Origin: a virus | Strand: one strand, 5' to 3' | Length of the DNA: 63,415 nucleotides | IMG/VR virus record: IMGVR_UViG_3300025085_000016 | Location: 1-63,415 of that record | Shown here: in pieces, positions 1 through 63,415 of the stretch | Layout: each line of letters begins with the position of its first letter | Numbering within the stretch: the stretch's first letter is position 1 | Position numbers and translations under genes: made by a program | The notes under the pieces: generated by a model | Databases searched by the model: none | Seen by the model: only the letters and a program-made list of their open reading frames with translations | What the model was told of the DNA's origin: nothing

Positions 1-193
1 CAATCAGGCCGACCATCTGAATTGCACTGACGACCGCCGTAAGGACAAGAGGAAGTAGGGAAACGCTTTCAAAGCCTTCGGTTTCCTCTCTGAAGAACCA
101 TGAGAATACGCCCAGCGACCAGCACTTATATGCCAGAAAGAGACAAAAGCACCCCACCAAGAATTGCCATGTGCGATTTTCTTTAAGAGACAT
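1..193 (-). CDS. Holin-like small membrane protein, N-terminal part
   Basis: The start codon is at 193 (MSLKENRTWQF) and the frame runs off the left edge without a stop. It encodes two hydrophobic stretches separated by a short charged segment (REETEGFE). The protein is the same as the 128-residue product of 58931-59317, and is identical to it over the last part of the visible frame. If the genome is circular, this gene simply continues at 59124. The two membrane segments and its place after the head genes and beside a peptidase suggest a role in the membrane at lysis, but no family is recognised. Confidence 0.8.
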   Translation of the reverse strand, partial: MSLKENRTWQFLVGCFCLFLAYKCWSLGVFSWFFREETEGFESVSLLPLVLTAVVSAIQMVGLI

Positions 194-497
194 AACCCGG
201 CTCTCCTTTTGATGCTGTCCGTGAGATGGTATCCACTGCAAACAACTCGTCGTTTAGCCACTTGTCGATAAGCCGTTCGATGAACTTCATGGCTATGGCG
301 AGAAGCAAGCTTCCTAGAATCGAGTTGAATCTTCCTGACTCAATAAGCCGCGATCTTGTCTCCCCAATCGCAATCCTTCTTATTTCTGGTTTACTGAGAA
401 CAGGATTCAAAAACCTCTTTACAGTTCCTAGGTAGGCAAGACGAGTCTCTGCCCGAACAACCCCCATCTGCTCTTTGCTCATTAGGTATCTGTTCAT
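183..497 (-). CDS. Conserved hypothetical protein, 104 aa
   Basis: The protein starts MNRYLMSKEQMG and has a positively charged N-terminal half. A hydrophobic helix (ILGSLLLAIAMKFI, around residues 62-75) follows, then a short polar tail. One membrane segment is likely. It overlaps the start of the downstream holin-like gene by 11 bases, so the two are probably translated together. A close homologue lies at 59307-59621. I do not recognise the family. Position between the portal block and the lysis/membrane genes suggests a virion or lysis accessory role, which is inference. Confidence 0.8.
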   Translation of the reverse strand: MNRYLMSKEQMGVVRAETRLAYLGTVKRFLNPVLSKPEIRRIAIGETRSRLIESGRFNSILGSLLLAIAMKFIERLIDKWLNDELFAVDTISRTASKGEPGYVS

Positions 498-538
498 CCC
501 TGATCTCCTTGCCGCTAAACTAGCAACCTCTTTTTACG

Positions 539-787
539 TCACGACCTTGCTCGCTTCCCTGCCTTCTTCGCTGCCGGTGTGTTGGAAACGAACTGCTTTC
601 CCTTCTTTGAGGCTTTCTTCTTCTTGGCGTTTGTTGCTCGCTTCTCTGCTGGGCTTAAAGACTTCCAAGCCTTGTCAGGAAGGTATCGGACTGTGCCTCC
701 CTTCCTTTGGGCTTTCTTCCCGTCACTTGTCCTCCACTTCTCGGAGGTCCACTTCTCTAGGCTTCTCTGTGATTCGAGCTTTGCCAT
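539..787 (-). CDS. Small basic protein, 82 aa
   Basis: This is a lysine- and arginine-rich protein with the pattern LEKWTSEKWRTSDGKKA, then YLPDKAWKSLSPAEKRATN and GKQFVSNTP. That pattern recurs in small basic proteins of many environmental phages. Its start overlaps the stop of the gene at 787-1017 (TGATG), so the two are translationally coupled. A nearly identical copy is at 59663-59911. It could be a packaged DNA-binding protein, because it sits in the head gene block and is strongly basic. Its function is not established. Confidence 0.85.
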   Translation of the reverse strand: MAKLESQRSLEKWTSEKWRTSDGKKAQRKGGTVRYLPDKAWKSLSPAEKRATNAKKKKASKKGKQFVSNTPAAKKAGKRARS

Positions 788-1017
788 CAGTCCATGTATC
801 CTCCGCCCGCTTTCTTGTATGCAAGCGCGAGCATCTGTGCTTTCCTAGCTGACCACTGACCGGGCTTTCCGCCCTTGCCACCGGACTTGATCTTGTTAAA
901 CATCCTTTTTCTCATGCCGGGCTTTGTGTAGTTCCCGGCCTCGTTGACTTTAGACTCTGACTTTCCACCGGACGGTTTTGCTTTTCGCTTGTACGCACCT
1001 TTGTCTCCGCTTGGCAT
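787..1017 (-). CDS. Small basic protein, DUF5872-like, 76 aa
   Basis: The start at 1017 (MPSGDKGAYKRK) aligns with 60141 in the second copy, which supports it over upstream codons. The core contains NYTKPGMRKR, GGKGGKPGQWSARKAQ and AYKKAGGGY. I associate this arrangement with the DUF5872 type of small basic protein found in marine phages and large viruses. It is coupled by TGATG to the next basic gene. A packaged or nucleoid-associated role is plausible but unproven. Confidence 0.8.
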   Translation of the reverse strand: MPSGDKGAYKRKAKPSGGKSESKVNEAGNYTKPGMRKRMFNKIKSGGKGGKPGQWSARKAQMLALAYKKAGGGYMD

Positions 1018-1018
1018 A

Positions 1019-1573
1019 TCAGTCCTTTTTTCTTGCTCCGTGCTTGTCAACGAGCTTTCCTCTTAGCTCTCTTCTTGCATTATCGCTTTTCTTACAGGAT
1101 TCGTCTAACTTACGATCTCTGCCTCTGGCTTGACCCTCAAGCCGATCAACTATGTCTTTCGCTAGACGAGGCTTCTTCTTAGGACCGCCATACGCCTTGA
1201 CCTTCACCATCCCGTCAATGTCCATGCCCTTTTCTATGGCTGAGTTCTTGACATCGTTCGTGCTTGACACCCACGCTGCTGGATCGTTGTACTTACCAAG
1301 CTGACCGTTGTAGCTCTTTCCGTGTGTGTTGATCCCGGCTCTCTTAGCTATTCTGACAATGTCGTCCAACTGATCGTCGTTGAGAGCTTTCATTCGCTCG
1401 TTTTCTCTTTTGTTGAACTTACTGTCTGTATTCCACACCCCCGGAGGACGCATCGCCGCAAGCATTGCTGCCATATTTGGAGACTGACCATCTGCTACGA
1501 GCGTGTCGTAGATGTGTCGCACCCCAAGGGAGTCCATGTCCGACTCAATACTCGCTACTCGATCTTGGCTCAT
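1019..1573 (-). CDS. Hypothetical head-region protein, 184 aa
   Basis: This is a soluble, highly charged protein. Its N-terminal part includes the segment QSPNMAAMLAAMRPPGVW, and its C-terminal third is basic with many lysines and arginines (for example DNARRELRGKLVDKHGARK). It overlaps the portal gene by 4 bases and is the next gene downstream. A homologue of the same length is at 60143-60697. The family is not recognised. Conservation beside the portal in both strains suggests a virion or head-completion role. Confidence 0.8.
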   Translation of the reverse strand: MSQDRVASIESDMDSLGVRHIYDTLVADGQSPNMAAMLAAMRPPGVWNTDSKFNKRENERMKALNDDQLDDIVRIAKRAGINTHGKSYNGQLGKYNDPAAWVSSTNDVKNSAIEKGMDIDGMVKVKAYGGPKKKPRLAKDIVDRLEGQARGRDRKLDESCKKSDNARRELRGKLVDKHGARKKD

Positions 1574-3609
1574 TCTGATTGATCCTGTTGTTGAGTTTCA
1601 GCAGGCTGTGGTGGTGCATTCATCTGCACAAGCATCTGCTGTTCTGCATCTCCAAGCAGGAATTGTCCAACTTCCATATCCATTGCTCGCCCAAGAGCTT
1701 GCATATATGCGTTGTAAGGACGAGTTACACCGCTCATCATTGCCTGCTGGATCACGGGCAAAATGTACTGCCCGATGTCCGTTAGCTGCGCGATCTGAGA
1801 GTCCTTGTTCGGCTTTCGAGCAGTTCCAGCTTCTACCCTATACCGGAAGTCTCTGGTGATTCTGCTCACCTCGTCGGTAAGTATTTGCTGCTGAAACACC
1901 ATTGCAGCAGTCTGACCGACAATCGGAACGAGGTCTTCAAACTCGGAGACAAACCGCATTGCTTGAATCTCTCTAGTTGCCGAGAGAGAAAGCCAGTCCT
2001 CTACGCGAGATGCCATATCGTCTGGCCGAATGTTTATGTTCTGCTGACGATACTGAGCTTCTGCTGCCGAACGCATCTGCCTACTAGACTGCCCGTACAT
2101 CAATTCCGTAAGACCTAACCTCTTATCAATCTGCTCGTTCACCTGTGCAACCATATTCCAAATATCTATGGAAAAGTTAGGTGCTTGCATGAAGCTAATA
2201 GAGTCTGACAACTTTGTGCCGCTGATCCTTTCCAGATCAATCACTGAGAACGGACCCGAACCACTTGTCAACTGAGAGCGAATGTTTTCGCCAGCTTCCT
2301 TCATCACGCCAACATATATTTTGCTGCCCGCTGCAACCTTGTCAGCTATAAAGCTCATGCACCAGTTCACAAACTTCAGCTCGCCTATACATGGCTTGAC
2401 CATGCTGATCGGCCAAATCTCACCCGGCTTGTTGTAGAAGCTGAGCCTACATATAGGCCAGCCGCCATCTGCCATGTAGTCGTCCCAGTAAGGTGCTTCC
2501 CAAGAAGTCTTATCCAGAATCAGGTCCATGTCCCCTGACTGCAAAACATCTGGTGCTAAGTTCAGTGGGTACGGACACTGCTCGCAGATCGCCATGTAAA
2601 CAAAGTCACCGAGAGCATCTAGCCCTTTTACGGACTTGTCTTTCTCGCCTATCTTGAGATTCTGCCCTGCCCCTGACTTGCTATACACTTCGTAGTATTC
2701 AACGAGATCGTGAGTGACCCCTGCGTATGTTCCGTCTCCATTCTTCTTTCTTCCCTTGGCTCCCGTGACTGAAGACATTCTGGCGTACTTGCCCTTCAGT
2801 GAACCCTTTGGCAAGCCAAACTTCTCTTCTACCTGATGTGCAGGCTCACACGAACGAAGTGCGATCCAAGTGCAATCCTTCCAATACTTGGCATCGGGAT
2901 CTACTAACAAGTCTTTGTTGGACCTGTACCTGCTCCTTGCCATTTTGGGACCACCCCCCGGTGGCTGCTCTACCTTGACTTCAAGAAGACCCAGTCCCGT
3001 GATGATCGCCTCTGTTATTGCAAGACGAGCTTCGTCTTGCTTCGATCCTTCCTGCTGAATGTAATTACTTATCGACTCAAGGATGTGAGCATGGTCGCGG
3101 TCAACAACAGAAGCTTTCTCGTCTGCATCAACGACCTGCTGATACTGCTGATACAACGATTGCACTGACTGAATAACAAACGGGTCAGTCACAACCCCCT
3201 GCTGCACAGCATCAGCCATATTCAATAGCTGAGCAGCCTGCGGGTTTCCAGCGTAGAAAGTCTCGATACTGACTTCAGGATTTGATCTAGGGCTTACTGC
3301 AATCACAGGGTTCTGGTGATATAGGACTGGCCCGAACATACTCACAGCCTCAAACAGTCTGTTCACAGACATCTCAAACTGAGGCATCTGTACGTCAGCA
3401 GCCAAGAATCCGTCATGAGAGCCAGACTTCTTCTTCATCTGACTCCACATATGATTGACAGGACCATCAAAGAAAGTCATTGCCTCATCAGCGAAGACAT
3501 CAAACTTCTTCTTGCGGTCCTCTCTCGCAGCTTTGAATACCCGCTTCCACCTATCCACAATAGGCGCAAGTGGGTACTTCTGGCTTCCTGTTGGCTGATA
3601 TTCGTCCAT
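1570..3609 (-). CDS. Portal protein, 679 aa
   Basis: The portal is the dodecameric ring at the capsid vertex through which DNA is packaged and ejected. Length (679 residues), position two genes downstream of the large terminase, and sequence features such as NRLFEAVSMFGPVLYHQNP and a glutamine-rich C-terminal tail fit the large portal family of tailed phages with P22- or T7-like heads. The homologue at 60694-62739 is collinear with mostly conservative changes, so the whole length is under selection. Stop and start overlap with the next gene indicates one transcript. The portal call is by family resemblance and synteny. Confidence 0.85.
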   Translation of the reverse strand: MDEYQPTGSQKYPLAPIVDRWKRVFKAAREDRKKKFDVFADEAMTFFDGPVNHMWSQMKKKSGSHDGFLAADVQMPQFEMSVNRLFEAVSMFGPVLYHQNPVIAVSPRSNPEVSIETFYAGNPQAAQLLNMADAVQQGVVTDPFVIQSVQSLYQQYQQVVDADEKASVVDRDHAHILESISNYIQQEGSKQDEARLAITEAIITGLGLLEVKVEQPPGGGPKMARSRYRSNKDLLVDPDAKYWKDCTWIALRSCEPAHQVEEKFGLPKGSLKGKYARMSSVTGAKGRKKNGDGTYAGVTHDLVEYYEVYSKSGAGQNLKIGEKDKSVKGLDALGDFVYMAICEQCPYPLNLAPDVLQSGDMDLILDKTSWEAPYWDDYMADGGWPICRLSFYNKPGEIWPISMVKPCIGELKFVNWCMSFIADKVAAGSKIYVGVMKEAGENIRSQLTSGSGPFSVIDLERISGTKLSDSISFMQAPNFSIDIWNMVAQVNEQIDKRLGLTELMYGQSSRQMRSAAEAQYRQQNINIRPDDMASRVEDWLSLSATREIQAMRFVSEFEDLVPIVGQTAAMVFQQQILTDEVSRITRDFRYRVEAGTARKPNKDSQIAQLTDIGQYILPVIQQAMMSGVTRPYNAYMQALGRAMDMEVGQFLLGDAEQQMLVQMNAPPQPAETQQQDQSE

Positions 3610-3611
3610 GA

Positions 3612-3998
3612 TTAACCCTCAAGCTGATTGATTCGTTCTTCAAGCTCTCTTAGCTTTTGCTGCACACGGTCGTCTGCAAACTCCCAGATGCCGCCAATCT
3701 CATCTAGTATCTCTGCGCCTGCCTTGATTCTCGGATCATCGCGATGGATGCAATCTCCGTAGGCGTTGTTCATGTAGACACAGTCAATGCTCTTCTCGCC
3801 AGCGGACACAACAAACGCAACGCCTGCGTTCCTTGCTGACACGGTCCCTCTCGGGTAGATCACAACGCACTCGCCACGGTCTGGCTGTGGCATTGACCAT
3901 TCCTTGGGAGGCTCTGGGCTTGGCACAATGTCAACTTGAGTTGACACTGGTTCTACTGGCTTCGGTGCGGGCTTTCGTCGTGCTGCTTTTTTAGCCAT
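3612..3998 (-). CDS. Hypothetical protein between terminase and portal, 128 aa
   Basis: The start at 3998 (MAKKAARRK) has AAGGA seven bases upstream. A basic, proline-rich N-terminal tail (residues 1-35) leads to a compact domain beginning EWSMP, with two cysteines and a histidine (GDCIHRDDPR). The end is a short coiled coil (LRELEERINQLEG). The tail contains STQVD, encoded by one copy of the dispersed palindrome (3929-3946). The second-strain allele (62748-63149) has a different palindrome, encoding VPAVL, in the same linker. The gene sits between TerL and portal and is probably structural. No family is assigned. Confidence 0.8.
   Translation of the reverse strand: MAKKAARRKPAPKPVEPVSTQVDIVPSPEPPKEWSMPQPDRGECVVIYPRGTVSARNAGVAFVVSAGEKSIDCVYMNNAYGDCIHRDDPRIKAGAEILDEIGGIWEFADDRVQQKLRELEERINQLEG
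3929..3946. repeat. Dispersed palindrome type 1, copy 1 (in coding linker)
   Basis: The plus strand reads TGTCAACTTGAGTTGACA: 8-base arms around a central TG. It lies in frame in the gene at 3612-3998 and encodes STQVD on the minus strand. Identical 18-mers are at 14519, 22449 and 34599. Confidence 0.95.
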
Positions 3999-5736
3999 CG
4001 TATGTTCCTTGAGGTCCGAGAATAATTGTGCTGGTAATACCAAACGGATTCTTGGCCTCTTGCCTGTCTTTCATTCGCTTCTTAAATGCCCGCACTCGCC
4101 TCTGTCCTGCGGTCAAAGCCTTTCTCTTTCCTTTCGGTCTGATGTAAGGCTCGCTTATGTCATTTACATAGGTTGCTAAATACTCAAGGCACTCGATTGC
4201 GTGGGTGTTAGTTCGCCTGTTGCCAGTGTCTGTCACGACCCCATTGGCTTTCTTCTTTCGGAACCTTCGCATTTCGCGATCTAAGTTTGGACATGCGTTA
4301 AAGTCTACTAATATCTGTGGCTTTCCCGCGCCTGTAACTGCCAACATTCCTCTGGTGATTTCTTCTCGGTAGGCGATGACAGAGCAGCCGGGCGTGAATC
4401 TGTTTTTTGTTTCTATACACTGAACATCAAGTGCCTTCATCTCCCGCTCGTATGCTTCGCGAGGAGATATGCCTGTGTCCATAGAGGTCAGGTTTCCACC
4501 GTGAGAGTCAATCAAGAATGTTTGGAACCATGTTCCCGCAGTCGAATCATGCAGAGCTTTTGCAATCATCCTTGCCGTACACTGCCTGAGATATATCTCT
4601 CCGAAAACCAAGTGCCAAGTTCCACTTGGTGGCGTAGCAATCAAGATTCCTGCTGCGGTATCGTGTCCGGGGTCAACCGATAGACGCCTACACCAGTTAA
4701 TAGGAACCTTCCTATTCTTTAGGAACTCGTTGGCTTCAGGAATCTGCTCGCTATATCTATCCACATCATGAAGCGATCTGTTCCACATTGGGTACATCAA
4801 GACGCTGTCCGTTATCAGCTCACCCAAAGCCCTCTTGCGGTAGACATCGTCCCCCATGCTCTTCCAGCCAGCGACTGCTGCTTTCTTAGCCTCTGCCGGA
4901 AGGTAAGGGTTCGCCTCCATTGAGATCCGATACACGATGGTCGTTGGCTTTGGACCGCCTCTAGTGAACTCGTCGGCCTGTGTATCCGCTCTCTCAGCAA
5001 GTCTGGCGATTGCATCGTTGTCATCGTGCGGAAGAGCAGACCATATCAATCGACCGCTCCTGTCAATGAGACGACCGGCTGCTTCTTCGTAGTGCCTCGG
5101 ATCGAGAATATCTTCATCAATGTGCAGTAGGTCGCAACTGTAGCCTTGGTCTGGCTTAGAGCGTGAACTAAAAGCTTTGATTTCCCATCCTGTTTTCAGG
5201 AACACATTGCTGAATACGTTCTTGCCCCTGTCCTTCCATACGATCTTTTCAATCATTCTTGGAGGAATCAAAGGAGGTGCTGGCTTAGCCTCCTTCTTTC
5301 TAGCAACATCTTGTGGAACCCAAGGACGGTAGACCCTCCACAAGTCCGTCTCTTTGTCACGGATAATCTTGAATGCGCCTGCTTTGAACAAGTACGGATA
5401 CACTACCCCCCCAAGATGTGATTCTTTGTACCCGATGATTGCTAATACACCGTCTCTCTTTGGGTACTTGTCGTAAGGGTCTTTACCTAAGACAGCTCTT
5501 GCGTCCTCAACGAAAGCAGCCAGTGACTTGCCGCCTCTGTTTCCGCCCTGCAACATGCACTCCGGTGCATCACACCGATGGAACTCGTCTTGCGTTGGCT
5601 GAGGGATGTATAGATTTAGAGCTTCGATTCTCCTCTTGGCGATCTCGCCAGCGACACGAAACGCTTTCTTTTTTGCGAAGCTGCTGTGTCCAATGTCCTT
5701 GAGAGCATCTGCTGGCATTCCGGGCGAGTCAGTCAT
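3991..5736 (-). CDS. terL: Terminase large subunit, 581 aa
   Basis: This is the packaging motor ATPase and headful or site-specific nuclease. Walker A is GGNRGGKS (residues 64-71 from the start at 5736). A Walker B-like LLHIDEDI follows, and the nuclease domain shows SVDPGHD and FLIDSHGG acidic motifs. Length is normal for TerL. The start overlaps the end of the upstream TerS-like gene, and the stop overlaps the start of the next gene. The C-terminal end has a basic tail (RRVRAFKKRMKDRQ). A diverged second copy, C-terminal part only, is at the right edge (63142-63415). Confidence 0.93.
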   Translation of the reverse strand: MTDSPGMPADALKDIGHSSFAKKKAFRVAGEIAKRRIEALNLYIPQPTQDEFHRCDAPECMLQGGNRGGKSLAAFVEDARAVLGKDPYDKYPKRDGVLAIIGYKESHLGGVVYPYLFKAGAFKIIRDKETDLWRVYRPWVPQDVARKKEAKPAPPLIPPRMIEKIVWKDRGKNVFSNVFLKTGWEIKAFSSRSKPDQGYSCDLLHIDEDILDPRHYEEAAGRLIDRSGRLIWSALPHDDNDAIARLAERADTQADEFTRGGPKPTTIVYRISMEANPYLPAEAKKAAVAGWKSMGDDVYRKRALGELITDSVLMYPMWNRSLHDVDRYSEQIPEANEFLKNRKVPINWCRRLSVDPGHDTAAGILIATPPSGTWHLVFGEIYLRQCTARMIAKALHDSTAGTWFQTFLIDSHGGNLTSMDTGISPREAYEREMKALDVQCIETKNRFTPGCSVIAYREEITRGMLAVTGAGKPQILVDFNACPNLDREMRRFRKKKANGVVTDTGNRRTNTHAIECLEYLATYVNDISEPYIRPKGKRKALTAGQRRVRAFKKRMKDRQEAKNPFGITSTIILGPQGTYDG

Positions 5737-6334
5737 CTTTGACCTCCACAGCATCAGCGTCTATCACATCGCCATCAAGAGTTGGTATGGCTGTAGGCGG
5801 CAGCTCATTTCCTTTCTGATACTCAACCAAATGCTGACGCATCACTTGGAGCAAGTCTCGCTCCTCCATCATGTCTAGCTGCCTCTCAGCCAAGCCAAGC
5901 TTTGTCACCTTACCCGCAAGCTGCATCATCATGTCGTGAATCTTCACACGCTTTTGACTGCCCGGATCACAAGCCAAGTATGTTGCAAACAAATGCTTCG
6001 CCCACCCATTGACTCCACCGAACGGTTTCATCATCGCCTCAAAGACCTCGTTGATGTGCGGGTCGAAGCTCCCCCCCGACGATAAGCCACCCAGTGTCTC
6101 TAGCCCCTCTTCTTCAATCTGGCGTAGCTTTGCATCTAAACGGTCTTGTTTCTTTTGCTCGTTTATCTTGGACCTGCAATCCTTGCAAGTATCTCGCCTC
6201 CCACCTTCTTTTGTTTCATCTCTATGAAAGCTTTCAAGATCCTTTCGTATGCCACATGACGTACAGTATTTATGCTGAGGGTTGCTCACCACAGCTTCGA
6301 TAGGATCTTGTTCTGTGCTTTCTGACGTATCCAT
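5729..6334 (-). CDS. Putative small terminase-like protein with zinc ribbon, 201 aa
   Basis: The start at 6334 (MDTSESTEQ) is chosen because the upstream part of the frame lies in the terminator. Residues about 24-52 form a zinc-binding module with two CxxC pairs (CTSC and CKDC) separated by a basic stretch. A charged helix follows, then a domain with NGWAKHLFATYL and KVTKLGLAERQLDMMEERD. The start of TerL lies inside its 3' end. Adjacency to TerL and the helical DNA-binding character suggest the DNA-recognition subunit of the terminase. The zinc module is unusual for TerS, so this remains an inference. Confidence 0.6.
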   Translation of the reverse strand: MDTSESTEQDPIEAVVSNPQHKYCTSCGIRKDLESFHRDETKEGGRRDTCKDCRSKINEQKKQDRLDAKLRQIEEEGLETLGGLSSGGSFDPHINEVFEAMMKPFGGVNGWAKHLFATYLACDPGSQKRVKIHDMMMQLAGKVTKLGLAERQLDMMEERDLLQVMRQHLVEYQKGNELPPTAIPTLDGDVIDADAVEVKDD

Positions 6335-6344
6335 GTTGCCCCAT

Positions 6345-6382
6345 AAAAAAAGCGGACGAACCATTGTGGCGGCTCGTCCGCT
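6345..6382 (-). terminator. Rho-independent terminator between decoration and terminase genes
   Basis: On the minus strand a 9-bp stem (AGCGGACGA with TCGTCCGCT, 14-base loop) is followed by seven U residues. It lies between the capsid decoration gene and the TerS-like gene. It should therefore reduce readthrough from the abundantly needed capsid genes into the packaging genes. Confidence 0.9.
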
Positions 6383-6409
6383 GATAACTCATTTGCTACG
6401 AGCTTTGAA

Positions 6410-6973
6410 CTAGACCCATTCAGGGTTAAGTTCAACCTCTACCAAGGCATCGTTGGTTGAGTCTGCTTTTACAACAGTACCCAAGACGAGTCCGTGATCG
6501 CTACCAAGAGCAGCCTCTGCCAGTCGGCCTGAAGCTCCTGCTTTAATAACATCGCCAGCAGCCAAGTCCTCAGCACTAGCAGGTTGCTTAGCCTTGCTTG
6601 GGCCTCGGACGATGGCATAAAACAGGTCGTTTGCAGCAACTGTTGATGCACCCAGTGCTGGGTCAACAACTAAGCAGCAGCGGTCGCCTGCTGAAGACTT
6701 AGCGTCTGCGGTTCCAAGACCGGCGTGTCCTGCGTCAATGTCAACGAGGATGATCTCACCAGCAGCAAGAGTGCCACCAGTTTTGTTACGCAAGATGCGA
6801 GCTGTTACTCGACGACCAACAACTCGTCCGCTCATGCCTGCTGCTGTTGCAACATCTGCCGACACGGGGAACGTGTACTCACGCCCATCCAACGAAGTGT
6901 TGATGTCAACTGAATCATCGTTTTGGCCTCGGATGGTATCACCCAAGCCAAAGTCTGCTACTGAATCTAGCAT
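6410..6973 (-). CDS. Putative capsid decoration or head protein, 187 aa
   Basis: This is a small protein rich in beta-strand-forming, glycine, alanine and valine residues (ILRNKTGGTLAAGEIILVD, AAGDVIKAGASGRLAEAA). It lies directly downstream of the major capsid gene. The repeated A-G-D-V/I turns are typical of head decoration or head-fibre proteins encoded next to the capsid gene. It ends just before a strong terminator, so it forms a scaffold-capsid-decoration unit with the two upstream genes. Assignment is by position and composition. Confidence 0.65.
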   Translation of the reverse strand: MLDSVADFGLGDTIRGQNDDSVDINTSLDGREYTFPVSADVATAAGMSGRVVGRRVTARILRNKTGGTLAAGEIILVDIDAGHAGLGTADAKSSAGDRCCLVVDPALGASTVAANDLFYAIVRGPSKAKQPASAEDLAAGDVIKAGASGRLAEAALGSDHGLVLGTVVKADSTNDALVEVELNPEWV

Positions 6974-7005
6974 TGTGTTAAGTCCTTTTTACAGGGGTGA
7001 TAAAA

Positions 7006-8151
7006 TTAGATTTCGCTATTTGGTTTCCAAACGACGAAGTTACGAGGCGACTTGTACTTGATGTTACTCAAGGTACTTACGACAGCATTCATACTCTGGG
7101 TATTGATGTCGTACTGAGGTCCACCTTCATCCTCGAACAGTCCGCCGGAAGTAAGTCCCATCAGCTCCATGCAAGCAAGGTTAATACCGAATGCGTAGCC
7201 AACCGGAACTGCGTTCTCGAAACCGAGTTCGATGCCATCGAAACGGAAGACGTTACGAAAGCCAAGTGAGATTAACGAGTCTGGTGCGTTCTTCACTTCG
7301 ATAGTCTGGCGACCATCGTTATGATCCTTGAGATCAATGAAGAGGTTGCGATCCATAAACACGTTCGTAATCTGACCGTCGATGGTGCTGTTACGCTGGG
7401 CATGAGTAATGCCGTAACGCAATGCTTTCTCAAGCTGCGCTCCACCAGTACCAGCAAACGAGCTGCTGTCACGCTGGACCACCAATGGCGACCAGAAATC
7501 GTACTGAGCATCTTGGGTCGCTTCAGGCCAAGGTGCGCTACTGTCCTGAGAACCACCGTAGGTTCCAAGTACGCACGACAAGTTACCATAGCTCCCCGAA
7601 GGAGCAGCGGCTTTGTCAGCAGCGTTCTTTGAACGTGCGCCTGATCCATCAATGTTGAGGGTCTGGCCGTTGGTTCGTGACAAGGTCTTGAAGCCGTGCC
7701 AGAAACGCTCGTTCTCAGGATCTTCTCCGTCGATATAGAACTGAGGAGCAAGCTCCTGCAAGAGAGACTCTTTCAGTCGCTCTGCAAAACCATCAAGAAC
7801 CTTGATGATCGCTGACTCACCTTTATTCTTTTCCATCTCGCGGCGCTTGATACTATCCGTAACTTCGTATCCGCGATAGTCTAGGCTGGCAGTCTTGAAC
7901 AGGTTGGTAGGTGTAAAGTTCCTGCTGTTCTCGCCTGTTGCTCCAACTGCCTTGTGGTTCTTGTAGCGAACCGGCCATTGGATGCCTTCACCGCCATGAC
8001 CAGTAGAGATTCGGCCTGCCGACTCTAGCAATGCCATGATCTGGAAGTTCTTCTTTGCCGTATCTTCTACTTCTCGTAAGAGCTTTGGCATCGTGGTATG
8101 CAAGGAACGCGCCCAAGCAAACCGATCAAAATTCTGGAATCCACTGGGCAT
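7006..8151 (-). CDS. Major capsid protein, 381 aa
   Basis: The protein follows a scaffold-like gene. It contains a helical N-terminal arm (residues 1-45), a loop rich in basic residues (YEVTDSIKRREMEKNKGE), a long central domain and a C-terminal region with NAVVSTLSNIKYKSPRNFVVW. This arrangement resembles the non-cleaved HK97-fold capsid proteins found in large environmental phage families, where an aromatic- and lysine-rich end is common. Size and synteny (scaffold, capsid, decoration, terminase, portal) make this the best major capsid candidate in the genome. Confidence 0.85.
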   Translation of the reverse strand: MPSGFQNFDRFAWARSLHTTMPKLLREVEDTAKKNFQIMALLESAGRISTGHGGEGIQWPVRYKNHKAVGATGENSRNFTPTNLFKTASLDYRGYEVTDSIKRREMEKNKGESAIIKVLDGFAERLKESLLQELAPQFYIDGEDPENERFWHGFKTLSRTNGQTLNIDGSGARSKNAADKAAAPSGSYGNLSCVLGTYGGSQDSSAPWPEATQDAQYDFWSPLVVQRDSSSFAGTGGAQLEKALRYGITHAQRNSTIDGQITNVFMDRNLFIDLKDHNDGRQTIEVKNAPDSLISLGFRNVFRFDGIELGFENAVPVGYAFGINLACMELMGLTSGGLFEDEGGPQYDINTQSMNAVVSTLSNIKYKSPRNFVVWKPNSEI

Positions 8152-8191
8152 GATAGCCTCCTTGCGAATGTGGAACTACTAAAAACTGTGG

Positions 8192-9283
8192 CTACTCTGT
8201 GCCGCTCATCATGGCGGCAAGGGTTTCCTCACCGAACGACATCTGTTGACGACCTGTGGGATCGCCACCGCTCTCTGCTGTCACACCATTAAAGGAGGAC
8301 TGCCGAGTTCGACTTGTATTGGTTCTTCCACGCATTGCAGAGCGTTGCTGCTGCGCCGTTGACTGTGCTTGTTGTGACTGCTGAACTGGAGCCGCTGCTT
8401 GTGCAGTTGCGCCGCCCATTGCCATCTGTGCGTACTGGATCTGCTTTGTCACAGACGAAACACCGTCTTGTGCAAAAGAATCCATGTGCTGAAGGAATTG
8501 GTGTCCGCTGTCGCTGTAGATGTAATCTCCCGACATTGGATCTTTCAGAAACTGCCCTGTAGCTGGATCTTGTTGGTATAGCCAACTTGCGTTCTGATTG
8601 ATAAACGAATCAACCTGAGCGTTCTCTTGAGCCTGTGTTTGCTTCTGCTCGTAGGAACTCTCAAACCTCTCCTGAATCATTTGCTCCACACGCTGGTCTA
8701 CAGCGGCGGCGAACTGCCGAGGATCTTGAAGCACCTCTTGCCACTGACGAAGCTTGCGATCAATCCCCAGAATCTTGTCTCTGGTGTCATCATCGACATG
8801 CTCAGCAATCGTCCTGTTGCCCTCCTCATCAACTTCGATGTATTGATTTGCCCATGCAGGGTCTTGCCAACCATCAACCAATTCGCTCAGCGGATCTTTC
8901 TTCTGAGGCTCTTGTGTAACTGGCTCTGGAGCAGTTGTGTTGTGGCTCTGAAGTTGCTGTTGATAGAATTTTAGCTGGTCAGCATATGTGTTTATCTGCT
9001 GATCTCGCTGCCGGTTGGATTCAATCAACGCCCTTACAGCATTGTCAGCATCTTCAAATGATTGCAGTCCAGCCTTCTGAAGTTCAGTTTGCCAAGCTGG
9101 TTCGGCTTCAGCGGCTTCCGTGCCGCTGTCGCCTTCCTCCTGAAGAGCTAACGGGGAATGCTCTTCTGGGAGTTGTGTTTCTTGATCTTGCGCAGGCTGA
9201 TCCTGAGCTTCCAGCTCTTGCTCGGCTGCATCGAGTGCTTCCTGCTCTGTATCGTTTAGTTCAACAGAGTCGTCAGATGGCAT
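8192..9283 (-). CDS. Capsid scaffolding protein, 363 aa
   Basis: The protein is very acidic at the N-terminus (residues 1-70, rich in E, D and Q). The middle is glutamine-rich and predicted helical, and the C-terminus is basic and Q/S/R-rich (RSAMRGRTNTSRTRQSS). This is the usual build of an internal scaffold that nucleates procapsid assembly and leaves before packaging. It is immediately upstream of the capsid gene and is the first gene of the leftward late block. The upstream 133 bases are the divergent promoter region. Confidence 0.8.
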   Translation of the reverse strand: MPSDDSVELNDTEQEALDAAEQELEAQDQPAQDQETQLPEEHSPLALQEEGDSGTEAAEAEPAWQTELQKAGLQSFEDADNAVRALIESNRQRDQQINTYADQLKFYQQQLQSHNTTAPEPVTQEPQKKDPLSELVDGWQDPAWANQYIEVDEEGNRTIAEHVDDDTRDKILGIDRKLRQWQEVLQDPRQFAAAVDQRVEQMIQERFESSYEQKQTQAQENAQVDSFINQNASWLYQQDPATGQFLKDPMSGDYIYSDSGHQFLQHMDSFAQDGVSSVTKQIQYAQMAMGGATAQAAAPVQQSQQAQSTAQQQRSAMRGRTNTSRTRQSSFNGVTAESGGDPTGRQQMSFGEETLAAMMSGTE

Positions 9284-9299
9284 TTGTCTTTTCCATTTG

Positions 9300-9335
9300 C
9301 TGCGGTTTCAAAACAACATCACCGCAGTTTGAAAC
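9300..9335. promoter_or_regulatory. Interlocked inverted repeats in divergent promoter region
   Basis: Two overlapping inverted repeats lie between the leftward scaffold gene and the rightward HTH gene. CTGCGGT (9300-9306) pairs with ACCGCAG (9321-9327). GTTTCAAA (9305-9312) pairs with TTTGAAAC (9328-9335). The arms cannot both pair at once. The site is a candidate operator for control of the late operon, with the small HTH protein at 9417 as a natural candidate binder (inference). Confidence 0.5.
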
Positions 9336-9416
9336 ACATCTGAAGCACAGCAAGCTTAAACAGGGGGTGTCGGCCAGCTTTGTACTGGAATACACAAAAA
9401 CGGGAAAAGAAATTTG

Positions 9417-9653
9417 ATGGTGAAAGATACGCAAGACGAGACAAAGGCGTTGATGCCTCTGACTGATCTAAGGGCGGCACTCAAGAAGAAAGGTATTATT
9501 GACGTACCAAGGTCTACTGTTCGCAACTGGTACTTGTTTGGAGTTTCTACTCCTAGCGGTAGAATCAAACTGAAGACTCGAAAGGTGGGGAGCAGGCGAA
9601 TGTCGTCTGTGAAATGGACTCTTGACTTCTTGGACGAACAAGACTCCACCTAA
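9417..9653 (+). CDS. Small HTH/excisionase-type DNA-binding protein, 78 aa
   Basis: The protein contains LTDLRAALKKKGI, followed by VPRSTVRNWYLFGV and a basic stretch (KLKTRKVGSRRMSS). This is the look of a small winged-helix or MerR/excisionase-like DNA-binding domain, in which STVRNW would be the recognition helix. ATG at 9417 is preferred over the TTG one codon upstream. It is the first gene of a short rightward operon facing away from the late operon. It may control the divergent promoter region between them. Confidence 0.7.
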   Translation: MVKDTQDETKALMPLTDLRAALKKKGIIDVPRSTVRNWYLFGVSTPSGRIKLKTRKVGSRRMSSVKWTLDFLDEQDST

Positions 9654-9673
9654 CACAAGCCACGGAGGTTGAT

Positions 9674-10363
9674 GTGAGAGTTCTAATTATCGGAGATACC
9701 CACTGCCCAGCTATGCACCCTCGCTACCCAGAGTGGTTAGCGGAAATTCACAGCCAGTGGCAATGCGAGCGAGTCGTTCACATCGGGGATCTAGTTGACA
9801 ACTTGGCACTCAACTTTCACAAGAAGAACCCCAAGCTAAAGAACCCTGTCCGAGAGAAAGAGAAAGCACAGGAACAGGTTGCTAAGCTGACTGGCTTCTT
9901 TCCAAAAGCTGACTGGCTACTGGGAAACCATGACATCCTGCCTTGGAGATGGGCGGACGAAGTTGGACTTCCCCATGACTACCTGAGAAAGCCGGGGCAT
10001 ATCTGGAGTGTGAAATGGAAAGCACACCCTCGCTACACTGACCTAAAGATCGACGGAGTCCTGTACCGTCACGGAGACAAAGGAAAGGGCGGTCGCATGG
10101 CTGCACTCAGCAATGCTGCCTGCGAACATGTATCTCTAGTTCAGGGACACCTTCATCAGCAAGGCGGCGTTGAGTACATGGCAAACAGCAAGCATCGCAT
10201 ATTTGGATGCCAGACTGGATGTGGGGTTGACGACAAAAGCCTCCATTTCGAGTACGGAAGAAAGTACAACCAAAAAAGCATATTGGGATGCTCAGTGGTA
10301 GTGGACGGACACACTGCATACTTTGAACCAATGCCCGATAAACTTGCAAAGGATTTGAAATGA
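9674..10363 (+). CDS. Calcineurin-like metallophosphoesterase, 229 aa
   Basis: The start is GTG at 9674 with GGAGG five bases upstream. All metal-binding motifs of the family are present in order: GDTH (residues 7-10), GDLVD, GNHD, a later RHGD and GHLH. The enzyme should hydrolyse phosphomonoesters or phosphodiesters with a two-metal centre. Phage members act on nucleotides, DNA ends or RNA, and the substrate here cannot be told from sequence. It overlaps the next small gene by 4 bases (ATGA). Confidence 0.9.
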   Translation: MRVLIIGDTHCPAMHPRYPEWLAEIHSQWQCERVVHIGDLVDNLALNFHKKNPKLKNPVREKEKAQEQVAKLTGFFPKADWLLGNHDILPWRWADEVGLPHDYLRKPGHIWSVKWKAHPRYTDLKIDGVLYRHGDKGKGGRMAALSNAACEHVSLVQGHLHQQGGVEYMANSKHRIFGCQTGCGVDDKSLHFEYGRKYNQKSILGCSVVVDGHTAYFEPMPDKLAKDLK

Positions 10364-10599
10364 AAACGAACGACATCGTTGCGGTGACATTCTTAGATCA
10401 TGTTGAGTCACCAAAGGTTTCCAAAGCTGAGAAATTCACAGTATTCGGTAGGGTGATTCAAGTGACATCACGATCTATCATCGTCGGAGCTTGGTGCTAC
10501 GCAAACAAACGTAGGAAGTGCGATCACAATACGAACACATACACAATCCTAAGATCGTGTATCGAGAATGTTGACATCTTAGTTCCGAAAGAAGACTAG
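10360..10599 (+). CDS. Hypothetical protein, 79 aa
   Basis: The start overlaps the stop of the phosphoesterase gene (ATGA), indicating translational coupling. The protein looks like a small beta-barrel (VAVTFLDHVES, FTVFGRVIQVTSRSIIVGAW) and has two cysteines near the basic segment ANKRRKCDH. It ends at the convergent junction with the leftward DNA-processing operon and overlaps the end of that operon's last gene by 4 bases. Family and function are not recognised. Confidence 0.75.
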   Translation: MKTNDIVAVTFLDHVESPKVSKAEKFTVFGRVIQVTSRSIIVGAWCYANKRRKCDHNTNTYTILRSCIENVDILVPKED

Positions 10600-10883
10600 C
10601 GTGGCCTTTTTCTTCTGAGCCTAGCCCCATGCTTTCGTGCGTCTAGGTATCTTGCGAGCCTACGCTGGCGATACGTCTTGGGGTACAGGTTGATGTCACT
10701 TGCTCTCTTTTTGCTCGGCCTGTGGTCGCTCACTCTGATCTTTAGCGACCTCTTGTCCTTCTTCGCGTAGACGTATCTGCTCAGGCTCTTGTTGCTCCTG
10801 CCTTGGGAAACAGACCATCCCCGTCTCTTGAAAGTATCCACAACCGACCGTACAACTCTTGCAATCGACTGAGCGTCTGTCAT
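10596..10883 (-). CDS. Small basic phage protein, 95 aa
   Basis: The start at 10883 (MTDAQSIARVV) is preferred over an upstream codon. The protein is basic throughout and contains SLSRYVYAKKDKRSLKIRVSDH, a pattern that recurs in small phage proteins of unknown role. The remainder is arginine-rich (TYRQRRLARYLDARKHGARL). Its first 188 bases overlap, in another frame, the 3' part of the gene at 10696-10959. It is the last gene of the leftward DNA-processing operon. Confidence 0.7.
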   Translation of the reverse strand: MTDAQSIARVVRSVVDTFKRRGWSVSQGRSNKSLSRYVYAKKDKRSLKIRVSDHRPSKKRASDINLYPKTYRQRRLARYLDARKHGARLRRKRPR

Positions 10884-10959
10884 TCCATCTGATCTCGTCG
10901 TAGTTAGAATCAAACTTGTTTTTATCTACTGGTCGTGGCGCATCGCCTTTGCCGTTCAC
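10696..10959 (-). CDS. Small phage protein with GDAPRPVDKNKFDSNYDEI motif, 87 aa
   Basis: GTG at 10959 is chosen because it overlaps the stop of the 26-aa gene (GTGA) and has GGAGG at normal spacing; ATG at 10962 is the alternative. The first 26 residues match a short phage protein usually only 30-50 residues long. Here the frame continues for about 60 more residues over the start of the gene at 10596-10883 in a different frame. The extension is rich in glutamine, glutamate and lysine and may be a read-on tail, so the true C-terminus is uncertain. Confidence 0.6.
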   Translation of the reverse strand: MNGKGDAPRPVDKNKFDSNYDEIRWNDRRSVDCKSCTVGCGYFQETGMVCFPRQEQQEPEQIRLREEGQEVAKDQSERPQAEQKESK

Positions 10960-11036
10960 CATCCCCTCCGTGATATGAGAAGCAAGGCTACAGCGATCAT
11001 CATGGCCCCGATGATTAACATCCAGACTGCGATCAT
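10956..11036 (-). CDS. 26-residue single-span membrane peptide
   Basis: The peptide begins MIAVWMLIIGAMMIAVALLL and ends ISRRGW: one hydrophobic helix followed by two arginines. The start shares a base with the stop of the upstream nuclease gene (TGATG). A strong GGAGG lies six bases upstream, and the stop overlaps the GTG of the next gene. Both junctions are typical of real coupled phage genes, which supports expression despite the short length. The role is unknown; the inner membrane is its likely site. Confidence 0.65.
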   Translation of the reverse strand: MIAVWMLIIGAMMIAVALLLISRRGW

Positions 11037-11404
11037 CACTCACCTCCCCCGGCTTGTTCGATGATGGCTCTCTCAAGTAGATGGACCCTCTGCTTGAGAT
11101 TCGCCATTTCTTTCTGCTGGTCGAGCCAGTCAAACCAATCAATCAAAACAAGAGATGTGCCACCGTCCTCCCTGAAGACAACAACATCAACATGCTCTGT
11201 TGGTTTCAGGAACTTGGCGATTGACTTTCGCCGTTTCGCCTGCACCTTCTGGCCGTTCACTAGGCAATCAACTTCCTCATGCATACCCATCGAACGACCG
11301 TCCGACCCCCAAGCCCGCTTAGCCTCTAGGCCGGATGCCTCGGCCTGCTTGACCAGTTCTCGCTCATATCCGTTTCCCTTGCGCTTGCTTGCACTACCAC
11401 CCAT
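11036..11404 (-). CDS. Resolvase-like PD-(D/E)XK nuclease, 122 aa
   Basis: The sequence opens KRKGNGYERELVKQAEASGL, then GMHEEVDCLVNGQKVQAKRR. This is the E, D, QxK arrangement of archaeal Hjc-type Holliday junction resolvases and related phage nucleases. A coiled-coil tail (NLKQRVHLLERAIIEQ) follows. It likely cleaves branched DNA during recombination or before packaging. It is coupled to its neighbours by TAATG upstream and TGATG downstream. The fold call rests on motif order. The exact substrate is inferred. Confidence 0.75.
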   Translation of the reverse strand: MGGSASKRKGNGYERELVKQAEASGLEAKRAWGSDGRSMGMHEEVDCLVNGQKVQAKRRKSIAKFLKPTEHVDVVVFREDGGTSLVLIDWFDWLDQQKEMANLKQRVHLLERAIIEQAGGGE

Positions 11405-11658
11405 TACTCATCCCCTCGTAGACATGTGACATTGAACGTGACCTTCGCTTCCACATCGAAAGGAAACTCCTTTCCACTTCCGTCCTGATCGCGGACAAGT
11501 ATTCGCAGAGTTCTAGGGGTCTTTTTTTCTTTGCTGAAGTTGTACTTCCAGATCGCCATTCGTCTTGCAGCCTCTGCCATAGTGACGCTTCCCATCACCA
11601 TCCACTTAGGCCAATCTTTGTGGCCCTCGACTTTTGCCTCTCTTATTATTGGCTTCAT
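11404..11658 (-). CDS. Hypothetical protein, 84 aa
   Basis: The start at 11658 (MKPIIREAKVEG) overlaps the stop of the upstream gene by 4 bases. The protein has mixed charge with MVMGSVTMAEAARRMAIWKYNF in the middle and a beta-rich end (RTLRILVRDQDG, AKVTFNVTCL). No family is recognised. It sits between a helical protein and the resolvase-like nuclease in a tightly packed operon, so a role in DNA metabolism is likely but not shown. Confidence 0.7.
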   Translation of the reverse strand: MKPIIREAKVEGHKDWPKWMVMGSVTMAEAARRMAIWKYNFSKEKKTPRTLRILVRDQDGSGKEFPFDVEAKVTFNVTCLRGDE

Positions 11659-12083
11659 GCTGACACCCCGTTCTGTTCGACTTCCTGTTGCATGTCTTTT
11701 AGTCTCGCAAGGCAAATCTCAACCTTCTCGATGGCAGTGCTTACATCACCTCCAAGCTGATGTATCGTTGCCTGATCCACTGCATCAGACAACTTTCTTT
11801 GTGCGTTATTCAAATTGACAGTTGCGATAAGGCTCTCGGAAACACTTGCACCTACCTTAACACCCCACCCCGCAAACACGCGACGACACTCTGCAATGTC
11901 CACCGCATCTTTGGTCTTCACTGCCTTGATGCACTTGCCTATCAACTCGGACTGTAGCTCGTCTTCGTTGATCGAATCCAAAATTAGCTGCCGGTCAATG
12001 TCGCGAGCCATCGCCATCCCTAACAAGATGCACTCCATCCTAAAGTGTCTTGCTGCTTTCATCTGTTCAGTTGTTCTGCTCAT
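11655..12083 (-). CDS. Helical protein, possibly DnaB N-domain-like, 142 aa
   Basis: The start at 12083 (MSRTTEQMKAARHFRMEC) is inferred, because the longer frame runs back into the tRNA-like region. Residues about 14-55 (RMECILLGMAMARDIDRQ, then EDELQSELIGKCIKAV) resemble the N-terminal helical domain of DnaB-type helicases, which also binds primase or loaders. The rest is helical with a coiled-coil end. A stand-alone N-domain could recruit or modulate the host helicase, but this is only a suggestion from the pattern. Confidence 0.6.
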   Translation of the reverse strand: MSRTTEQMKAARHFRMECILLGMAMARDIDRQLILDSINEDELQSELIGKCIKAVKTKDAVDIAECRRVFAGWGVKVGASVSESLIATVNLNNAQRKLSDAVDQATIHQLGGDVSTAIEKVEICLARLKDMQQEVEQNGVSA

Positions 12084-12251
12084 AAGTAACCTATTAGTAA
12101 TGTTGCTGGTTTGGTGAAGACGTAACGCTCCGCTATCCAGCATCGACAGATACTGGCAGGGAGCTTCGTTTTGCTGGTTCGGAGCCAGACGCAACGAGAG
12201 GGGTGCTATCACTTTCCCTCAGATGTTCAAGGCACATCCTCCAAAGCCTAA

Positions 12252-12338
12252 AGGGGGTGCGGGAGTCGAACCCGCTCGGTAGCGATGCACAGCGAGCTGC
12301 TGCGTTGGTCACCGCGAAGTGCCGTTCCATTACCCCAA
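12252..12338 (-). tRNA. tRNA-like element, probably degenerate
   Basis: On the minus strand there is a perfect T arm (GCGGG, loop TTCGACT, CCCGC at 12259-12275). It is followed by ACCCCC, which pairs with GGGGT at 12332-12336. The total of about 87 bases would suit a long-variable-arm tRNA. No anticodon stem with a proper seven-base loop and U33 can be drawn, so it is probably a decayed tRNA or a tRNA-like processing element. It lies in the gap between the DUF736-like gene and the gene at 11655-12083. Confidence 0.4.
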
Positions 12339-12342
12339 ACAC

Positions 12343-12582
12343 CTAGAAAGGTGCGTCTGCATCTGCCGAGGCAGTCGATGCTGACTGAGGTGCAGCATCC
12401 TTCACCTCAAAGCTCAAGCTCATAAACTTCATCCCCGACTTCGCCGTCTTGATCCAACTGGAGATCGAGTATTCCTTGCCGTCGATCTCGCAGTTCCCCC
12501 GGTACTGAGGCTGCTTGTTCTCGTCGGTCGCCTTGTCGTTCTTGAACAGAACTCCCCGCATGTTGTTGTCGTAATCCTTCAT
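12343..12582 (-). CDS. DUF736-like single-strand-binding-type protein, 79 aa
   Basis: ATG at 12582 has AGGAG five bases upstream. The sequence begins MKDYDNNMRGVLFKND and continues with CEIDGKEYSISSWIKTAKSG and KFMSLSFEV, matching the DUF736 pattern. It ends in an acidic, hydrophobic tip (ADADAPF) like that of SSB proteins. A role in coating or handling single-stranded DNA beside the helicase and exonuclease is likely. Its 5' two-thirds overlap another frame (12407-12775). Confidence 0.75.
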   Translation of the reverse strand: MKDYDNNMRGVLFKNDKATDENKQPQYRGNCEIDGKEYSISSWIKTAKSGMKFMSLSFEVKDAAPQSASTASADADAPF

Positions 12583-12775
12583 CATCTCTCCTAAAGTGTG
12601 AAAGCCGCTCTTCGTATGCAGAGCGACACGAATCCATAAACTCTTCATCAAGCGTGTGAGGAAGCTTGTTGAGCGACTGCACACGCAAAACCTGACCGAG
12701 AAACTCCAACGCACCTAGCGTCCTGCAATCCTTAATGCACTGGAGCAAAAAGCCTTCATTGACTTCCGTGTTCAT
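12407..12775 (-). CDS. Small operon protein overlapping DUF736 gene, 122 aa
   Basis: The start overlaps the helicase stop (ATGA), and the first 60 residues (MNTEVNEGFLLQCIKDCRTL, then SYNTAX-free helical sequence to about SAYEERLSHF) look like a real small helical protein. The frame then stays open for a further 60 residues over the DUF736 gene, where the translated sequence is Q/R/E-rich and looks like an out-of-frame shadow. The functional protein may therefore be only the N-terminal half, or a frameshift may be involved. The family is unknown. Confidence 0.5.
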   Translation of the reverse strand: MNTEVNEGFLLQCIKDCRTLGALEFLGQVLRVQSLNKLPHTLDEEFMDSCRSAYEERLSHFRRDDEGLRQQHAGSSVQERQGDRREQAASVPGELRDRRQGILDLQLDQDGEVGDEVYELEL

Positions 12776-14346
12776 ATTCGCCTCCCTGCGTAGTAGTCCT
12801 TGACTGTCCGCCCCCAGTCTGAGCCGCGAGTCGGAAGCTGAACGCTTGATATTTCGTGCGGCTTCAAGACCTTTACGCCCTCTATGCGGGCCTGACGCTC
12901 AGCCTGCTTGTAGGCAAGCTTGATGGTCCCTTGTCCCTGCCCGTTTCGGAACGCATAGAGCTTCTGACGAACGATGTCATCGAATCGTTTTCGACGCTTG
13001 TGCTTCGTGAGACGACCCACTTTTCGCTCAGTGAGCTTGCCATCAATCTCTCGGACCATGCGTACACTGCGGTTGTGCTTGTGTCCGCACTCGAAGCAAA
13101 CACCACCACCTGTCCTAGCTGCGCCGCACTTTGGACAAACGATTGGTTCCAAACCTGAACCCTTCGCTTCTTGCCTGCGTTTCCTGAGATCCTTCTGCAT
13201 CGAGTTGTTCGTGCAGCCAAGCTCCCAATCGCGATCCACAAATGGAAAATCGTGGCGATCTGTGCTTCCAGAGTGATCCTGAATAATCACATGGTCGTAG
13301 TTCGAGTGATAACGAAGTACCCTGCCTACCGACTGGAGGTAAGTCGAGAGTCCTGCCATCGTCGAGCAGATGATCGCGTGATATAGCCACGGCATGTTGA
13401 CACTCTCGCGAAGTACAAACCGATTGTGAACGATCTTGAAAGTTCCATCCTTGGAACCATCAATCACCTCCTGACGAGCATCGACAGTAGAGTCGTACTC
13501 GTCCACACCACTGAAGTCCGCTCTGCACATGACAACCCTCGATCCGTCGATGGATGCGGTTCGTACTCCCCGCTGCATGAACTTGTAGACGTACCCAACC
13601 GCACTGCTCACATCCGGTGCGAACAGAACTGCGGGTAGGGCTTCAGGATTTAGACGTTTCCATTCGTCGTACACCCGTCCGTGGATTGACTCGATGTGAT
13701 TTATCTTTGCGTCGATAGCCGCTGATATTTCGCCCGACGACTGTATCTTCATTACATCGCGATCATTGCGAGCTACGCAAGCTGGTATCTCTGGAACAAA
13801 GACCTTTGCTGGCAAGTGAGCCTTGCAATCAAGAAGCTCTTGAAATGTTGGCCCCTGAACCAGTTCGTCATAGCTAGCAGAGAGTCCCACAGGTGTTGCG
13901 GTATAACCAATGATTGCCTTGCATCCATTCGTGCGGTGAGCATCAAACACTTCTTGAGCCTGCTTGCTCACCATCTGATGCGCTTCATCAACAATGACTA
14001 TGTCAGCGTCGAACACTGCACCAGACCGGGCTGCTACTGTCTGAAGTTGGCACACCTGAACTTTTGCAAAGAAGTCTTTCTTCGACTTGAAAGCTGCTGC
14101 GATCCCCCCATACCTAATCCCCGACTCCTCTAGCATGTCCATAAGCTGCTTCGTATTCTGGATGCGAACGGAGTACACCGCCACCTTCAGGTTGTTCTTC
14201 AACGCACCCTCGATGATTCGTCTCATCATCAGCGTCTTGCCTGCTCCACAGGGAGCGACAACACACCACCGCTTACACTTCTTCGCCCACATTACTTGGC
14301 AGTCGCGGTGAATCCTGTCTTGATGCGGCCAAGCTGTTAGTTTCAT
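12772..14346 (-). CDS. SF2 DEAH-box helicase with zinc module, 524 aa
   Basis: The start at 14346 (MKLTAWPHQD) overlaps the upstream stop (ATGA). Motif I is APCGAGKT (residues 31-38), followed by motif II DEAH, motif III TATP and motif VI QSVGRVLR. After the helicase core there is a zinc ribbon (CPKCG and CFECG) and a basic tail with KHKRRKRFDD. It should unwind or translocate on DNA with ATP. The early Q motif-like TAWPHQDR and the DEAH/SF2 signature fit phage replication or recombination helicases. The neighbours are an exonuclease, an SSB-like protein and a resolvase. Confidence 0.9.
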   Translation of the reverse strand: MKLTAWPHQDRIHRDCQVMWAKKCKRWCVVAPCGAGKTLMMRRIIEGALKNNLKVAVYSVRIQNTKQLMDMLEESGIRYGGIAAAFKSKKDFFAKVQVCQLQTVAARSGAVFDADIVIVDEAHQMVSKQAQEVFDAHRTNGCKAIIGYTATPVGLSASYDELVQGPTFQELLDCKAHLPAKVFVPEIPACVARNDRDVMKIQSSGEISAAIDAKINHIESIHGRVYDEWKRLNPEALPAVLFAPDVSSAVGYVYKFMQRGVRTASIDGSRVVMCRADFSGVDEYDSTVDARQEVIDGSKDGTFKIVHNRFVLRESVNMPWLYHAIICSTMAGLSTYLQSVGRVLRYHSNYDHVIIQDHSGSTDRHDFPFVDRDWELGCTNNSMQKDLRKRRQEAKGSGLEPIVCPKCGAARTGGGVCFECGHKHNRSVRMVREIDGKLTERKVGRLTKHKRRKRFDDIVRQKLYAFRNGQGQGTIKLAYKQAERQARIEGVKVLKPHEISSVQLPTRGSDWGRTVKDYYAGRRI

Positions 14347-14966
14347 ATCTGCTCCAATCTGTCTTCGATGAGATTGAGCATCCGGTCGAACTCTTTCCCG
14401 ATCAGCCCAAGCTGACCTGCGTTCTTTTTGAACTTGGCAAGAGCCTCCAAAGCCCGCCTTGCACACTGCTTTGCCTCGTCGCCAGTCACTGGTTCGCTTG
14501 AGGGGCTGGATTCAGGAGTGTCAACTTGAGTTGACATCTTGGGGGTCGGTGCTGGAGAAGAGACTTCCTTGACTGCCTTCTTCATAAGCGATGTTGTGAC
14601 GACTTGTTTTCCCTCGTCCGCTGCCATGTCACGCGCTTTCTCGATGACTTCAGCAGCAGACGAATCATCCATTCCGATAAGCGGTCTAACAGAAGCTTCG
14701 TGAAGATCGCTTACGTCAATGTTCTGAGACAGCCTTTTCGCCATATCGACAAAGTCAATTATCTGGTGAACCCTCTGCCTACTGATTTGCCACTTCTCTT
14801 TGCAGTACGACTCAAAGTTGGTGTACCCAACAGATATGTAGAGCCTGCTGTCTCTGATCTCTTTTAGTGCAGCGTAGCCTTCCCTTTGCTTCTTGCGACC
14901 GTGTTCGACGATCTTCTCCAGATTCTCAAGGCGAGTCTTGTCTGCTTCCGTTACTTCAAGTTCCAT
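14343..14966 (-). CDS. ParB-type HTH protein, 207 aa
   Basis: ATG at 14966 has AAGGA seven bases upstream. Residues about 20-130 hold a helical core (REGYAALKEIRDSRLYIS, SRQRVHQIIDFVDMAKRL, HEASVRPLIGM) that looks like the HTH domain of ParB/KorB proteins. The ParB nuclease-like N-domain is missing. A low-complexity linker (PAPTPKM, STQVD, TPESSPSSEP) follows, then a helical C-terminus. The linker's STQVD is encoded by a copy of the dispersed palindrome at 14519-14536. It is a candidate binder of that palindrome (inference). It is coupled to the downstream helicase. Confidence 0.65.
   Translation of the reverse strand: MELEVTEADKTRLENLEKIVEHGRKKQREGYAALKEIRDSRLYISVGYTNFESYCKEKWQISRQRVHQIIDFVDMAKRLSQNIDVSDLHEASVRPLIGMDDSSAAEVIEKARDMAADEGKQVVTTSLMKKAVKEVSSPAPTPKMSTQVDTPESSPSSEPVTGDEAKQCARRALEALAKFKKNAGQLGLIGKEFDRMLNLIEDRLEQI
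14519..14536. repeat. Dispersed palindrome type 1, copy 2 (in coding linker)
   Basis: TGTCAACTTGAGTTGACA lies in frame within the ParB-HTH-like gene and encodes STQVD between the HTH core and the C-terminal helices. It is identical to the copies at 3929, 22449 and 34599 and has the same orientation. Confidence 0.95.
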
Positions 14967-14976
14967 CTTTAGATCC

Positions 14977-15330
14977 TTATTTGATTCTGATTCCACAAAC
15001 GGTTCGACCCGCGAACCGCACCTTGTTGTCTACATAGAGAGTGACGGTCTTACCCGCCCATTCGCGAACGTCCGTCCCGAACTTCGCTACCATCGTTTTC
15101 CTGTTGGTGTTGTTAAGAACCAACTGCTTTTGCTTCTTCTCAAACTCAAGCGTGTAGACAGTCGGTTCCTTCCTACCCTTGTCAAACTCGACATCCTTGT
15201 AGCGGTGACAGCGAACGACTTTGACTTTGACATCACCGACATCAAGCAAGTCCTCGCTCGCCAACCACGGAGACTCCTTCATCTCCGAACTTCTCCCCTC
15301 AAACACTTCCCCGTTTGGTTTTTTATTCAT
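14977..15330 (-). CDS. Conserved phage DNA-metabolism protein, OB-like, 117 aa
   Basis: The start at 15330 (MNKKPNGEVFEG) has GGAGG upstream and lies within the 3' end of the exonuclease gene. The core ESPWLASEDLLDVGDVKVKV, then TVYTLEFEKKQKQLVLNNTN and GKTVTLYVDNKVRFAG, is a pattern often found next to phage PD-(D/E)XK exonucleases. The alternating strands and the late TLYVD segment suggest an OB-like barrel. It may be the single-strand-binding or annealing partner of the exonuclease, inferred from neighbourhood. Confidence 0.7.
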   Translation of the reverse strand: MNKKPNGEVFEGRSSEMKESPWLASEDLLDVGDVKVKVVRCHRYKDVEFDKGRKEPTVYTLEFEKKQKQLVLNNTNRKTMVAKFGTDVREWAGKTVTLYVDNKVRFAGRTVCGIRIK

Positions 15331-16177
15331 CAAACCCCTCCAGTTCGCCTTCCTCGTCAACACCCACATCCCACGGGTCCAAGGTCAAATAAGTTGGCGA
15401 GGACTCCCAGTCCTCGCTCCAGTCGTTCTCGTCGGTTCGTCTTTTCAATTCATTGAGCAGGCGAACGTATGCTTCGCTCGCTCTCTCGCGGCTGATCTGG
15501 TCCCATTCGTACTGGGCGATTCGGAAGGGCCAAACGCTCTCAACTACCCAGAACTGGAACTTCACAGGCTTTCCGGTGATGTGGGCCAGTCCACTGGAGT
15601 AGTGTGCGTCCTGTAACCAGTACCCAAGTCGCTTAGCTATCCGTCCCCAGTTACTGGGTGAGATGCCTTCGCTTACTTTGAGGTCGTAGCAGATGACACT
15701 GTCCTCGGCTTCATACATGAAGTCTGGCTTTGCTTTGCAATCCAGCCCTGTCCCCATGTCCGTCCAGAAGATGGCTTCCTCAAACACGATGTCGTCGCGA
15801 CCGATGAGCTTTCCAAGGTCGTGGTGAAGGACTGCGTTGCAGATAGAGAACACTCGCTTGTATTCATCTTCCTTGACTGCGACCTTTCCCTGAGACTTCA
15901 TTAGCTCGCGGAACTCTTTCGCGGGCTTTGGCTTCAGCCTGTCCCCCACACCCAAGCAATCCATCGGGTAAGGAACGATGACCTCAGACACATCCCTCTT
16001 TTCAAGCAAGGCTTGGTGGACCATGTCCCCGATAATGACAGCCCGCTTATCCGAAAGATCCGGCTTTGGCTGCTCCCCGGTGACGTAGCAAGCCTGATAC
16101 TTGCGAGGGTTGCTCTTCAGCATCTTCAGACTAGATGTCTGCACTCTCTTCAGCGCGTGATACTCTTGGTTATCCAT
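15323..16177 (-). CDS. PD-(D/E)XK exonuclease, 284 aa
   Basis: The protein resembles RecE/exonuclease VIII-type and Cas4/RecB-like phage nucleases. It opens YHALKRVQTSSLKMLKSNP, carries the embedded IIGDMVHQALLE motif, and has the nuclease centre GLDCKAKPDF, then CYDLKVSE and the QxxxY motif WLQDAHY. These give the D, DxK and Q-Y pattern of the fold. It should resect double-stranded DNA ends for recombination. The C-terminal tail is acidic (VGVDEEGELEGFDE). CsrA-like gene overlap at its start links their translation. Confidence 0.87.
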   Translation of the reverse strand: MDNQEYHALKRVQTSSLKMLKSNPRKYQACYVTGEQPKPDLSDKRAVIIGDMVHQALLEKRDVSEVIVPYPMDCLGVGDRLKPKPAKEFRELMKSQGKVAVKEDEYKRVFSICNAVLHHDLGKLIGRDDIVFEEAIFWTDMGTGLDCKAKPDFMYEAEDSVICYDLKVSEGISPSNWGRIAKRLGYWLQDAHYSSGLAHITGKPVKFQFWVVESVWPFRIAQYEWDQISRERASEAYVRLLNELKRRTDENDWSEDWESSPTYLTLDPWDVGVDEEGELEGFDE

Positions 16178-16371
16178 CCCGCTCCACTCCTTCTGTTGCG
16201 TTTCGTTCTCTTTCCTGTATCTGCAAGTCGATCAACTCGCACGTTTGGTGGTGCGTCGATGACACACTTAACCTTCCCCTGACCGCTTGGTTCGACGAAA
16301 AGCCGAACAACGGTTCCATCTGGCAACGTGAGAGCTAATCCCTCGCCGCCCCGTCTGCTCAAAACGAGCAT
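16150..16371 (-). CDS. csrA: CsrA-like RNA-binding regulator, 73 aa
   Basis: ATG at 16371 has a near-perfect Shine-Dalgarno (AAAGGAGGTG) five bases upstream. The protein starts MLVLSRRGGE, has a beta-rich middle and reaches APPNVRVDRL, matching the CsrA/RsmA pattern. Leu4 and the Arg corresponding to Arg44 are kept, but the usual HREE is DRLA. The loop before CVIDAPP is one or two residues longer, and the tail is basic (GKRTKRNRRSG). CsrA binds GGA motifs in mRNA leaders to block or stabilise translation. The phage version may act on host or phage messages. Confidence 0.85.
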   Translation of the reverse strand: MLVLSRRGGEGLALTLPDGTVVRLFVEPSGQGKVKCVIDAPPNVRVDRLADTGKRTKRNRRSGAGWITKSITR

Positions 16372-16865
16372 CCAAACACCTCCTTTAATTTGATTTCTCG
16401 AATGCCACCCCCATCCAAACCCGTCCATTCATCCATGTAGTCCGTGCGAGGCTTGGCGAGGCGTATGTTTCTGCACCTCTCCTTGATCTGCGCGGGCGTA
16501 GGAAACCGAGAAAGGTCGGTGGCTCGACATTCGTTTCGCGAAAAGATTGATCCATCACTTGCGACCACTTGCTGGTCGACCATCAGAACGAGGTCGTTAC
16601 AGACAGTGACCTGCACGAAAACATCTACTGGGTGCAAACCGAGTGCGGATAGGAGAGGAGAACCCTCAAGATTGTGCCGGTGTTCGATATGCCCGATGGA
16701 CTTACCTCTGAACCAGCTAATAGAGTGCTGGTCACACTTGGCGACCGCATCATTCTTCAGCAACTCAAACAATTCCGTGACGCTCCCCGTCGATGTGAGT
16801 CGCCATTGGGCATTGCGGTAAGCAGTGTTGACGAGAACTAACTGTCGCTGCTGTTCCGATACCAC
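16359..16865 (-). CDS. Hypothetical protein at head of DNA-processing operon, 168 aa
   Basis: GTG at 16865 has GAGG five bases upstream, and the end overlaps the CsrA-like start by 13 bases. The protein has a mixed alpha/beta composition with WFRGKSIGHIEHRHNLEGSP and VFVQVTVCNDLVLMVDQQVV in the middle. Near the end is ATDLSRFPTPAQIKERCRNI. No family is recognised. As the first gene of the leftward operon it lies downstream of a 250-base region with a candidate operator. Confidence 0.65.
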   Translation of the reverse strand: MVSEQQRQLVLVNTAYRNAQWRLTSTGSVTELFELLKNDAVAKCDQHSISWFRGKSIGHIEHRHNLEGSPLLSALGLHPVDVFVQVTVCNDLVLMVDQQVVASDGSIFSRNECRATDLSRFPTPAQIKERCRNIRLAKPRTDYMDEWTGLDGGGIREIKLKEVFGCSF

Positions 16866-17120
16866 GGCATCCTCACCTGTATCCTCACTATTGGTTAGCT
16901 TTCCCCCAGCTAACTCTGTTCAAGTGGGGATGTGGCGAACATCAAACGCAGCTAAAAAGCACCCCAGCGCATCTAAACAGCAGGGTTGCCTCACTGGAAC
17001 TCAGGTGACTGAGATCCAAAGCCGCGATAAAGACTGTGACGAAAAACATCACACACCACAAACCGCACTTGCAACAAACATAAGGGTGCAGGTATCAGAG
17101 TCAACAGGCGAATGGGAAGA
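16866..17120. promoter_or_regulatory. Intergenic region upstream of DNA-processing operon
   Basis: No convincing gene is present. GTTAGCT (16893-16899) pairs with AGCTAAC (16907-16913) across seven bases, giving a candidate operator about 30 bases upstream of the GTG at 16865. The rest is moderately A-rich with no other strong symmetry. A leftward promoter for the operon probably lies here, but no clear -35/-10 pair is visible. Confidence 0.4.
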
Positions 17121-17156
17121 AAATAAAAAAACCCAATGCTTGCAAAAGCACTGGGT
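17121..17156 (-). terminator. Rho-independent terminator after integrase
   Basis: Stem ACCCAATGCTT (17131-17141) with AAGCACTGGGT (17146-17156), one mismatch, loop GCAA. Read leftward it is followed by a nearly pure U tract of 10 bases. It lies just past the integrase stop and the antisense side of the tRNA gene, so it should end the xis-int transcript before the DNA-processing operon. Confidence 0.85.
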
Positions 17157-17159
17157 CTC

Positions 17160-17242
17160 GGAGGATAAGCGAATTGGTGAGCAGATTCACTGGAACTGAA
17201 TTACCCCGCAAGGGGCTGCGGGTTCGAGTCCCGTGTCCTCCG
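17160..17242 (+). tRNA. tRNA-Ser (anticodon GGA)
   Basis: Acceptor GGAGGAT pairs with GTCCTCC (one G-U), and the discriminator base is G. The anticodon stem is ATTCA/TGAAT with loop CTGGAAC, giving anticodon GGA at 17192-17194. The variable arm is long (CCCC, GCAA, GGGG), and the T arm is GCGGG, TTCGAGT, CCCGT. The D arm is weak (about two pairs). No CCA is encoded. It may be expressed as a phage tRNA or be the reconstituted attachment target. It overlaps the integrase 3' end on the other strand. Confidence 0.88.
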
Positions 17243-17245
17243 CTC
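17187..17245. other. Probable attP core within tRNA-Ser 3' half
   Basis: The tRNA 3' half and the integrase stop region coincide here, which is the classic layout for tyrosine integrases that use a tRNA gene as attB. The identity segment shared with the host tRNA would start in or near the anticodon loop and run through the T arm to the 3' end. The exact crossover cannot be fixed without the host sequence. The phage copy is a full-length tRNA, so integration could restore a complete host tRNA gene. Confidence 0.6.
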
Positions 17246-18323
17246 CATATAAAACATCAGCAACACTATCAGCTTGGATTGTGACGTAATAACGCTCAGT
17301 TGTTGTTACCGAACTGTGTCTCATTAAGGTTTTCAAAACAAATGGCTGAACCTTCAATGCCCAACGGCTCCCAAAGGAGCGGCGTAGGTCATGTGCGGAT
17401 GCAAATTTATTTTTACCAACCACGATCTTAGCGCGTTTGCCACACCAGCTAATGCGTTTTCCAATCGTCTTCAGGTTCGTCGTGTACCCACGGGACAACG
17501 GCCACTTGAATACGCTCCCGTTACGCCTGTTCGCAGGTATCGCCCGCAAGTGAGCGGCGAAGTCTGGTGTCATCGGAAGCACTCGATTGCGAAACGCCTT
17601 CTCAGCCTCAGCCGAAATGTGAATCTTCGGCCTCTCAGTGTCGATCCCAATGATGTGATGACCACCAATGGTCGGTTCCCAGTAGGTGCTAACCGTTTCA
17701 CCCAACCGGAAACCGCTCAGCCACATCGCTTCGAGGTTCCATTTCCATCTTGGCGCGTGTTCACCGACCACATTAGGCAGCTCGCCACACATACGCTCGA
17801 ACTCTTCAGGCGTGATTGCACGACCGCGAGTACCAGTAGGCACTCTCCTGAGTCGCGGAGGGTTCGGTTTCCTTGCAATCACCTCCACACGCTCGGCCCA
17901 ACCAAGCGATGCCATGATGTGATCGCGGTAAGATTGGATCGTGGCCTCCGATTTACCTTCAGCACGAAGCCGAACAGCAAACGTAACCAGAACCTTGCTA
18001 GTGATGTCACCCACAAACCGGACAGGACAGAGGTTGTTGAACCTCGTAACCGCTGTTCGGAACGCTTCGACTGTCTTCGCGGGGCTGTTACCAAGGTACT
18101 CAGCCTCATATCTCGCACAAAATTCGTCCCATCCATAGATTTCGAGCGCACCGTCTTCGTCAACTTTCCTCAGAATCTCCAAAGCTCGCCTCTCGGCGTT
18201 ACGCTTTACCGATTCTCTTGTAGATCGTTCCCTGACCGTTCCATCTTTCAGCGTATATCGAAGCTGATAGATGGTTGCTCCCTCTCGGCGGATCAACGTC
18301 CACCGCTGGATGTGGGCAAACAT
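17187..18323 (-). CDS. int: Tyrosine recombinase/integrase, 378 aa
   Basis: Catalytic residues are in place: Arg206 (SGFRLGE), His311 and Arg314 (SAHDLRRSFG), His336 (LMRHSS) and Tyr345 or 346 (TERYYV). Residues 75-150 form a SAM-like core-binding domain, and the N-terminus (QLRYTLKDGTVRERSTRE) resembles arm-binding domains. The overall style is typical of planctomycete integrases. The last 18 or so codons are antisense to the tRNA-Ser gene. It catalyses integration and, with the small upstream HTH protein, excision. An AAGG sequence lies seven bases before the ATG. Confidence 0.93.
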   Translation of the reverse strand: MFAHIQRWTLIRREGATIYQLRYTLKDGTVRERSTRESVKRNAERRALEILRKVDEDGALEIYGWDEFCARYEAEYLGNSPAKTVEAFRTAVTRFNNLCPVRFVGDITSKVLVTFAVRLRAEGKSEATIQSYRDHIMASLGWAERVEVIARKPNPPRLRRVPTGTRGRAITPEEFERMCGELPNVVGEHAPRWKWNLEAMWLSGFRLGETVSTYWEPTIGGHHIIGIDTERPKIHISAEAEKAFRNRVLPMTPDFAAHLRAIPANRRNGSVFKWPLSRGYTTNLKTIGKRISWCGKRAKIVVGKNKFASAHDLRRSFGSRWALKVQPFVLKTLMRHSSVTTTERYYVTIQADSVADVLYGAEDTGLEPAAPCGVIQFQ

Positions 18324-18517
18324 GCCAACCTTCCCTCCACTGCGAGTCTAAATTGTCGTCCAGATACGAGTTTCTTGTTACCCAGCACTACGACTGGACA
18401 CTCGATCTCTCTCAACAACCTCTCCACACTGCGTGGTTGCTTGTACCCAAGGGACTCAGCAAGTCCAGAAAGGGTATATGTGCGTGAATCTTCCACGATT
18501 CCTGCGGCAGTCTGCAT
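18293..18517 (-). CDS. Small HTH protein, putative excisionase, 74 aa
   Basis: The start at 18517 (MQTAAGIVEDSRTYTL) is tentative. An upstream GTG at 18574 would add 19 residues but has a poorly spaced Shine-Dalgarno. The core SGLAESLGYKQPRSVERLLR looks like the winged HTH of excisionases and similar factors, and the end is VVVLGNKKLVSGRQFRLAVE. It overlaps the integrase start by 31 bases. The upstream helically phased repeats at 18710-18756 are natural binding sites. The excisionase role is inferred from position and fold. Confidence 0.7.
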   Translation of the reverse strand: MQTAAGIVEDSRTYTLSGLAESLGYKQPRSVERLLREIECPVVVLGNKKLVSGRQFRLAVEGRLACLPTSSGGR

Positions 18518-18709
18518 GTTCGTTCCATCCTGTATATGGATCGGCTTGTAGATGATCGGAAGAGGGACTCGCACTCCTTCTTCCGGTCAGCCGCCTTTAC
18601 TGTAGCGGCAATGACAGCATTGAAAATAGTGAACCGATTGACACCATCGGTCACTCATGGCTGGCTAATCTCTCAGTGCGACCCCGCGAGCCGAGATGCC
18701 CTGCATAAA

Positions 18710-18756
18710 ATGCAAGCAAATGCAATTTAGATGCAAATACTTGCGATATGCATCTA
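18710..18756. promoter_or_regulatory. Helically phased ATGCAA repeats and inverted repeat upstream of xis
   Basis: ATGCAA occurs at 18710, 18720 and 18731, 10 and 11 bases apart, so the sites lie on one face of the helix. The last one belongs to an inverted repeat TAGATGCA (18728-18735) / TGCATCTA (18749-18756). This is the look of cooperative binding sites for the small HTH/excisionase protein or of integrase arm sites. The leftward xis-int promoter likely overlaps it. Confidence 0.55.
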
Positions 18757-18761
18757 GGTAT

Positions 18762-18796
18762 AAAAAAACCACCCTGCCGACGAATCAGCAAGGTGG
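18762..18796 (-). terminator. Rho-independent terminator, leftward
   Basis: Read on the minus strand: stem CCACCTTGC paired with GCAGGGTGG (one mismatch), followed by seven U residues. No protein gene lies to its right on this strand. It would therefore end a leftward transcript starting in 18.82-19.1 kb, possibly a small RNA, before the xis operator. The same hairpin forms the 5' part of a leader-cassette copy. Confidence 0.65.
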
Positions 18797-18820
18797 CTCT
18801 GTTTCTCTCTACTAAGGAGC
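18769..18820 (+). repeat. Leader cassette copy L0 (no gene directly after it)
   Basis: It shares TGCCGAC followed by GCA with the other cassettes, and then TTTCTCTCTACTAAGGAG. TTTCTCT at 18802-18808 pairs with AGAGAAA at 18821-18827, placing AAGGAG in a 12-base hairpin loop. A tiny frame of 13 codons starts at 18843 but is too far from AAGGAG. Read rightward it would display a GGA motif in a loop. Read leftward it would be antisense to the ribosome sites of the other cassettes. Confidence 0.6.
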
Positions 18821-18841
18821 AGAGAAAGCACAGCGTCCCAC

Positions 18842-18893
18842 ATGAGCCGTCTCCTGTCCACTGTACGGGCGTTCAGTAGCTAGCGTGGCTCAT
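18842..18893. ncRNA. Possible structured RNA element
   Basis: ATGAGCC (18842-18848) pairs perfectly with GGCTCAT (18887-18893). Inside it CCTGT pairs with ACGGG (one G-U), with loop CCACTGT, and a second weaker arm contains TAGCTA. The closed multi-arm shape lies between a leftward terminator and the early region, outside any recognised gene, which suggests a regulatory RNA. The evidence is folding by eye only. Confidence 0.35.
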
Positions 18894-19201
18894 CACTCAT
18901 CTTTTCTCTTGCGTGCGTGAGAGAGCGTCTCAGCCTTTTGGCACTGGGGTCATTCAAAAACTCCGGGTGGGATATATATGTAATAGAGAAGTACAGTAGG
19001 GTCATCCACCCCCCCCTTCCTTAGCTAAACCGAAGAGAGGAAAGGAGTTATGTAGCTAGTAAGGGTTCCTATTCTAGCTTATTAACACTAGTAGTAACTA
19101 CTACTAGTACATTCCGCCTGCATTACGGCGAAGCCGTTGTGAAGCTCGGCAGCAGTTGTCGCAGCGAAATTCACAATCCGAAACAACGGAAGAAGCTAGT
19201 T
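18894..19201. promoter_or_regulatory. Upstream regulatory region of rightward early operon
   Basis: No gene is convincing here. Features include an A/T-rich stretch with TATATATGTAATA (18971-18983) that could supply a -10 element, and a run of eight or nine C at about 19009-19017. An inverted repeat with 10-base arms ACTAGTAGTA and TACTACTAGT, spacer AC, lies at 19087-19108. A hairpin ACGGC GAA GCCGT lies at about 19125-19137. The 10-base-arm repeat is the best operator candidate for control of the early transcript. Confidence 0.5.
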
Positions 19202-19714
19202 ATGTCACAAGAAATCAAACCAGTAGTAGTCGGTACGGAAGTCAAACCAGTCGATCTTGGTAACGGAATGTCAGCCAAACTTGGAGTCTGGACAACCAAG
19301 AGGGGGAACATGACTTGTGGGTTCTTCCTCAGAACCAAGAAGGGATCAAACGCTACTAGCGATCTCTGGTTGAACGAAAAGCAATCCAGAGTTGTATTCA
19401 AGGGTTTCCCAGAGTTTTACCCTGTCATGGAGAAGATGTTGGTCAGAGCGAAACAGATACACTCTGTTGGTTGTGAAATCAAGAACGTCAACCCAAGAAA
19501 CCAAGATGGAACCGATGCTCTTCGGGGTAACACTAAGTACAAGCTCTGGGTCAACATCATCACTCAGAATGGTTGGCGTCCAGTGGTCAACCAAACCTCT
19601 AAGGTTGAGACTAAACCAGTGGTTGAGACTAAACCAGAGCCAGTGGTTGAGGCTAAACCAGAGGTGATCGTTCCAGACAATCCGTTTGACGCTCTTGATG
19701 GATTCAGCAGCTAA
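19202..19714 (+). CDS. Early protein with acidic tip, 170 aa
   Basis: ATG at 19202 (MSQEIKPVVVGTEV) has GGAAG upstream. Residues 1-125 form a compact mixed domain (GVWTTKRGNMTCGFFLRTKK, then LWLNEKQSRVVFKGFPEF). A linker of VETKP/VVEAKP repeats follows, then an acidic, aromatic tip (NPFDALDGFSS). The gene at 21911 has the same three-part layout and similar core motifs, so the two look like paralogues. The tip resembles the protein-docking tail of SSB, suggesting a nucleic-acid binding role, but no family is recognised. A strong terminator follows. Confidence 0.7.
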   Translation: MSQEIKPVVVGTEVKPVDLGNGMSAKLGVWTTKRGNMTCGFFLRTKKGSNATSDLWLNEKQSRVVFKGFPEFYPVMEKMLVRAKQIHSVGCEIKNVNPRNQDGTDALRGNTKYKLWVNIITQNGWRPVVNQTSKVETKPVVETKPEPVVEAKPEVIVPDNPFDALDGFSS

Positions 19715-19740
19715 GACTCAACACTACTACTAACCACCTA

Positions 19741-19776
19741 AGACCCTTGGAGCTTCGGCTCTGAGGGTCTTTTTTC
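19741..19776 (+). terminator. Rho-independent terminator
   Basis: Stem AGACCCT with AGGGTCT extended by two G-U pairs and AGC/GCT, capped by a stable TTCG tetraloop and followed by a U run. It ends the transcript of the first early gene. Confidence 0.95.
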
Positions 19777-19808
19777 GTTTCAACTCAACACTACTAGAGA
19801 GATACACA

Positions 19809-20081
19809 ATGTCACTACCCAAAGAAAACAGCAAGTCAGTCAGGACGACAACCACCCCCTTAGACTACCGTGTTCCCACTGACGAGAACGATAAACACAA
19901 TCTGGCAGAACATGAAAGGGAGATGAAAACTACGTCAGATGTCTATGAAGCTCTCCAGAAAGCGGAACAGGCTCTCCATGACCTAGTCACTCTCTACAAA
20001 TACGCTGAAGGAATGGGAGTCGTCGTAGACCGTGCTAAAGAGGCTGGAAGAGCATGTAGGAGAGTCTCTTCACAACTCTAA
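19809..20081 (+). CDS. Small helical early protein, 90 aa
   Basis: The protein starts MSLPKENSKSVRTTTT and is almost entirely helical after residue 30 (HNLAEHEREMKTTSDVYEAL, then QALHDLVTLYKYAEGMGVVV). A weak GAGAGA ribosome site lies seven bases upstream of the ATG. It is flanked by terminators on both sides, so it is transcribed as a single-gene unit or by readthrough. The family is not recognised. The charged helices suggest a small dimeric regulator or scaffold, which is speculation. Confidence 0.65.
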   Translation: MSLPKENSKSVRTTTTPLDYRVPTDENDKHNLAEHEREMKTTSDVYEALQKAEQALHDLVTLYKYAEGMGVVVDRAKEAGRACRRVSSQL

Positions 20082-20100
20082 GAACAACCCAAGTCAACTT

Positions 20101-20133
20101 AGCTCTACATCTTCAAGGTGTAGAGCTTTTTTT
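20101..20133 (+). terminator. Rho-independent terminator
   Basis: A perfect 9-bp stem AGCTCTACA with TGTAGAGCT, nine-base loop, is followed by seven U residues. A weaker hairpin (TATGTA with TACATA, then GC and seven T) follows at 20133-20165 and may act as a back-up. Confidence 0.93.
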
Positions 20134-20166
20134 ATGTACCAACGTCACTACATAGCTTTTTTTCTA

Positions 20167-20236
20167 AGAGCCAATGCCGGTTCGAATCGCTACACCAGTG
20201 ACGGCAAATCGCTGTTTCTCACTATAAGGATTAACC
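20167..20236 (+). promoter_or_regulatory. Leader cassette copy L1
   Basis: It begins GAGCCAATGCCGG, contains GGTTCGAATC like a tRNA T arm, then CGCTACACCA. TGCCG can pair with CGGCA across the segment. CTGTTTCTCACTATAAGGA follows, with AAGGA six bases before the ATG of the gene at 20237. It shares its parts with the cassettes at 21516, 21814, 23503 and 26182. Confidence 0.65.
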
Positions 20237-21454
20237 ATGAATACAAGTATGTCACCAGAAGAAAGACACGAATCCAGAAAGCAGCTCTTGGAGTTGTTCA
20301 GCACCTCTTGGAGTTGTGTTGAAACAAGAGTTACCTACTGGTCTACCCAGAAGAATCTCAACAGTTGTAGGAACGTCACTCCAATAGTCTACAAGACTGG
20401 TTGGCGGAATCACTCTGAGGTGCAGTTCTGGTTACGGAAGAATGAGTTTCCTACTACGTCTAGTCTGACAGAGGATCAGTCCTCGGAGTGGCTCTATGAA
20501 CAGGAACAGTTGGACGGCTCTAGGGGTCAGGATCTACCAGAATGGATGTCAGAGTCTCTGCCAGACGTTGATCCAGTGGGTCTTTCAGACCTGACGTTCA
20601 CTGTCACTACAGAGAATGGTCGAGTTACACACTCCATTGAGGACAACTCTCCGGTCTTACCAGACAGTGAGGTGACTGACTTCCCTGAGGTTATGCCAGA
20701 CGATAAGACAGAGATTGTGTCTAGGATCTGGCCTGCTGTTCAGTACCTCTTAGAGAAATCCAGAAACAAACCTACCAAGAGCCTTAGTGCTTGGCTCTCA
20801 GACTGTGCCTTGGCTCTCATGGAGATTGACGTTGATAAGCTCAAGAGTCTTGGCGGCTACCTCAGAGAGCATCGGTGCTTCCCTATAGGTTGGCAGAAAG
20901 AGTTCGACTGTCTAGCTATGAAACGTAGGGTCAACTCTTGGGATGTTGGTGAGTCTACTGGAGATGTCAAGAAAGCAATCAAGGCTCAGAGACAGGAGAC
21001 TGAGGAGTATTGGTACAAGGTTCCAGCCTCAGACCAAGACCCTCGTAAGATTGCTGAGGAGAACGAGAAGCCACCTCTTGAGAGGAAAGCTGAGTTCACC
21101 GATCTACTGACCAGACTGTGTTTCCTAGACAGTCCTGAGAACGTATCTACCAAGATCAACGAACGGTCTGACACTTCTCAGTCTGGGTTCACTCTCTACA
21201 GACGGCAGCATCTAGCTAGGTTCATCATGCTCAAGAGTCTTGTGGAATGGCCTACTGCTACTACTACAGAGAGACAGCGGTTCATGGCTCAGTTCATGAG
21301 AAAAGCCAAGCTAATCCAAGGTAAGACAGACGCTACCAAGTTCCCTCTTGAGAGCCGGTCTTATGGCAGAGTCAAGGATTCTGTAATCAGCTCTATCACC
21401 TTGAACACTCTCATCTGGTCTGACCCAGAGTCTAAGGCAATCCTCAGTAAATAA
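20237..21454 (+). CDS. Large early protein of unknown function, 405 aa
   Basis: ATG at 20237 follows leader L1 with AAGGA at good spacing. The N-terminal part is rich in tryptophan and serine/threonine. Residues about 100-160 are acidic and proline-containing. The C-terminal two-thirds are helical and highly charged (RQHLARFIMLKSLVEWPTAT, RQRFMAQFMRKAKLIQG). No catalytic motif is apparent. As the largest gene in this part and placed between terminators it is an independent unit. It could be a host-takeover or regulatory protein, but nothing in the sequence proves that. Confidence 0.7.
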   Translation: MNTSMSPEERHESRKQLLELFSTSWSCVETRVTYWSTQKNLNSCRNVTPIVYKTGWRNHSEVQFWLRKNEFPTTSSLTEDQSSEWLYEQEQLDGSRGQDLPEWMSESLPDVDPVGLSDLTFTVTTENGRVTHSIEDNSPVLPDSEVTDFPEVMPDDKTEIVSRIWPAVQYLLEKSRNKPTKSLSAWLSDCALALMEIDVDKLKSLGGYLREHRCFPIGWQKEFDCLAMKRRVNSWDVGESTGDVKKAIKAQRQETEEYWYKVPASDQDPRKIAEENEKPPLERKAEFTDLLTRLCFLDSPENVSTKINERSDTSQSGFTLYRRQHLARFIMLKSLVEWPTATTTERQRFMAQFMRKAKLIQGKTDATKFPLESRSYGRVKDSVISSITLNTLIWSDPESKAILSK

Positions 21455-21474
21455 GACTAATACAGTCTCTCACC

Positions 21475-21515
21475 AAGGACACAGTCTAACTAATAGGCTG
21501 TGTCCTTTCTTTCTT
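21475..21515 (+). terminator. Rho-independent terminator
   Basis: A stem of AAGGACACAG with CTGTGTCCTT (10 bp, extended by C-G around a mismatch), a loop of about ten bases and a U-rich tail TTTCTTTCTT. It follows the 405-aa gene and directly precedes leader cassette L2. Confidence 0.9.
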
Positions 21516-21581
21516 AGAGCCGAACGCCGCTGCTGTTCGCTACACCACTGCCGACCACCAACCACCAACCATTCAAGACTA
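21516..21581 (+). promoter_or_regulatory. Leader cassette copy L2 (short form)
   Basis: It carries GAGCCGAACGCCGC, TTCGCTACACC and CTGCCGACC like the other copies, but lacks the TTTCTC...AAGGA part. The gene after it has no clear Shine-Dalgarno. It may be a truncated cassette. Confidence 0.55.
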
Positions 21582-21815
21582 ATGTTACCACAAATAAAGT
21601 TCTTCAAGACTCCAGCAGACCCAGAGAATTATCTGTTGTTTCTTAGGAAGTTTCAGTCGGAAGCTATCAAGACTCTGACAGAGAAGTGTACCACCTTAGA
21701 TAGCTCTGGATTCAAGAGACTGCTCTCTCAGAAACAGAAGATAGATAAGGAGGTAAGAAGGGTAGAAAGGATAATTACTTTCAACAAATACAATGAAAGT
21801 CAGCAAGTCCTTTAG
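21582..21815 (+). CDS. Small helical protein, 77 aa
   Basis: This is a strongly helical, lysine-rich protein (YLLFLRKFQSEAIKTLTEKC, then RLLSQKQKIDKEVRRVERII). It lies between two leader cassettes. No clear ribosome site precedes ATG 21582, so expression may be weak or leaderless. The stop codon lies inside the start of cassette L3. No family is recognised; coiled-coil dimerisation is likely from the heptad-like spacing. Confidence 0.6.
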   Translation: MLPQIKFFKTPADPENYLLFLRKFQSEAIKTLTEKCTTLDSSGFKRLLSQKQKIDKEVRRVERIITFNKYNESQQVL

Positions 21816-21910
21816 AGGCCAATGCCGCCGCCATTCGCTACACCATTGCCGACAAACGGCAGTTACAAAACAGTTTAATTTTCTTTCACTATTAGGAATA
21901 GTAATCAGTT
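21814..21910 (+). promoter_or_regulatory. Leader cassette copy L3
   Basis: GAGGCCAATGCCGCCGCC and TTCGCTACACC are followed by the hairpin TGCCG ACAAA CGGCA, then TTTTCTTTCACTATTAGGA before the gene at 21911. The hairpin is shared base for base with L6. AGGA is 14 bases from the ATG, longer than usual. Confidence 0.65.
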
Positions 21911-22378
21911 ATGAGTAATCAACTTAAAGACATCACTGTAGAAGGTATCAAGATCAAGTCTCACACTGTCCAGACCAAAGAAGGTGAGAAGGTCTATGGC
22001 TTCATGGTCTACCTCAACGAGAAGAAAATGGGGTTCTTCAGTGCTAAGCGTCTTGCTGGGTTCCAAAAGGGACTGCGAGAGAGTGGTCCTCTCTTGAAGG
22101 AGATGCTGAAGGAGTCAGTGGAACACACTAAGAAAGGCTTCGACGTTGCCTTTGGTGAAGCCAGACCTCCAGAGGGTGCAGCTAATACCCAAACCGAGGC
22201 CAAAACCAAGACCAAGAAAACTCAGGGTGACGATCTCTGTTTCGACAACATCGTCCCAGAGACTGTCACTCAGCCTCAAGTGCAGACTCAGCCTCAAGTG
22301 CAGACTCAGCCTCAAGTGCAGACTCAGACAACACAGTCTGAGGACAACCACGATGTCTTTGACTGCCTTGGCTTCTAA
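21911..22378 (+). CDS. Early protein with QPQVQT repeats and acidic tip, 155 aa
   Basis: A core of about 95 residues (EGEKVYGFMVYLNEKKMGFF, LAGFQKGLRESGPLLKEML) is followed by a lysine/threonine linker. Then come three perfect QPQVQT hexapeptide repeats (18-base DNA repeats at about 22271-22330) and an acidic tip (DNHDVFDCLGF). The layout parallels the gene at 19202. The tip again resembles the SSB interaction tail. The repeat tract suggests length variation by slippage. The molecular role is not recognised. Confidence 0.7.
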   Translation: MSNQLKDITVEGIKIKSHTVQTKEGEKVYGFMVYLNEKKMGFFSAKRLAGFQKGLRESGPLLKEMLKESVEHTKKGFDVAFGEARPPEGAANTQTEAKTKTKKTQGDDLCFDNIVPETVTQPQVQTQPQVQTQPQVQTQTTQSEDNHDVFDCLGF

Positions 22379-22411
22379 GACACTGCGACCACCCTCCCCT
22401 TGGATTGTCTG

Positions 22412-22447
22412 GTGACTTCAAGACAGGTTCGATTCCTGTCGGTCCAC
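22412..22447 (+). other. tRNA top-half-like minihelix
   Basis: A perfect 6-bp T-arm stem GACAGG/CCTGTC holds the canonical loop TTCGATT. GTGACT upstream can pair with GGTCCAC downstream with one bulge and a G-U. There is no D arm or anticodon arm. It sits in the 173-base gap between the genes at 21911 and 22552, immediately before a copy of the dispersed palindrome. The rest of the gap shows no gene. Confidence 0.4.
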
Positions 22448-22448
22448 T

Positions 22449-22466
22449 TGTCAACTTGAGTTGACA
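22449..22466. repeat. Dispersed palindrome type 1, copy 3 (intergenic)
   Basis: TGTCAACTTGAGTTGACA lies outside any gene, two bases after the T-arm-like minihelix and about 85 bases before the gene at 22552. It is the only copy not inside a coding sequence, which shows that the conserved unit is DNA rather than the peptide STQVD. Confidence 0.95.
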
Positions 22467-22551
22467 TCTTACATAGCCTGACGGCTTGCTGTCTTAGACT
22501 CACCGGAGTCACAGTCAGTCCTCAGGCATAATCAAACTCTAAGGAGCCGCC

Positions 22552-22881
22552 ATGACAGTCTCAGTGCTGTTACTCTTGGCTTCCACCGCCCTCTTGACTT
22601 TGCTTCGGCAACAAGAGCAAGGAAGCTCTCACTATCAGATTATCTTGATCGCAACTCTGGTTGTTCACAATCTCTGGGGATTCTACTACGGACAGAAGGC
22701 AAGGAGGAGGGAGATAAGGAAACAACAACAGAAGGAAGTCAGACCCCTTCAGGAATCAATACAAAAGATGGGCGAACTGTCCAATCTCTGCGATGAGATC
22801 AACGAGAGATGGGGAGGGAGTCAATCCCAGCAGTCTCATTACTCAGACAGAGAATCAATCTGGTACTCGAAAGGAAACTGA
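22552..22881 (+). CDS. Small two-span membrane protein, 109 aa
   Basis: AAGGAG lies six bases before the ATG. The first 20 residues (VSVLLLLASTALLTLL) form a membrane segment, and a second one follows (IILIATLVVHNLWGFYYG). A basic stretch (KARRREIRKQQQK) then marks a cytoplasmic helical tail. The topology suggests both ends inside. The stop lies one base before the GTG of the next gene, so the two are probably co-translated. The function is unknown. Confidence 0.7.
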   Translation: MTVSVLLLLASTALLTLLRQQEQGSSHYQIILIATLVVHNLWGFYYGQKARRREIRKQQQKEVRPLQESIQKMGELSNLCDEINERWGGSQSQQSHYSDRESIWYSKGN

Positions 22882-22882
22882 A

Positions 22883-23212
22883 GTGGAAAACAGAAACAAG
22901 ACATTCGGGATTAAAAGAAAGTCAATTAAAGAAATCAAGTCAAGTCCAACCAGCAAGGGGGATTTGTTCAAGGGAATGGAAGTGACGTTTGACTACGCCT
23001 TGCCACAAACTTGGCTCGATACGTTCTCCAAGTGGTGTGCCGATCATCTTCCATCGTCCTATGGGGAGATCAATTACAACCTGATTCGTTCTACGTCAGT
23101 CATGGCATATCCCAAAGATGACTATGCAAGGGTTGTCTCTGCTTGCACCGAAGTACACGAAGCTCAGGAACTCTACATGAAACTCAGGGGGTGGACTCTA
23201 GTGGAAGCATGA
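22883..23212 (+). CDS. Hypothetical protein, 109 aa, GTG start
   Basis: GTG at 22883 has AAAGGAAA about seven bases upstream. The N-terminal 35 residues are lysine-rich and probably disordered. A compact domain follows (VTFDYALPQTWLDTFSKWC, then YNLIRSTSVMAYPKDDYARV and ELYMKLRGWTLVEA). No family is recognised. It is coupled to the two-span membrane protein upstream. Confidence 0.65.
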   Translation: MENRNKTFGIKRKSIKEIKSSPTSKGDLFKGMEVTFDYALPQTWLDTFSKWCADHLPSSYGEINYNLIRSTSVMAYPKDDYARVVSACTEVHEAQELYMKLRGWTLVEA

Positions 23213-23261
23213 TTGTGGACAGCCGACTCTTGAACCTCAACTGAAATCACAGGAAACCTAA

Positions 23262-23474
23262 ATGAAACGAATAGGTATGCACCTCTACCACACTCCTGAA
23301 CTCAGGCAGCAGATGACTTGCACTGAGTGCGGTGTCAACTCTCTTGGAGATGAAGCGCACTCTACTGAAGCAGGAGCCTACGCTGGATCTGCAATCAAAG
23401 ATCCATCTGAGAATGAGTGTCTTTCCAAGTGCGGTAAGTGCGGAAAGTTATTTACTAAACGAAAAAAAGACTGA
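23262..23474 (+). CDS. Small zinc-ribbon protein, 70 aa
   Basis: Two cysteine pairs (CTECG at residues 20-24 and CGKCG near residue 58) bracket an acidic loop, forming a likely zinc ribbon. The tail is basic (FTKRKKD). Such small phage proteins often bind nucleic acid or host RNA polymerase, but no specific function can be assigned. It is followed by the hairpin CTGAC CTTTCTT GTCAG and leader cassette L4. Confidence 0.7.
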   Translation: MKRIGMHLYHTPELRQQMTCTECGVNSLGDEAHSTEAGAYAGSAIKDPSENECLSKCGKCGKLFTKRKKD

Positions 23475-23502
23475 CCTTTCTTGTCAGTAACAACATCTAC
23501 CT

Positions 23503-23595
23503 TGGGGCGAACGCCGCCACCAATCGCTACACCATTGCCGGGCAGCAGTTGCTCGTCATTGCTTAATTGTTTCTCTCACGGAGTTTTACTTAACC
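23503..23595 (+). promoter_or_regulatory. Leader cassette copy L4
   Basis: GGGGCGAACGCCGCC, ATCGCTACACC and ATTGCCGGGCAGC are followed by TTGTTTCTCTCACGGAG before the MoxR-like gene at 23596. The motif CTGACCTTTCTTGTCA at 23471, just upstream, recurs in part at 27369. Confidence 0.65.
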
Positions 23596-24750
23596 ATGTT
23601 CAACAAACAATCAAAACGAAAGATTCTCAACGAGGCTCTTTGGATTGTCGCTCAAGCCAAGAGTGGTTCTATCCCGGTTGCCTACGGTAATCCCGGCCTT
23701 GCCAAGACCGTCAGTGTCGAGGCGTTTGCCAAGCTACTGGGATACTACTACAAGCAGTTCATCCTGTCTCAGTCCATGCCAGAAGATGCTGGTGGCAACC
23801 CTTGCCCCACTGAGGTCAACATCGGTGGCACTGTCTACAAGTGTGTGTCCAACCTCAAGCAAGAAACTCTGCTTAGGGCCATGCACCAAGAGACTGTCGT
23901 TCACTTGGACGAGGTGAATCAATGTTCTCCTGCTGTTATGGCAGCTAACCAAGAGCTATGGTTCAACAATCCACCTGAGAAGTCCATCGTAATCGCCACT
24001 GCCAACAGCTTGGAGGTTGCCACTGATGGATTCCAGTTCTCTGCTCCGATGATTAACAGGATGTGTGTCCTTGACTGGGAGTTTGACGACGATGCTTGGC
24101 TACAAGGCATGACTCAGGGTGAGTTTCCTCCTCTTGAGTTCCCCGTTCTTGAGGGTGACTGGTCTGGTTACAAACAGAAGTGGAAGGCTCTTGTCGGTCA
24201 ATTCCGACGACAAAAGCCGGGTCACTTTGACTGGGCTAACGTGTTCCCTAAGACTGATGCAGAGAGAGCTTTGCCTTGGCGTTCACCTAGATCTTGGGAA
24301 CGTGGTGCTGTTTGCCTTGGTGCTGCCGAGGCTGTTAGTGCTGGTCAAGACACTGCCAAGAAGATCCTGTCTGGGTTTGTTGGTGAGGGTCCAGCTCTTG
24401 AGTTCTTCAGTTGGGTAGAGTCGGCTGGCTTCCCTCCATCTGAGGTGCTGTTCAACAACCCTTCGATGCTTCACTTGCCACCTCAGTTCGACACTGCGGC
24501 TTCTCTCGTTGGTGGCGTCTACTGCCACGCTGCAAGACTCATCACCAAAGAGCCTGAGAACGCAGAAGAAAACTTCGAGAAGTGCTTGGACTTCTGTGAG
24601 CATGTCTTTGCCGAGAACCGTGAAGCTGGCACTGCTTTTGTTGGTAGGTTTGTCAAGCTCAAGCCACAGAGCTACAAGCCCATGCGACGATCCCATCTCC
24701 TCTGGGACACGGTTGGTGCTTCACGACCTAAGCAAGCTGTGACCGTCTAA
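23596..24750 (+). CDS. MoxR-type AAA+ ATPase, 384 aa
   Basis: Walker A is GNPGLAKT (about residues 31-38), Walker B HLDEVNQ (about 104-110), sensor 1 IATAN and an arginine-bearing NRM segment. Together with the VWA partner encoded next, this is a MoxR/VWA or CobS/CobT-like pair that remodels or inserts metal in protein complexes. The length is somewhat long for MoxR, with an extra C-terminal helical domain (CLDFCEHVFAENREAGTAF). It is preceded by leader L4. Its role in the phage (maturation, host modulation or anti-defence) is unknown. Confidence 0.87.
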   Translation: MFNKQSKRKILNEALWIVAQAKSGSIPVAYGNPGLAKTVSVEAFAKLLGYYYKQFILSQSMPEDAGGNPCPTEVNIGGTVYKCVSNLKQETLLRAMHQETVVHLDEVNQCSPAVMAANQELWFNNPPEKSIVIATANSLEVATDGFQFSAPMINRMCVLDWEFDDDAWLQGMTQGEFPPLEFPVLEGDWSGYKQKWKALVGQFRRQKPGHFDWANVFPKTDAERALPWRSPRSWERGAVCLGAAEAVSAGQDTAKKILSGFVGEGPALEFFSWVESAGFPPSEVLFNNPSMLHLPPQFDTAASLVGGVYCHAARLITKEPENAEENFEKCLDFCEHVFAENREAGTAFVGRFVKLKPQSYKPMRRSHLLWDTVGASRPKQAVTV

Positions 24751-24840
24751 TGCGGCGACTTCTAACTATTATTTTCTGCGAGTCAATCTTCTGGCTTGCC
24801 CTTTGGTATTTAAGAATCCTCATGGTGAGGTAACTCCGTA

Positions 24841-24904
24841 GCTGTTCACTAGCTCGTAGCTAGTGGACAGCAGCAGTGTGACCTTTCTCTTACTAGGAAT
24901 GATG
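24841..24904 (+). promoter_or_regulatory. Leader L5: long hairpin plus TTTCTCTTACTAGGA motif
   Basis: GCTGTTCACTAGCT (24841-24854) pairs with AGCTAGTGGACAGC (24858-24871), 14 bp with one G-U, loop CGT. Then comes CCTTTCTCTTACTAGGA, with AGGA six bases before the third of three consecutive ATG codons. It replaces the GCC-rich front half of the other cassettes by a stable hairpin. There is no U run, so it is not a normal terminator. Confidence 0.65.
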
Positions 24905-26173
24905 ATGGACGCTAGAACAAAGTTTACCGTAGCTCTCAAGCAATCATGTGTTGATCTCCCACAGATCGCCACCATGCTGCTTCGGCTCTCGCCCAGAGAG
25001 AAAGAGGGTATCGGCACTGTCGGTGCTGACCAGAGACTACGCTTCTACTATGACCCAGAGGTCATGGATGCTATGTCTGTTGATGAGGTTTCATTTGAGC
25101 AGAAGATGGCTATTGCACATGGCTTTCTCAGTCACGGAAGCAGAGGATCTTTCTTGGGCGACGACCCCAGTTCTGTCGAAGCGTGGAAGAAATCTACACG
25201 GATCAGTGCTGTGGAGTTCCTCAAGACCTACGGACAAGAGGTTCCACCTCATGCCCCATGCTGTGACAACACCACAGACGTTGACGGAAACCCGTTGCCT
25301 CAAGGTCTTTGCTCTGAGGAATACTACGGGCTGCTGCTTGAAAGCGGACAAGAGCCACCGCCTCCACCAGATGGACCAGATGGACCAGAAGAACATAAGG
25401 GTCCAGTAAATGATACAGGGCGGGGCGGTGGTGGCGAAATCCAAGACGGAAAGGAACGTGATTGGCAAGATGAGTTCAGTGATGACGACATCAACTCTAG
25501 GCCAGACGGACCTACTGACGGTGAACTTGAGAAGCTCCGGTCTAAGCTGGGCGAGGGACTCAAGAGCATGGGTAGGTCTGGTTGTGGTGACTTCGCTATG
25601 GTTCAAGATTCACTAGAGAAACCCAAGATTCGACCAGAGCAGTTGCTTCGTATGGCAATCGCTAGGAACGTCACTAAGTTTCGCCGTGGAACCAGCCAGC
25701 CTACCTATCGTAGAGTCTCTCGCAGGCAGCAGATTGGCGACCCTTTCATCAAGCCTAGTCACGTTGACCCCACCCCTAAGGTCACAGTTGTCGTTGACAC
25801 TTCAGCAAGCATGACCAAGAGAGAACGGGAGCTTGGTCTTGGGATGGTTGATCTTGCCCTCAAGGGGATGAAGCTCGACGAGGTTCGTGTTGTTGGTGCT
25901 GACACTCAGATCTCATCAGATCAGTCCAGCATCAAGAACGCCAGTCAAGTCAAGCTGACTGGAGGTGGTGGCACTCGAATGGACGAGGTGGTCAACACTT
26001 TGCTTTCAGAGCCAGCCAGCAAGCTTCCTGATCTTCTGATTCTTGTTACTGACGGTGGAACTGAGTGGCCTGATAAGAACAGGGTTCCTGTTATCAGTTG
26101 TGTAACCCAGCCAGAAGAAGTTCGTTTATGGCAAACTCCACCTGACTGGATGCCTTTGGTTTACGTTGGGTAG
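24905..26173 (+). CDS. VWA-domain protein, partner of MoxR ATPase, 422 aa
   Basis: The C-terminal half is a von Willebrand A domain with the MIDAS motif DTSAS, a downstream T and the strand VTDGG. The first 130 residues resemble the inactive metallopeptidase-like N-domain of DUF2201-type VWA proteins (HGFLSHGS; GLCSEEYYGLLLE). An acidic/proline linker follows (PPPPDGPDGPEE). The start is the third of three ATGs, best spaced from AGGA; 24899 and 24902 are alternatives. It should work with the MoxR ATPase as a substrate-binding partner. Confidence 0.85.
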   Translation: MDARTKFTVALKQSCVDLPQIATMLLRLSPREKEGIGTVGADQRLRFYYDPEVMDAMSVDEVSFEQKMAIAHGFLSHGSRGSFLGDDPSSVEAWKKSTRISAVEFLKTYGQEVPPHAPCCDNTTDVDGNPLPQGLCSEEYYGLLLESGQEPPPPPDGPDGPEEHKGPVNDTGRGGGGEIQDGKERDWQDEFSDDDINSRPDGPTDGELEKLRSKLGEGLKSMGRSGCGDFAMVQDSLEKPKIRPEQLLRMAIARNVTKFRRGTSQPTYRRVSRRQQIGDPFIKPSHVDPTPKVTVVVDTSASMTKRERELGLGMVDLALKGMKLDEVRVVGADTQISSDQSSIKNASQVKLTGGGGTRMDEVVNTLLSEPASKLPDLLILVTDGGTEWPDKNRVPVISCVTQPEEVRLWQTPPDWMPLVYVG

Positions 26174-26181
26174 TTACCCTC

Positions 26182-26267
26182 GGAGCCGAGTGCCACCACC
26201 GTTCGCTACACCATTGCCGACAAACGGCAACCAGCAATTTGTTTCTCTTACTAATGGAATACTTACC
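26182..26267 (+). promoter_or_regulatory. Leader cassette copy L6
   Basis: GGAGCCGAGTGCCACCACC, TTCGCTACACC and hairpin TGCCG ACAAA CGGCA are followed by TTTGTTTCTCTTACTAATGGAA, then TTACC and the ATG at 26268. It is the copy closest to the consensus. Confidence 0.7.
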
Positions 26268-27155
26268 ATGAATGTTATTGATAAAGCAGGATACGAATTA
26301 TGGTTCTCTTGCAGCAGAGCTACTGACCCAGACCGACTGCTCAATGGACTGTCTCAACTGTCGTCTCAGCCACCATATGTACCAGAGCAACGCAGCAGTC
26401 TGGAGTGTTTGCAACTTGCTCTGACTGATGTTTGTCAGTACCTGACCAAGCCTCCCATTCACTACTTAGTTCGACCACTTGCTGGCAGGTCTGGTCGTCA
26501 TGTCTTTCGTGAAGTTCGTGGTGCTGACCAGAACTCTCATGACTCTATGTTTACCATTCGAGTTCCTGAGGATGGTGACGATCTGGTTGCTGAGGGGCCG
26601 CACTGTCCCGGCGATGGGGCAATGAATAAGATTCAGTCTACCTATCACAGCTATCAAAAAAGCATCGGCGCAAGAGCCGTGAAAACTATCATGGTCAAAG
26701 AAGTTCTTCGACTTGGTGGGATCAAGATTGACGGGAAGGATGCTTACTTCATCCCCCCCGATGTTAAAGACGATTGGGAGAAGATTGTTCAGGTTGCACT
26801 GAACGCCGCTGAGTTCAATGACTCCAAGTTCTACGACTCCAAGTATGAACTCAATGGGACAGCACTCGATGCTGTTCAACTGTCTGTTGAGGAGGAGATC
26901 GTTGCCGGAGTGGACAACATCCTCAGCGAACTTAGCCAAGGCCAGTTCACTGACAGAGTTCAAGCCAACAGGCTCAAGACTCTCAAGAAGATGACTGCAA
27001 AGATGCAGCGTTACGAGTCACTGTTTGGTGCTGGTCTACAGACCTGTCAGTATAAGCTCAAGGAAGTTCTCAATGCGATGAATCTTTCTCAGGCTGTTGA
27101 AACATCAAGTGCGTTTGATGATGTCCTTGATGATGTCCTTGATGTCGCTGTGTAG
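26268..27155 (+). CDS. Third gene of MoxR/VWA module, unknown, 295 aa
   Basis: ATG at 26268 follows leader L6. The first part looks alpha/beta (AGYELWFSCSRATDPDR, LVRPLAGRSGRHVFREVRG). The second is helical with a long charged stretch (NILSELSQGQFTDRVQANRL, LKTLKKMTAKMQRYESLFG). The tail contains a direct DNA repeat encoding DDVLDDVLDVAV. The middle segment ARAVKTIMVKEVLRLGGIKI is reminiscent of substrate-handling domains but gives no firm family. Placement right after the VWA gene suggests a substrate or adaptor of the pair. Confidence 0.65.
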   Translation: MNVIDKAGYELWFSCSRATDPDRLLNGLSQLSSQPPYVPEQRSSLECLQLALTDVCQYLTKPPIHYLVRPLAGRSGRHVFREVRGADQNSHDSMFTIRVPEDGDDLVAEGPHCPGDGAMNKIQSTYHSYQKSIGARAVKTIMVKEVLRLGGIKIDGKDAYFIPPDVKDDWEKIVQVALNAAEFNDSKFYDSKYELNGTALDAVQLSVEEEIVAGVDNILSELSQGQFTDRVQANRLKTLKKMTAKMQRYESLFGAGLQTCQYKLKEVLNAMNLSQAVETSSAFDDVLDDVLDVAV

Positions 27156-27321
27156 CATTGGACGCAGCAACATTGAGCTGAGAGAGCGAGCAAGCAAAGA
27201 GATATTACAGACAGGATTGACATACTCCTGTTCTTTGTGGTGCAGATCGTCGTTCAATCCGATGACGCTCTCCTTGTGTCGAGGTGGGAATGTCGGGTAG
27301 CTCCCGGATAGCCGCCGACCA

Positions 27322-27368
27322 GCGAGTGAACTGGTGTTCTACGTTCAGGTTCGATTCCTGACTCTCGC
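27322..27368 (+). other. tRNA top-half-like minihelix
   Basis: GCGAGTG (27322-27328) pairs with CTCTCGC (27362-27368) with one mismatch. A perfect T arm TCAGG, loop TTCGATT, CCTGA lies directly before the 3' strand, as in the acceptor/T half of a tRNA. Only 16 bases replace the D and anticodon arms, although ACCAG/CTGGT nearby could form another stem. It lies in the 258-base gap 27156-27413. The hairpin CGGG TAGCT CCCG lies just before it. Confidence 0.4.
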
Positions 27369-27413
27369 CTGACCTTTCTTGTCAAACCTTTTAATAACAT
27401 ACGGAGTAAAGAA

Positions 27414-27899
27414 ATGAGCGAAGAAATTGATTACGACCTACTTGTAGATTCCATTGACATGGACCAGTTAGCTGCATTGATTGCAGGCGAAATCAGCGAA
27501 GAGTCTATTGCTGAACACATTGATGCTGAACAGATTGCTGAACACATTGGTGTTGATGACGTTGCTAGTCACTTAGATACACAAGACGTTGCTAGTGAGA
27601 TAGCACTTGAAGATCTTGCCAACGAGTTTGATACATATGACTTGTCATATGAGATCTTCTCAAATCACATCGACATGGACGGCATCTACGACCATTGCTC
27701 TGAAGCGATAGACATGGACTGGCTTGCTGAAAGAGTAGACTACGGAAGTCTCTCAGAAACACTCGATCTTGACGGAATCGCTGAGTGCCTTTCGGACGAT
27801 CAGCTCACAAAGTTGGCAGACAGCGTCGATGCCAAGTCGGTAGCGAAGCATGTCACCGACCCTTGGTCAATGATGGTAACACCGTTCGCAAACAACTAA
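27414..27899 (+). CDS. Acidic nonapeptide-repeat protein, 161 aa
   Basis: From about residue 37 the sequence is built of nine-residue units such as IDAEQIAEH, IGVDDVASH, LDTQDVASE and IALEDLANE: hydrophobic at positions 1 and 6, acidic at 2 and 5. About a third of residues are D or E against very few K or R. A helical solenoid with a negatively charged surface is likely, raising the possibility of a DNA mimic. GGAG lies eight bases before the ATG. No family is recognised. It starts the second early operon. Confidence 0.75.
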   Translation: MSEEIDYDLLVDSIDMDQLAALIAGEISEESIAEHIDAEQIAEHIGVDDVASHLDTQDVASEIALEDLANEFDTYDLSYEIFSNHIDMDGIYDHCSEAIDMDWLAERVDYGSLSETLDLDGIAECLSDDQLTKLADSVDAKSVAKHVTDPWSMMVTPFANN

Positions 27900-27929
27900 C
27901 AAACACTCAAGAGATAAAGGAATACAAAG

Positions 27930-28379
27930 ATGGACGAAGAAGATTTTGATGGCGAAACCCATCCGCTGCCTGACGACTTGAAGTTCAAGGACTTAGTAAA
28001 CATGAGCCTAGAGCTTTCGGAAAAAATGGGAGAACACCTTGACGGGCAAGAGCAGACACTTGCTGTCTGCTCACTAATACTTCTGCTAAAGAAGGGGATG
28101 AAGATGGTGCAGCTTCAATGCTCTGAAATCATCACCGACCACCCGTCTGCCCTTCAGGTCTTAACACAGTGCTGTGTTGCTGAAGAAGCGATCACAAAGT
28201 TTCTTGCCCTGTACCCTTCTCTGAGAATAGGTGACAGTTACGAGCAGCAGGTCGAAGAATACTTTGCTGAAGAAGAACGCAAAGAGAAGCAAGAGAAAAG
28301 CGTTGTCGAAGTTCCAACAGAAGAAGAGCTTTCTTCTCTTTGCGACAGCTTGTTTAGAACCAAAGAGCCAGAGGAATAG
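27930..28379 (+). CDS. Acidic hypothetical protein, 149 aa
   Basis: The protein is acidic at both ends with a helical centre (LVNMSLELSEKMGEHLDGQE, LAVCSLILLLKKGMKMVQL). The C-terminus is very charged (YFAEEERKEKQEKSVVEV). AAAGGA lies upstream of the ATG. It is separated from the preceding acidic repeat gene by 30 bases and ends five bases before the GTG of the next gene. The function is unknown; the net negative charge is notable in this operon. Confidence 0.65.
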   Translation: MDEEDFDGETHPLPDDLKFKDLVNMSLELSEKMGEHLDGQEQTLAVCSLILLLKKGMKMVQLQCSEIITDHPSALQVLTQCCVAEEAITKFLALYPSLRIGDSYEQQVEEYFAEEERKEKQEKSVVEVPTEEELSSLCDSLFRTKEPEE

Positions 28380-28383
28380 AACA

Positions 28384-28872
28384 GTGAAAGTAACCGGAGT
28401 GTATAGAGATGACGGAGGCAAGGACTACCTCATAAGTCACAACGGGAAACAGCATAAGGCTACCAAAATCGGTAGCCTTTTTTCTTGCAACGGGGTCACT
28501 GACACGCTTAGGAATATCAAGAAGATGATTCAAGAAGGTGAGTTGGTTACAAGTCAGCCACCAATTAACGCTATCGGCGGAGTCATCCAAATACACGACG
28601 AAACAAAGGAGATAAGAGAAAAGTTTTCAGACATCAAGAAACGCATACAGGAAGACAAGCCGAGCATCGACGTTGGCTTATGGGACTGCGTTCATCCCTG
28701 TGCATTGATTGTAAAGATCATGGTGGAGTGTCACACCGAGTTCATGCCTCAAGGACTAGAGGCTGAAATAGACAGAACCCTTGATGCTCATGGCTACCTG
28801 CTTCCTTACGGCAGCTACGACACTGAGCAAGCTAACCACGAATATCAAACAAACATGGAGATATTAAAATGA
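28384..28872 (+). CDS. Hypothetical protein, 162 aa, GTG start
   Basis: GTG at 28384 begins VKVTGVYRDDGGKDYLISHN, a small beta-rich domain. A charged helical region follows (EIREKFSDIKKRIQEDKPSI), then a C-terminal domain with WDCVHPCALIVKIMVECHTE. AGAACA is upstream, and the Shine-Dalgarno is weak (GAGGAATAG within the previous gene). It overlaps the next gene by 4 bases. No family is recognised. Confidence 0.65.
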   Translation: MKVTGVYRDDGGKDYLISHNGKQHKATKIGSLFSCNGVTDTLRNIKKMIQEGELVTSQPPINAIGGVIQIHDETKEIREKFSDIKKRIQEDKPSIDVGLWDCVHPCALIVKIMVECHTEFMPQGLEAEIDRTLDAHGYLLPYGSYDTEQANHEYQTNMEILK

Positions 28873-29075
28873 AATGTTGTATCTGCAAGAAAGAGATTGA
28901 AAAGAAGTACACACCTGATGGTGAAATGTACTGGGATCAGGGACATAATCCTTACCCAGTAACTGACGCACTTGAATCTCGGTGCTGCGATTCTTGCAAC
29001 CAGTCGGTGGTTGTGCCTCTTAGATTCTCCCTTCTTACGAACAAGGATGTTCACGATGTCAAGGCAAACGATTAA
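28869..29075 (+). CDS. Small zinc-finger protein, 68 aa
   Basis: CCICKKEIEKK at the start and CCDSCNQSVVVPLR later supply two cysteine pairs. An intervening segment YWDQGHNPYPVTD completes a pattern seen in many short phage proteins. A single zinc is expected. It overlaps both neighbours. The function is not known. Confidence 0.75.
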   Translation: MKCCICKKEIEKKYTPDGEMYWDQGHNPYPVTDALESRCCDSCNQSVVVPLRFSLLTNKDVHDVKAND

Positions 29076-29328
29076 AAGAATCCATGTCAATCAGCATGTG
29101 GTAAAGAGCAACTCAAAGAACGATGAGCGTAAGCCCATCTTCACTGTGAAGTGCAGCAACCGAAACCACTACGGACACACTGTAAGAATCCAAGGTCCGT
29201 CAGAGGTGGTGTACCCCGGCAAGACTCTCTCTTGCGGGGCTAAGGCTTGGATCGAAACGACAGCACCAGTGGAGGTCTGGGTTACATCTGGTCCAGACAG
29301 TGAGTACATGACAGCGAGGGAACCATGA
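29056..29328 (+). CDS. Conserved small phage protein, 90 aa
   Basis: ATG at 29056 begins MSRQTIKRIHVNQHVVKSNS, a pattern that recurs in short proteins of diverse phages. It is followed by a beta-rich region (VRIQGPSEVVYPGKTLSCG, WIETTAPVEVWV). Longer starts upstream overlap the zinc-finger gene further and are less likely. The 3' end overlaps the next start by 4 bases. The function is unknown. Confidence 0.7.
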   Translation: MSRQTIKRIHVNQHVVKSNSKNDERKPIFTVKCSNRNHYGHTVRIQGPSEVVYPGKTLSCGAKAWIETTAPVEVWVTSGPDSEYMTAREP

Positions 29329-38900: not shown

Positions 38901-41900
38901 GTTCAAACCTGATTATTCCCTCGCCAAACAGATTGGCGTAATGCTGCTTCCTTGCAGCACTCCTGTAAGTTTCAGCAAGAGTCTCCAAGGTGGGCATGTT
39001 GACCCAGTTCATGTTAGCCTGCCTGTCATAACGGCCCTCTGCATCGTACTCCAGTCTGTACTCCGTGCCTTTGGGCCTGCGCTTCCGCTCAAACATCCTT
39101 TCAGTCTCAGCAACCTCTCGGTTTCTGTTGACGTTTGATTGATATTCTTTGTTCTCCTTTTCGGCCTTATTCTTTGCTCTTCTTGCTCTTGATTGAAGAT
39201 CTTTCTTTGCACCACGATCAATCTTCTCCTTCTCAGCCACATCCCTCATGTGTGTAATGGCTTTTTCTATGTCTCCCATGCTGTTGTAGGCTTCGTCTCC
39301 CAGCGTTTTCCGGTCAGGTGACAGCCGAATGTCAATTTTCATCTCCGTATACAACTGCCTAAGATCAGCGTAGATGTCGTCGCCTTGCAGAGCTTTTGCC
39401 TGCGTCCATATTCCGCTGTTTCTAAGGCTAGAAACTTCTTCCTCAGGGATATTGTCTAGGCCATGCTTGTCAATAAGGTCGAACACCTCTCTTGCGTACT
39501 GAGCTACGTTCGCAAACGATTCTTGAGCTTGTTGAGTGCTTCTGTTAGACGCAGCTCTTGGGTTGCCAACCGACCTTGCAAGACTCCTGTTGGACCGCTC
39601 CATCTTCTCAGCAAGCTCCTTGTCTGAATCCAACACAGAGCCAGCTAAAATATCCCTAGCCTTTTGATGCTGCCTCGTCATCTTGGTGGGGCTTTCTATG
39701 AGTTTTTTCGCGACACCTCTAGCTGCTTCCTCCCACTTGCTCCAGTTACCATCAAGCCTGTCTTTCATCTCTTTAGCAATGTCATTGCCGGTCCAATAAT
39801 TTTTTGACCGATGCGTCATAGGTACGCCAGCGTCCTGAGCCGCCGCTTTTAGAGCTTGAGTCTTGTTTATTTTCTTTTGGTTTGGCCCCTCTCTGTCTGG
39901 CACTCGCAAACTTCCGTTCTCATCTTTAACGAGCTTATTGCTAAGCACACTAGGGTATGGAGAACTATCCTTTGCACCCTTACCTGCCTTTTTCTTTTGA
40001 CCAGATGCACCGTCAACGACTCCGGCCTTCGCAGGCGACCCTGCCGACTCTGCTGCTTTTTGATTCTTAGCGAACCGCTCCCTAGCTTCCTTATAAAGCT
40101 GAGGATGTTCTGACATGAGAGCTTTGTTGATATAGCCAACAAGCATCCTGTCTTCTTTTGAACTTGATTTATTAAGCCTAGCAAGTGCTGGAGTTATTTT
40201 CTCTAAAGATTCTGACGTAGCGTTCTGGATGTCTTGCAAAAACTCAGTAACACTTGCTCTGTCAGAGTCAGATGCTTTGACAGCCTTGGATGCACCGTCA
40301 ACCACTCCGGCCTTCGCAGTCTTACTTTGTTGTGCAGGCTGACGCTTCGGAGACTTGCTACTTGTCGATGCCGATGCTGCCTTTTGCTTTCGAGCGAATC
40401 GCTCTTGAGCCTCTTGATAAAGGTGAGGACGTTGTGTCTGTAGAGCCTGCTTAATAATGCGAACAAGCTGAACGTCTTCTGCTGAAGTTGATTTGGAAAG
40501 TCTAGAAAGTGAAGGAGTCACATCTTCCAGAGCTTTTGACGTAGCGTTCTGGATGTCTTTCAGGAACTCAATAGCACTTGCTTTGTCAGCCTCAGATGCA
40601 CCGCCTTCCGTGAACCTTACCTTGGATTTCTCTGAAGCGGGGGTAGACTCAGGACGAGCAGCCTGTGAACCAGAGGGAGGAGTTCCTTCAGGTGGAGGCG
40701 ATCCTCCACCATCGCCATCAAAGTCAGTAGGATCGTCGGGATTCGGTTCGTCTGGGTTCGGCGGCTCTCTGCCACTTTCGTCAGACTTTCGACCAGCAGT
40801 AACTTCCTCAAACTCACGGTCAGGACTAAGGTTGTCGCCTACTCCTCCGGGGTTTGGCCGCAACCTTGGATCTGTCGTTGCGAATCCATCTAAACCTCGC
40901 TGATCTATGATGTCAACTTTGCGCAAGAATCTTAGGTTGTCGATGAATATGTCACCAGTTGAGTTCATCGCTCTATCAATAGCTTCGCCGTCACCGCCCT
41001 CGTCAAAGACAGCCTTAGCCCTGCCCCTTAGACGTTCAACCCCTTCGCCCATCGTGAGCTGAGATTGATTTCTCAAAAACTCTCGTAGCCCCCTCCCCTT
41101 TGCAGCAGCCTCATAGAGACTGTCCACGCTGCGCATTGCTGCTTCAGCAGGGTTCACACTGTAAAATCCATCACCGCGAAGTGGCATAGAAGGTGGTCGA
41201 GAAGTTACTTCATCAAATAATCCCTTGACATTTTCTTCCTTCATAGCCGATGTTTCATTGGCATACTTCGTCTTGAAGTTCTTGTAAATCTCTTCAGATT
41301 GCTCCTTCCACTGATCTGCTGTAAACCTTTCCTTTATGCCAGCAAACCCACCCATCTCTTCTGTTTCTCTTGAGATCCTCTGAAGAGAAGCAGTGCCACC
41401 GACAATGTTCCTGCGTGTGGGCGATCTTGGAATTGCAAACTCTGTTCTTGGATCGTTTGCTCTAGCACCGCGAGATCGCCTTGCTGCATTGCCAGTATCA
41501 AGCAAGAGGGGAATCCGGCTTGCGTATCCAGCAAATTCGTCTTGGTACTCAGCCAAGTCAATGCCTGTCCTCTGAGCAACAAGCAGGCTTTCTTTAAGTG
41601 TGCCTTTAACATCGTCAAGAGCGTCAAGCATTCCCGAAGCATCCATCTCCCTGAACAATTCGTCGTTCTGGATCAGGTCTTTCTTCCACGCAGCAAGCTT
41701 AGATGGGTCAGCGTAAGTTCTTTTTAATTCGTTCTTGCTCCCAGCCGTGTCGATGTTCAGATAATTCTGGTAAGCACCAACGTCTTTCGATCTCAGATCG
41801 GCTTCATTCTTGTAAAGACTCGAACTGGAGCTTCCGTCATCGAAAGTTTTTTCAATGTAAATAGAGCCATCGTTTTGCTTTTTGATTGTCTCTTTAATTC

Positions 41901-43134
41901 TAGGGACACCAATGTCCTCCATGTACTCATATGCCCGATCAGAAATGTCGTTGACTTTCTTGTTGGCTACAGCATCGTCGGTGTAGTTCAACATCCCTGA
42001 GTCAAGCATAGAAGCATTCGCATCATAAAGCTTTCCCCGTGCGGCAGCTTGTGCCTCAAGCAACGTGTTAGACAACTCAAGAGCTGCTTTCTGGGCTTCA
42101 GGGGTTTTTGCGTTCCTAACAGCTTTGCTGAAGATAGGAGCTGCTTTCATTATAGGAGAGAACTTGCCGAACCTCGTCGCCTCTCCCAGCTTGTCCATAG
42201 CTCTGGCGTAGGATCTCGCCTTGTCTCCGCGAAGGAAAGACATTTGCGTAGACTTCAGGCCGGGTAGCTGCCATGTAAAGTATGCGTCCTGAAGTGTTGC
42301 CTGACGCATCTTGTTTGCAGCATCAGCAGTAAACTCTTCTCCCATCTGTTTCGATAACTGCTCGTTTAGCTGGGCATCCTTAATTTTCTTGGAATACTTT
42401 GTACCTGACTTCACAACATCATCGGCACTGACAGTCAACGCAGCTTCACGTTTGCCCATCTTTCTGCCGGTCTTCTCGAAAGCCGCATCAGTAAGACGCT
42501 TGTTGAGAGCAAACATTGAGTCGTCAACAAGCCCAATCCTTCCGGCTGCTTTCATACCCGTCTTTCCGCCAGCCTTTAGACCAGCAGACAGACCTCCGCT
42601 CAGGTAAGTGAGAGGATCAAGCAAAACCTCAACACCAAGCCCACCAGCAAAGCGACCAATGCTGGTCAGCATCCCTCTATCTTCACTTGAGCCATCGTCA
42701 TACAGCCCATACTTCTCAAGAAGCTGCTCCCCAGTGGTCCTGTTCTCTGCGCTCGCTGGACTAAGTAGCTGGTCGAGAGGGTTCTCTAATGCAAAAACAT
42801 CCCTCACCATGCTGCCCGGCAAGTCTAGGACGTTAGCCAATCCACCAACTGCACCAAGGGCAGGCTGAGTAATCTTTGTAGCCGCCGATAAAACCGAACT
42901 GTCGGTTGGCTCTGGCATTGCCGGAACACCCTGCGCAGGTGCTTGCATTGCTGGCTGAACAGGTGCTTGAGGCTGAAGCCTGCTGTATGAACTTCCGAAT
43001 GGCTTGGGAGGTCTTGGCAACTGTGCGCCAGACACTCTCTGAAAAGACTGCCTGCGTTGCTGGTCGTCCTGTCTGTTACTAAGAGAGCCAGCCGCCCTTG
43101 CTCCGGGGAGGAGCAAATCGTAAGAAGAAACCAT
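32941..43134 (-). CDS. Giant polyvalent internal virion protein, 3397 aa
   Basis: This single 10.2 kb gene is a large polyvalent protein of the kind thought to enter the cell with phage DNA. Visible parts in order: a proline/acidic linker near residues 790-830; two tandem modules of about 90 residues (IEFLKDIQNATSKALEDVTP; VTEFLQDIQNATSESLEKIT) at about 845-1040; a polyvalent-type ELQSDMIQDE/ATWKLHGLKSAAHLA domain at 2200-2400; a zincin-like HEMGH near 2613; and a C-terminal LFPFYSFSKGM segment near 3120. Palindrome copy 4 encodes STQVD near 2842. Confidence 0.8.
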   Translation of the reverse strand: MVSSYDLLLPGARAAGSLSNRQDDQQRRQSFQRVSGAQLPRPPKPFGSSYSRLQPQAPVQPAMQAPAQGVPAMPEPTDSSVLSAATKITQPALGAVGGLANVLDLPGSMVRDVFALENPLDQLLSPASAENRTTGEQLLEKYGLYDDGSSEDRGMLTSIGRFAGGLGVEVLLDPLTYLSGGLSAGLKAGGKTGMKAAGRIGLVDDSMFALNKRLTDAAFEKTGRKMGKREAALTVSADDVVKSGTKYSKKIKDAQLNEQLSKQMGEEFTADAANKMRQATLQDAYFTWQLPGLKSTQMSFLRGDKARSYARAMDKLGEATRFGKFSPIMKAAPIFSKAVRNAKTPEAQKAALELSNTLLEAQAAARGKLYDANASMLDSGMLNYTDDAVANKKVNDISDRAYEYMEDIGVPRIKETIKKQNDGSIYIEKTFDDGSSSSSLYKNEADLRSKDVGAYQNYLNIDTAGSKNELKRTYADPSKLAAWKKDLIQNDELFREMDASGMLDALDDVKGTLKESLLVAQRTGIDLAEYQDEFAGYASRIPLLLDTGNAARRSRGARANDPRTEFAIPRSPTRRNIVGGTASLQRISRETEEMGGFAGIKERFTADQWKEQSEEIYKNFKTKYANETSAMKEENVKGLFDEVTSRPPSMPLRGDGFYSVNPAEAAMRSVDSLYEAAAKGRGLREFLRNQSQLTMGEGVERLRGRAKAVFDEGGDGEAIDRAMNSTGDIFIDNLRFLRKVDIIDQRGLDGFATTDPRLRPNPGGVGDNLSPDREFEEVTAGRKSDESGREPPNPDEPNPDDPTDFDGDGGGSPPPEGTPPSGSQAARPESTPASEKSKVRFTEGGASEADKASAIEFLKDIQNATSKALEDVTPSLSRLSKSTSAEDVQLVRIIKQALQTQRPHLYQEAQERFARKQKAASASTSSKSPKRQPAQQSKTAKAGVVDGASKAVKASDSDRASVTEFLQDIQNATSESLEKITPALARLNKSSSKEDRMLVGYINKALMSEHPQLYKEARERFAKNQKAAESAGSPAKAGVVDGASGQKKKAGKGAKDSSPYPSVLSNKLVKDENGSLRVPDREGPNQKKINKTQALKAAAQDAGVPMTHRSKNYWTGNDIAKEMKDRLDGNWSKWEEAARGVAKKLIESPTKMTRQHQKARDILAGSVLDSDKELAEKMERSNRSLARSVGNPRAASNRSTQQAQESFANVAQYAREVFDLIDKHGLDNIPEEEVSSLRNSGIWTQAKALQGDDIYADLRQLYTEMKIDIRLSPDRKTLGDEAYNSMGDIEKAITHMRDVAEKEKIDRGAKKDLQSRARRAKNKAEKENKEYQSNVNRNREVAETERMFERKRRPKGTEYRLEYDAEGRYDRQANMNWVNMPTLETLAETYRSAARKQHYANLFGEGIIRFEHSVPRRGEQEGVAYLLPILNKRIEKILAGEIDRGKDVATIKSDRFKAKLAEVNKRASLQPADKQWINKALGKTGFYLRDAGMSAQTKTLARNVFRDENPPEWLSRAATNLRENKYAEVPEDIAGFVYQNYDRINGRFEKLLDGIPSVKRRADGTGTEVPQPIAKELAKKPVQAKRELYSTEGGGTASMGLFTDPKLLEANDAFESTFRRGFSQTEEDLSQRVVVDDQAIIRSLGDDMQVNGKEVTFSEVHMAREAEPELFEDEMARRLDEASSEELAGSGFELDEFDPDYIPESVMRELPEEAKAAAKKKVEEAQKAASAREAAKPKGKAGSGLKSFVNKDKGRLDQSVDLGSDKPVGRDIYNYTAAAGQIGAAKMSLLATHLDVGLGRYDSILQTPSQDVAALVQELKQPHQSYEDFFNADIPQMQRIKLALAENNYLDTIRMAARQQDASIRSANITPLTQTSDSSIRQSLEGLGVSVPEGVALNTAEGYDILMSTAKDLAAQGNRGSADIVASIANPLSDVDGFTLGSRYMEDYMSPVAVVETAQRLAGENYLRGSGFPDLESLISSEPQVFSHAVDDLQDWMSSFPSSGLDYGSRVDQRSVFYQMADEEFYTDAFLAEGYIDIPMSTRAGRFLDQLDMADDQPLHQQQLKWLTNPANVNKDEDTVLGVSRFIAEKQGRGEAVTAGEVRDLIRKNKPQVQIVNLGLTGRQQYADYATDAGNKSSYTEILIRLGKEDYFSPDNPLESDRFFKSAHFLDDQGIDDVLNQETLKSERPFSRDILMHLRLNDYTSTEGKKFLLVQELQSDMIQDERKFLTANKNLIKMGLTEEEVEGTVNRLLNITRKETNEFGEEPSAFDDILENRRLMNSEDEVLDEALGLVLDRRREAGVQSTNTEIREIAAASASYLRTVKKRILDQTGKGRYTDGSIGPGGMPEMPFIPTRATWKLHGLKSAAHLASEQGYDGIAVLNGSDIAKAVGGDPDAIGMHQKDAIGQLEKHFKKSREEGGLGGGQKFSASTGHAFPERVDADNLKLDLYQWDENQFGEEEKVFMAGVLPLSDFRPVTMNSPEKVWIKENLELDYFEVFVDAEHRGAFKVMSDAKKAAAEIMNDALPADKYSSAKKYSYETTEFLFDDVTRANAVDNVFYQGTPVNGGAKASILFPVKDPKGIRSGDIDLPEDWMKSQYKTLIVAYKQADQHSFVHEMGHLLRMSLRQIEPAYLDRVERTLGIKNGNWTAQITDPATGTLRSGEEVFADAFMQWNRDGGKQVDDGWEGMWNKFKDFIVSTYRGVIRGSDIERKMRPEMHQFFDDLVGEQKYTSYKTRTLMDALDEMKYTSVRALNAMQDEIGTDDLMEAERLVLRSRLEKERFAVVADLERSGVKDAEGRVRTVDDSIDELVSKMESLNSSGKKIPAKMTVGTGNSKMEVSTQVDIKEKLAQFRMDEDVMSDVTRVYQLSNELTKDNAFKSMADWYDSYTNMFKSNVTTVWPSFHFRNLTSGAIQNALNDIFDPTQPGLRKYLRPYKDAATVMVGDSIEGLEAIPSLSSLTAEEATGELRKLAFRHGVFDSPGQHREIYGVGGAVQEAIPGSIKQEGNTLREKMMSFMKSGSQSADVRIPKDKRLSSFDSFKPWKVAGGDGSIDRFGPARVGRQAGDLVEGSHRLGGFIALLKQGYDPAEAAKRIRLLHVDYSDLSSAERTVIRRLFPFYSFSKGMSKYLANEIYTKPGGKVSNTLRAANRSRSDDVTTPDYIAQGVSVPLGADEDGSRNFITGLGLMHESVLPLADATANVLSSGSIQKPMFEVGGMLNPAPKFMLETMFNRSLFQEDPRGGRLLDDMDPPLGRTLNNVASGLGFSDSNEPVGTPKILESVLSNSPISKFVSTAKQITDTRKSLPTKALNTLTGFKVSKVSPQAQDQILRERSSLLMSELGGRTFERDYIPEEALESLNPEQRAMADSLKKASALLADRAKQRKAIREMQQAQENN
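34599..34616. repeat. Dispersed palindrome type 1, copy 4 (in giant gene)
   Basis: TGTCAACTTGAGTTGACA lies in frame in the giant gene and encodes STQVD between KMEV and IKEKLAQ. It is the same 18 bases, orientation and reading frame as the copies in two unrelated genes. Confidence 0.95.
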
Positions 43135-43153
43135 ATTTAATCACTCTGATTGG

Positions 43154-45421
43154 TTAATACTGACTGCCCGGACCACCACCCATGTACCCCTGCCCCATAG
43201 AAGTCATAGGGCTTTTATTGGAACCACCTGAATTTGCTGGATTAGCAATCCCCATGATCCTCATCAGGTCTTCGGTTAGGAGATACTCTTGGGGACCAAA
43301 CTCGTCGAAAATCTCAGTGTTGTTTTGAAGAGCGTTGATTCCAGCGAGGGTGGTCAGCTCAGGGTACATCTCTCGCAATGCTATCTCTCTTTGCTTGTCA
43401 TTTAGATTAGGGTTTTTAATGATTGATCTAACCTGAACCCCCATCAAGTTGCGTTCCGCAGCAGGAACCTGAGAAAACGTCCTTCCATTCATTGACGGAA
43501 CGCCACCCGTGATCCCCCCATCTTCTATCTCTCTGTTAATAGCTTCCTTATCTGGATTAACATTAAGTCCGACTTGCTTGCGAAGAGCATCTGCTGCCCG
43601 ACTGTCGCCTTGTTCGGCCATTAGCCTCAGAGTTTTAGTTCTTTCAGCATCCTGCTTGCGCTGCTCTGCTTGGCGAAGCCTGCTTTCTTGATCCAACTGA
43701 CCTTGAGCCATGCGAGTGGCTTGATTAAGGCTCATATTCGGACCAAAGGTTGCTTGCGTTCCGACACTCATCGGACCTGCAATCCCACCACCCGGTGCTA
43801 CAGTGACTCCACCAGTCCTTCCGTAATTCATTAGCTGCGCCCTACGCATTCGCATCTTGCGCTGGTCAGACATGTTCTCTAAGGTCGGCCCTTCGGCCAA
43901 CCTTTCTCGGTACTCATTGAACTTACCGTAGTCTGTCATCTCTCCCGTGTGAGGATCGGTGTATGTCTCCCCAGAAAGCCTCGCTGCTTTTCTGGCTGCA
44001 AGGTTTCCATCAAGCCCTTGGTTTAGTTGCTTTCGGTAATCCCTGCCCGCTGCGCTATTCAGCTCTCTGCCGGTGTTGACAAACGCCTTTACATCGCTTG
44101 TAACATCAGGCCCGTAATGATGCTGGAAAATTTCTGATTCTACTTCATTTTGGGTCGAAGCCATTGGCCTAGCATTCGCAGCACTGACCCTATCGGCATC
44201 ACGCTGCCTAAGACGGTCAAACGTGCTGCCATCACCCATTCCTCCCGGCTGCATTGACGACCTGTTTCGTTCACTGCGAGATGGAAGCCCAGAAATAAAC
44301 GACTCGTTTACTCTTGGCGACATGGGAACCCTACCTGTCTGCTCATACGGCATCATCTCATTTGGCAGCACGGGTCTTTGCATGTAACTGTTCGTTCGGT
44401 CAATGAAGTTGGGCTGCACGGGAAGGAAAGAAGTTGATGGCGAAGTCCTGCCTGTAGCTGCTTGCTCTAAAGGCTCAGGAACCATCGGAAAATTACTTGG
44501 ACTTTCTGGTTCGGTGGCAAACTCAGTTGCTAGTGGATCAAGACTTGGCGGCGCGGGTTGTCTAGATCGCGGCACGGGCCGAGGAGATTGCTCAGCAATG
44601 TTGGCAAGCAGGCCCGAAGACTCAACCGTAGGCACGGGGTTCAGAGTGTCCATTGTGTCTCTGCGTTGACGCTCCCTTCGCAGGAACTTGCCCGTTTCGG
44701 TAACAGGAAAGTTTTGGTGTGAGCCGGAGTTTGGATATGGCGTGAAGGCAGCAGAAGGCAGTACGATGTCATCTAATCCAGCGCTGTAGACGCCTCCTTC
44801 ACTGGCTGATGATGGAATCCCGAACGAACCGTAGCCCTCTGCTGTAAAGCCGCCCGGATTTGGGTCGAAGCCATCCATCTTTAACGGACCGCCGGGCGTA
44901 TAGGGTTCTCCAAACCCGTCAAGTTTCTGGCCGGGCTGTAACGCCGGTCGCTGTGTTGACGGCGTTGCTGGAACCGCCTTGTCGTAAGATCCTTCTTCAA
45001 GACGAGGTGGGAAAATCGGCTTATCCAGCAACTTCTCTACAGGCCCAAGTGCCGCGCCTGTTTTTTTTGCGGCCTGTATTTCTTCGAGAGGAGTGCCTAG
45101 GTACTTGAACGCATCTTTGGCTGTGTCAGAAAAGCGTGTGCCAAGGACTGTACCCTTATTGTTCTCATCTAAAGCGTTTCGCCTGTTCCTGTTGTTTATA
45201 GACTGCTGCCTTCGAGTCTCTGCTTGCCTTGCAAAGTATTGCTCAGCCTTGGTAGGGGCGCTCTTGGGGGCAGGCTTTGGGGCAGCGCTGAAACCCTGCC
45301 CTGTACTAGGCTTTGCCATTCGCGCTGCCCTGTCCCTCTTTGCCTTCTCCTCCTGCTCTTTTGGAGACAGCACAGGAACAGGAAACCCTCTTCGGGGCAT
45401 TTTATATAGGGGAGGCTGCAT
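43154..45421 (-). CDS. Large Q/R/P-rich virion-type protein, 755 aa
   Basis: The N-terminal 400 residues are proline-, serine- and arginine-rich with low complexity. The C-terminal third is helical with glutamine/arginine blocks (QATRMAQGQLDQESRLRQAE, KQDAERTKTLRLMAEQGDSR). It ends in a glycine-rich tail. ATG at 45421 has AGGA at suitable spacing. It lies between the giant protein and tail genes and is probably an internal or tail-associated structural protein. No enzymatic motif is seen. Confidence 0.7.
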   Translation of the reverse strand: MQPPLYKMPRRGFPVPVLSPKEQEEKAKRDRAARMAKPSTGQGFSAAPKPAPKSAPTKAEQYFARQAETRRQQSINNRNRRNALDENNKGTVLGTRFSDTAKDAFKYLGTPLEEIQAAKKTGAALGPVEKLLDKPIFPPRLEEGSYDKAVPATPSTQRPALQPGQKLDGFGEPYTPGGPLKMDGFDPNPGGFTAEGYGSFGIPSSASEGGVYSAGLDDIVLPSAAFTPYPNSGSHQNFPVTETGKFLRRERQRRDTMDTLNPVPTVESSGLLANIAEQSPRPVPRSRQPAPPSLDPLATEFATEPESPSNFPMVPEPLEQAATGRTSPSTSFLPVQPNFIDRTNSYMQRPVLPNEMMPYEQTGRVPMSPRVNESFISGLPSRSERNRSSMQPGGMGDGSTFDRLRQRDADRVSAANARPMASTQNEVESEIFQHHYGPDVTSDVKAFVNTGRELNSAAGRDYRKQLNQGLDGNLAARKAARLSGETYTDPHTGEMTDYGKFNEYRERLAEGPTLENMSDQRKMRMRRAQLMNYGRTGGVTVAPGGGIAGPMSVGTQATFGPNMSLNQATRMAQGQLDQESRLRQAEQRKQDAERTKTLRLMAEQGDSRAADALRKQVGLNVNPDKEAINREIEDGGITGGVPSMNGRTFSQVPAAERNLMGVQVRSIIKNPNLNDKQREIALREMYPELTTLAGINALQNNTEIFDEFGPQEYLLTEDLMRIMGIANPANSGGSNKSPMTSMGQGYMGGGPGSQY

Positions 45422-45469
45422 GTTTCCATCCTTGAAAGAGTTAGTCCATCATTTTACCGGACTTGTGTT

Positions 45470-45922
45470 CTATTCCGTAAGTTTTGCTTTTTGCTCCATT
45501 TTGATTGCAAGTTTCAGCATTCTCTCAGCCGCTTTCCTTCGCAGGACTAGCGGAACAACAGTAGCAACCTTCCCCATCTTGTCGCTTTGACCAACCAAAT
45601 GAGAGATGATGTATTCAGACTCTTGCTCGCACTTATCGATGCCCCACATGTTCATCTTCTTTTCAAGGTCGCTGCACCCGCACGTTGATTTTGGAACTTT
45701 GCTTCTTAGTACCGCTGGTACTTTCCGCTCGATCAGATTCTTCAACTGCGATCCGACTGTACTTTGCCCTCGCAAAGCTGACTCGATCTCTGTTCGATGA
45801 TTGGTAAACCATTGGCGTGTTTCTGGCGGACAAGTGGACCACGGGCTTACCGCGAGCCTATTGCGATGACGGTCGATGCGAGGATGGTATCCCATCTCTT
45901 TGATCTGTTGCAGTATTTTCAT
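45470..45922 (-). CDS. Two-domain hypothetical protein joined by palindrome linker, 150 aa
   Basis: The N-terminal domain (MKILQQIKEMGYHPRIDRHR, then SPWSTCPPETRQWFTNHR) and the C-terminal domain (CGCSDLEKKMNMWGIDKCEQ) each resemble separate small phage/bacterial domains. They are joined by a linker containing KVPAVLRSK, encoded at palindrome type 2 (45708-45722). Stop and start junctions indicate coupling with the upstream gene. The function is unknown. Confidence 0.65.
   Translation of the reverse strand: MKILQQIKEMGYHPRIDRHRNRLAVSPWSTCPPETRQWFTNHRTEIESALRGQSTVGSQLKNLIERKVPAVLRSKVPKSTCGCSDLEKKMNMWGIDKCEQESEYIISHLVGQSDKMGKVATVVPLVLRRKAAERMLKLAIKMEQKAKLTE
45708..45722. repeat. Dispersed palindrome type 2, copy 1 (in coding linker)
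   Basis: The plus strand reads AGTACCGCTGGTACT: 6-base arms around GCT. It lies in frame in the linker of the gene at 45470-45922 and encodes VPAVL on the minus strand. The same 15-mer is at 63070-63084. Confidence 0.93.
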
Positions 45923-46632
45923 GGGTAGCCTGAATCTCCGCCATCGTAGCCATCGTCGTAGCCACCTCCACCACCGGGATCGCCTCCACCACCGGGGTCA
46001 CCTCCGCCACCGGGATCGCCTCCACCACCGGGATCGCCTCCACCACCGGGGTCACCTCCGCCACCATCGTCGCCACCCCCGCCATCGTCGCCCCCATCTT
46101 CGCCACAAACATCGCACTCTGTGATTGGCACATTGTCTGCGTTCGCTAGAACTCCGCTTACCACACCTTGGAAGCTGCCTCCTGCTGCATCACCGCAGGT
46201 TCCATCCCCGTCAAAGTCGTCACACCCTCCACCAATTTTGACGGGGCCGGTTGGGAATGTTAGGCCGTCACATGGTTGTATGACCAAGACATAAAAGGGA
46301 TCGGAGCAGTGATCGCAGTCTATCGTTAGAGTCACTGTCGCAGTGGTATTGCAAGTCTGTCCTGTGATCTGGCTTTCAACTTCCAGCTCCAAGTTAAATA
46401 CGACATCGCAAGTGCCACCATACGCCAAGGTGCAAGAAGTAATTCTGTACTCCCATTGGCCTGCCGAAGCAAAGTACATATTTGGAGGTGCGCCAAAACC
46501 GTTCGTTATGCACTCATCACCAGTGAAGCCTTCGCAGCAGCATGGGACATCATCGCAGCAGCATCGTTCGTGGGTTGCGAACCCTCCGTTCTTGAACAGA
46601 AACTTGCCGTTGTATCTGTATAGACTAACCAC
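45919..46632 (-). CDS. Cysteine-rich protein with glycine/aspartate repeat tail, 237 aa
   Basis: The N-terminus has a dense cysteine cluster (RCCCDDVPCCCEG), then more cysteines spread over about 150 residues. It ends with five tandem GGGGDP units (DNA repeats of 18 bases at about 45963-46080) and a DDGYDGGDSGYP tail. The GTG start at 46632 is uncertain, because the ribosome site is too close. The composition suits a disulfide-stabilised virion surface or fibre protein. No family is recognised. Confidence 0.65.
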   Translation of the reverse strand: MVSLYRYNGKFLFKNGGFATHERCCCDDVPCCCEGFTGDECITNGFGAPPNMYFASAGQWEYRITSCTLAYGGTCDVVFNLELEVESQITGQTCNTTATVTLTIDCDHCSDPFYVLVIQPCDGLTFPTGPVKIGGGCDDFDGDGTCGDAAGGSFQGVVSGVLANADNVPITECDVCGEDGGDDGGGGDDGGGGDPGGGGDPGGGGDPGGGGDPGGGGDPGGGGGYDDGYDGGDSGYP

Positions 46633-48244
46633 CTCCAGATGACTCCTCTTCTGGGCAATCTGTCAGTGGCAGGCAAACTGCACTTGGGCCGCTGATTGGG
46701 GTGTCGCCGCACTGCAATACCATGACTGTCCCAAAGCACATCTCGTTTCCGCCACTCAAGCTGTTGCTGCACTGCGCTGTTACCCGATCCCCTACAGCCT
46801 TGGTGCTAATGTCTGGTAATTCTGCTGTCGAGCAAACACATCCGGTTGAGCATGTTGTGCCAGACACAAGCTGCCATGTTTTTCCTCCACCGTTATTGAC
46901 CACCTCGTAAGTGCAGTTTCCTGTGCAGTAAAACGGATCAGAGCCTAACATCACAGGGACTTGGCTGAACCCAAGGGAAGACGTAACTGCCTCGTCCTCG
47001 ATGCAGTTCGGGTTTGTTTCGTTTACTCCCCAACCGTATATCTCAGACTGTGTGTAAGATAGGGTTGGATCGGTGCAGTTGGTAAAAGACAGTGCTGTGT
47101 TACCCGGACTGTCTGAACCCTTGACGTAGGAGTATTTGCCCGGCGCACCAAGAATTGCTGATATTGTTGACACTGCAATGTACTCATGGCCTTCTGGATT
47201 GTAGAACGCATAAGCTGTCGTCTCATCTTTGGGCAGGCAAGTCATTGATGCGCCAGAAACCGTAGGCTCGCATGAACTACCAAAAGCACTGAAGCCATCG
47301 TAGACAGTGCCGTTACTCCACTCCCAACCACCAGAAGCCATATATCTGACAACAGCCCATCTTGCTATCTTCTTCTCTACTCTTACGATTTCCCATTCAT
47401 GCGTAGTTGCCGACCCGCTGCCAAGGGCGTAGTCTTCCGGTGTTGATGGCTTGAGGTTGGTTGTTCGTCTGATCCAAACCTTAGAGCCTGCCACTGCATC
47501 CAAAAAGTAATTGTTGTGTGCCGTAACTGTTCCCGATCCTGACGCTTCCGGGGGCGTATCAACATTTGGATAAGAACTGCGTATGTCACCGCCAGAAAAA
47601 TTCACAGTGACTGCAATGGTCGTTGGACTGCCGGTGTTTCCTTTGAGCAAGCATGTGCTAATTGTCCCTTCCATTTCTTTGATAGGAAGACTGCACTCTT
47701 CAATCTCGTACCTCGCTGGATGCGTAGGCTCTGTCACCTCTGTTGTTTCTGTGTCGTCAGACGAGGCTGCAACATAATATGCCCATCCTGTTGCGTTCGG
47801 CTCTACCTCTGCCCAAAGGTTAAACGGGTCCGTTACGTTCAGCGTACTACCAAACTGAAGGACACCACCGCTGAGGTCTGGTGCTGCACCGTGAACTCGC
47901 AAGACCTTTACCGCTACCTGCTGGCTTGTCATCTTGCTGGTTGTTACAAACTGAATCCGTGGCGCACCAGCACCGCCATTGATTACCACCCATCGCTCGT
48001 CAATGGTTTCGCCAACCATGATCTCATCGCCAACAGCTATCGACTGCTCAGTCGTGTTTGCTACCGGAACATGCTGAGAGTTTATCGTCGCTAGAGTTAG
48101 GTCGTCTGGATGCTCTGCTGGTGGAGTAGGGGCTGACGCATTCTCAAACAGACGGAGCTTTGCGTTAAACAGCGGGCATGTTTCCCCACTGCGTGGGTCT
48201 GCTGCCTCCATGCAGGTTGCGATTGCGATTCTTGCGTAGAACAT
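46625..48244 (-). CDS. Putative tail or fibre protein, 539 aa
   Basis: This is a threonine/serine/glycine-rich, predicted beta-rich protein with many paired cysteines in its C-terminal half (CSTGCVCSTAEL, FYCTGNCTYEV). The N-terminus (FYARIAIATCMEAADPRSG) is followed by repeated short strands. It lies downstream of the hub-like gene and upstream of a cysteine/glycine-rich gene. It is therefore likely part of the distal tail or receptor-binding apparatus. Assignment is by composition and order. Confidence 0.6.
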   Translation of the reverse strand: MFYARIAIATCMEAADPRSGETCPLFNAKLRLFENASAPTPPAEHPDDLTLATINSQHVPVANTTEQSIAVGDEIMVGETIDERWVVINGGAGAPRIQFVTTSKMTSQQVAVKVLRVHGAAPDLSGGVLQFGSTLNVTDPFNLWAEVEPNATGWAYYVAASSDDTETTEVTEPTHPARYEIEECSLPIKEMEGTISTCLLKGNTGSPTTIAVTVNFSGGDIRSSYPNVDTPPEASGSGTVTAHNNYFLDAVAGSKVWIRRTTNLKPSTPEDYALGSGSATTHEWEIVRVEKKIARWAVVRYMASGGWEWSNGTVYDGFSAFGSSCEPTVSGASMTCLPKDETTAYAFYNPEGHEYIAVSTISAILGAPGKYSYVKGSDSPGNTALSFTNCTDPTLSYTQSEIYGWGVNETNPNCIEDEAVTSSLGFSQVPVMLGSDPFYCTGNCTYEVVNNGGGKTWQLVSGTTCSTGCVCSTAELPDISTKAVGDRVTAQCSNSLSGGNEMCFGTVMVLQCGDTPISGPSAVCLPLTDCPEEESSGGG

Positions 48245-49680
48245 TAGCGGATCATTGACTCCGTGCCGGGCTGGTGGTTCAAGGCAATTCGCATTGTGTG
48301 TTTCTTTCCTGTCTGACGTTGAGCAATCGAGAACTCGTACTCCACGCCTCCGATCTGTCCGATACCACCAAGCTCATAGAACTTGTCGGTCGTTATTGTC
48401 TGGGCTGGCTCAGGTGGGTCGTACTTTGCGACAAGTGCTTGGCAGACTTCCCGGAACAATGATTGCCAATCACCATATGGTGGATTGTGGATGTCTGGCT
48501 CGCTTGAGTTGATCGGAACAATCCAATCAACGAATACCTTTAGCTCGGTTTTTTGCGTTGCGTCGATCATCACAGGAACGTGTTCGCGATGCAGCCCGTT
48601 CACTCCGTCCTTCTTGTAGAACCCAGTAAGAACTGTTGCTGCTGTTGATATTGTTCCACCCGACTGCGCTGACAAGACTGGATGATCTGTAACAAAAACC
48701 TGACCGCCGTTGGTTAGCTCAATGATTCCTGTTATCGAACCAGCTTTTGAAACCAATGGCTGGTGAACAGGGAACGGTTCCCACGCATCTCTTATTACCC
48801 TGCCCTGCTCGTACTGAGGACGCTCAGGGTCGTTAAGAATGGACTTTGGGCGATGCTTTATGTATATGCGATCACTCGACGCAGATGGATTCCAGAGTCG
48901 GTAGTCGTGCTGCACATGCTCGGAAGCAGACGCATCGTGAACTAAACTTAATGTCGTGTCTGCTGGCAATGCGGTCGCGCTTCCTGATGATGCGTCGATG
49001 TAGACAGCGGTGCATGAAATTCTCTCCTCGTACACGGTAGGAGCAGACATGAACCTGACACTTTTCAGGTTATTGTTTGGTGCAGGCTTGTATTTCTTCA
49101 CGGGGAAATCAGGCAGCGTTCCCGACCCTGCTAAAGACATCACATACGCACCATTCTCAGGGGCATAGACCAGCCTACAGCCAGTGTTGTCGAGCAGGTT
49201 TTGCATTGCTTCTGCGCATGTCTTCTCTGCCCAGCGAGCAGGCGGCTTGAAGGTTGGCACACTTGCATCAACGACAATCGTTATCCTGCTGTCACACGCA
49301 GCAACTATCTGCTCCACAAGCTGTGCTATAGTTTGCTGGTTGCCTGTCTTCAGGCGTCCAAACGCATCTCGTTCATTCCAGTTTTGGTCAAGCTTATGTT
49401 CTTCGAGAATCCAGCGAGAGTCTTCTAGTACCACATGCAAACAGTCGTACCGAGACTTGATAGCCTTGACCACACGCATGTCGTTCCACGTTCCAAACCA
49501 CCCGTCTGTCTCTGCTTTAAGTGTTGTGACTCTTGGCCTCGCTGGACCTACACTTTCGAGCGTGCCGGGGTTTCCGACCGTACAGTCGATGACGCACCTA
49601 CCCGGCTTTGCCTGTGAGCCTTGGACAAAGTGAAACTTATGAACGTCAGGAAAATCTTTAAGGTCTACGTTTACGGTCAC
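48244..49680 (-). CDS. Putative tail hub/baseplate protein, 478 aa
   Basis: The order of conserved-looking segments (WFGTWNDMRVVKAIKSRYDC, ETWAQ-like helical part, CAEAMQNLLDNTGCRLVYAP, then FDYRLW-type strands) resembles the mixed beta and alpha domains of hub proteins that follow the tail tube and distal tail genes. The length is normal for a hub. Start and stop overlap both neighbours. No catalytic motif is visible. The call is mainly from gene order: tube, acidic protein, distal-tail-like protein, hub. Confidence 0.5.
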   Translation of the reverse strand: MTVNVDLKDFPDVHKFHFVQGSQAKPGRCVIDCTVGNPGTLESVGPARPRVTTLKAETDGWFGTWNDMRVVKAIKSRYDCLHVVLEDSRWILEEHKLDQNWNERDAFGRLKTGNQQTIAQLVEQIVAACDSRITIVVDASVPTFKPPARWAEKTCAEAMQNLLDNTGCRLVYAPENGAYVMSLAGSGTLPDFPVKKYKPAPNNNLKSVRFMSAPTVYEERISCTAVYIDASSGSATALPADTTLSLVHDASASEHVQHDYRLWNPSASSDRIYIKHRPKSILNDPERPQYEQGRVIRDAWEPFPVHQPLVSKAGSITGIIELTNGGQVFVTDHPVLSAQSGGTISTAATVLTGFYKKDGVNGLHREHVPVMIDATQKTELKVFVDWIVPINSSEPDIHNPPYGDWQSLFREVCQALVAKYDPPEPAQTITTDKFYELGGIGQIGGVEYEFSIAQRQTGKKHTMRIALNHQPGTESMIR

Positions 49681-50447
49681 GGACCATACCCCTGATTAGG
49701 TCTGAAGTTTGGTTGGTCCCCAAGTCTCTCGAAAACATACTTGTAGGTCATTCGGAAGTGAGTCGGCTTACCGTTGCCGTGATACTTTGGCGTGTGCATG
49801 GTGATGACCCGATGCTCCTGCATTTCTTCCTGCGGCCAGTAAGGGTTCGGCGCACTGAACCAACTGCCCAACGAAACTATTTCGCCTTGCTGAACATGAA
49901 CCACCTTAGACTTGGAAGTGAGAAAGTGCTTGTACGGATCGCCTCGCCAATTTGCTCTAACCTTCCATGTTGGTCCGCCCGTGCCAGTTTTTGAAACGCC
50001 CTCACTGAAGCTAATGATTTGGCTGTCCGCCATCTGATAGAGAGCTTGAATTGTCATTGAGTACGAGCGAGTATTTGCGTACTCACCTTCTGTCAAGTTA
50101 TCCCAGCTTCGCCGTGTCACTCTGTTTCCAGACAGGTTGTATGTGTCATTGCTGTTTAATACATGAGCTGAGGGAGTGCCATCGTTGAGGAGAAACCCAC
50201 AGTTCTGGTAGTTCCGGTTGTAGGCAGTCCTGAGCTGACCGATCTTTGTTCCTACTTGAGCAGCATTAAGCTCCGACGACTGGGCTGGGTCTTGGAAGAA
50301 ATTTCCCCTTAACCTCCATATGTAATCAGCACCCCAGCGAACACCCTCTGGCCCGAAGCGTGGGATGATCTCAATGGCTTCTGGGTACACTTCACCTTTT
50401 TCGTGAGTGTAGTTGCCGTAGTAGAACTGCATTCCCTTACCCGACAT
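49677..50447 (-). CDS. Putative distal tail protein, 256 aa
   Basis: The protein is rich in aromatic and glycine residues, with MQFYYGNYTHEKGEVYPEAI at the start and YWPQEEMQEHRVITMHTPKY near the end. The strands and size suit a distal tail (Dit-like) or baseplate protein. It lies between the acidic repeat protein and the hub-like gene. The function is inferred from order and size, not from a clear motif. Confidence 0.5.
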   Translation of the reverse strand: MSGKGMQFYYGNYTHEKGEVYPEAIEIIPRFGPEGVRWGADYIWRLRGNFFQDPAQSSELNAAQVGTKIGQLRTAYNRNYQNCGFLLNDGTPSAHVLNSNDTYNLSGNRVTRRSWDNLTEGEYANTRSYSMTIQALYQMADSQIISFSEGVSKTGTGGPTWKVRANWRGDPYKHFLTSKSKVVHVQQGEIVSLGSWFSAPNPYWPQEEMQEHRVITMHTPKYHGNGKPTHFRMTYKYVFERLGDQPNFRPNQGYGP

Positions 50448-51360
50448 CTGATTCGCTCTCCATATCGAGTGTGTCTTCTATCTGGGCGATACGTTGCGAG
50501 TGAGCATTCATCGCCTGCGCGAGTCCTTGCAGCATATCGACGATCCGGCCAGTTGCTGTGTTTATGGCGTCAGTGGCCTTTTCAACTGCCTCGTCTTTTG
50601 CGGTGCTTGCTTGGCCCGTAAGGTTGAAGCTGCTTGGACCCGACCCCCCGTAGTCTCCAGCTAGATCCACACTTGGCTGGTTGGCTACATGCTCGGCAGT
50701 TCCGGGACCGCCGTGAGGCATGAACGGCGAGCTATCAAACTTCCTGATGTCGCCTGTTCCAAGGTCGTCGGCAGCTTTCTTGACATCATCGCCGGTGGCT
50801 TTCGGAGAAAACTTTCCAATGCCCCCTATCCCAAGAGCATCTGCTGCCTTGCTGACATCATCGCCAGTAGCCATCTCTGGTGGTTTGACTGGCTTGTCTT
50901 CTTCGGCCTCCTTGTCGTCTTCCTGCTCCTCTCTTGGACCGGGAGAAGGAGGATACCCTTCTGCCGCTGCCGATCTCGCTTGGCTGTCGATTTCCGCCCA
51001 GTCAACATCCTCTAGGTAGTCGCCAATCGAGTCTACCTCCAACGGACCCTTGGCTCCGGGAAGCTTAACTTGACGCCGCACCGACCTTGGCTGCATCGGA
51101 GGCTTCTCATCTTCCGGTGGATCATCTTCCGGTGGATCATCTTCCGGTGGATCATCGTCCTCAAGCCCATCCTCCATTGGCTCAAAAGGGTTTTCATTCT
51201 CGTCTCCCGGCTGGGCAGGTGTTGGCCCCGATGCAAACGGATCATCTGAGTCAAACGGATTTACCTTGTCGTCTCCCGGCTGGGCAGGTGTTGGCCCCGA
51301 TGCAAACGGATCTTCGTCGTCTTTAGGATCGTAACTGCTCGGATCATTTGGATCTGGCAT
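50437..51360 (-). CDS. Acidic repeat-rich tail-region protein, 307 aa
   Basis: ATG at 51360 has AGGAG five bases upstream. The N-terminal third is made of acidic repeats (two DDPFASGPTPAQPGD units, then a run of DDPPE units). The C-terminus is a coiled coil (AINTATGRIVDMLQGLAQAM, then HSQRIAQIEDTLDM). It lies where a tape-measure or tape-measure chaperone would be expected but is short for either. It may be an assembly chaperone or a short tail ruler. Confidence 0.55.
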   Translation of the reverse strand: MPDPNDPSSYDPKDDEDPFASGPTPAQPGDDKVNPFDSDDPFASGPTPAQPGDENENPFEPMEDGLEDDDPPEDDPPEDDPPEDEKPPMQPRSVRRQVKLPGAKGPLEVDSIGDYLEDVDWAEIDSQARSAAAEGYPPSPGPREEQEDDKEAEEDKPVKPPEMATGDDVSKAADALGIGGIGKFSPKATGDDVKKAADDLGTGDIRKFDSSPFMPHGGPGTAEHVANQPSVDLAGDYGGSGPSSFNLTGQASTAKDEAVEKATDAINTATGRIVDMLQGLAQAMNAHSQRIAQIEDTLDMESESDVG

Positions 51361-51368
51361 GGTCACTC

Positions 51369-52355
51369 CTATGGATGAGCATTTGTGATCGTGATCGGCT
51401 CAATGGTTCCCGATGAATCTGCTGACCTGTATGCCTCAAGGTCGAGAGACAAAGGTATTTCACCTCTGCCTGCCGTGTTTGGCGTGATCCTTGTCTGACG
51501 CAACTCAGGCAAGGTAATCACCGTGCTGTAGGCAGACGGTACTTCGGTGTTCTTGCTTCCCAAGAATGACAGTACACCCTGACCTTTAAAGTCATTGATA
51601 TAGAGATTCGTGTGAGAGCTTGAGGTGTATGGAGTCCGAACTCTCAGCTTGATCTGTCGTCCATTTGTCTGAACGCAAGTTACGCTAAGGAAGTTTCTTG
51701 TCTTAGGCGTTAGGTTGTTGTCGATTCGCAGACTGAAAGCATCGAAGTAATACTCAGTTGCGCTTCCACCATCAGGTGTCATCTCAAGCTTTCCATCGCC
51801 AAGAAGCCAGTAAAGCCTTTCCTCTGTAGGCAAGCTTGGTGGTGTGGCAGGGTATGTGGTGTCATGCTCCTCATAGCCAAGCACCCGAAGAGTAAGCCTT
51901 GTAACTTGCTCTGCACCTCCGATGCTTGCCGTTGACGTAATCGTTGCTGCGCTCACGCTGCATCGACGATATGTGACTGTTCCTTGGTCACGCTTCAGCA
52001 TGATGTCGAAAGGACGAAGGTCAAATGTTTCGTCTGTGGTGAACGTGGTTCCACTAGCTGCCTTGCCAAGAATGCGCGGAAGCCAGTTATCAAGCTCGTA
52101 AGGACCGACTTCTAAGGAGAACTCTCCAACTACAACTCTTGCACCATGACGGGTGTGGTTGCCGATCTTGTCAATGGTCCCAGTCAGGCCGTTGCCACCC
52201 AGCAAGTTATCCGTGAACCGGATACTTTCACTTAGGATTTCGTATCGCTCTGAGTTTGCGTCAAAGGTAGCGGGGTTGCAGTTCGCCAGATCGCTCTCTT
52301 CTACAAGCAGCGATGTGTAAACTCCCTGACTGCCACAAGTGTCAATACATGTCAT
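51369..52355 (-). CDS. Major tail tube protein, 328 aa
   Basis: The sequence YEILSESIRFTDNLLGGNGL, then GPYELDNWLPRILG and FDIMLKRDQGTVTYRRC, matches the tail tube family of phages with flexible tails. Size and beta-rich composition fit. It follows a tail-terminator-like gene and precedes the acidic protein and hub-like genes, giving normal tail order. It is the best evidence that the virion has a long tail, although no obvious tape-measure gene is nearby. Confidence 0.75.
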   Translation of the reverse strand: MTCIDTCGSQGVYTSLLVEESDLANCNPATFDANSERYEILSESIRFTDNLLGGNGLTGTIDKIGNHTRHGARVVVGEFSLEVGPYELDNWLPRILGKAASGTTFTTDETFDLRPFDIMLKRDQGTVTYRRCSVSAATITSTASIGGAEQVTRLTLRVLGYEEHDTTYPATPPSLPTEERLYWLLGDGKLEMTPDGGSATEYYFDAFSLRIDNNLTPKTRNFLSVTCVQTNGRQIKLRVRTPYTSSSHTNLYINDFKGQGVLSFLGSKNTEVPSAYSTVITLPELRQTRITPNTAGRGEIPLSLDLEAYRSADSSGTIEPITITNAHP

Positions 52356-52816
52356 GCCCGATCCTCCCTGAATACGGTACTGATTTCGATTGTGTCGATG
52401 TCGTACTTACGACTGACAACATCGTCGGTGTCGTAGTCACCCATCGAAGTAAAGCTGTATAGCTCGCCATTCATTCCGGTTGCCCTGCGGTCCTGAAATA
52501 AATCGCGTATTTTGTCTCGGATGAGTTCGTAGTCTGTTTCCCCAGAAGATTGCCGTGTGCTGCTCCCAGAAACAAACACAACCAGTGTCTTTCGGACAAC
52601 ATCTCGCACACCACTAAATGTTCGCCCCGGCTGGCTACCTAGCGGCTTAATCCAAACTCCGCTTTTTACTGTCTCTGTGAATCGCTTTCCGGTTACTCCG
52701 GGTATTTTCTTGAGAAGCTCAGGTCTTCGCACACCGACCCCAGACGGCCAGTTATCTCGAATTAACTGCGCGTGAGTAGTGGAAACTGACCAGTCAGTAT
52801 GCTGAATGCCTGTCAT
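52352..52816 (-). CDS. Putative tail terminator/completion protein, 154 aa
   Basis: This is a mid-size alpha/beta protein with VRDVVRKTLVVFVSGSSTRQ, DYELIRDKIRDLFQDRRA and a final YDIDTIEISTVFREDR strand. The pattern of a strand-rich core with one long helix resembles tail terminator proteins. Its place directly before the tail tube gene supports this. It overlaps that gene by 4 bases. Confidence 0.6.
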   Translation of the reverse strand: MTGIQHTDWSVSTTHAQLIRDNWPSGVGVRRPELLKKIPGVTGKRFTETVKSGVWIKPLGSQPGRTFSGVRDVVRKTLVVFVSGSSTRQSSGETDYELIRDKIRDLFQDRRATGMNGELYSFTSMGDYDTDDVVSRKYDIDTIEISTVFREDRA

Positions 52817-52817
52817 G

Positions 52818-54020
52818 TTAGCTCTCAGAAACGTAGATAGTCTTCACAAGCCGATCCACCTGAACGCTGGAGTAACCGCCTCTTTTCTGATACGGAGAAT
52901 CCTGTTCCATTGCGTACCGTAGCTGCTCATCAGCTTCCACCATGAGTGTCCTGTATTCTCGTATGTCGCCTCTGCCGATCCTTGCCATCTGTGCCTCTGC
53001 GTAACTCTTCACTGCAAGAAGGAGCCGTGGTGAAACATCTAGTGTATCCGTTATGACCATTTTTCCGTCAGTCATGCTTGGGACACCAGCAACTGTGAAC
53101 TGGGTTGTGCTTGCCTGCTCAGTAACAAACCCTTCAAAAGCGACCGGAACCTCGGAACTGATCCCGAACCCCACCTCAGACTCAGGCGAATTAGCTGTCG
53201 AAGCAGCAACCCTAACGAGCGATCCAACTAGGCTAATGCCCACTGGCATTGGGGTCGCAAGAGTTACCGTTGTTCCAGATGCTGTAACCCCAGAGCAGAA
53301 CTCAAGAACCTTTGGATTTCTTGCGTATCTTGCGTATGCAACATCAAGCTCGATTGCCTTGGTGGTTGCGGGGCTTACTCTTAGCTCTGTCCTTTGCTTT
53401 CCGTCTAGCATTGCAGCACGAAAGCAAACCAGCCGAGGGTCACTTCCCTTGTAAATCCTTGGCCTGTCGTATTGGCGAAACGACTTTGCGTCAACTGGCT
53501 CAAGGCAGCGGTCCTCGCCGTGATACCAGACATCGTAAACCTCTCTGGCTTCGTTTGGCATCAGCACCCTGTCTTGCCGCAGCGAAAACACTGTCGGAGA
53601 TTCAGTCTGGCCGCTCCAGTCTTCTAGTGTAATCTGCGTGTCGCTGTCTCTCGACTTGACCCTGTACGCCCTTTCTTCATCTACATAGAGAGATGCGAGC
53701 GATGCCCAATCCGGCCATGCTGGTGAGGTTCTTGTGACCACTCCCGATGAGCTGATCGAGATCGTTCCTTCCTTGTCTTCAGCGTTGAGGTAGACGGTGG
53801 TTTCATCGTCGTACAGATTCCACTGATGGCGTGTCATCGCCTGCTCATACCCCCACATGGCTGATCGCTTTGCCCTGCGAACATCCATCTCGTTATCGCT
53901 CAGATCAAATACATCCATCACATGAGATACTAGCCCCTGTAGAGTCAGGACTCTGCTAGTGTCTTGAGTGATCGCTGGTGCGGCTGGACTGCTGCTCGTT
54001 GTTCCATTTACCGTTGTCAT
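52818..54020 (-). CDS. Putative head-tail adaptor/connector, 400 aa
   Basis: It begins with a helical segment (LVSHVMDVFDLSDNEMDVRR, AKRSAMWGYEQAMTRHQWNL) similar to adaptor proteins that dock on the portal. A beta-rich insert (GTTVTLATPMPVGISLVG) and a C-terminal helical part with KSYAEAQMARIGRGDIREYR follow. It is immediately upstream of the tail terminator gene, the usual position for an adaptor. The insert is large, so it may be a fused adaptor/stopper. Confidence 0.6.
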   Translation of the reverse strand: MTTVNGTTSSSPAAPAITQDTSRVLTLQGLVSHVMDVFDLSDNEMDVRRAKRSAMWGYEQAMTRHQWNLYDDETTVYLNAEDKEGTISISSSGVVTRTSPAWPDWASLASLYVDEERAYRVKSRDSDTQITLEDWSGQTESPTVFSLRQDRVLMPNEAREVYDVWYHGEDRCLEPVDAKSFRQYDRPRIYKGSDPRLVCFRAAMLDGKQRTELRVSPATTKAIELDVAYARYARNPKVLEFCSGVTASGTTVTLATPMPVGISLVGSLVRVAASTANSPESEVGFGISSEVPVAFEGFVTEQASTTQFTVAGVPSMTDGKMVITDTLDVSPRLLLAVKSYAEAQMARIGRGDIREYRTLMVEADEQLRYAMEQDSPYQKRGGYSSVQVDRLVKTIYVSES

Positions 54021-54021
54021 A

Positions 54022-55707
54022 TTAGCTCACAGTGAATGCGGTTGGATTGCTGAAGTTGACCCCACTTCTCTGACACCATAGGTAGTAGCTCCCGGCGTCA
54101 AGCTGGAACGTCACTTGGCCTGAGTTGTCAGTCACCAATGTCCCGGCTACTACGTTTGTTCCTGCTGAATCAGTCGTAACCCAAGCATCGACTGCTGGTG
54201 CAGGATTGCCGTCGATGTTGACTGTGATGGTGTGAGATATTGCTCCCGATCCAATCGGCTGACCGCCACCCGTGACTGCGTTGGCGTCAACTTGATTCGC
54301 TATCGTAAAAGTCAAGCTGTCAGTCTTTGCCTTGATCGCTGCAATCCCGGCGTTGTCTGCGTTGACAGTGGCAAATCCTGTTGCTGTTAGCCAATCGCCC
54401 TGATTGCTTTGCAACTCGTGGGTGTCTGCCAAGATTGAAGCGATGGAAGCATTGGCAGGATTCACCGTAGCGAACCCAGTTGCGGTTAGCCAATCGCCTT
54501 GGTTTTGTTGAAGCTCGTTAGTGTCTGCAAGGATACTTGCAATCGAAGCGTTGTCTGCGTTGACGGTGGCAAATCCGGTTGCTTTGAATACGTCTTCGCG
54601 ATTGCTCGTTGTGAAGTGAAGGTAGATGTCTTCCTTGCTGTCACCACCACCACTACCACCGCCACTCAAGCTGTTACTGTCAACTTGATTAGACACAGTA
54701 AATGAAAGCTGATCCGTCTTTGATTTAATTGCTGTGATCGAAGCGTTGTCAGGATTGACGGTGGCAAAACCAGTGGCTGTTGCCCAGTCGCCTTGATTTG
54801 CTTGCAGGTCAGCAGTGTCAACAAGAATTGCTGCGATTGAAGTGTTGTCTGGGTTGATTGTTGCAAAACCTGTCGCTGTCGCCCAATCACCTTGGTTGCT
54901 TTGTAGTTCGTTTGTGTCAGCAAGAATAGAGGCTATGGAGGCGTTGTCGGGTGCGACCGTATTGAAGCCTGTCGCTGTCGCCCAATCACCTTGGTTGCTT
55001 TGTAGTTCGTTTGTGTCAGCAAGAATAGAGGCTATGGAGGCATTGTCGGGTGCGACCGTGTTGAAACCTGTCGCTGTCGCCCAATCACCTTGGTTGCTTT
55101 GTAGTTCGTTTGTGTCAGCAAGAATAGAGGCTATTGAAGTATTGTCAGGCACAACGGTATTCGGAGTCGTTGTATTTGCACCATCTGTTCCACGCATATC
55201 AGTGTTGGTCGTTGTAGTTGCAACCAGAGTCACGTTTGCGACCACATCATTTGTTGGATCAAAATTATTGAGACTCGAAATATCACCTTGCGTAGCTAAT
55301 CCCGAAACACTAACCATATCTGTGTTTGTAGTTGTCGTAGCAACAAGCGTGACGTTAGCTACAGTGTCAGTTGCAGGATCAAAAGTAGATGCACTATCCG
55401 TCCCGCGCTCTGGTGCAATCACCTTAATTTGCCAAGAATTAACATAAGCTTGCGACGAAATGAGTGCTGTTTCTTCGACCGTGAACGTATCGCCCTCGAC
55501 CTCGCTCGCAGGGTTGTAAGAGCAGTCATAAATTCCGGTTGTTGCTGCTCGCTTTGTGACCGTCACAACATCTACAGTCGCAGTTCCGTTCTTGCGGATG
55601 GCAACCGTTGGCGTGCTGTCTGCATCAACCAATACACCAGCATCTGTGTATGTCATCAACGACCAATAAACTATTCCATCAACTTTCAAAGTGGTTGGCC
55701 TACTCAT
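54022..55707 (-). CDS. Repeat-containing fibre protein, 561 aa
   Basis: An N-terminal Ig-like region (residues 1-90) leads to a series of 33-residue repeats of the type ASIASILADTNELQSNQGDW plus ATATGF. Three of these are nearly identical at DNA level. The C-terminal domain (SHTITVNIDGNPAPAVDAWV, then SGQVTFQLDAGSYYLWC) resembles Ig/carboxypeptidase-regulatory folds. The regular repeats suggest a trimeric coiled shaft. It is probably a tail or neck fibre, upstream of a LamG-type tip protein. Confidence 0.75.
   Translation of the reverse strand: MSRPTTLKVDGIVYWSLMTYTDAGVLVDADSTPTVAIRKNGTATVDVVTVTKRAATTGIYDCSYNPASEVEGDTFTVEETALISSQAYVNSWQIKVIAPERGTDSASTFDPATDTVANVTLVATTTTNTDMVSVSGLATQGDISSLNNFDPTNDVVANVTLVATTTTNTDMRGTDGANTTTPNTVVPDNTSIASILADTNELQSNQGDWATATGFNTVAPDNASIASILADTNELQSNQGDWATATGFNTVAPDNASIASILADTNELQSNQGDWATATGFATINPDNTSIAAILVDTADLQANQGDWATATGFATVNPDNASITAIKSKTDQLSFTVSNQVDSNSLSGGGSGGGDSKEDIYLHFTTSNREDVFKATGFATVNADNASIASILADTNELQQNQGDWLTATGFATVNPANASIASILADTHELQSNQGDWLTATGFATVNADNAGIAAIKAKTDSLTFTIANQVDANAVTGGGQPIGSGAISHTITVNIDGNPAPAVDAWVTTDSAGTNVVAGTLVTDNSGQVTFQLDAGSYYLWCQRSGVNFSNPTAFTVS
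54860..55160. repeat. Three near-identical 99-bp tandem repeats in fibre gene
   Basis: CCAATCACCTTGGTTGCTTT recurs at 54883, 54982 and 55081, exactly 99 bases apart, with almost identical intervening sequence. More diverged units extend the array toward 54340. The array can expand or contract by recombination and could alter fibre length. Confidence 0.92.
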
Positions 55708-56567
55708 TATCTTACCTTTGCATTGCCCGCATTGAAGCGTTTGTTTGTGAATGGATCGTACACGCCGGAAGTCACGCCAGAAGTAGGAGGTGCTGATGTC
55801 CTTCCAGACGCTAACGATGCTATTTCAGTAGTGGACAAAGCACGATCAAAGAAACGCAAATCATCGGCATAACCGTTGAAGTAAGGTGCAGTCCCAGCAC
55901 CCGCCCAAGCAAATCCATCTGCTGGAAAAAAGCCGATTCGCATTTGTCTTTCATGTGCGTTGGTAATGTTTTGCATACTACCCGTAGCGTTTGCTGACGC
56001 TCGCAGCACTCCGTTGACGTACACTCTTTTTTGTGAGCCGTTGTACCAGTAAATCCAGTGCTGCCAGAGTCCGCTGTCTAACAGAGAAGGGTTCCGGTAT
56101 ACCATCCAATTCTGGCTTAGGCCGTCTGATTTGAAAGAGAGTCTGTCCATTCGATCATCGTAGAACATGCATACAGGCTGAAGGTTTGTAGAACCGACAT
56201 ACTCATTTCCGCCGTATCCAAATCGAGTTTGAAAATAATTGCTTCCAGTTCGGTAATACGGAATCGCCTTGAACCACCCGCACAATGTATAGGTAGAATG
56301 GTTGTTGCACTTCCCGTTGGGTATGTCGTCGTAGTTTGTGTACTGCTTCTTCATCGATGTATACGGCACAGGCGCATTGTCGTAATACAATGCGTGGGTT
56401 CCACCGTTTGTTGTGTCCGCTACAACAGTCGAAAGAGTAGTAGAGTTGAGCGCGTAGTTTACCGCCGTCAGCGGATTGGCCGACAAGTCATCCCAAGAGT
56501 TTGAGCCACCGCCCTGAATAGTGGCGGAAACTAAAAACTTTTCGTCGCCAATAACCGTGTAAGTCAT
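55707..56567 (-). CDS. LamG/concanavalin-like tail tip protein, 286 aa
   Basis: The sequence has the LamG pattern: YTLCGWFKAIPYYRTG, then GLWQHWIYWYNGSQKRVYVN with GVLRASANA, and FNGYADDLRFFDRALSTTEI near the end. This jelly-roll fold binds sugars. It is most likely the receptor-binding tip that follows the repeat fibre. Start and stop overlap both neighbours. Confidence 0.85.
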   Translation of the reverse strand: MTYTVIGDEKFLVSATIQGGGSNSWDDLSANPLTAVNYALNSTTLSTVVADTTNGGTHALYYDNAPVPYTSMKKQYTNYDDIPNGKCNNHSTYTLCGWFKAIPYYRTGSNYFQTRFGYGGNEYVGSTNLQPVCMFYDDRMDRLSFKSDGLSQNWMVYRNPSLLDSGLWQHWIYWYNGSQKRVYVNGVLRASANATGSMQNITNAHERQMRIGFFPADGFAWAGAGTAPYFNGYADDLRFFDRALSTTEIASLASGRTSAPPTSGVTSGVYDPFTNKRFNAGNAKVR

Positions 56568-56571
56568 GCGA

Positions 56572-57144
56572 TTACTCCGTGTAACTGTTTGCCCATTCTA
56601 TCAACGCCGATGAAATGTCAGCATTCGTGGCGTCGATGTCATCTAGCACGGGCGACAGGTACTCATTCTGCTTCTCAGCCGCGACCACCTGACGGTCTGC
56701 CCTAGCTTTATCTGCTAAGTAAGCATCCCTTGAATCAGACACATTGGTTGCAGTGGCCCCCGCATCAGGTTGCCCACCGCCAAGTGCGATCATCGCGTCT
56801 GCAAGTTGCCCCAAATCACTAGGCAAGCCTTCAACTAAGGTCGCAAGCTGCACAGATCGAGGGTAAGCGTGAGAACTGATCTCTACGCCTCGCCCCAAGA
56901 GGTGGCTGAGAAACCACGACATGAGCATTGCATCGCTACCAGACAGCGTTTGGTAATGCTCGATGAGCGTACCGCTGCGTTGCTGGGTGATCGGGTCTTC
57001 CACGATTGCGCCTGCACCCTCCAGCAAGACTAAAGTTTCTTCGCACGGGATTGCCTTCGCTGTTCTCGCGCTCAGGTGAGCTGCAATCTCAGCATCAGAG
57101 AGTTCGCCCTCAAGCGGCTCGATGTCTGCTAAGTAACTAATCAT
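56572..57144 (-). CDS. Hypothetical protein, 190 aa
   Basis: This is a mostly helical, alanine-rich acidic protein (EGELSDAEIAAHLSARTAKA, then LADAMIALGGGQPDAGATAT). The end is QNEYLSPVLDDIDATNADIS. No family is recognised. It lies between the tip protein and a small membrane gene and overlaps the latter by 4 bases. It may be a fibre-associated or lysis-adjacent protein. Confidence 0.65.
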   Translation of the reverse strand: MISYLADIEPLEGELSDAEIAAHLSARTAKAIPCEETLVLLEGAGAIVEDPITQQRSGTLIEHYQTLSGSDAMLMSWFLSHLLGRGVEISSHAYPRSVQLATLVEGLPSDLGQLADAMIALGGGQPDAGATATNVSDSRDAYLADKARADRQVVAAEKQNEYLSPVLDDIDATNADISSALIEWANSYTE

Positions 57145-57359
57145 TTGTCATCTTGATTCTTGAGGTCTTCGATGTCTGTGCCAGCCTGCCGCGCAAGCTG
57201 CCGCCAAAGCGCAAGCCTGTCTGACTCGCAGTCCGACAGCTTGCTTTCGATCACTTGCAGGTGTCTTGTTACCTGTCGCCATAGCACTCCAATAGCCGAC
57301 CCAAGGCCGGTAATCGCTGTGAGCAACATGCCGATTGTTGTTGGGTCAGGGGTAGTCAT
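57141..57359 (-). CDS. Small holin-like protein, 72 aa
   Basis: The start at 57359 shares a base with the preceding stop (TAATG). One hydrophobic segment (IGMLLTAITGLGSAIGVLW) is followed by a charged coiled-coil tail (RHLQVIESKLSDCESDRLAL). This is a common layout for small phage holin-like or spanin-like proteins. Together with nearby membrane proteins and the peptidase it points to a lysis cassette. Confidence 0.65.
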   Translation of the reverse strand: MTTPDPTTIGMLLTAITGLGSAIGVLWRQVTRHLQVIESKLSDCESDRLALWRQLARQAGTDIEDLKNQDDK

Positions 57360-57706
57360 TAGCGTTTTCTCCATCGAAAGAAAATTCCTCGACGGACTCG
57401 CTGGCTGCATGACCGAACGGTGGTACGGACTGGCTTGCTTGCCTGTATGTTTGCAGCCACACCACACACTCCGTTCACGCAACTGCTTGCTGCGGATCGG
57501 ACTGGCTTTCTTGCCGAGGCTAACTGAACTTCTGCTGACTCGGTTGCCGTCAGGATAATTGGTTCAGATACATCTTCGTAATGCTCCTGTGCTTCCTGTG
57601 CTGTCACGCCTTCTGACATTTGCCCGGCGAAAGCAGCAACGACTGCTAAGATCACCGACCCTGCCAAAAAATACAAACAAGCATCTGCTAACTTTGTGAG
57701 TCTCAT
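57359..57706 (-). CDS. Small exported or anchored protein, 115 aa
   Basis: The first 25 residues (LADACLYFLAGSVILAVVAA) form a signal anchor or membrane span. The rest is polar with two cysteine-containing stretches (SCVNGVCGVAA) and an arginine-rich end. It could be a spanin-like periplasmic or cell-envelope protein. The TAATG overlap couples it to the holin-like gene. No family is recognised. Confidence 0.6.
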   Translation of the reverse strand: MRLTKLADACLYFLAGSVILAVVAAFAGQMSEGVTAQEAQEHYEDVSEPIILTATESAEVQLASARKPVRSAASSCVNGVCGVAANIQASKPVRTTVRSCSQRVRRGIFFRWRKR

Positions 57707-57708
57707 CT

Positions 57709-58485
57709 TTAACCTTCCTTGACCGCTTTAACGGATCGAACTGCTACACTCTCAAATGGTTTTGCTTTGGAGTTCCAGACTGTGCCGTAGCCCTTGTCAC
57801 CCCACTTCTCACCCCAGCTATTAACGAAGCCAAGGCCATACTCAATGTTTCTTCCGCTGCCTCGATAGAGTCCTTGCAGGCCAGCAACTAGGTGTCTCCA
57901 CCAACTGAATGCCAACGTGCATGGCGATGGGTCGATTGGATCAATGAGAGCAGACATCACTGCATCGAAGCTATCGCGAGGCAGCTCCTCGAAGGTGACA
58001 AGCTTGTGCTTCTTGCAGCTTGCAATCACCTTGGGGTCTGTCTCCAGCGAACGATTCATACTGTACTCAGGCCAGACCTCGTACTCAGGAATCCCATATT
58101 GTTCAATGTACCGGGTTGCCTCGACGCCGAAGCCACCTTGATTGCGGTATTTCTTGCCCATAGCGGCAGTCGCGTGAGCGTTCAGGTCAGGTGCAGGGTC
58201 AATTCCTTGAGCTGCATATCTGTTCAAAATGCAGTTGACGGTCCCATGCATCCAGCAGTAACCGTATCGGCCTTGGGATCGCACGGGAATGCTGTTTCCC
58301 TTATGAATTTCCATCGGGCTTGTGCGGTTTTTTTTCTGGAGTTCAATCAACTCCACCCAGTCTTTGCGAGGGTAGATCGTGCCGCTGTATTCTGGGTGCG
58401 AACTAAACTGCGGATGTAAGTCCCAATCGCGAGACTCGTACCCACACACTCCATCGGTATTTGCGTCCCAGCTAATGTCGGTCAC
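57709..58485 (-). CDS. Papain-like (C1-type) cysteine peptidase, 258 aa
   Basis: GTG at 58485 has AAGGAG six bases upstream and overlaps the previous stop. The active-site helix is VRSQGRYGYCWMHG, the histidine region is SWWRHLVAGLQG, and the asparagine motif NSWGEKWGDKGYG is nearly textbook papain. There is no signal peptide. It may degrade host envelope or process virion proteins. Location among membrane proteins favours lysis or cell-wall or sheath degradation. Confidence 0.88.
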   Translation of the reverse strand: MTDISWDANTDGVCGYESRDWDLHPQFSSHPEYSGTIYPRKDWVELIELQKKNRTSPMEIHKGNSIPVRSQGRYGYCWMHGTVNCILNRYAAQGIDPAPDLNAHATAAMGKKYRNQGGFGVEATRYIEQYGIPEYEVWPEYSMNRSLETDPKVIASCKKHKLVTFEELPRDSFDAVMSALIDPIDPSPCTLAFSWWRHLVAGLQGLYRGSGRNIEYGLGFVNSWGEKWGDKGYGTVWNSKAKPFESVAVRSVKAVKEG

Positions 58486-58934
58486 AGTCTGCTCCTTATC
58501 TCTGAGATCGCATCGTCGATACTGCCCGGCATCGGGATGCAATCGAGCCGAGCAGACTTAGAACGGAACACCACTGATGGTGCTTGCCCGTATCCGATCT
58601 CTGCCATCTCCTGAAGCCACTTCTCTGCGCCGGATGTATCTTGCCCGACTTCGAGTCGCCGCTTCTCGATTCCGTTCTCGTCGCAGAAATCATCCACCTT
58701 CATGCTGACACTCGCCTGACCCTGACCCGGTGTCATGCTCTCGTCCGTCACAAACAACACCTGCGCAGACTTCTCTGAAGGGACAACAACCGAAGGAACA
58801 AACTTTCTCCAGTAGCTGCTGTCGTAAACAACCCACGCAAGCGCAAGAGCAAGCAGCAAGTTCACACTTACTTTCTTGGTTGGCTTCTGCTTTTCTTGGG
58901 CAGGCGCAGGGATGTCTTTGAGGATGTCGATCAC
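58482..58934 (-). CDS. Membrane-anchored thioredoxin-like protein, 150 aa
   Basis: One membrane span (VSVNLLLALALAWVVYDSSY) is followed by a domain that resembles thioredoxins (VLFVTDES, then RLEVGQDTSGAEKWLQEMAE and the cis-proline strand APSVVFRSKS). It lacks the CxxC pair. The soluble part probably faces the periplasm. It may bind a partner peptide rather than catalyse redox. It is coupled to the peptidase gene (GTGA). Confidence 0.65.
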   Translation of the reverse strand: MIDILKDIPAPAQEKQKPTKKVSVNLLLALALAWVVYDSSYWRKFVPSVVVPSEKSAQVLFVTDESMTPGQGQASVSMKVDDFCDENGIEKRRLEVGQDTSGAEKWLQEMAEIGYGQAPSVVFRSKSARLDCIPMPGSIDDAISEIRSRL

Positions 58935-59317
58935 TTGTCCCCCCCCACCTTGATTTCAATGGAGGCGATTCGTTCATCCAAGCTGTTAAGTGCTTCAACA
59001 AGTTTTTCAGCATCTATCTTTCCCTCTATGGTCTTCGCTGCGCGGTCAAGCCTCGGCATCCTTGCGCGAAGATAGTCCACAGCCTTTTCCGCGAGAGGCT
59101 GCAACCCGCTGCACAGCATGATCGCAATCAGGCCGACCATCTGAATTGCACTGACGACCGCCGTAAGGACAAGAGGAAGTAGGGAAACGCTTTCAAAGCC
59201 TTCGGTTTCCTCTCTGAAGAACCATGAGAATACGCCCAGCGACCAGCACTTGTAGACTAGAAAGATCACGAAGCACCCGACTAGGAATTGCCACGTTTTG
59301 TTTTCTTTAAGAGACAT
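58931..59317 (-). CDS. Holin-like two-span membrane protein, 128 aa
   Basis: The start at 59317 (MSLKENKTWQ) matches the start at 193 of the left copy. Two hydrophobic segments (WQFLVGCFVIFLVYKCWSLG and LLPLVLTAVVSAIQMVGLI) are followed by a charged helical tail (IDAEKLVEALNSLDERIASI). The 127-base identity with the left edge of the contig falls in its middle. It is probably the holin or a partner in the lysis cassette. Confidence 0.75.
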   Translation of the reverse strand: MSLKENKTWQFLVGCFVIFLVYKCWSLGVFSWFFREETEGFESVSLLPLVLTAVVSAIQMVGLIAIMLCSGLQPLAEKAVDYLRARMPRLDRAAKTIEGKIDAEKLVEALNSLDERIASIEIKVGGDK

Positions 59318-59621
59318 AACCCGGCTCTCCTTTTGATGCTGTCCGTGAGATGGTGTCCACTGCAAACAGCTCATCGTTGAGCCACTTGTCGATCAGACGT
59401 TCGATGAACTTCATAGCTATGGCGAGAAGCAGGCTTCCCAAAATCGAGTTGAACCTTCCTGACTCAATAAGCCTCGATCTTGTCTCCCCGATCGCCATCC
59501 TTCTGATTTCTGGTTTGCTGAGAACAGGACTCAAAAACCTCTTTGCAGTTCCTAGGTAGGCAAGACGAGCCTCTGCCCGGACGGCCTCCATCTGCTCTTT
59601 ACTCATTAGGTATCTGTTCAT
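59307..59621 (-). CDS. Conserved hypothetical protein, 104 aa (second-strain allele)
   Basis: This is the allele of the gene at 183-497, with the same length and only a few substitutions (for example QMEAVRAEARLAY against QMGVVRAETRLAY). One membrane segment is conserved (ILGSLLLAIAMKFI). See the left copy for structure. Strong conservation of the C-terminal part suggests functional constraint. Confidence 0.8.
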   Translation of the reverse strand: MNRYLMSKEQMEAVRAEARLAYLGTAKRFLSPVLSKPEIRRMAIGETRSRLIESGRFNSILGSLLLAIAMKFIERLIDKWLNDELFAVDTISRTASKGEPGYVS

Positions 59622-59662
59622 CCCTGATCTCCTTGCCGCTAAACTAGCAACCGCTTTTTACG

Positions 59663-59911
59663 TCACGACCTTGCTCGCTTCCCTGCTTTCTTCGCTGCTG
59701 GGGTGTTGGAAACGAACTGCTTTCCCTTCTTTGAGCCTTTCTTTTTCTTGGCGTTTGTCGCTCGCTTTTCTGCTGGGCTTAAAGACTTCCAAGCTTTGTC
59801 AGGAAGGTATCGAACCGTGCCTCCCTTTCTCTGGGCTTTCTTGCCATCACTTGTTCTCCACTTCTCGGAGGTCCATTTCTCTAGGCTTCTTTGTGATTCG
59901 AGCTTTGCCAT
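59663..59911 (-). CDS. Small basic protein, 82 aa (second-strain allele)
   Basis: This is the allele of the gene at 539-787, differing at a single residue (KKGSKKGK instead of KKASKKGK) in spite of many silent changes in the DNA. Strong purifying selection on such a basic protein supports a conserved role in the virion or DNA packaging. Confidence 0.85.
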   Translation of the reverse strand: MAKLESQRSLEKWTSEKWRTSDGKKAQRKGGTVRYLPDKAWKSLSPAEKRATNAKKKKGSKKGKQFVSNTPAAKKAGKRARS

Positions 59912-60141
59912 CAGTCCATGTATCCTCCGCCCGCTTTCTTGTATGCAAGCGCGAGCATCTGTGCTTTCCTAGCTGACCACTGACCGGGCTTTCCGCCCTT
60001 GCCGCCGGACTTGATCTTATTGAACAGCCGCTTCCTCATTCCGGGCTTTGTGTAATTCCCAGCCTCGTTGACTTTAGACTTTGACTTTCCGCCGGACGGT
60101 TTTGCTTTCCTCTTGTACGCACCCTTGTCTCCGCTTGGCAT
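59911..60141 (-). CDS. Small basic protein, DUF5872-like (second-strain allele)
   Basis: This is the allele of 787-1017 with very few residue changes (SKSK for SESK, RLFN for RMFN). GQWSARKAQMLALAYKKAGG is unchanged. The start at 60141 is homologous to 1017. It is coupled by TGATG to the following gene. Confidence 0.8.
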   Translation of the reverse strand: MPSGDKGAYKRKAKPSGGKSKSKVNEAGNYTKPGMRKRLFNKIKSGGKGGKPGQWSARKAQMLALAYKKAGGGYMD

Positions 60142-60142
60142 A

Positions 60143-60697
60143 TCAGTCCTTTTTTCTTGCTCCATGCTTATCAACGAGCTTCCCCCTAAGCTCCTTTCTT
60201 GCATTATCGCTTTTCTTGCAGGATTCGTCTAACTTACGATTTTTCTTTCTCGCGTCACCTTCCAGCCTGTCGATAATATCTTCGGCCAGGCGAACCTTCT
60301 TCTTTGGCCCCCTGTAGGCGTTGACCTTCACCATTCCGTCAATGTCCATCTCCTTGGCTATGGCCGCCTTTCTCACATCTCCGGTGTCCGAGACCCAAGC
60401 CATTGGATCTTTGTAGCCCCCAAGCTGACCGTTGTATGTCTTTCCATGGGTGTTGATTCCTGCACTCTTTGCAACGCGAACAATGTCCTCCCTTTGGTCG
60501 TCAGCCAGGCATCGCATCCTGTCGTTCTCGCGCTTGCTGAAATCCTTGCCTGTGTTCCATGACCCGGGTGGCTTCATTGAGGCGAGCATTGCGGCCATGT
60601 TTGGGCTTTGCCCGTCCTTGATAAGACAATCATAGATATGCCTTATCCCAGCGCGGTCCATTTCTTCCTCTATACTTGCGATCCTCTGCTCGTTCAT
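60143..60697 (-). CDS. Hypothetical head-region protein, 184 aa (second-strain allele)
   Basis: This is the allele of 1019-1573 with the same length but clearly more divergence in the N-terminal 100 residues than in the basic C-terminus, whose final 25 residues are almost unchanged. The uneven divergence hints that the C-terminal basic region is the constrained functional part. Confidence 0.8.
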   Translation of the reverse strand: MNEQRIASIEEEMDRAGIRHIYDCLIKDGQSPNMAAMLASMKPPGSWNTGKDFSKRENDRMRCLADDQREDIVRVAKSAGINTHGKTYNGQLGGYKDPMAWVSDTGDVRKAAIAKEMDIDGMVKVNAYRGPKKKVRLAEDIIDRLEGDARKKNRKLDESCKKSDNARKELRGKLVDKHGARKKD

Positions 60698-62739
60698 TGC
60701 TGCTCCCCCTCAGGTTGTGGATATGCCTGTGGCGGCGCATTCATTTGCAGAAGCATCTGCTGCTCCGCATCACCAAGCAAGAAATTATCAATGTCAATGT
60801 CCATGGCCCTTCCCAAGGCCTTCATGTATGCGTTGTACGGCCTAGTAACGCCTGACATCATTGCCTGTTGGATTACCGGAAGTATGTACTGACCGACATC
60901 CGTGAGCTGAGCTATCTGCGTGTCCTTGTTTGGCTTTCTCGCTGTGCCGGCCTCTACTCGATAGCGGAAGTCTCGCGTGACTCTCGAAACTTCTCCAGTG
61001 AGGATCTGTTCTTCAAAGACCCTTGCTGCCGTTGACCCTATGACTGAAACAAGGTCTTCGTATTCAGCTATAAACCGCATGGCTTGGATCTCTCGCGTGG
61101 CGGAAAGACTGAGCCAGTCCTCCACTCTGCTTGCCATGTCATCCGGCCTTACGTTAATGCTCTGGTTTCTGTACTGAGCCTCAGCCGCGCTTCGCATCTG
61201 GCGAGAGGACTGGCCGTACATCAGCTCCGTCAGGCCGAGGCGCTTGTCGATCGAAGCGTTCACCTGGGCGACCATGTTCCAGATGTCCATGCTAAAGTCA
61301 GGCGCACGCAGGAAGCTAATCATGTCATTGATGTTCCTGCCGCTTATCCTTTCAAGCTCGATAACTGAAAACGGACCCTTTCCGCTCGTTAGCTGAGCGC
61401 GGATATTTTCCCCGGCTTCTTTCAGCATTCCGACATATATCTTTGAGCCTGAAGCAACCTTGTCGGCAATGAAACTCATGCACCAGTTGACGAATTTAAG
61501 CTCGCCTATACACGGCTTGACCATCGAGATCGGGTAGACCTCTCCCGGCTTCTGGTAAAAGCTAAGCCTACAAATCGGCCAGCCACCGTCTGACATATGG
61601 TCATCCCAGAACGGGACCTCCCAAGAGGCTTGCTCAAGGATCAGATCCATGTCTTGTGTTTCCAGCACTCCCGGTGCAAGGTTCAAAGGGTATGGACACT
61701 GCTCGCAGATGGCTAGGTAAACAAAGTCACCAAGGGCGTCGAGTCCTTTTACTCGCTTGTCCTTTTCTGCCATCTTGAGGTTCTGGCCTGCACCGTTCTT
61801 ACTGTAGACCTCCCAGTATTCCACAAGGTCGTGAGTTAGCCCTGCATAACTTCCGTCGCCATTCCTCTTTCGGCCTCGCGCATCATTTGATGCTGTCATC
61901 CGTGCATACTTCCCCTTTAGGCTTCCCTTTGGCAGACCAAACTTCTCTTCGACTTTATTGGCAGGCTCGCAGCTCCTTAGAGCTATCCAAGTCACATCTC
62001 TCCAATACTTGGCATCAGGGTCAACGAGAAGGTCTTTGTTGCTTCGGAACCTACTTCGAGCAAGTTTTGGCCCGCCAGCAGGGGGCTGCTCAACCTTGAC
62101 TTCAAGAAGGCCCATGCCTGTAATGATTGCCTCAGTGATTGCGAGTCTTGCCTCGTCCTGTTTGCTTCCCTCTTGCTGAATGTAGTTGCTGACAGCCTCA
62201 AGTATCCGGGCGTGATCTGAGTCAATGACAGAGGCTTTCTTCTCTGTGTCTACAGATTGCTGGTATTGCTGAATCAGATTTTGGTACATCTGAACGATCT
62301 GCGGATCTTGAGCTATACCCTGCTCTATCGCCGGACCCATGTTGAGGATTTGAAGCGCCTGAATATTCCCTGCGTAGAACGTCTCAATCGAGATGTCCGG
62401 GTTCGATCTAGGCGTGACCGCGATGATTGGGTTTTGGTGATATAGCACTGGCCCAAAGATGGCGACCGCTTCAAACAGCCTGTTTACAGACATCTCAAAC
62501 TGAGGCATCTGTACGTCTTTGGCTAAGAATCCATCATGTCCTCCGCCTTTCTGGGATGACCTTAACGACGACCACATGTGATTCAGTGGCCCATCGAAGA
62601 AGGCCATAGCTTCATCAGCGTACTGGTCAAACTTCTTTTTTCTGTCTTTTCTTGCGGCATCGAAGCACTTCTTCCAGCGATCTACGATTGGCTGCAAGGG
62701 GTAGCTTCTAGGCTTTGTCTGCTTCTCGTACTCGTCCAT
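60694..62739 (-). CDS. Portal protein, 681 aa (second-strain allele)
   Basis: This is the allele of the portal at 1570-3609, two residues longer because of small indels near the N-terminus and at the C-terminal tail. The core is highly conserved. The segment before the stretch of VEQPP and the region around the QQ-rich loop vary most, as expected for surface loops. Confidence 0.85.
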   Translation of the reverse strand: MDEYEKQTKPRSYPLQPIVDRWKKCFDAARKDRKKKFDQYADEAMAFFDGPLNHMWSSLRSSQKGGGHDGFLAKDVQMPQFEMSVNRLFEAVAIFGPVLYHQNPIIAVTPRSNPDISIETFYAGNIQALQILNMGPAIEQGIAQDPQIVQMYQNLIQQYQQSVDTEKKASVIDSDHARILEAVSNYIQQEGSKQDEARLAITEAIITGMGLLEVKVEQPPAGGPKLARSRFRSNKDLLVDPDAKYWRDVTWIALRSCEPANKVEEKFGLPKGSLKGKYARMTASNDARGRKRNGDGSYAGLTHDLVEYWEVYSKNGAGQNLKMAEKDKRVKGLDALGDFVYLAICEQCPYPLNLAPGVLETQDMDLILEQASWEVPFWDDHMSDGGWPICRLSFYQKPGEVYPISMVKPCIGELKFVNWCMSFIADKVASGSKIYVGMLKEAGENIRAQLTSGKGPFSVIELERISGRNINDMISFLRAPDFSMDIWNMVAQVNASIDKRLGLTELMYGQSSRQMRSAAEAQYRNQSINVRPDDMASRVEDWLSLSATREIQAMRFIAEYEDLVSVIGSTAARVFEEQILTGEVSRVTRDFRYRVEAGTARKPNKDTQIAQLTDVGQYILPVIQQAMMSGVTRPYNAYMKALGRAMDIDIDNFLLGDAEQQMLLQMNAPPQAYPQPEGEQQ

Positions 62740-62747
62740 TGTGCTTC

Positions 62748-63149
62748 CTAGCCTTCGAGGTTATCGAGTCTATTTTCAATCGCCGAAAGACGCGCATCAT
62801 TTTGTAGCTTTTCTTTCGTAAAGTCCCAAACACCCCCGATGTCATTTTTCAGTTCAGGGTTAGCCGTCAGTCGTGGGTCATCCTTGTGGTAGCACTCGTC
62901 GTACCCTTGATTTCGATACGAGATGCCAATAGATGTCTTCCCCACAGTCGCGACAAACCCAATGTCAGCATTCTTTTCTGACACTGTGCATCTGTAGTAA
63001 AAGACAACTGGCTGCCCACGGCTTGGCATGGGCATAGACCACGCCTCAGGCTCAGTCGCCGGTTCATTCAGTACCGCTGGTACTTCCTTTGCTGGCCCTG
63101 GGGTTACGGGCTTTTGCGTTCTGGTGGAGGCGGTTCTTTTCTTAGCCAT
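62748..63149 (-). CDS. Hypothetical protein between terminase and portal, 133 aa (second-strain allele)
   Basis: This is the allele of 3612-3998. The C-terminal domain from WSMP onward is similar, but the N-terminal linker differs. Where the left copy has VSTQVDI, this copy has EVPAVLNEP, encoded by palindrome type 2 at 63070-63084. The start MAKKRTAST has AAGGAAC upstream. This allele pair is the key evidence that palindromes are exchanged within a linker. Confidence 0.8.
   Translation of the reverse strand: MAKKRTASTRTQKPVTPGPAKEVPAVLNEPATEPEAWSMPMPSRGQPVVFYYRCTVSEKNADIGFVATVGKTSIGISYRNQGYDECYHKDDPRLTANPELKNDIGGVWDFTKEKLQNDARLSAIENRLDNLEG
63070..63084. repeat. Dispersed palindrome type 2, copy 2 (second-strain linker)
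   Basis: AGTACCGCTGGTACT is identical to 45708-45722 and encodes VPAVL in frame on the minus strand. In the left-copy allele the equivalent linker instead holds palindrome type 1 (3929-3946). Confidence 0.93.
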
Positions 63150-63415
63150 TGTACGTTCCTTCTGGTCCTAGAATGATTGTTTGGGAAACCCCAAACGGGT
63201 TCTGGGCCTCTTGCCTTTGTTGCTTTCGTTTATGAAAAGCTCGCACGCGCCTCTGCCCGGCAGTTAGCTTTATTCTCTGGCCTTTCGGCTTGATGTATTT
63301 CTTTGTTGCGTCCTGTAGGTATGCAGCCAGATACTCCAGGCATTCAATGGCATGAGTGTTCGCTCTCCGGTTGCCTGTATCTGTAACCATTCCGTTGGCT
63401 CTCTTCTTGCGGAAC
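63142..63415 (-). CDS. terL: Terminase large subunit, C-terminal part (second-strain allele)
   Basis: The frame is open to the right edge and covers the last 90 or so residues of TerL (FRKKRANG, then TGNRRANTHAIECLEYLA and the basic tail ending in a short glycine- and tyrosine-containing segment). It is homologous to the end of 3991-5736. The 5' part is cut by the contig end. Confidence 0.85.
   Translation of the reverse strand, partial: FRKKRANGMVTDTGNRRANTHAIECLEYLAAYLQDATKKYIKPKGQRIKLTAGQRRVRAFHKRKQQRQEAQNPFGVSQTIILGPEGTYNG

Follow-up and report, generated by a model that had tools for sequence, protein, structure and literature searches.

End repeats of environmental virus contigs pile up at the k-mer lengths used by assemblers, for example 55, 77 and 99, and this has been ascribed to circles that are broken at random with k bases left at both ends (CheckV, PMC8116208). 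In the JGI metagenome workflow, metaSPAdes is run with -k 33,55,77,99,127, so that the largest k is 127 (PMC11256825). The DNA analysed here, referred to as the window, is the whole of virus record IMGVR_UViG_3300025085_000016 (63,415 bases), and it contains an exact repeat of 127 bases of which only one copy lies at a contig end. With a probability of about 0.96, the window is an artefact of assembly in which two real phage strains, termed A and B, have been fused.

The repeat and the joint

Window positions 1-127 recur without a mismatch at 59125-59251, and the two copies first differ at base 128, as the initial annotation had described; an exact repeat of k length with divergence at the very next base is the pattern of de Bruijn circle closure. 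The second copy stops 4,164 bases short of the contig end, and the repeat does not occupy both physical ends as a biological direct terminal repeat would. A run of 127 matching bases is far more than chance would give: its probability at a given place is about 1.4e-5 under the mismatch rate of this region and about 1e-19 under a 29% mismatch rate; the assembler also selects for an exact match, because paths can be joined solely through identical k-mers. The visible repeat equals k whatever the true length of identity, because a path that leaves a fork opens with the last k shared bases, and identity between A and B may extend to the left of 59125. A reading frame across the joint is open both ways, from 59124 to 59125 as the window is written and from 59124 to 1 as in the true genome, where it has 148 codons. 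The coordinates of these and other features are collected in Table 1.

Table 1. Features of the two strain versions, the joint and the packaging genes in the window.
Feature	Position	Strand	Remarks
Fork k-mer, first copy	1..127		Probable start of the assembly path; in the real genome 53974-59124 precedes it
Allele A, true continuation past the joint	128..4264		Holds the portal gene, its neighbours and the terminase 3' end; also in IMGVR_UViG_3300025084_000255
Portal protein gene, allele A (679 aa)	1570..3609	-	Predicted through the profile matches of its B counterpart
Probable terminase large subunit gene (587 aa)	3991..5754	-	Walker A motif and weak Terminase_6N match; allele B keeps just the 3' end
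147-aa gene spanning the joint	58931..59374	-	A chimera as it stands in the window, with a 5' part from strain B
Fork k-mer, second copy	59125..59251		Circle closes and the path switches strain
Allele B	59252..63415		4,164 bases of the second strain; 59896-63415 also in IMGVR_UViG_3300017763_000951
Portal protein gene, allele B (681 aa)	60694..62739	-	Groups with L003, L031 and L033

The annotation had called 127 a common k in de Bruijn assemblers, and it is indeed the highest value in the k series of JGI's metaSPAdes workflow (PMC11256825). As a control, 79 unrelated gokushovirus-like (microvirus) contigs were drawn from the same collection as the window; exact repeats of at least 20 bases were found at the ends of 28, and 127 (n=2) was just one among several recurrent lengths, which included 123 (n=5), 121 (n=3) and 99 (n=3). 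The same shape of overrun into a diverged version was present in two of the 79: L070 (7,113 bp) has 112 exact bases followed by stretches of about 83% and 78% identity, and L087 (5,200 bp) has 103 exact bases within a 624-base stretch of 92% identity, and in each the exact bases lead into a diverged second version of the genome start.

Versions A (1 to about 4264) and B (59125-63415) stay homologous up to the contig end, so the annotated homology of about 4.3 kb stands, with the refinement that the divergence is graded and not uniform. By BLASTN the two are 78% identical over 3.6 kb and then 73.8% identical over the last 280 bases. Identity is about 92% up to about base 1100, with 82 differences in 128-1100, and about 71% beyond it, with about 27-45 differences per 100 bases in the next 600 bases. 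The sharp change near 1100/60220 forms a mosaic boundary within or beside a gene for a 184-aa protein that adjoins the portal gene. Because this boundary is inside the stretch that also occurs in an independent B contig (59896 onward), the change of identity is a trait of strain B and not of the assembly. The simplest reading of the graded divergence would be past homologous recombination between lineages. Recombination and mosaicism of this kind are ordinary in phages, and that of the A and B portal alleles is no exception.

Closure of the strain A map

An exact 60-base match from the repeat retrieved the contig IMGVR_UViG_3300025084_000255 (22,403 bp), in which window 53974-59124 is joined directly to 1-17252, so that the first turn is linked back onto its own beginning. 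Only one of its 22,403 bases mismatches the window (at window 15428), and there are no mismatches in the first 8,491 bases, joint included; the joint is thus flanked by identity over 5 kb leftward and 15 kb rightward. This contig most likely comes from another assembly in which the B branch was not taken, because one assembly would not normally give both contigs over the same 22 kb. Its crossing from 59124 to 1 shows that the map is a closed one of about 59,124 bp, with A, the 5' copy, as the genuine sequel to 59124. The relatives L008, L009, L010, L030, L031, L033 and L034 carry genes to either side of the joint in closed-map order. The initial annotation had proposed a circle of about 59,124 bp, and for the closed map this is upheld by the retrieved contig and by the open frame over the joint; the packaged DNA of strain A may be either circularly permuted or bounded by fixed terminal repeats that were merged by assembly.

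Strain B

Allele B was recovered independently: the contig IMGVR_UViG_3300017763_000951 (9,796 bp) holds window 59896-63415 with two differences in 3,520 bases. Past 63415 the sequence of this contig is homologous to window 4264-10550, 71-80% identical and in normal order, and B therefore normally adjoins the terminase and capsid region of its own strain, not a second copy of A. The overrun thus occurs elsewhere as a separate genome with flanks of its own, which agrees with the annotation that the path ran into a second strain. Two exact patterns retrieved no contig spanning the fork along the B branch, and to the left of 59896 strain B is represented by the window alone. A search for contigs that overlap position 63415 and extend B, aimed at the assembly that the window comes from, turned up just L003.

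All relatives with a contig that spans the portal have a single portal gene, and two copies per genome were found neither in relatives nor in independent assemblies. The portal tree places A with L032 (support 100/99) and B with L003, L031 and L033 (98/97), and the tree of the 184-aa neighbouring protein gives the same partners (98/96 for A, 97/96 for B). Since these supported clades are separate, A and B are allelic forms of a single locus within a natural population and not paralogues. The portal alleles have 79% amino acid identity, with dN of 0.18 and saturated dS, values that point to an old divergence under constraint. The two alleles offer, as the annotation had suggested, a true natural comparison at the portal.

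Gene content of the phage

The portal protein of strain B matches P22_portal PF16510 (5e-07) and phrog_332 (1e-05), and by this profile similarity the portal of the phage is predicted to be P22-type. The putative terminase has a Walker A motif, GGNRGGKS, that is invariant in 10 relatives, and matches to Terminase_6N were weak, being found in 4 of 10 members with a best E of 0.0034. Searches by sequence gave no meaningful match to the putative terminase among solved structures (PDB), and no terminase relatives were confirmed in species genomes. The capsid protein resembles phrog_9953, and the phage also encodes an integrase. None of the portal, terminase and capsid proteins matched any of 50,697 annotated phage records, and as far as the searched collections go the phage group looks uncultivated.

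A complete tRNA-Ser(GGA) at 17160-17252 overlaps the 3' end of the tyrosine integrase gene (17187-18323, minus strand). The same tRNA is present in the relatives G004 and G005, in the latter within a stretch that is homologous to the integrase region. Two contigs stop at this tRNA, 3300025084_000255 at window 17252 and 3300006810_000808 at about 17230. The site may be an attachment site at which free and integrated forms fork in assembly; an exact search of species genomes for a host, with a 36-base piece comprising the 3' part of the tRNA and its flank, gave no match.

A single open reading frame of 3,397 aa (32941-43134, minus strand) takes up about 17% of the genome; it has no match in PHROGs, and its product is possibly an ejected virion protein. 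Within a 561-aa gene (54022-55707), positions 54727-55146 form a direct repeat of about 320 bases at an offset of 99 bases with 86% identity, which also gives multiple matches in L010 and L034 and is perhaps a repeated fibre domain.

Origin of the contig

The most probable course of events is that a short-read de Bruijn assembler with a final k of 127, presumably metaSPAdes, would have begun its path at the fork between A and B, the vertex being window 1-127. The path would then have walked strain A for one full turn of the closed map (1-59124), re-entered the same 127-mer at 59125-59251 and, by a branch choice during path extension, left it on the B side, following B over 4,164 bases to the end of that path. 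A real hybrid of A and B, either a concatemer or a packaged recombinant formed by homologous recombination near the portal region in a co-infected cell, is very unlikely. The strains do have identical stretches of 127 and 112 bases in common, and the mosaic of the alleles near base 1100, seen also in the independent B contig, indicates that such strains recombine. However, an assembler path would by itself give a repeat of exactly k bases and a contig that starts at the fork, so that no hybrid is needed, and a hybrid would have to be abundant to dominate the assembly.

Only a minimal chance is given to a genuine tandem duplication of the portal/terminase region, by which one genome would carry both versions as diverged paralogues. 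The presence of both copies in a single contig, with genes that are open and under purifying constraint, would fit such a duplication, but in a separate genome B is the only copy and has upstream genes of its own, while A closes without B in IMGVR_UViG_3300025084_000255, and these two observations refute it in practice. Moreover, no relative has two portals, A and B lie in different clades alongside other genomes, and the terminase gene of B is truncated where the contig stops. Equally improbable is that the 127 bp are a direct terminal repeat of biological origin, as in T7-like ends, followed by extra sequence. The 127-bp identity itself would agree with it, and circular assemblies are also obtained from phages with fixed terminal repeats (general knowledge; PMC10563150), but the second copy is internal and is followed by diverged homologous genes instead of a terminus, the length is that of the assembler k, and the repeat lies inside the protein gene at the joint; a terminal repeat of this kind was rejected on these grounds. 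Any real terminal repeat must be elsewhere or merged.

Comparison with known assembly artefacts and curation of the record

With the window read as a joining of two strains by the assembler, the record should be cut back to about 59,124 bp and flagged as self-closing, and 59252-63415 should be set aside, the excess being about 4.3 kb. The segment set aside is not part of this virus, and its inclusion makes the genome seem to have two portals. The importance of the case is for curation only and not for biology, the artefact being ordinary though neatly provable.

The repeat is similar to the k-length direct terminal repeats of circular contigs described with CheckV (PMC8116208) in that it equals the assembler k and stems from the closing of a circle, but it differs from them in being internal, the path having run 4,164 bases into another strain. 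Like the concatenated-genome contigs of IMG/VR (CheckV, PMC8116208), the window results from a path that passes its own start; unlike them, its overrun belongs to a different strain that is 71-92% identical. Because that strain is diverged, the mean 20-mer frequency of the window is just 1.009, and it would pass unnoticed through a duplication screen based on k-mer frequency. Overruns of a circle into a diverged strain thus escape both terminal-repeat detection and k-mer frequency screening; a screen for the first or last k bases of a contig recurring internally would catch them. Inter-strain chimeric de Bruijn contigs (PMC11443906; strain branches, PMC10563150) are likewise joined through a perfectly shared stretch, but in the window the switch came after a full turn of the circle and is therefore provable from the contig together with one or two relatives.
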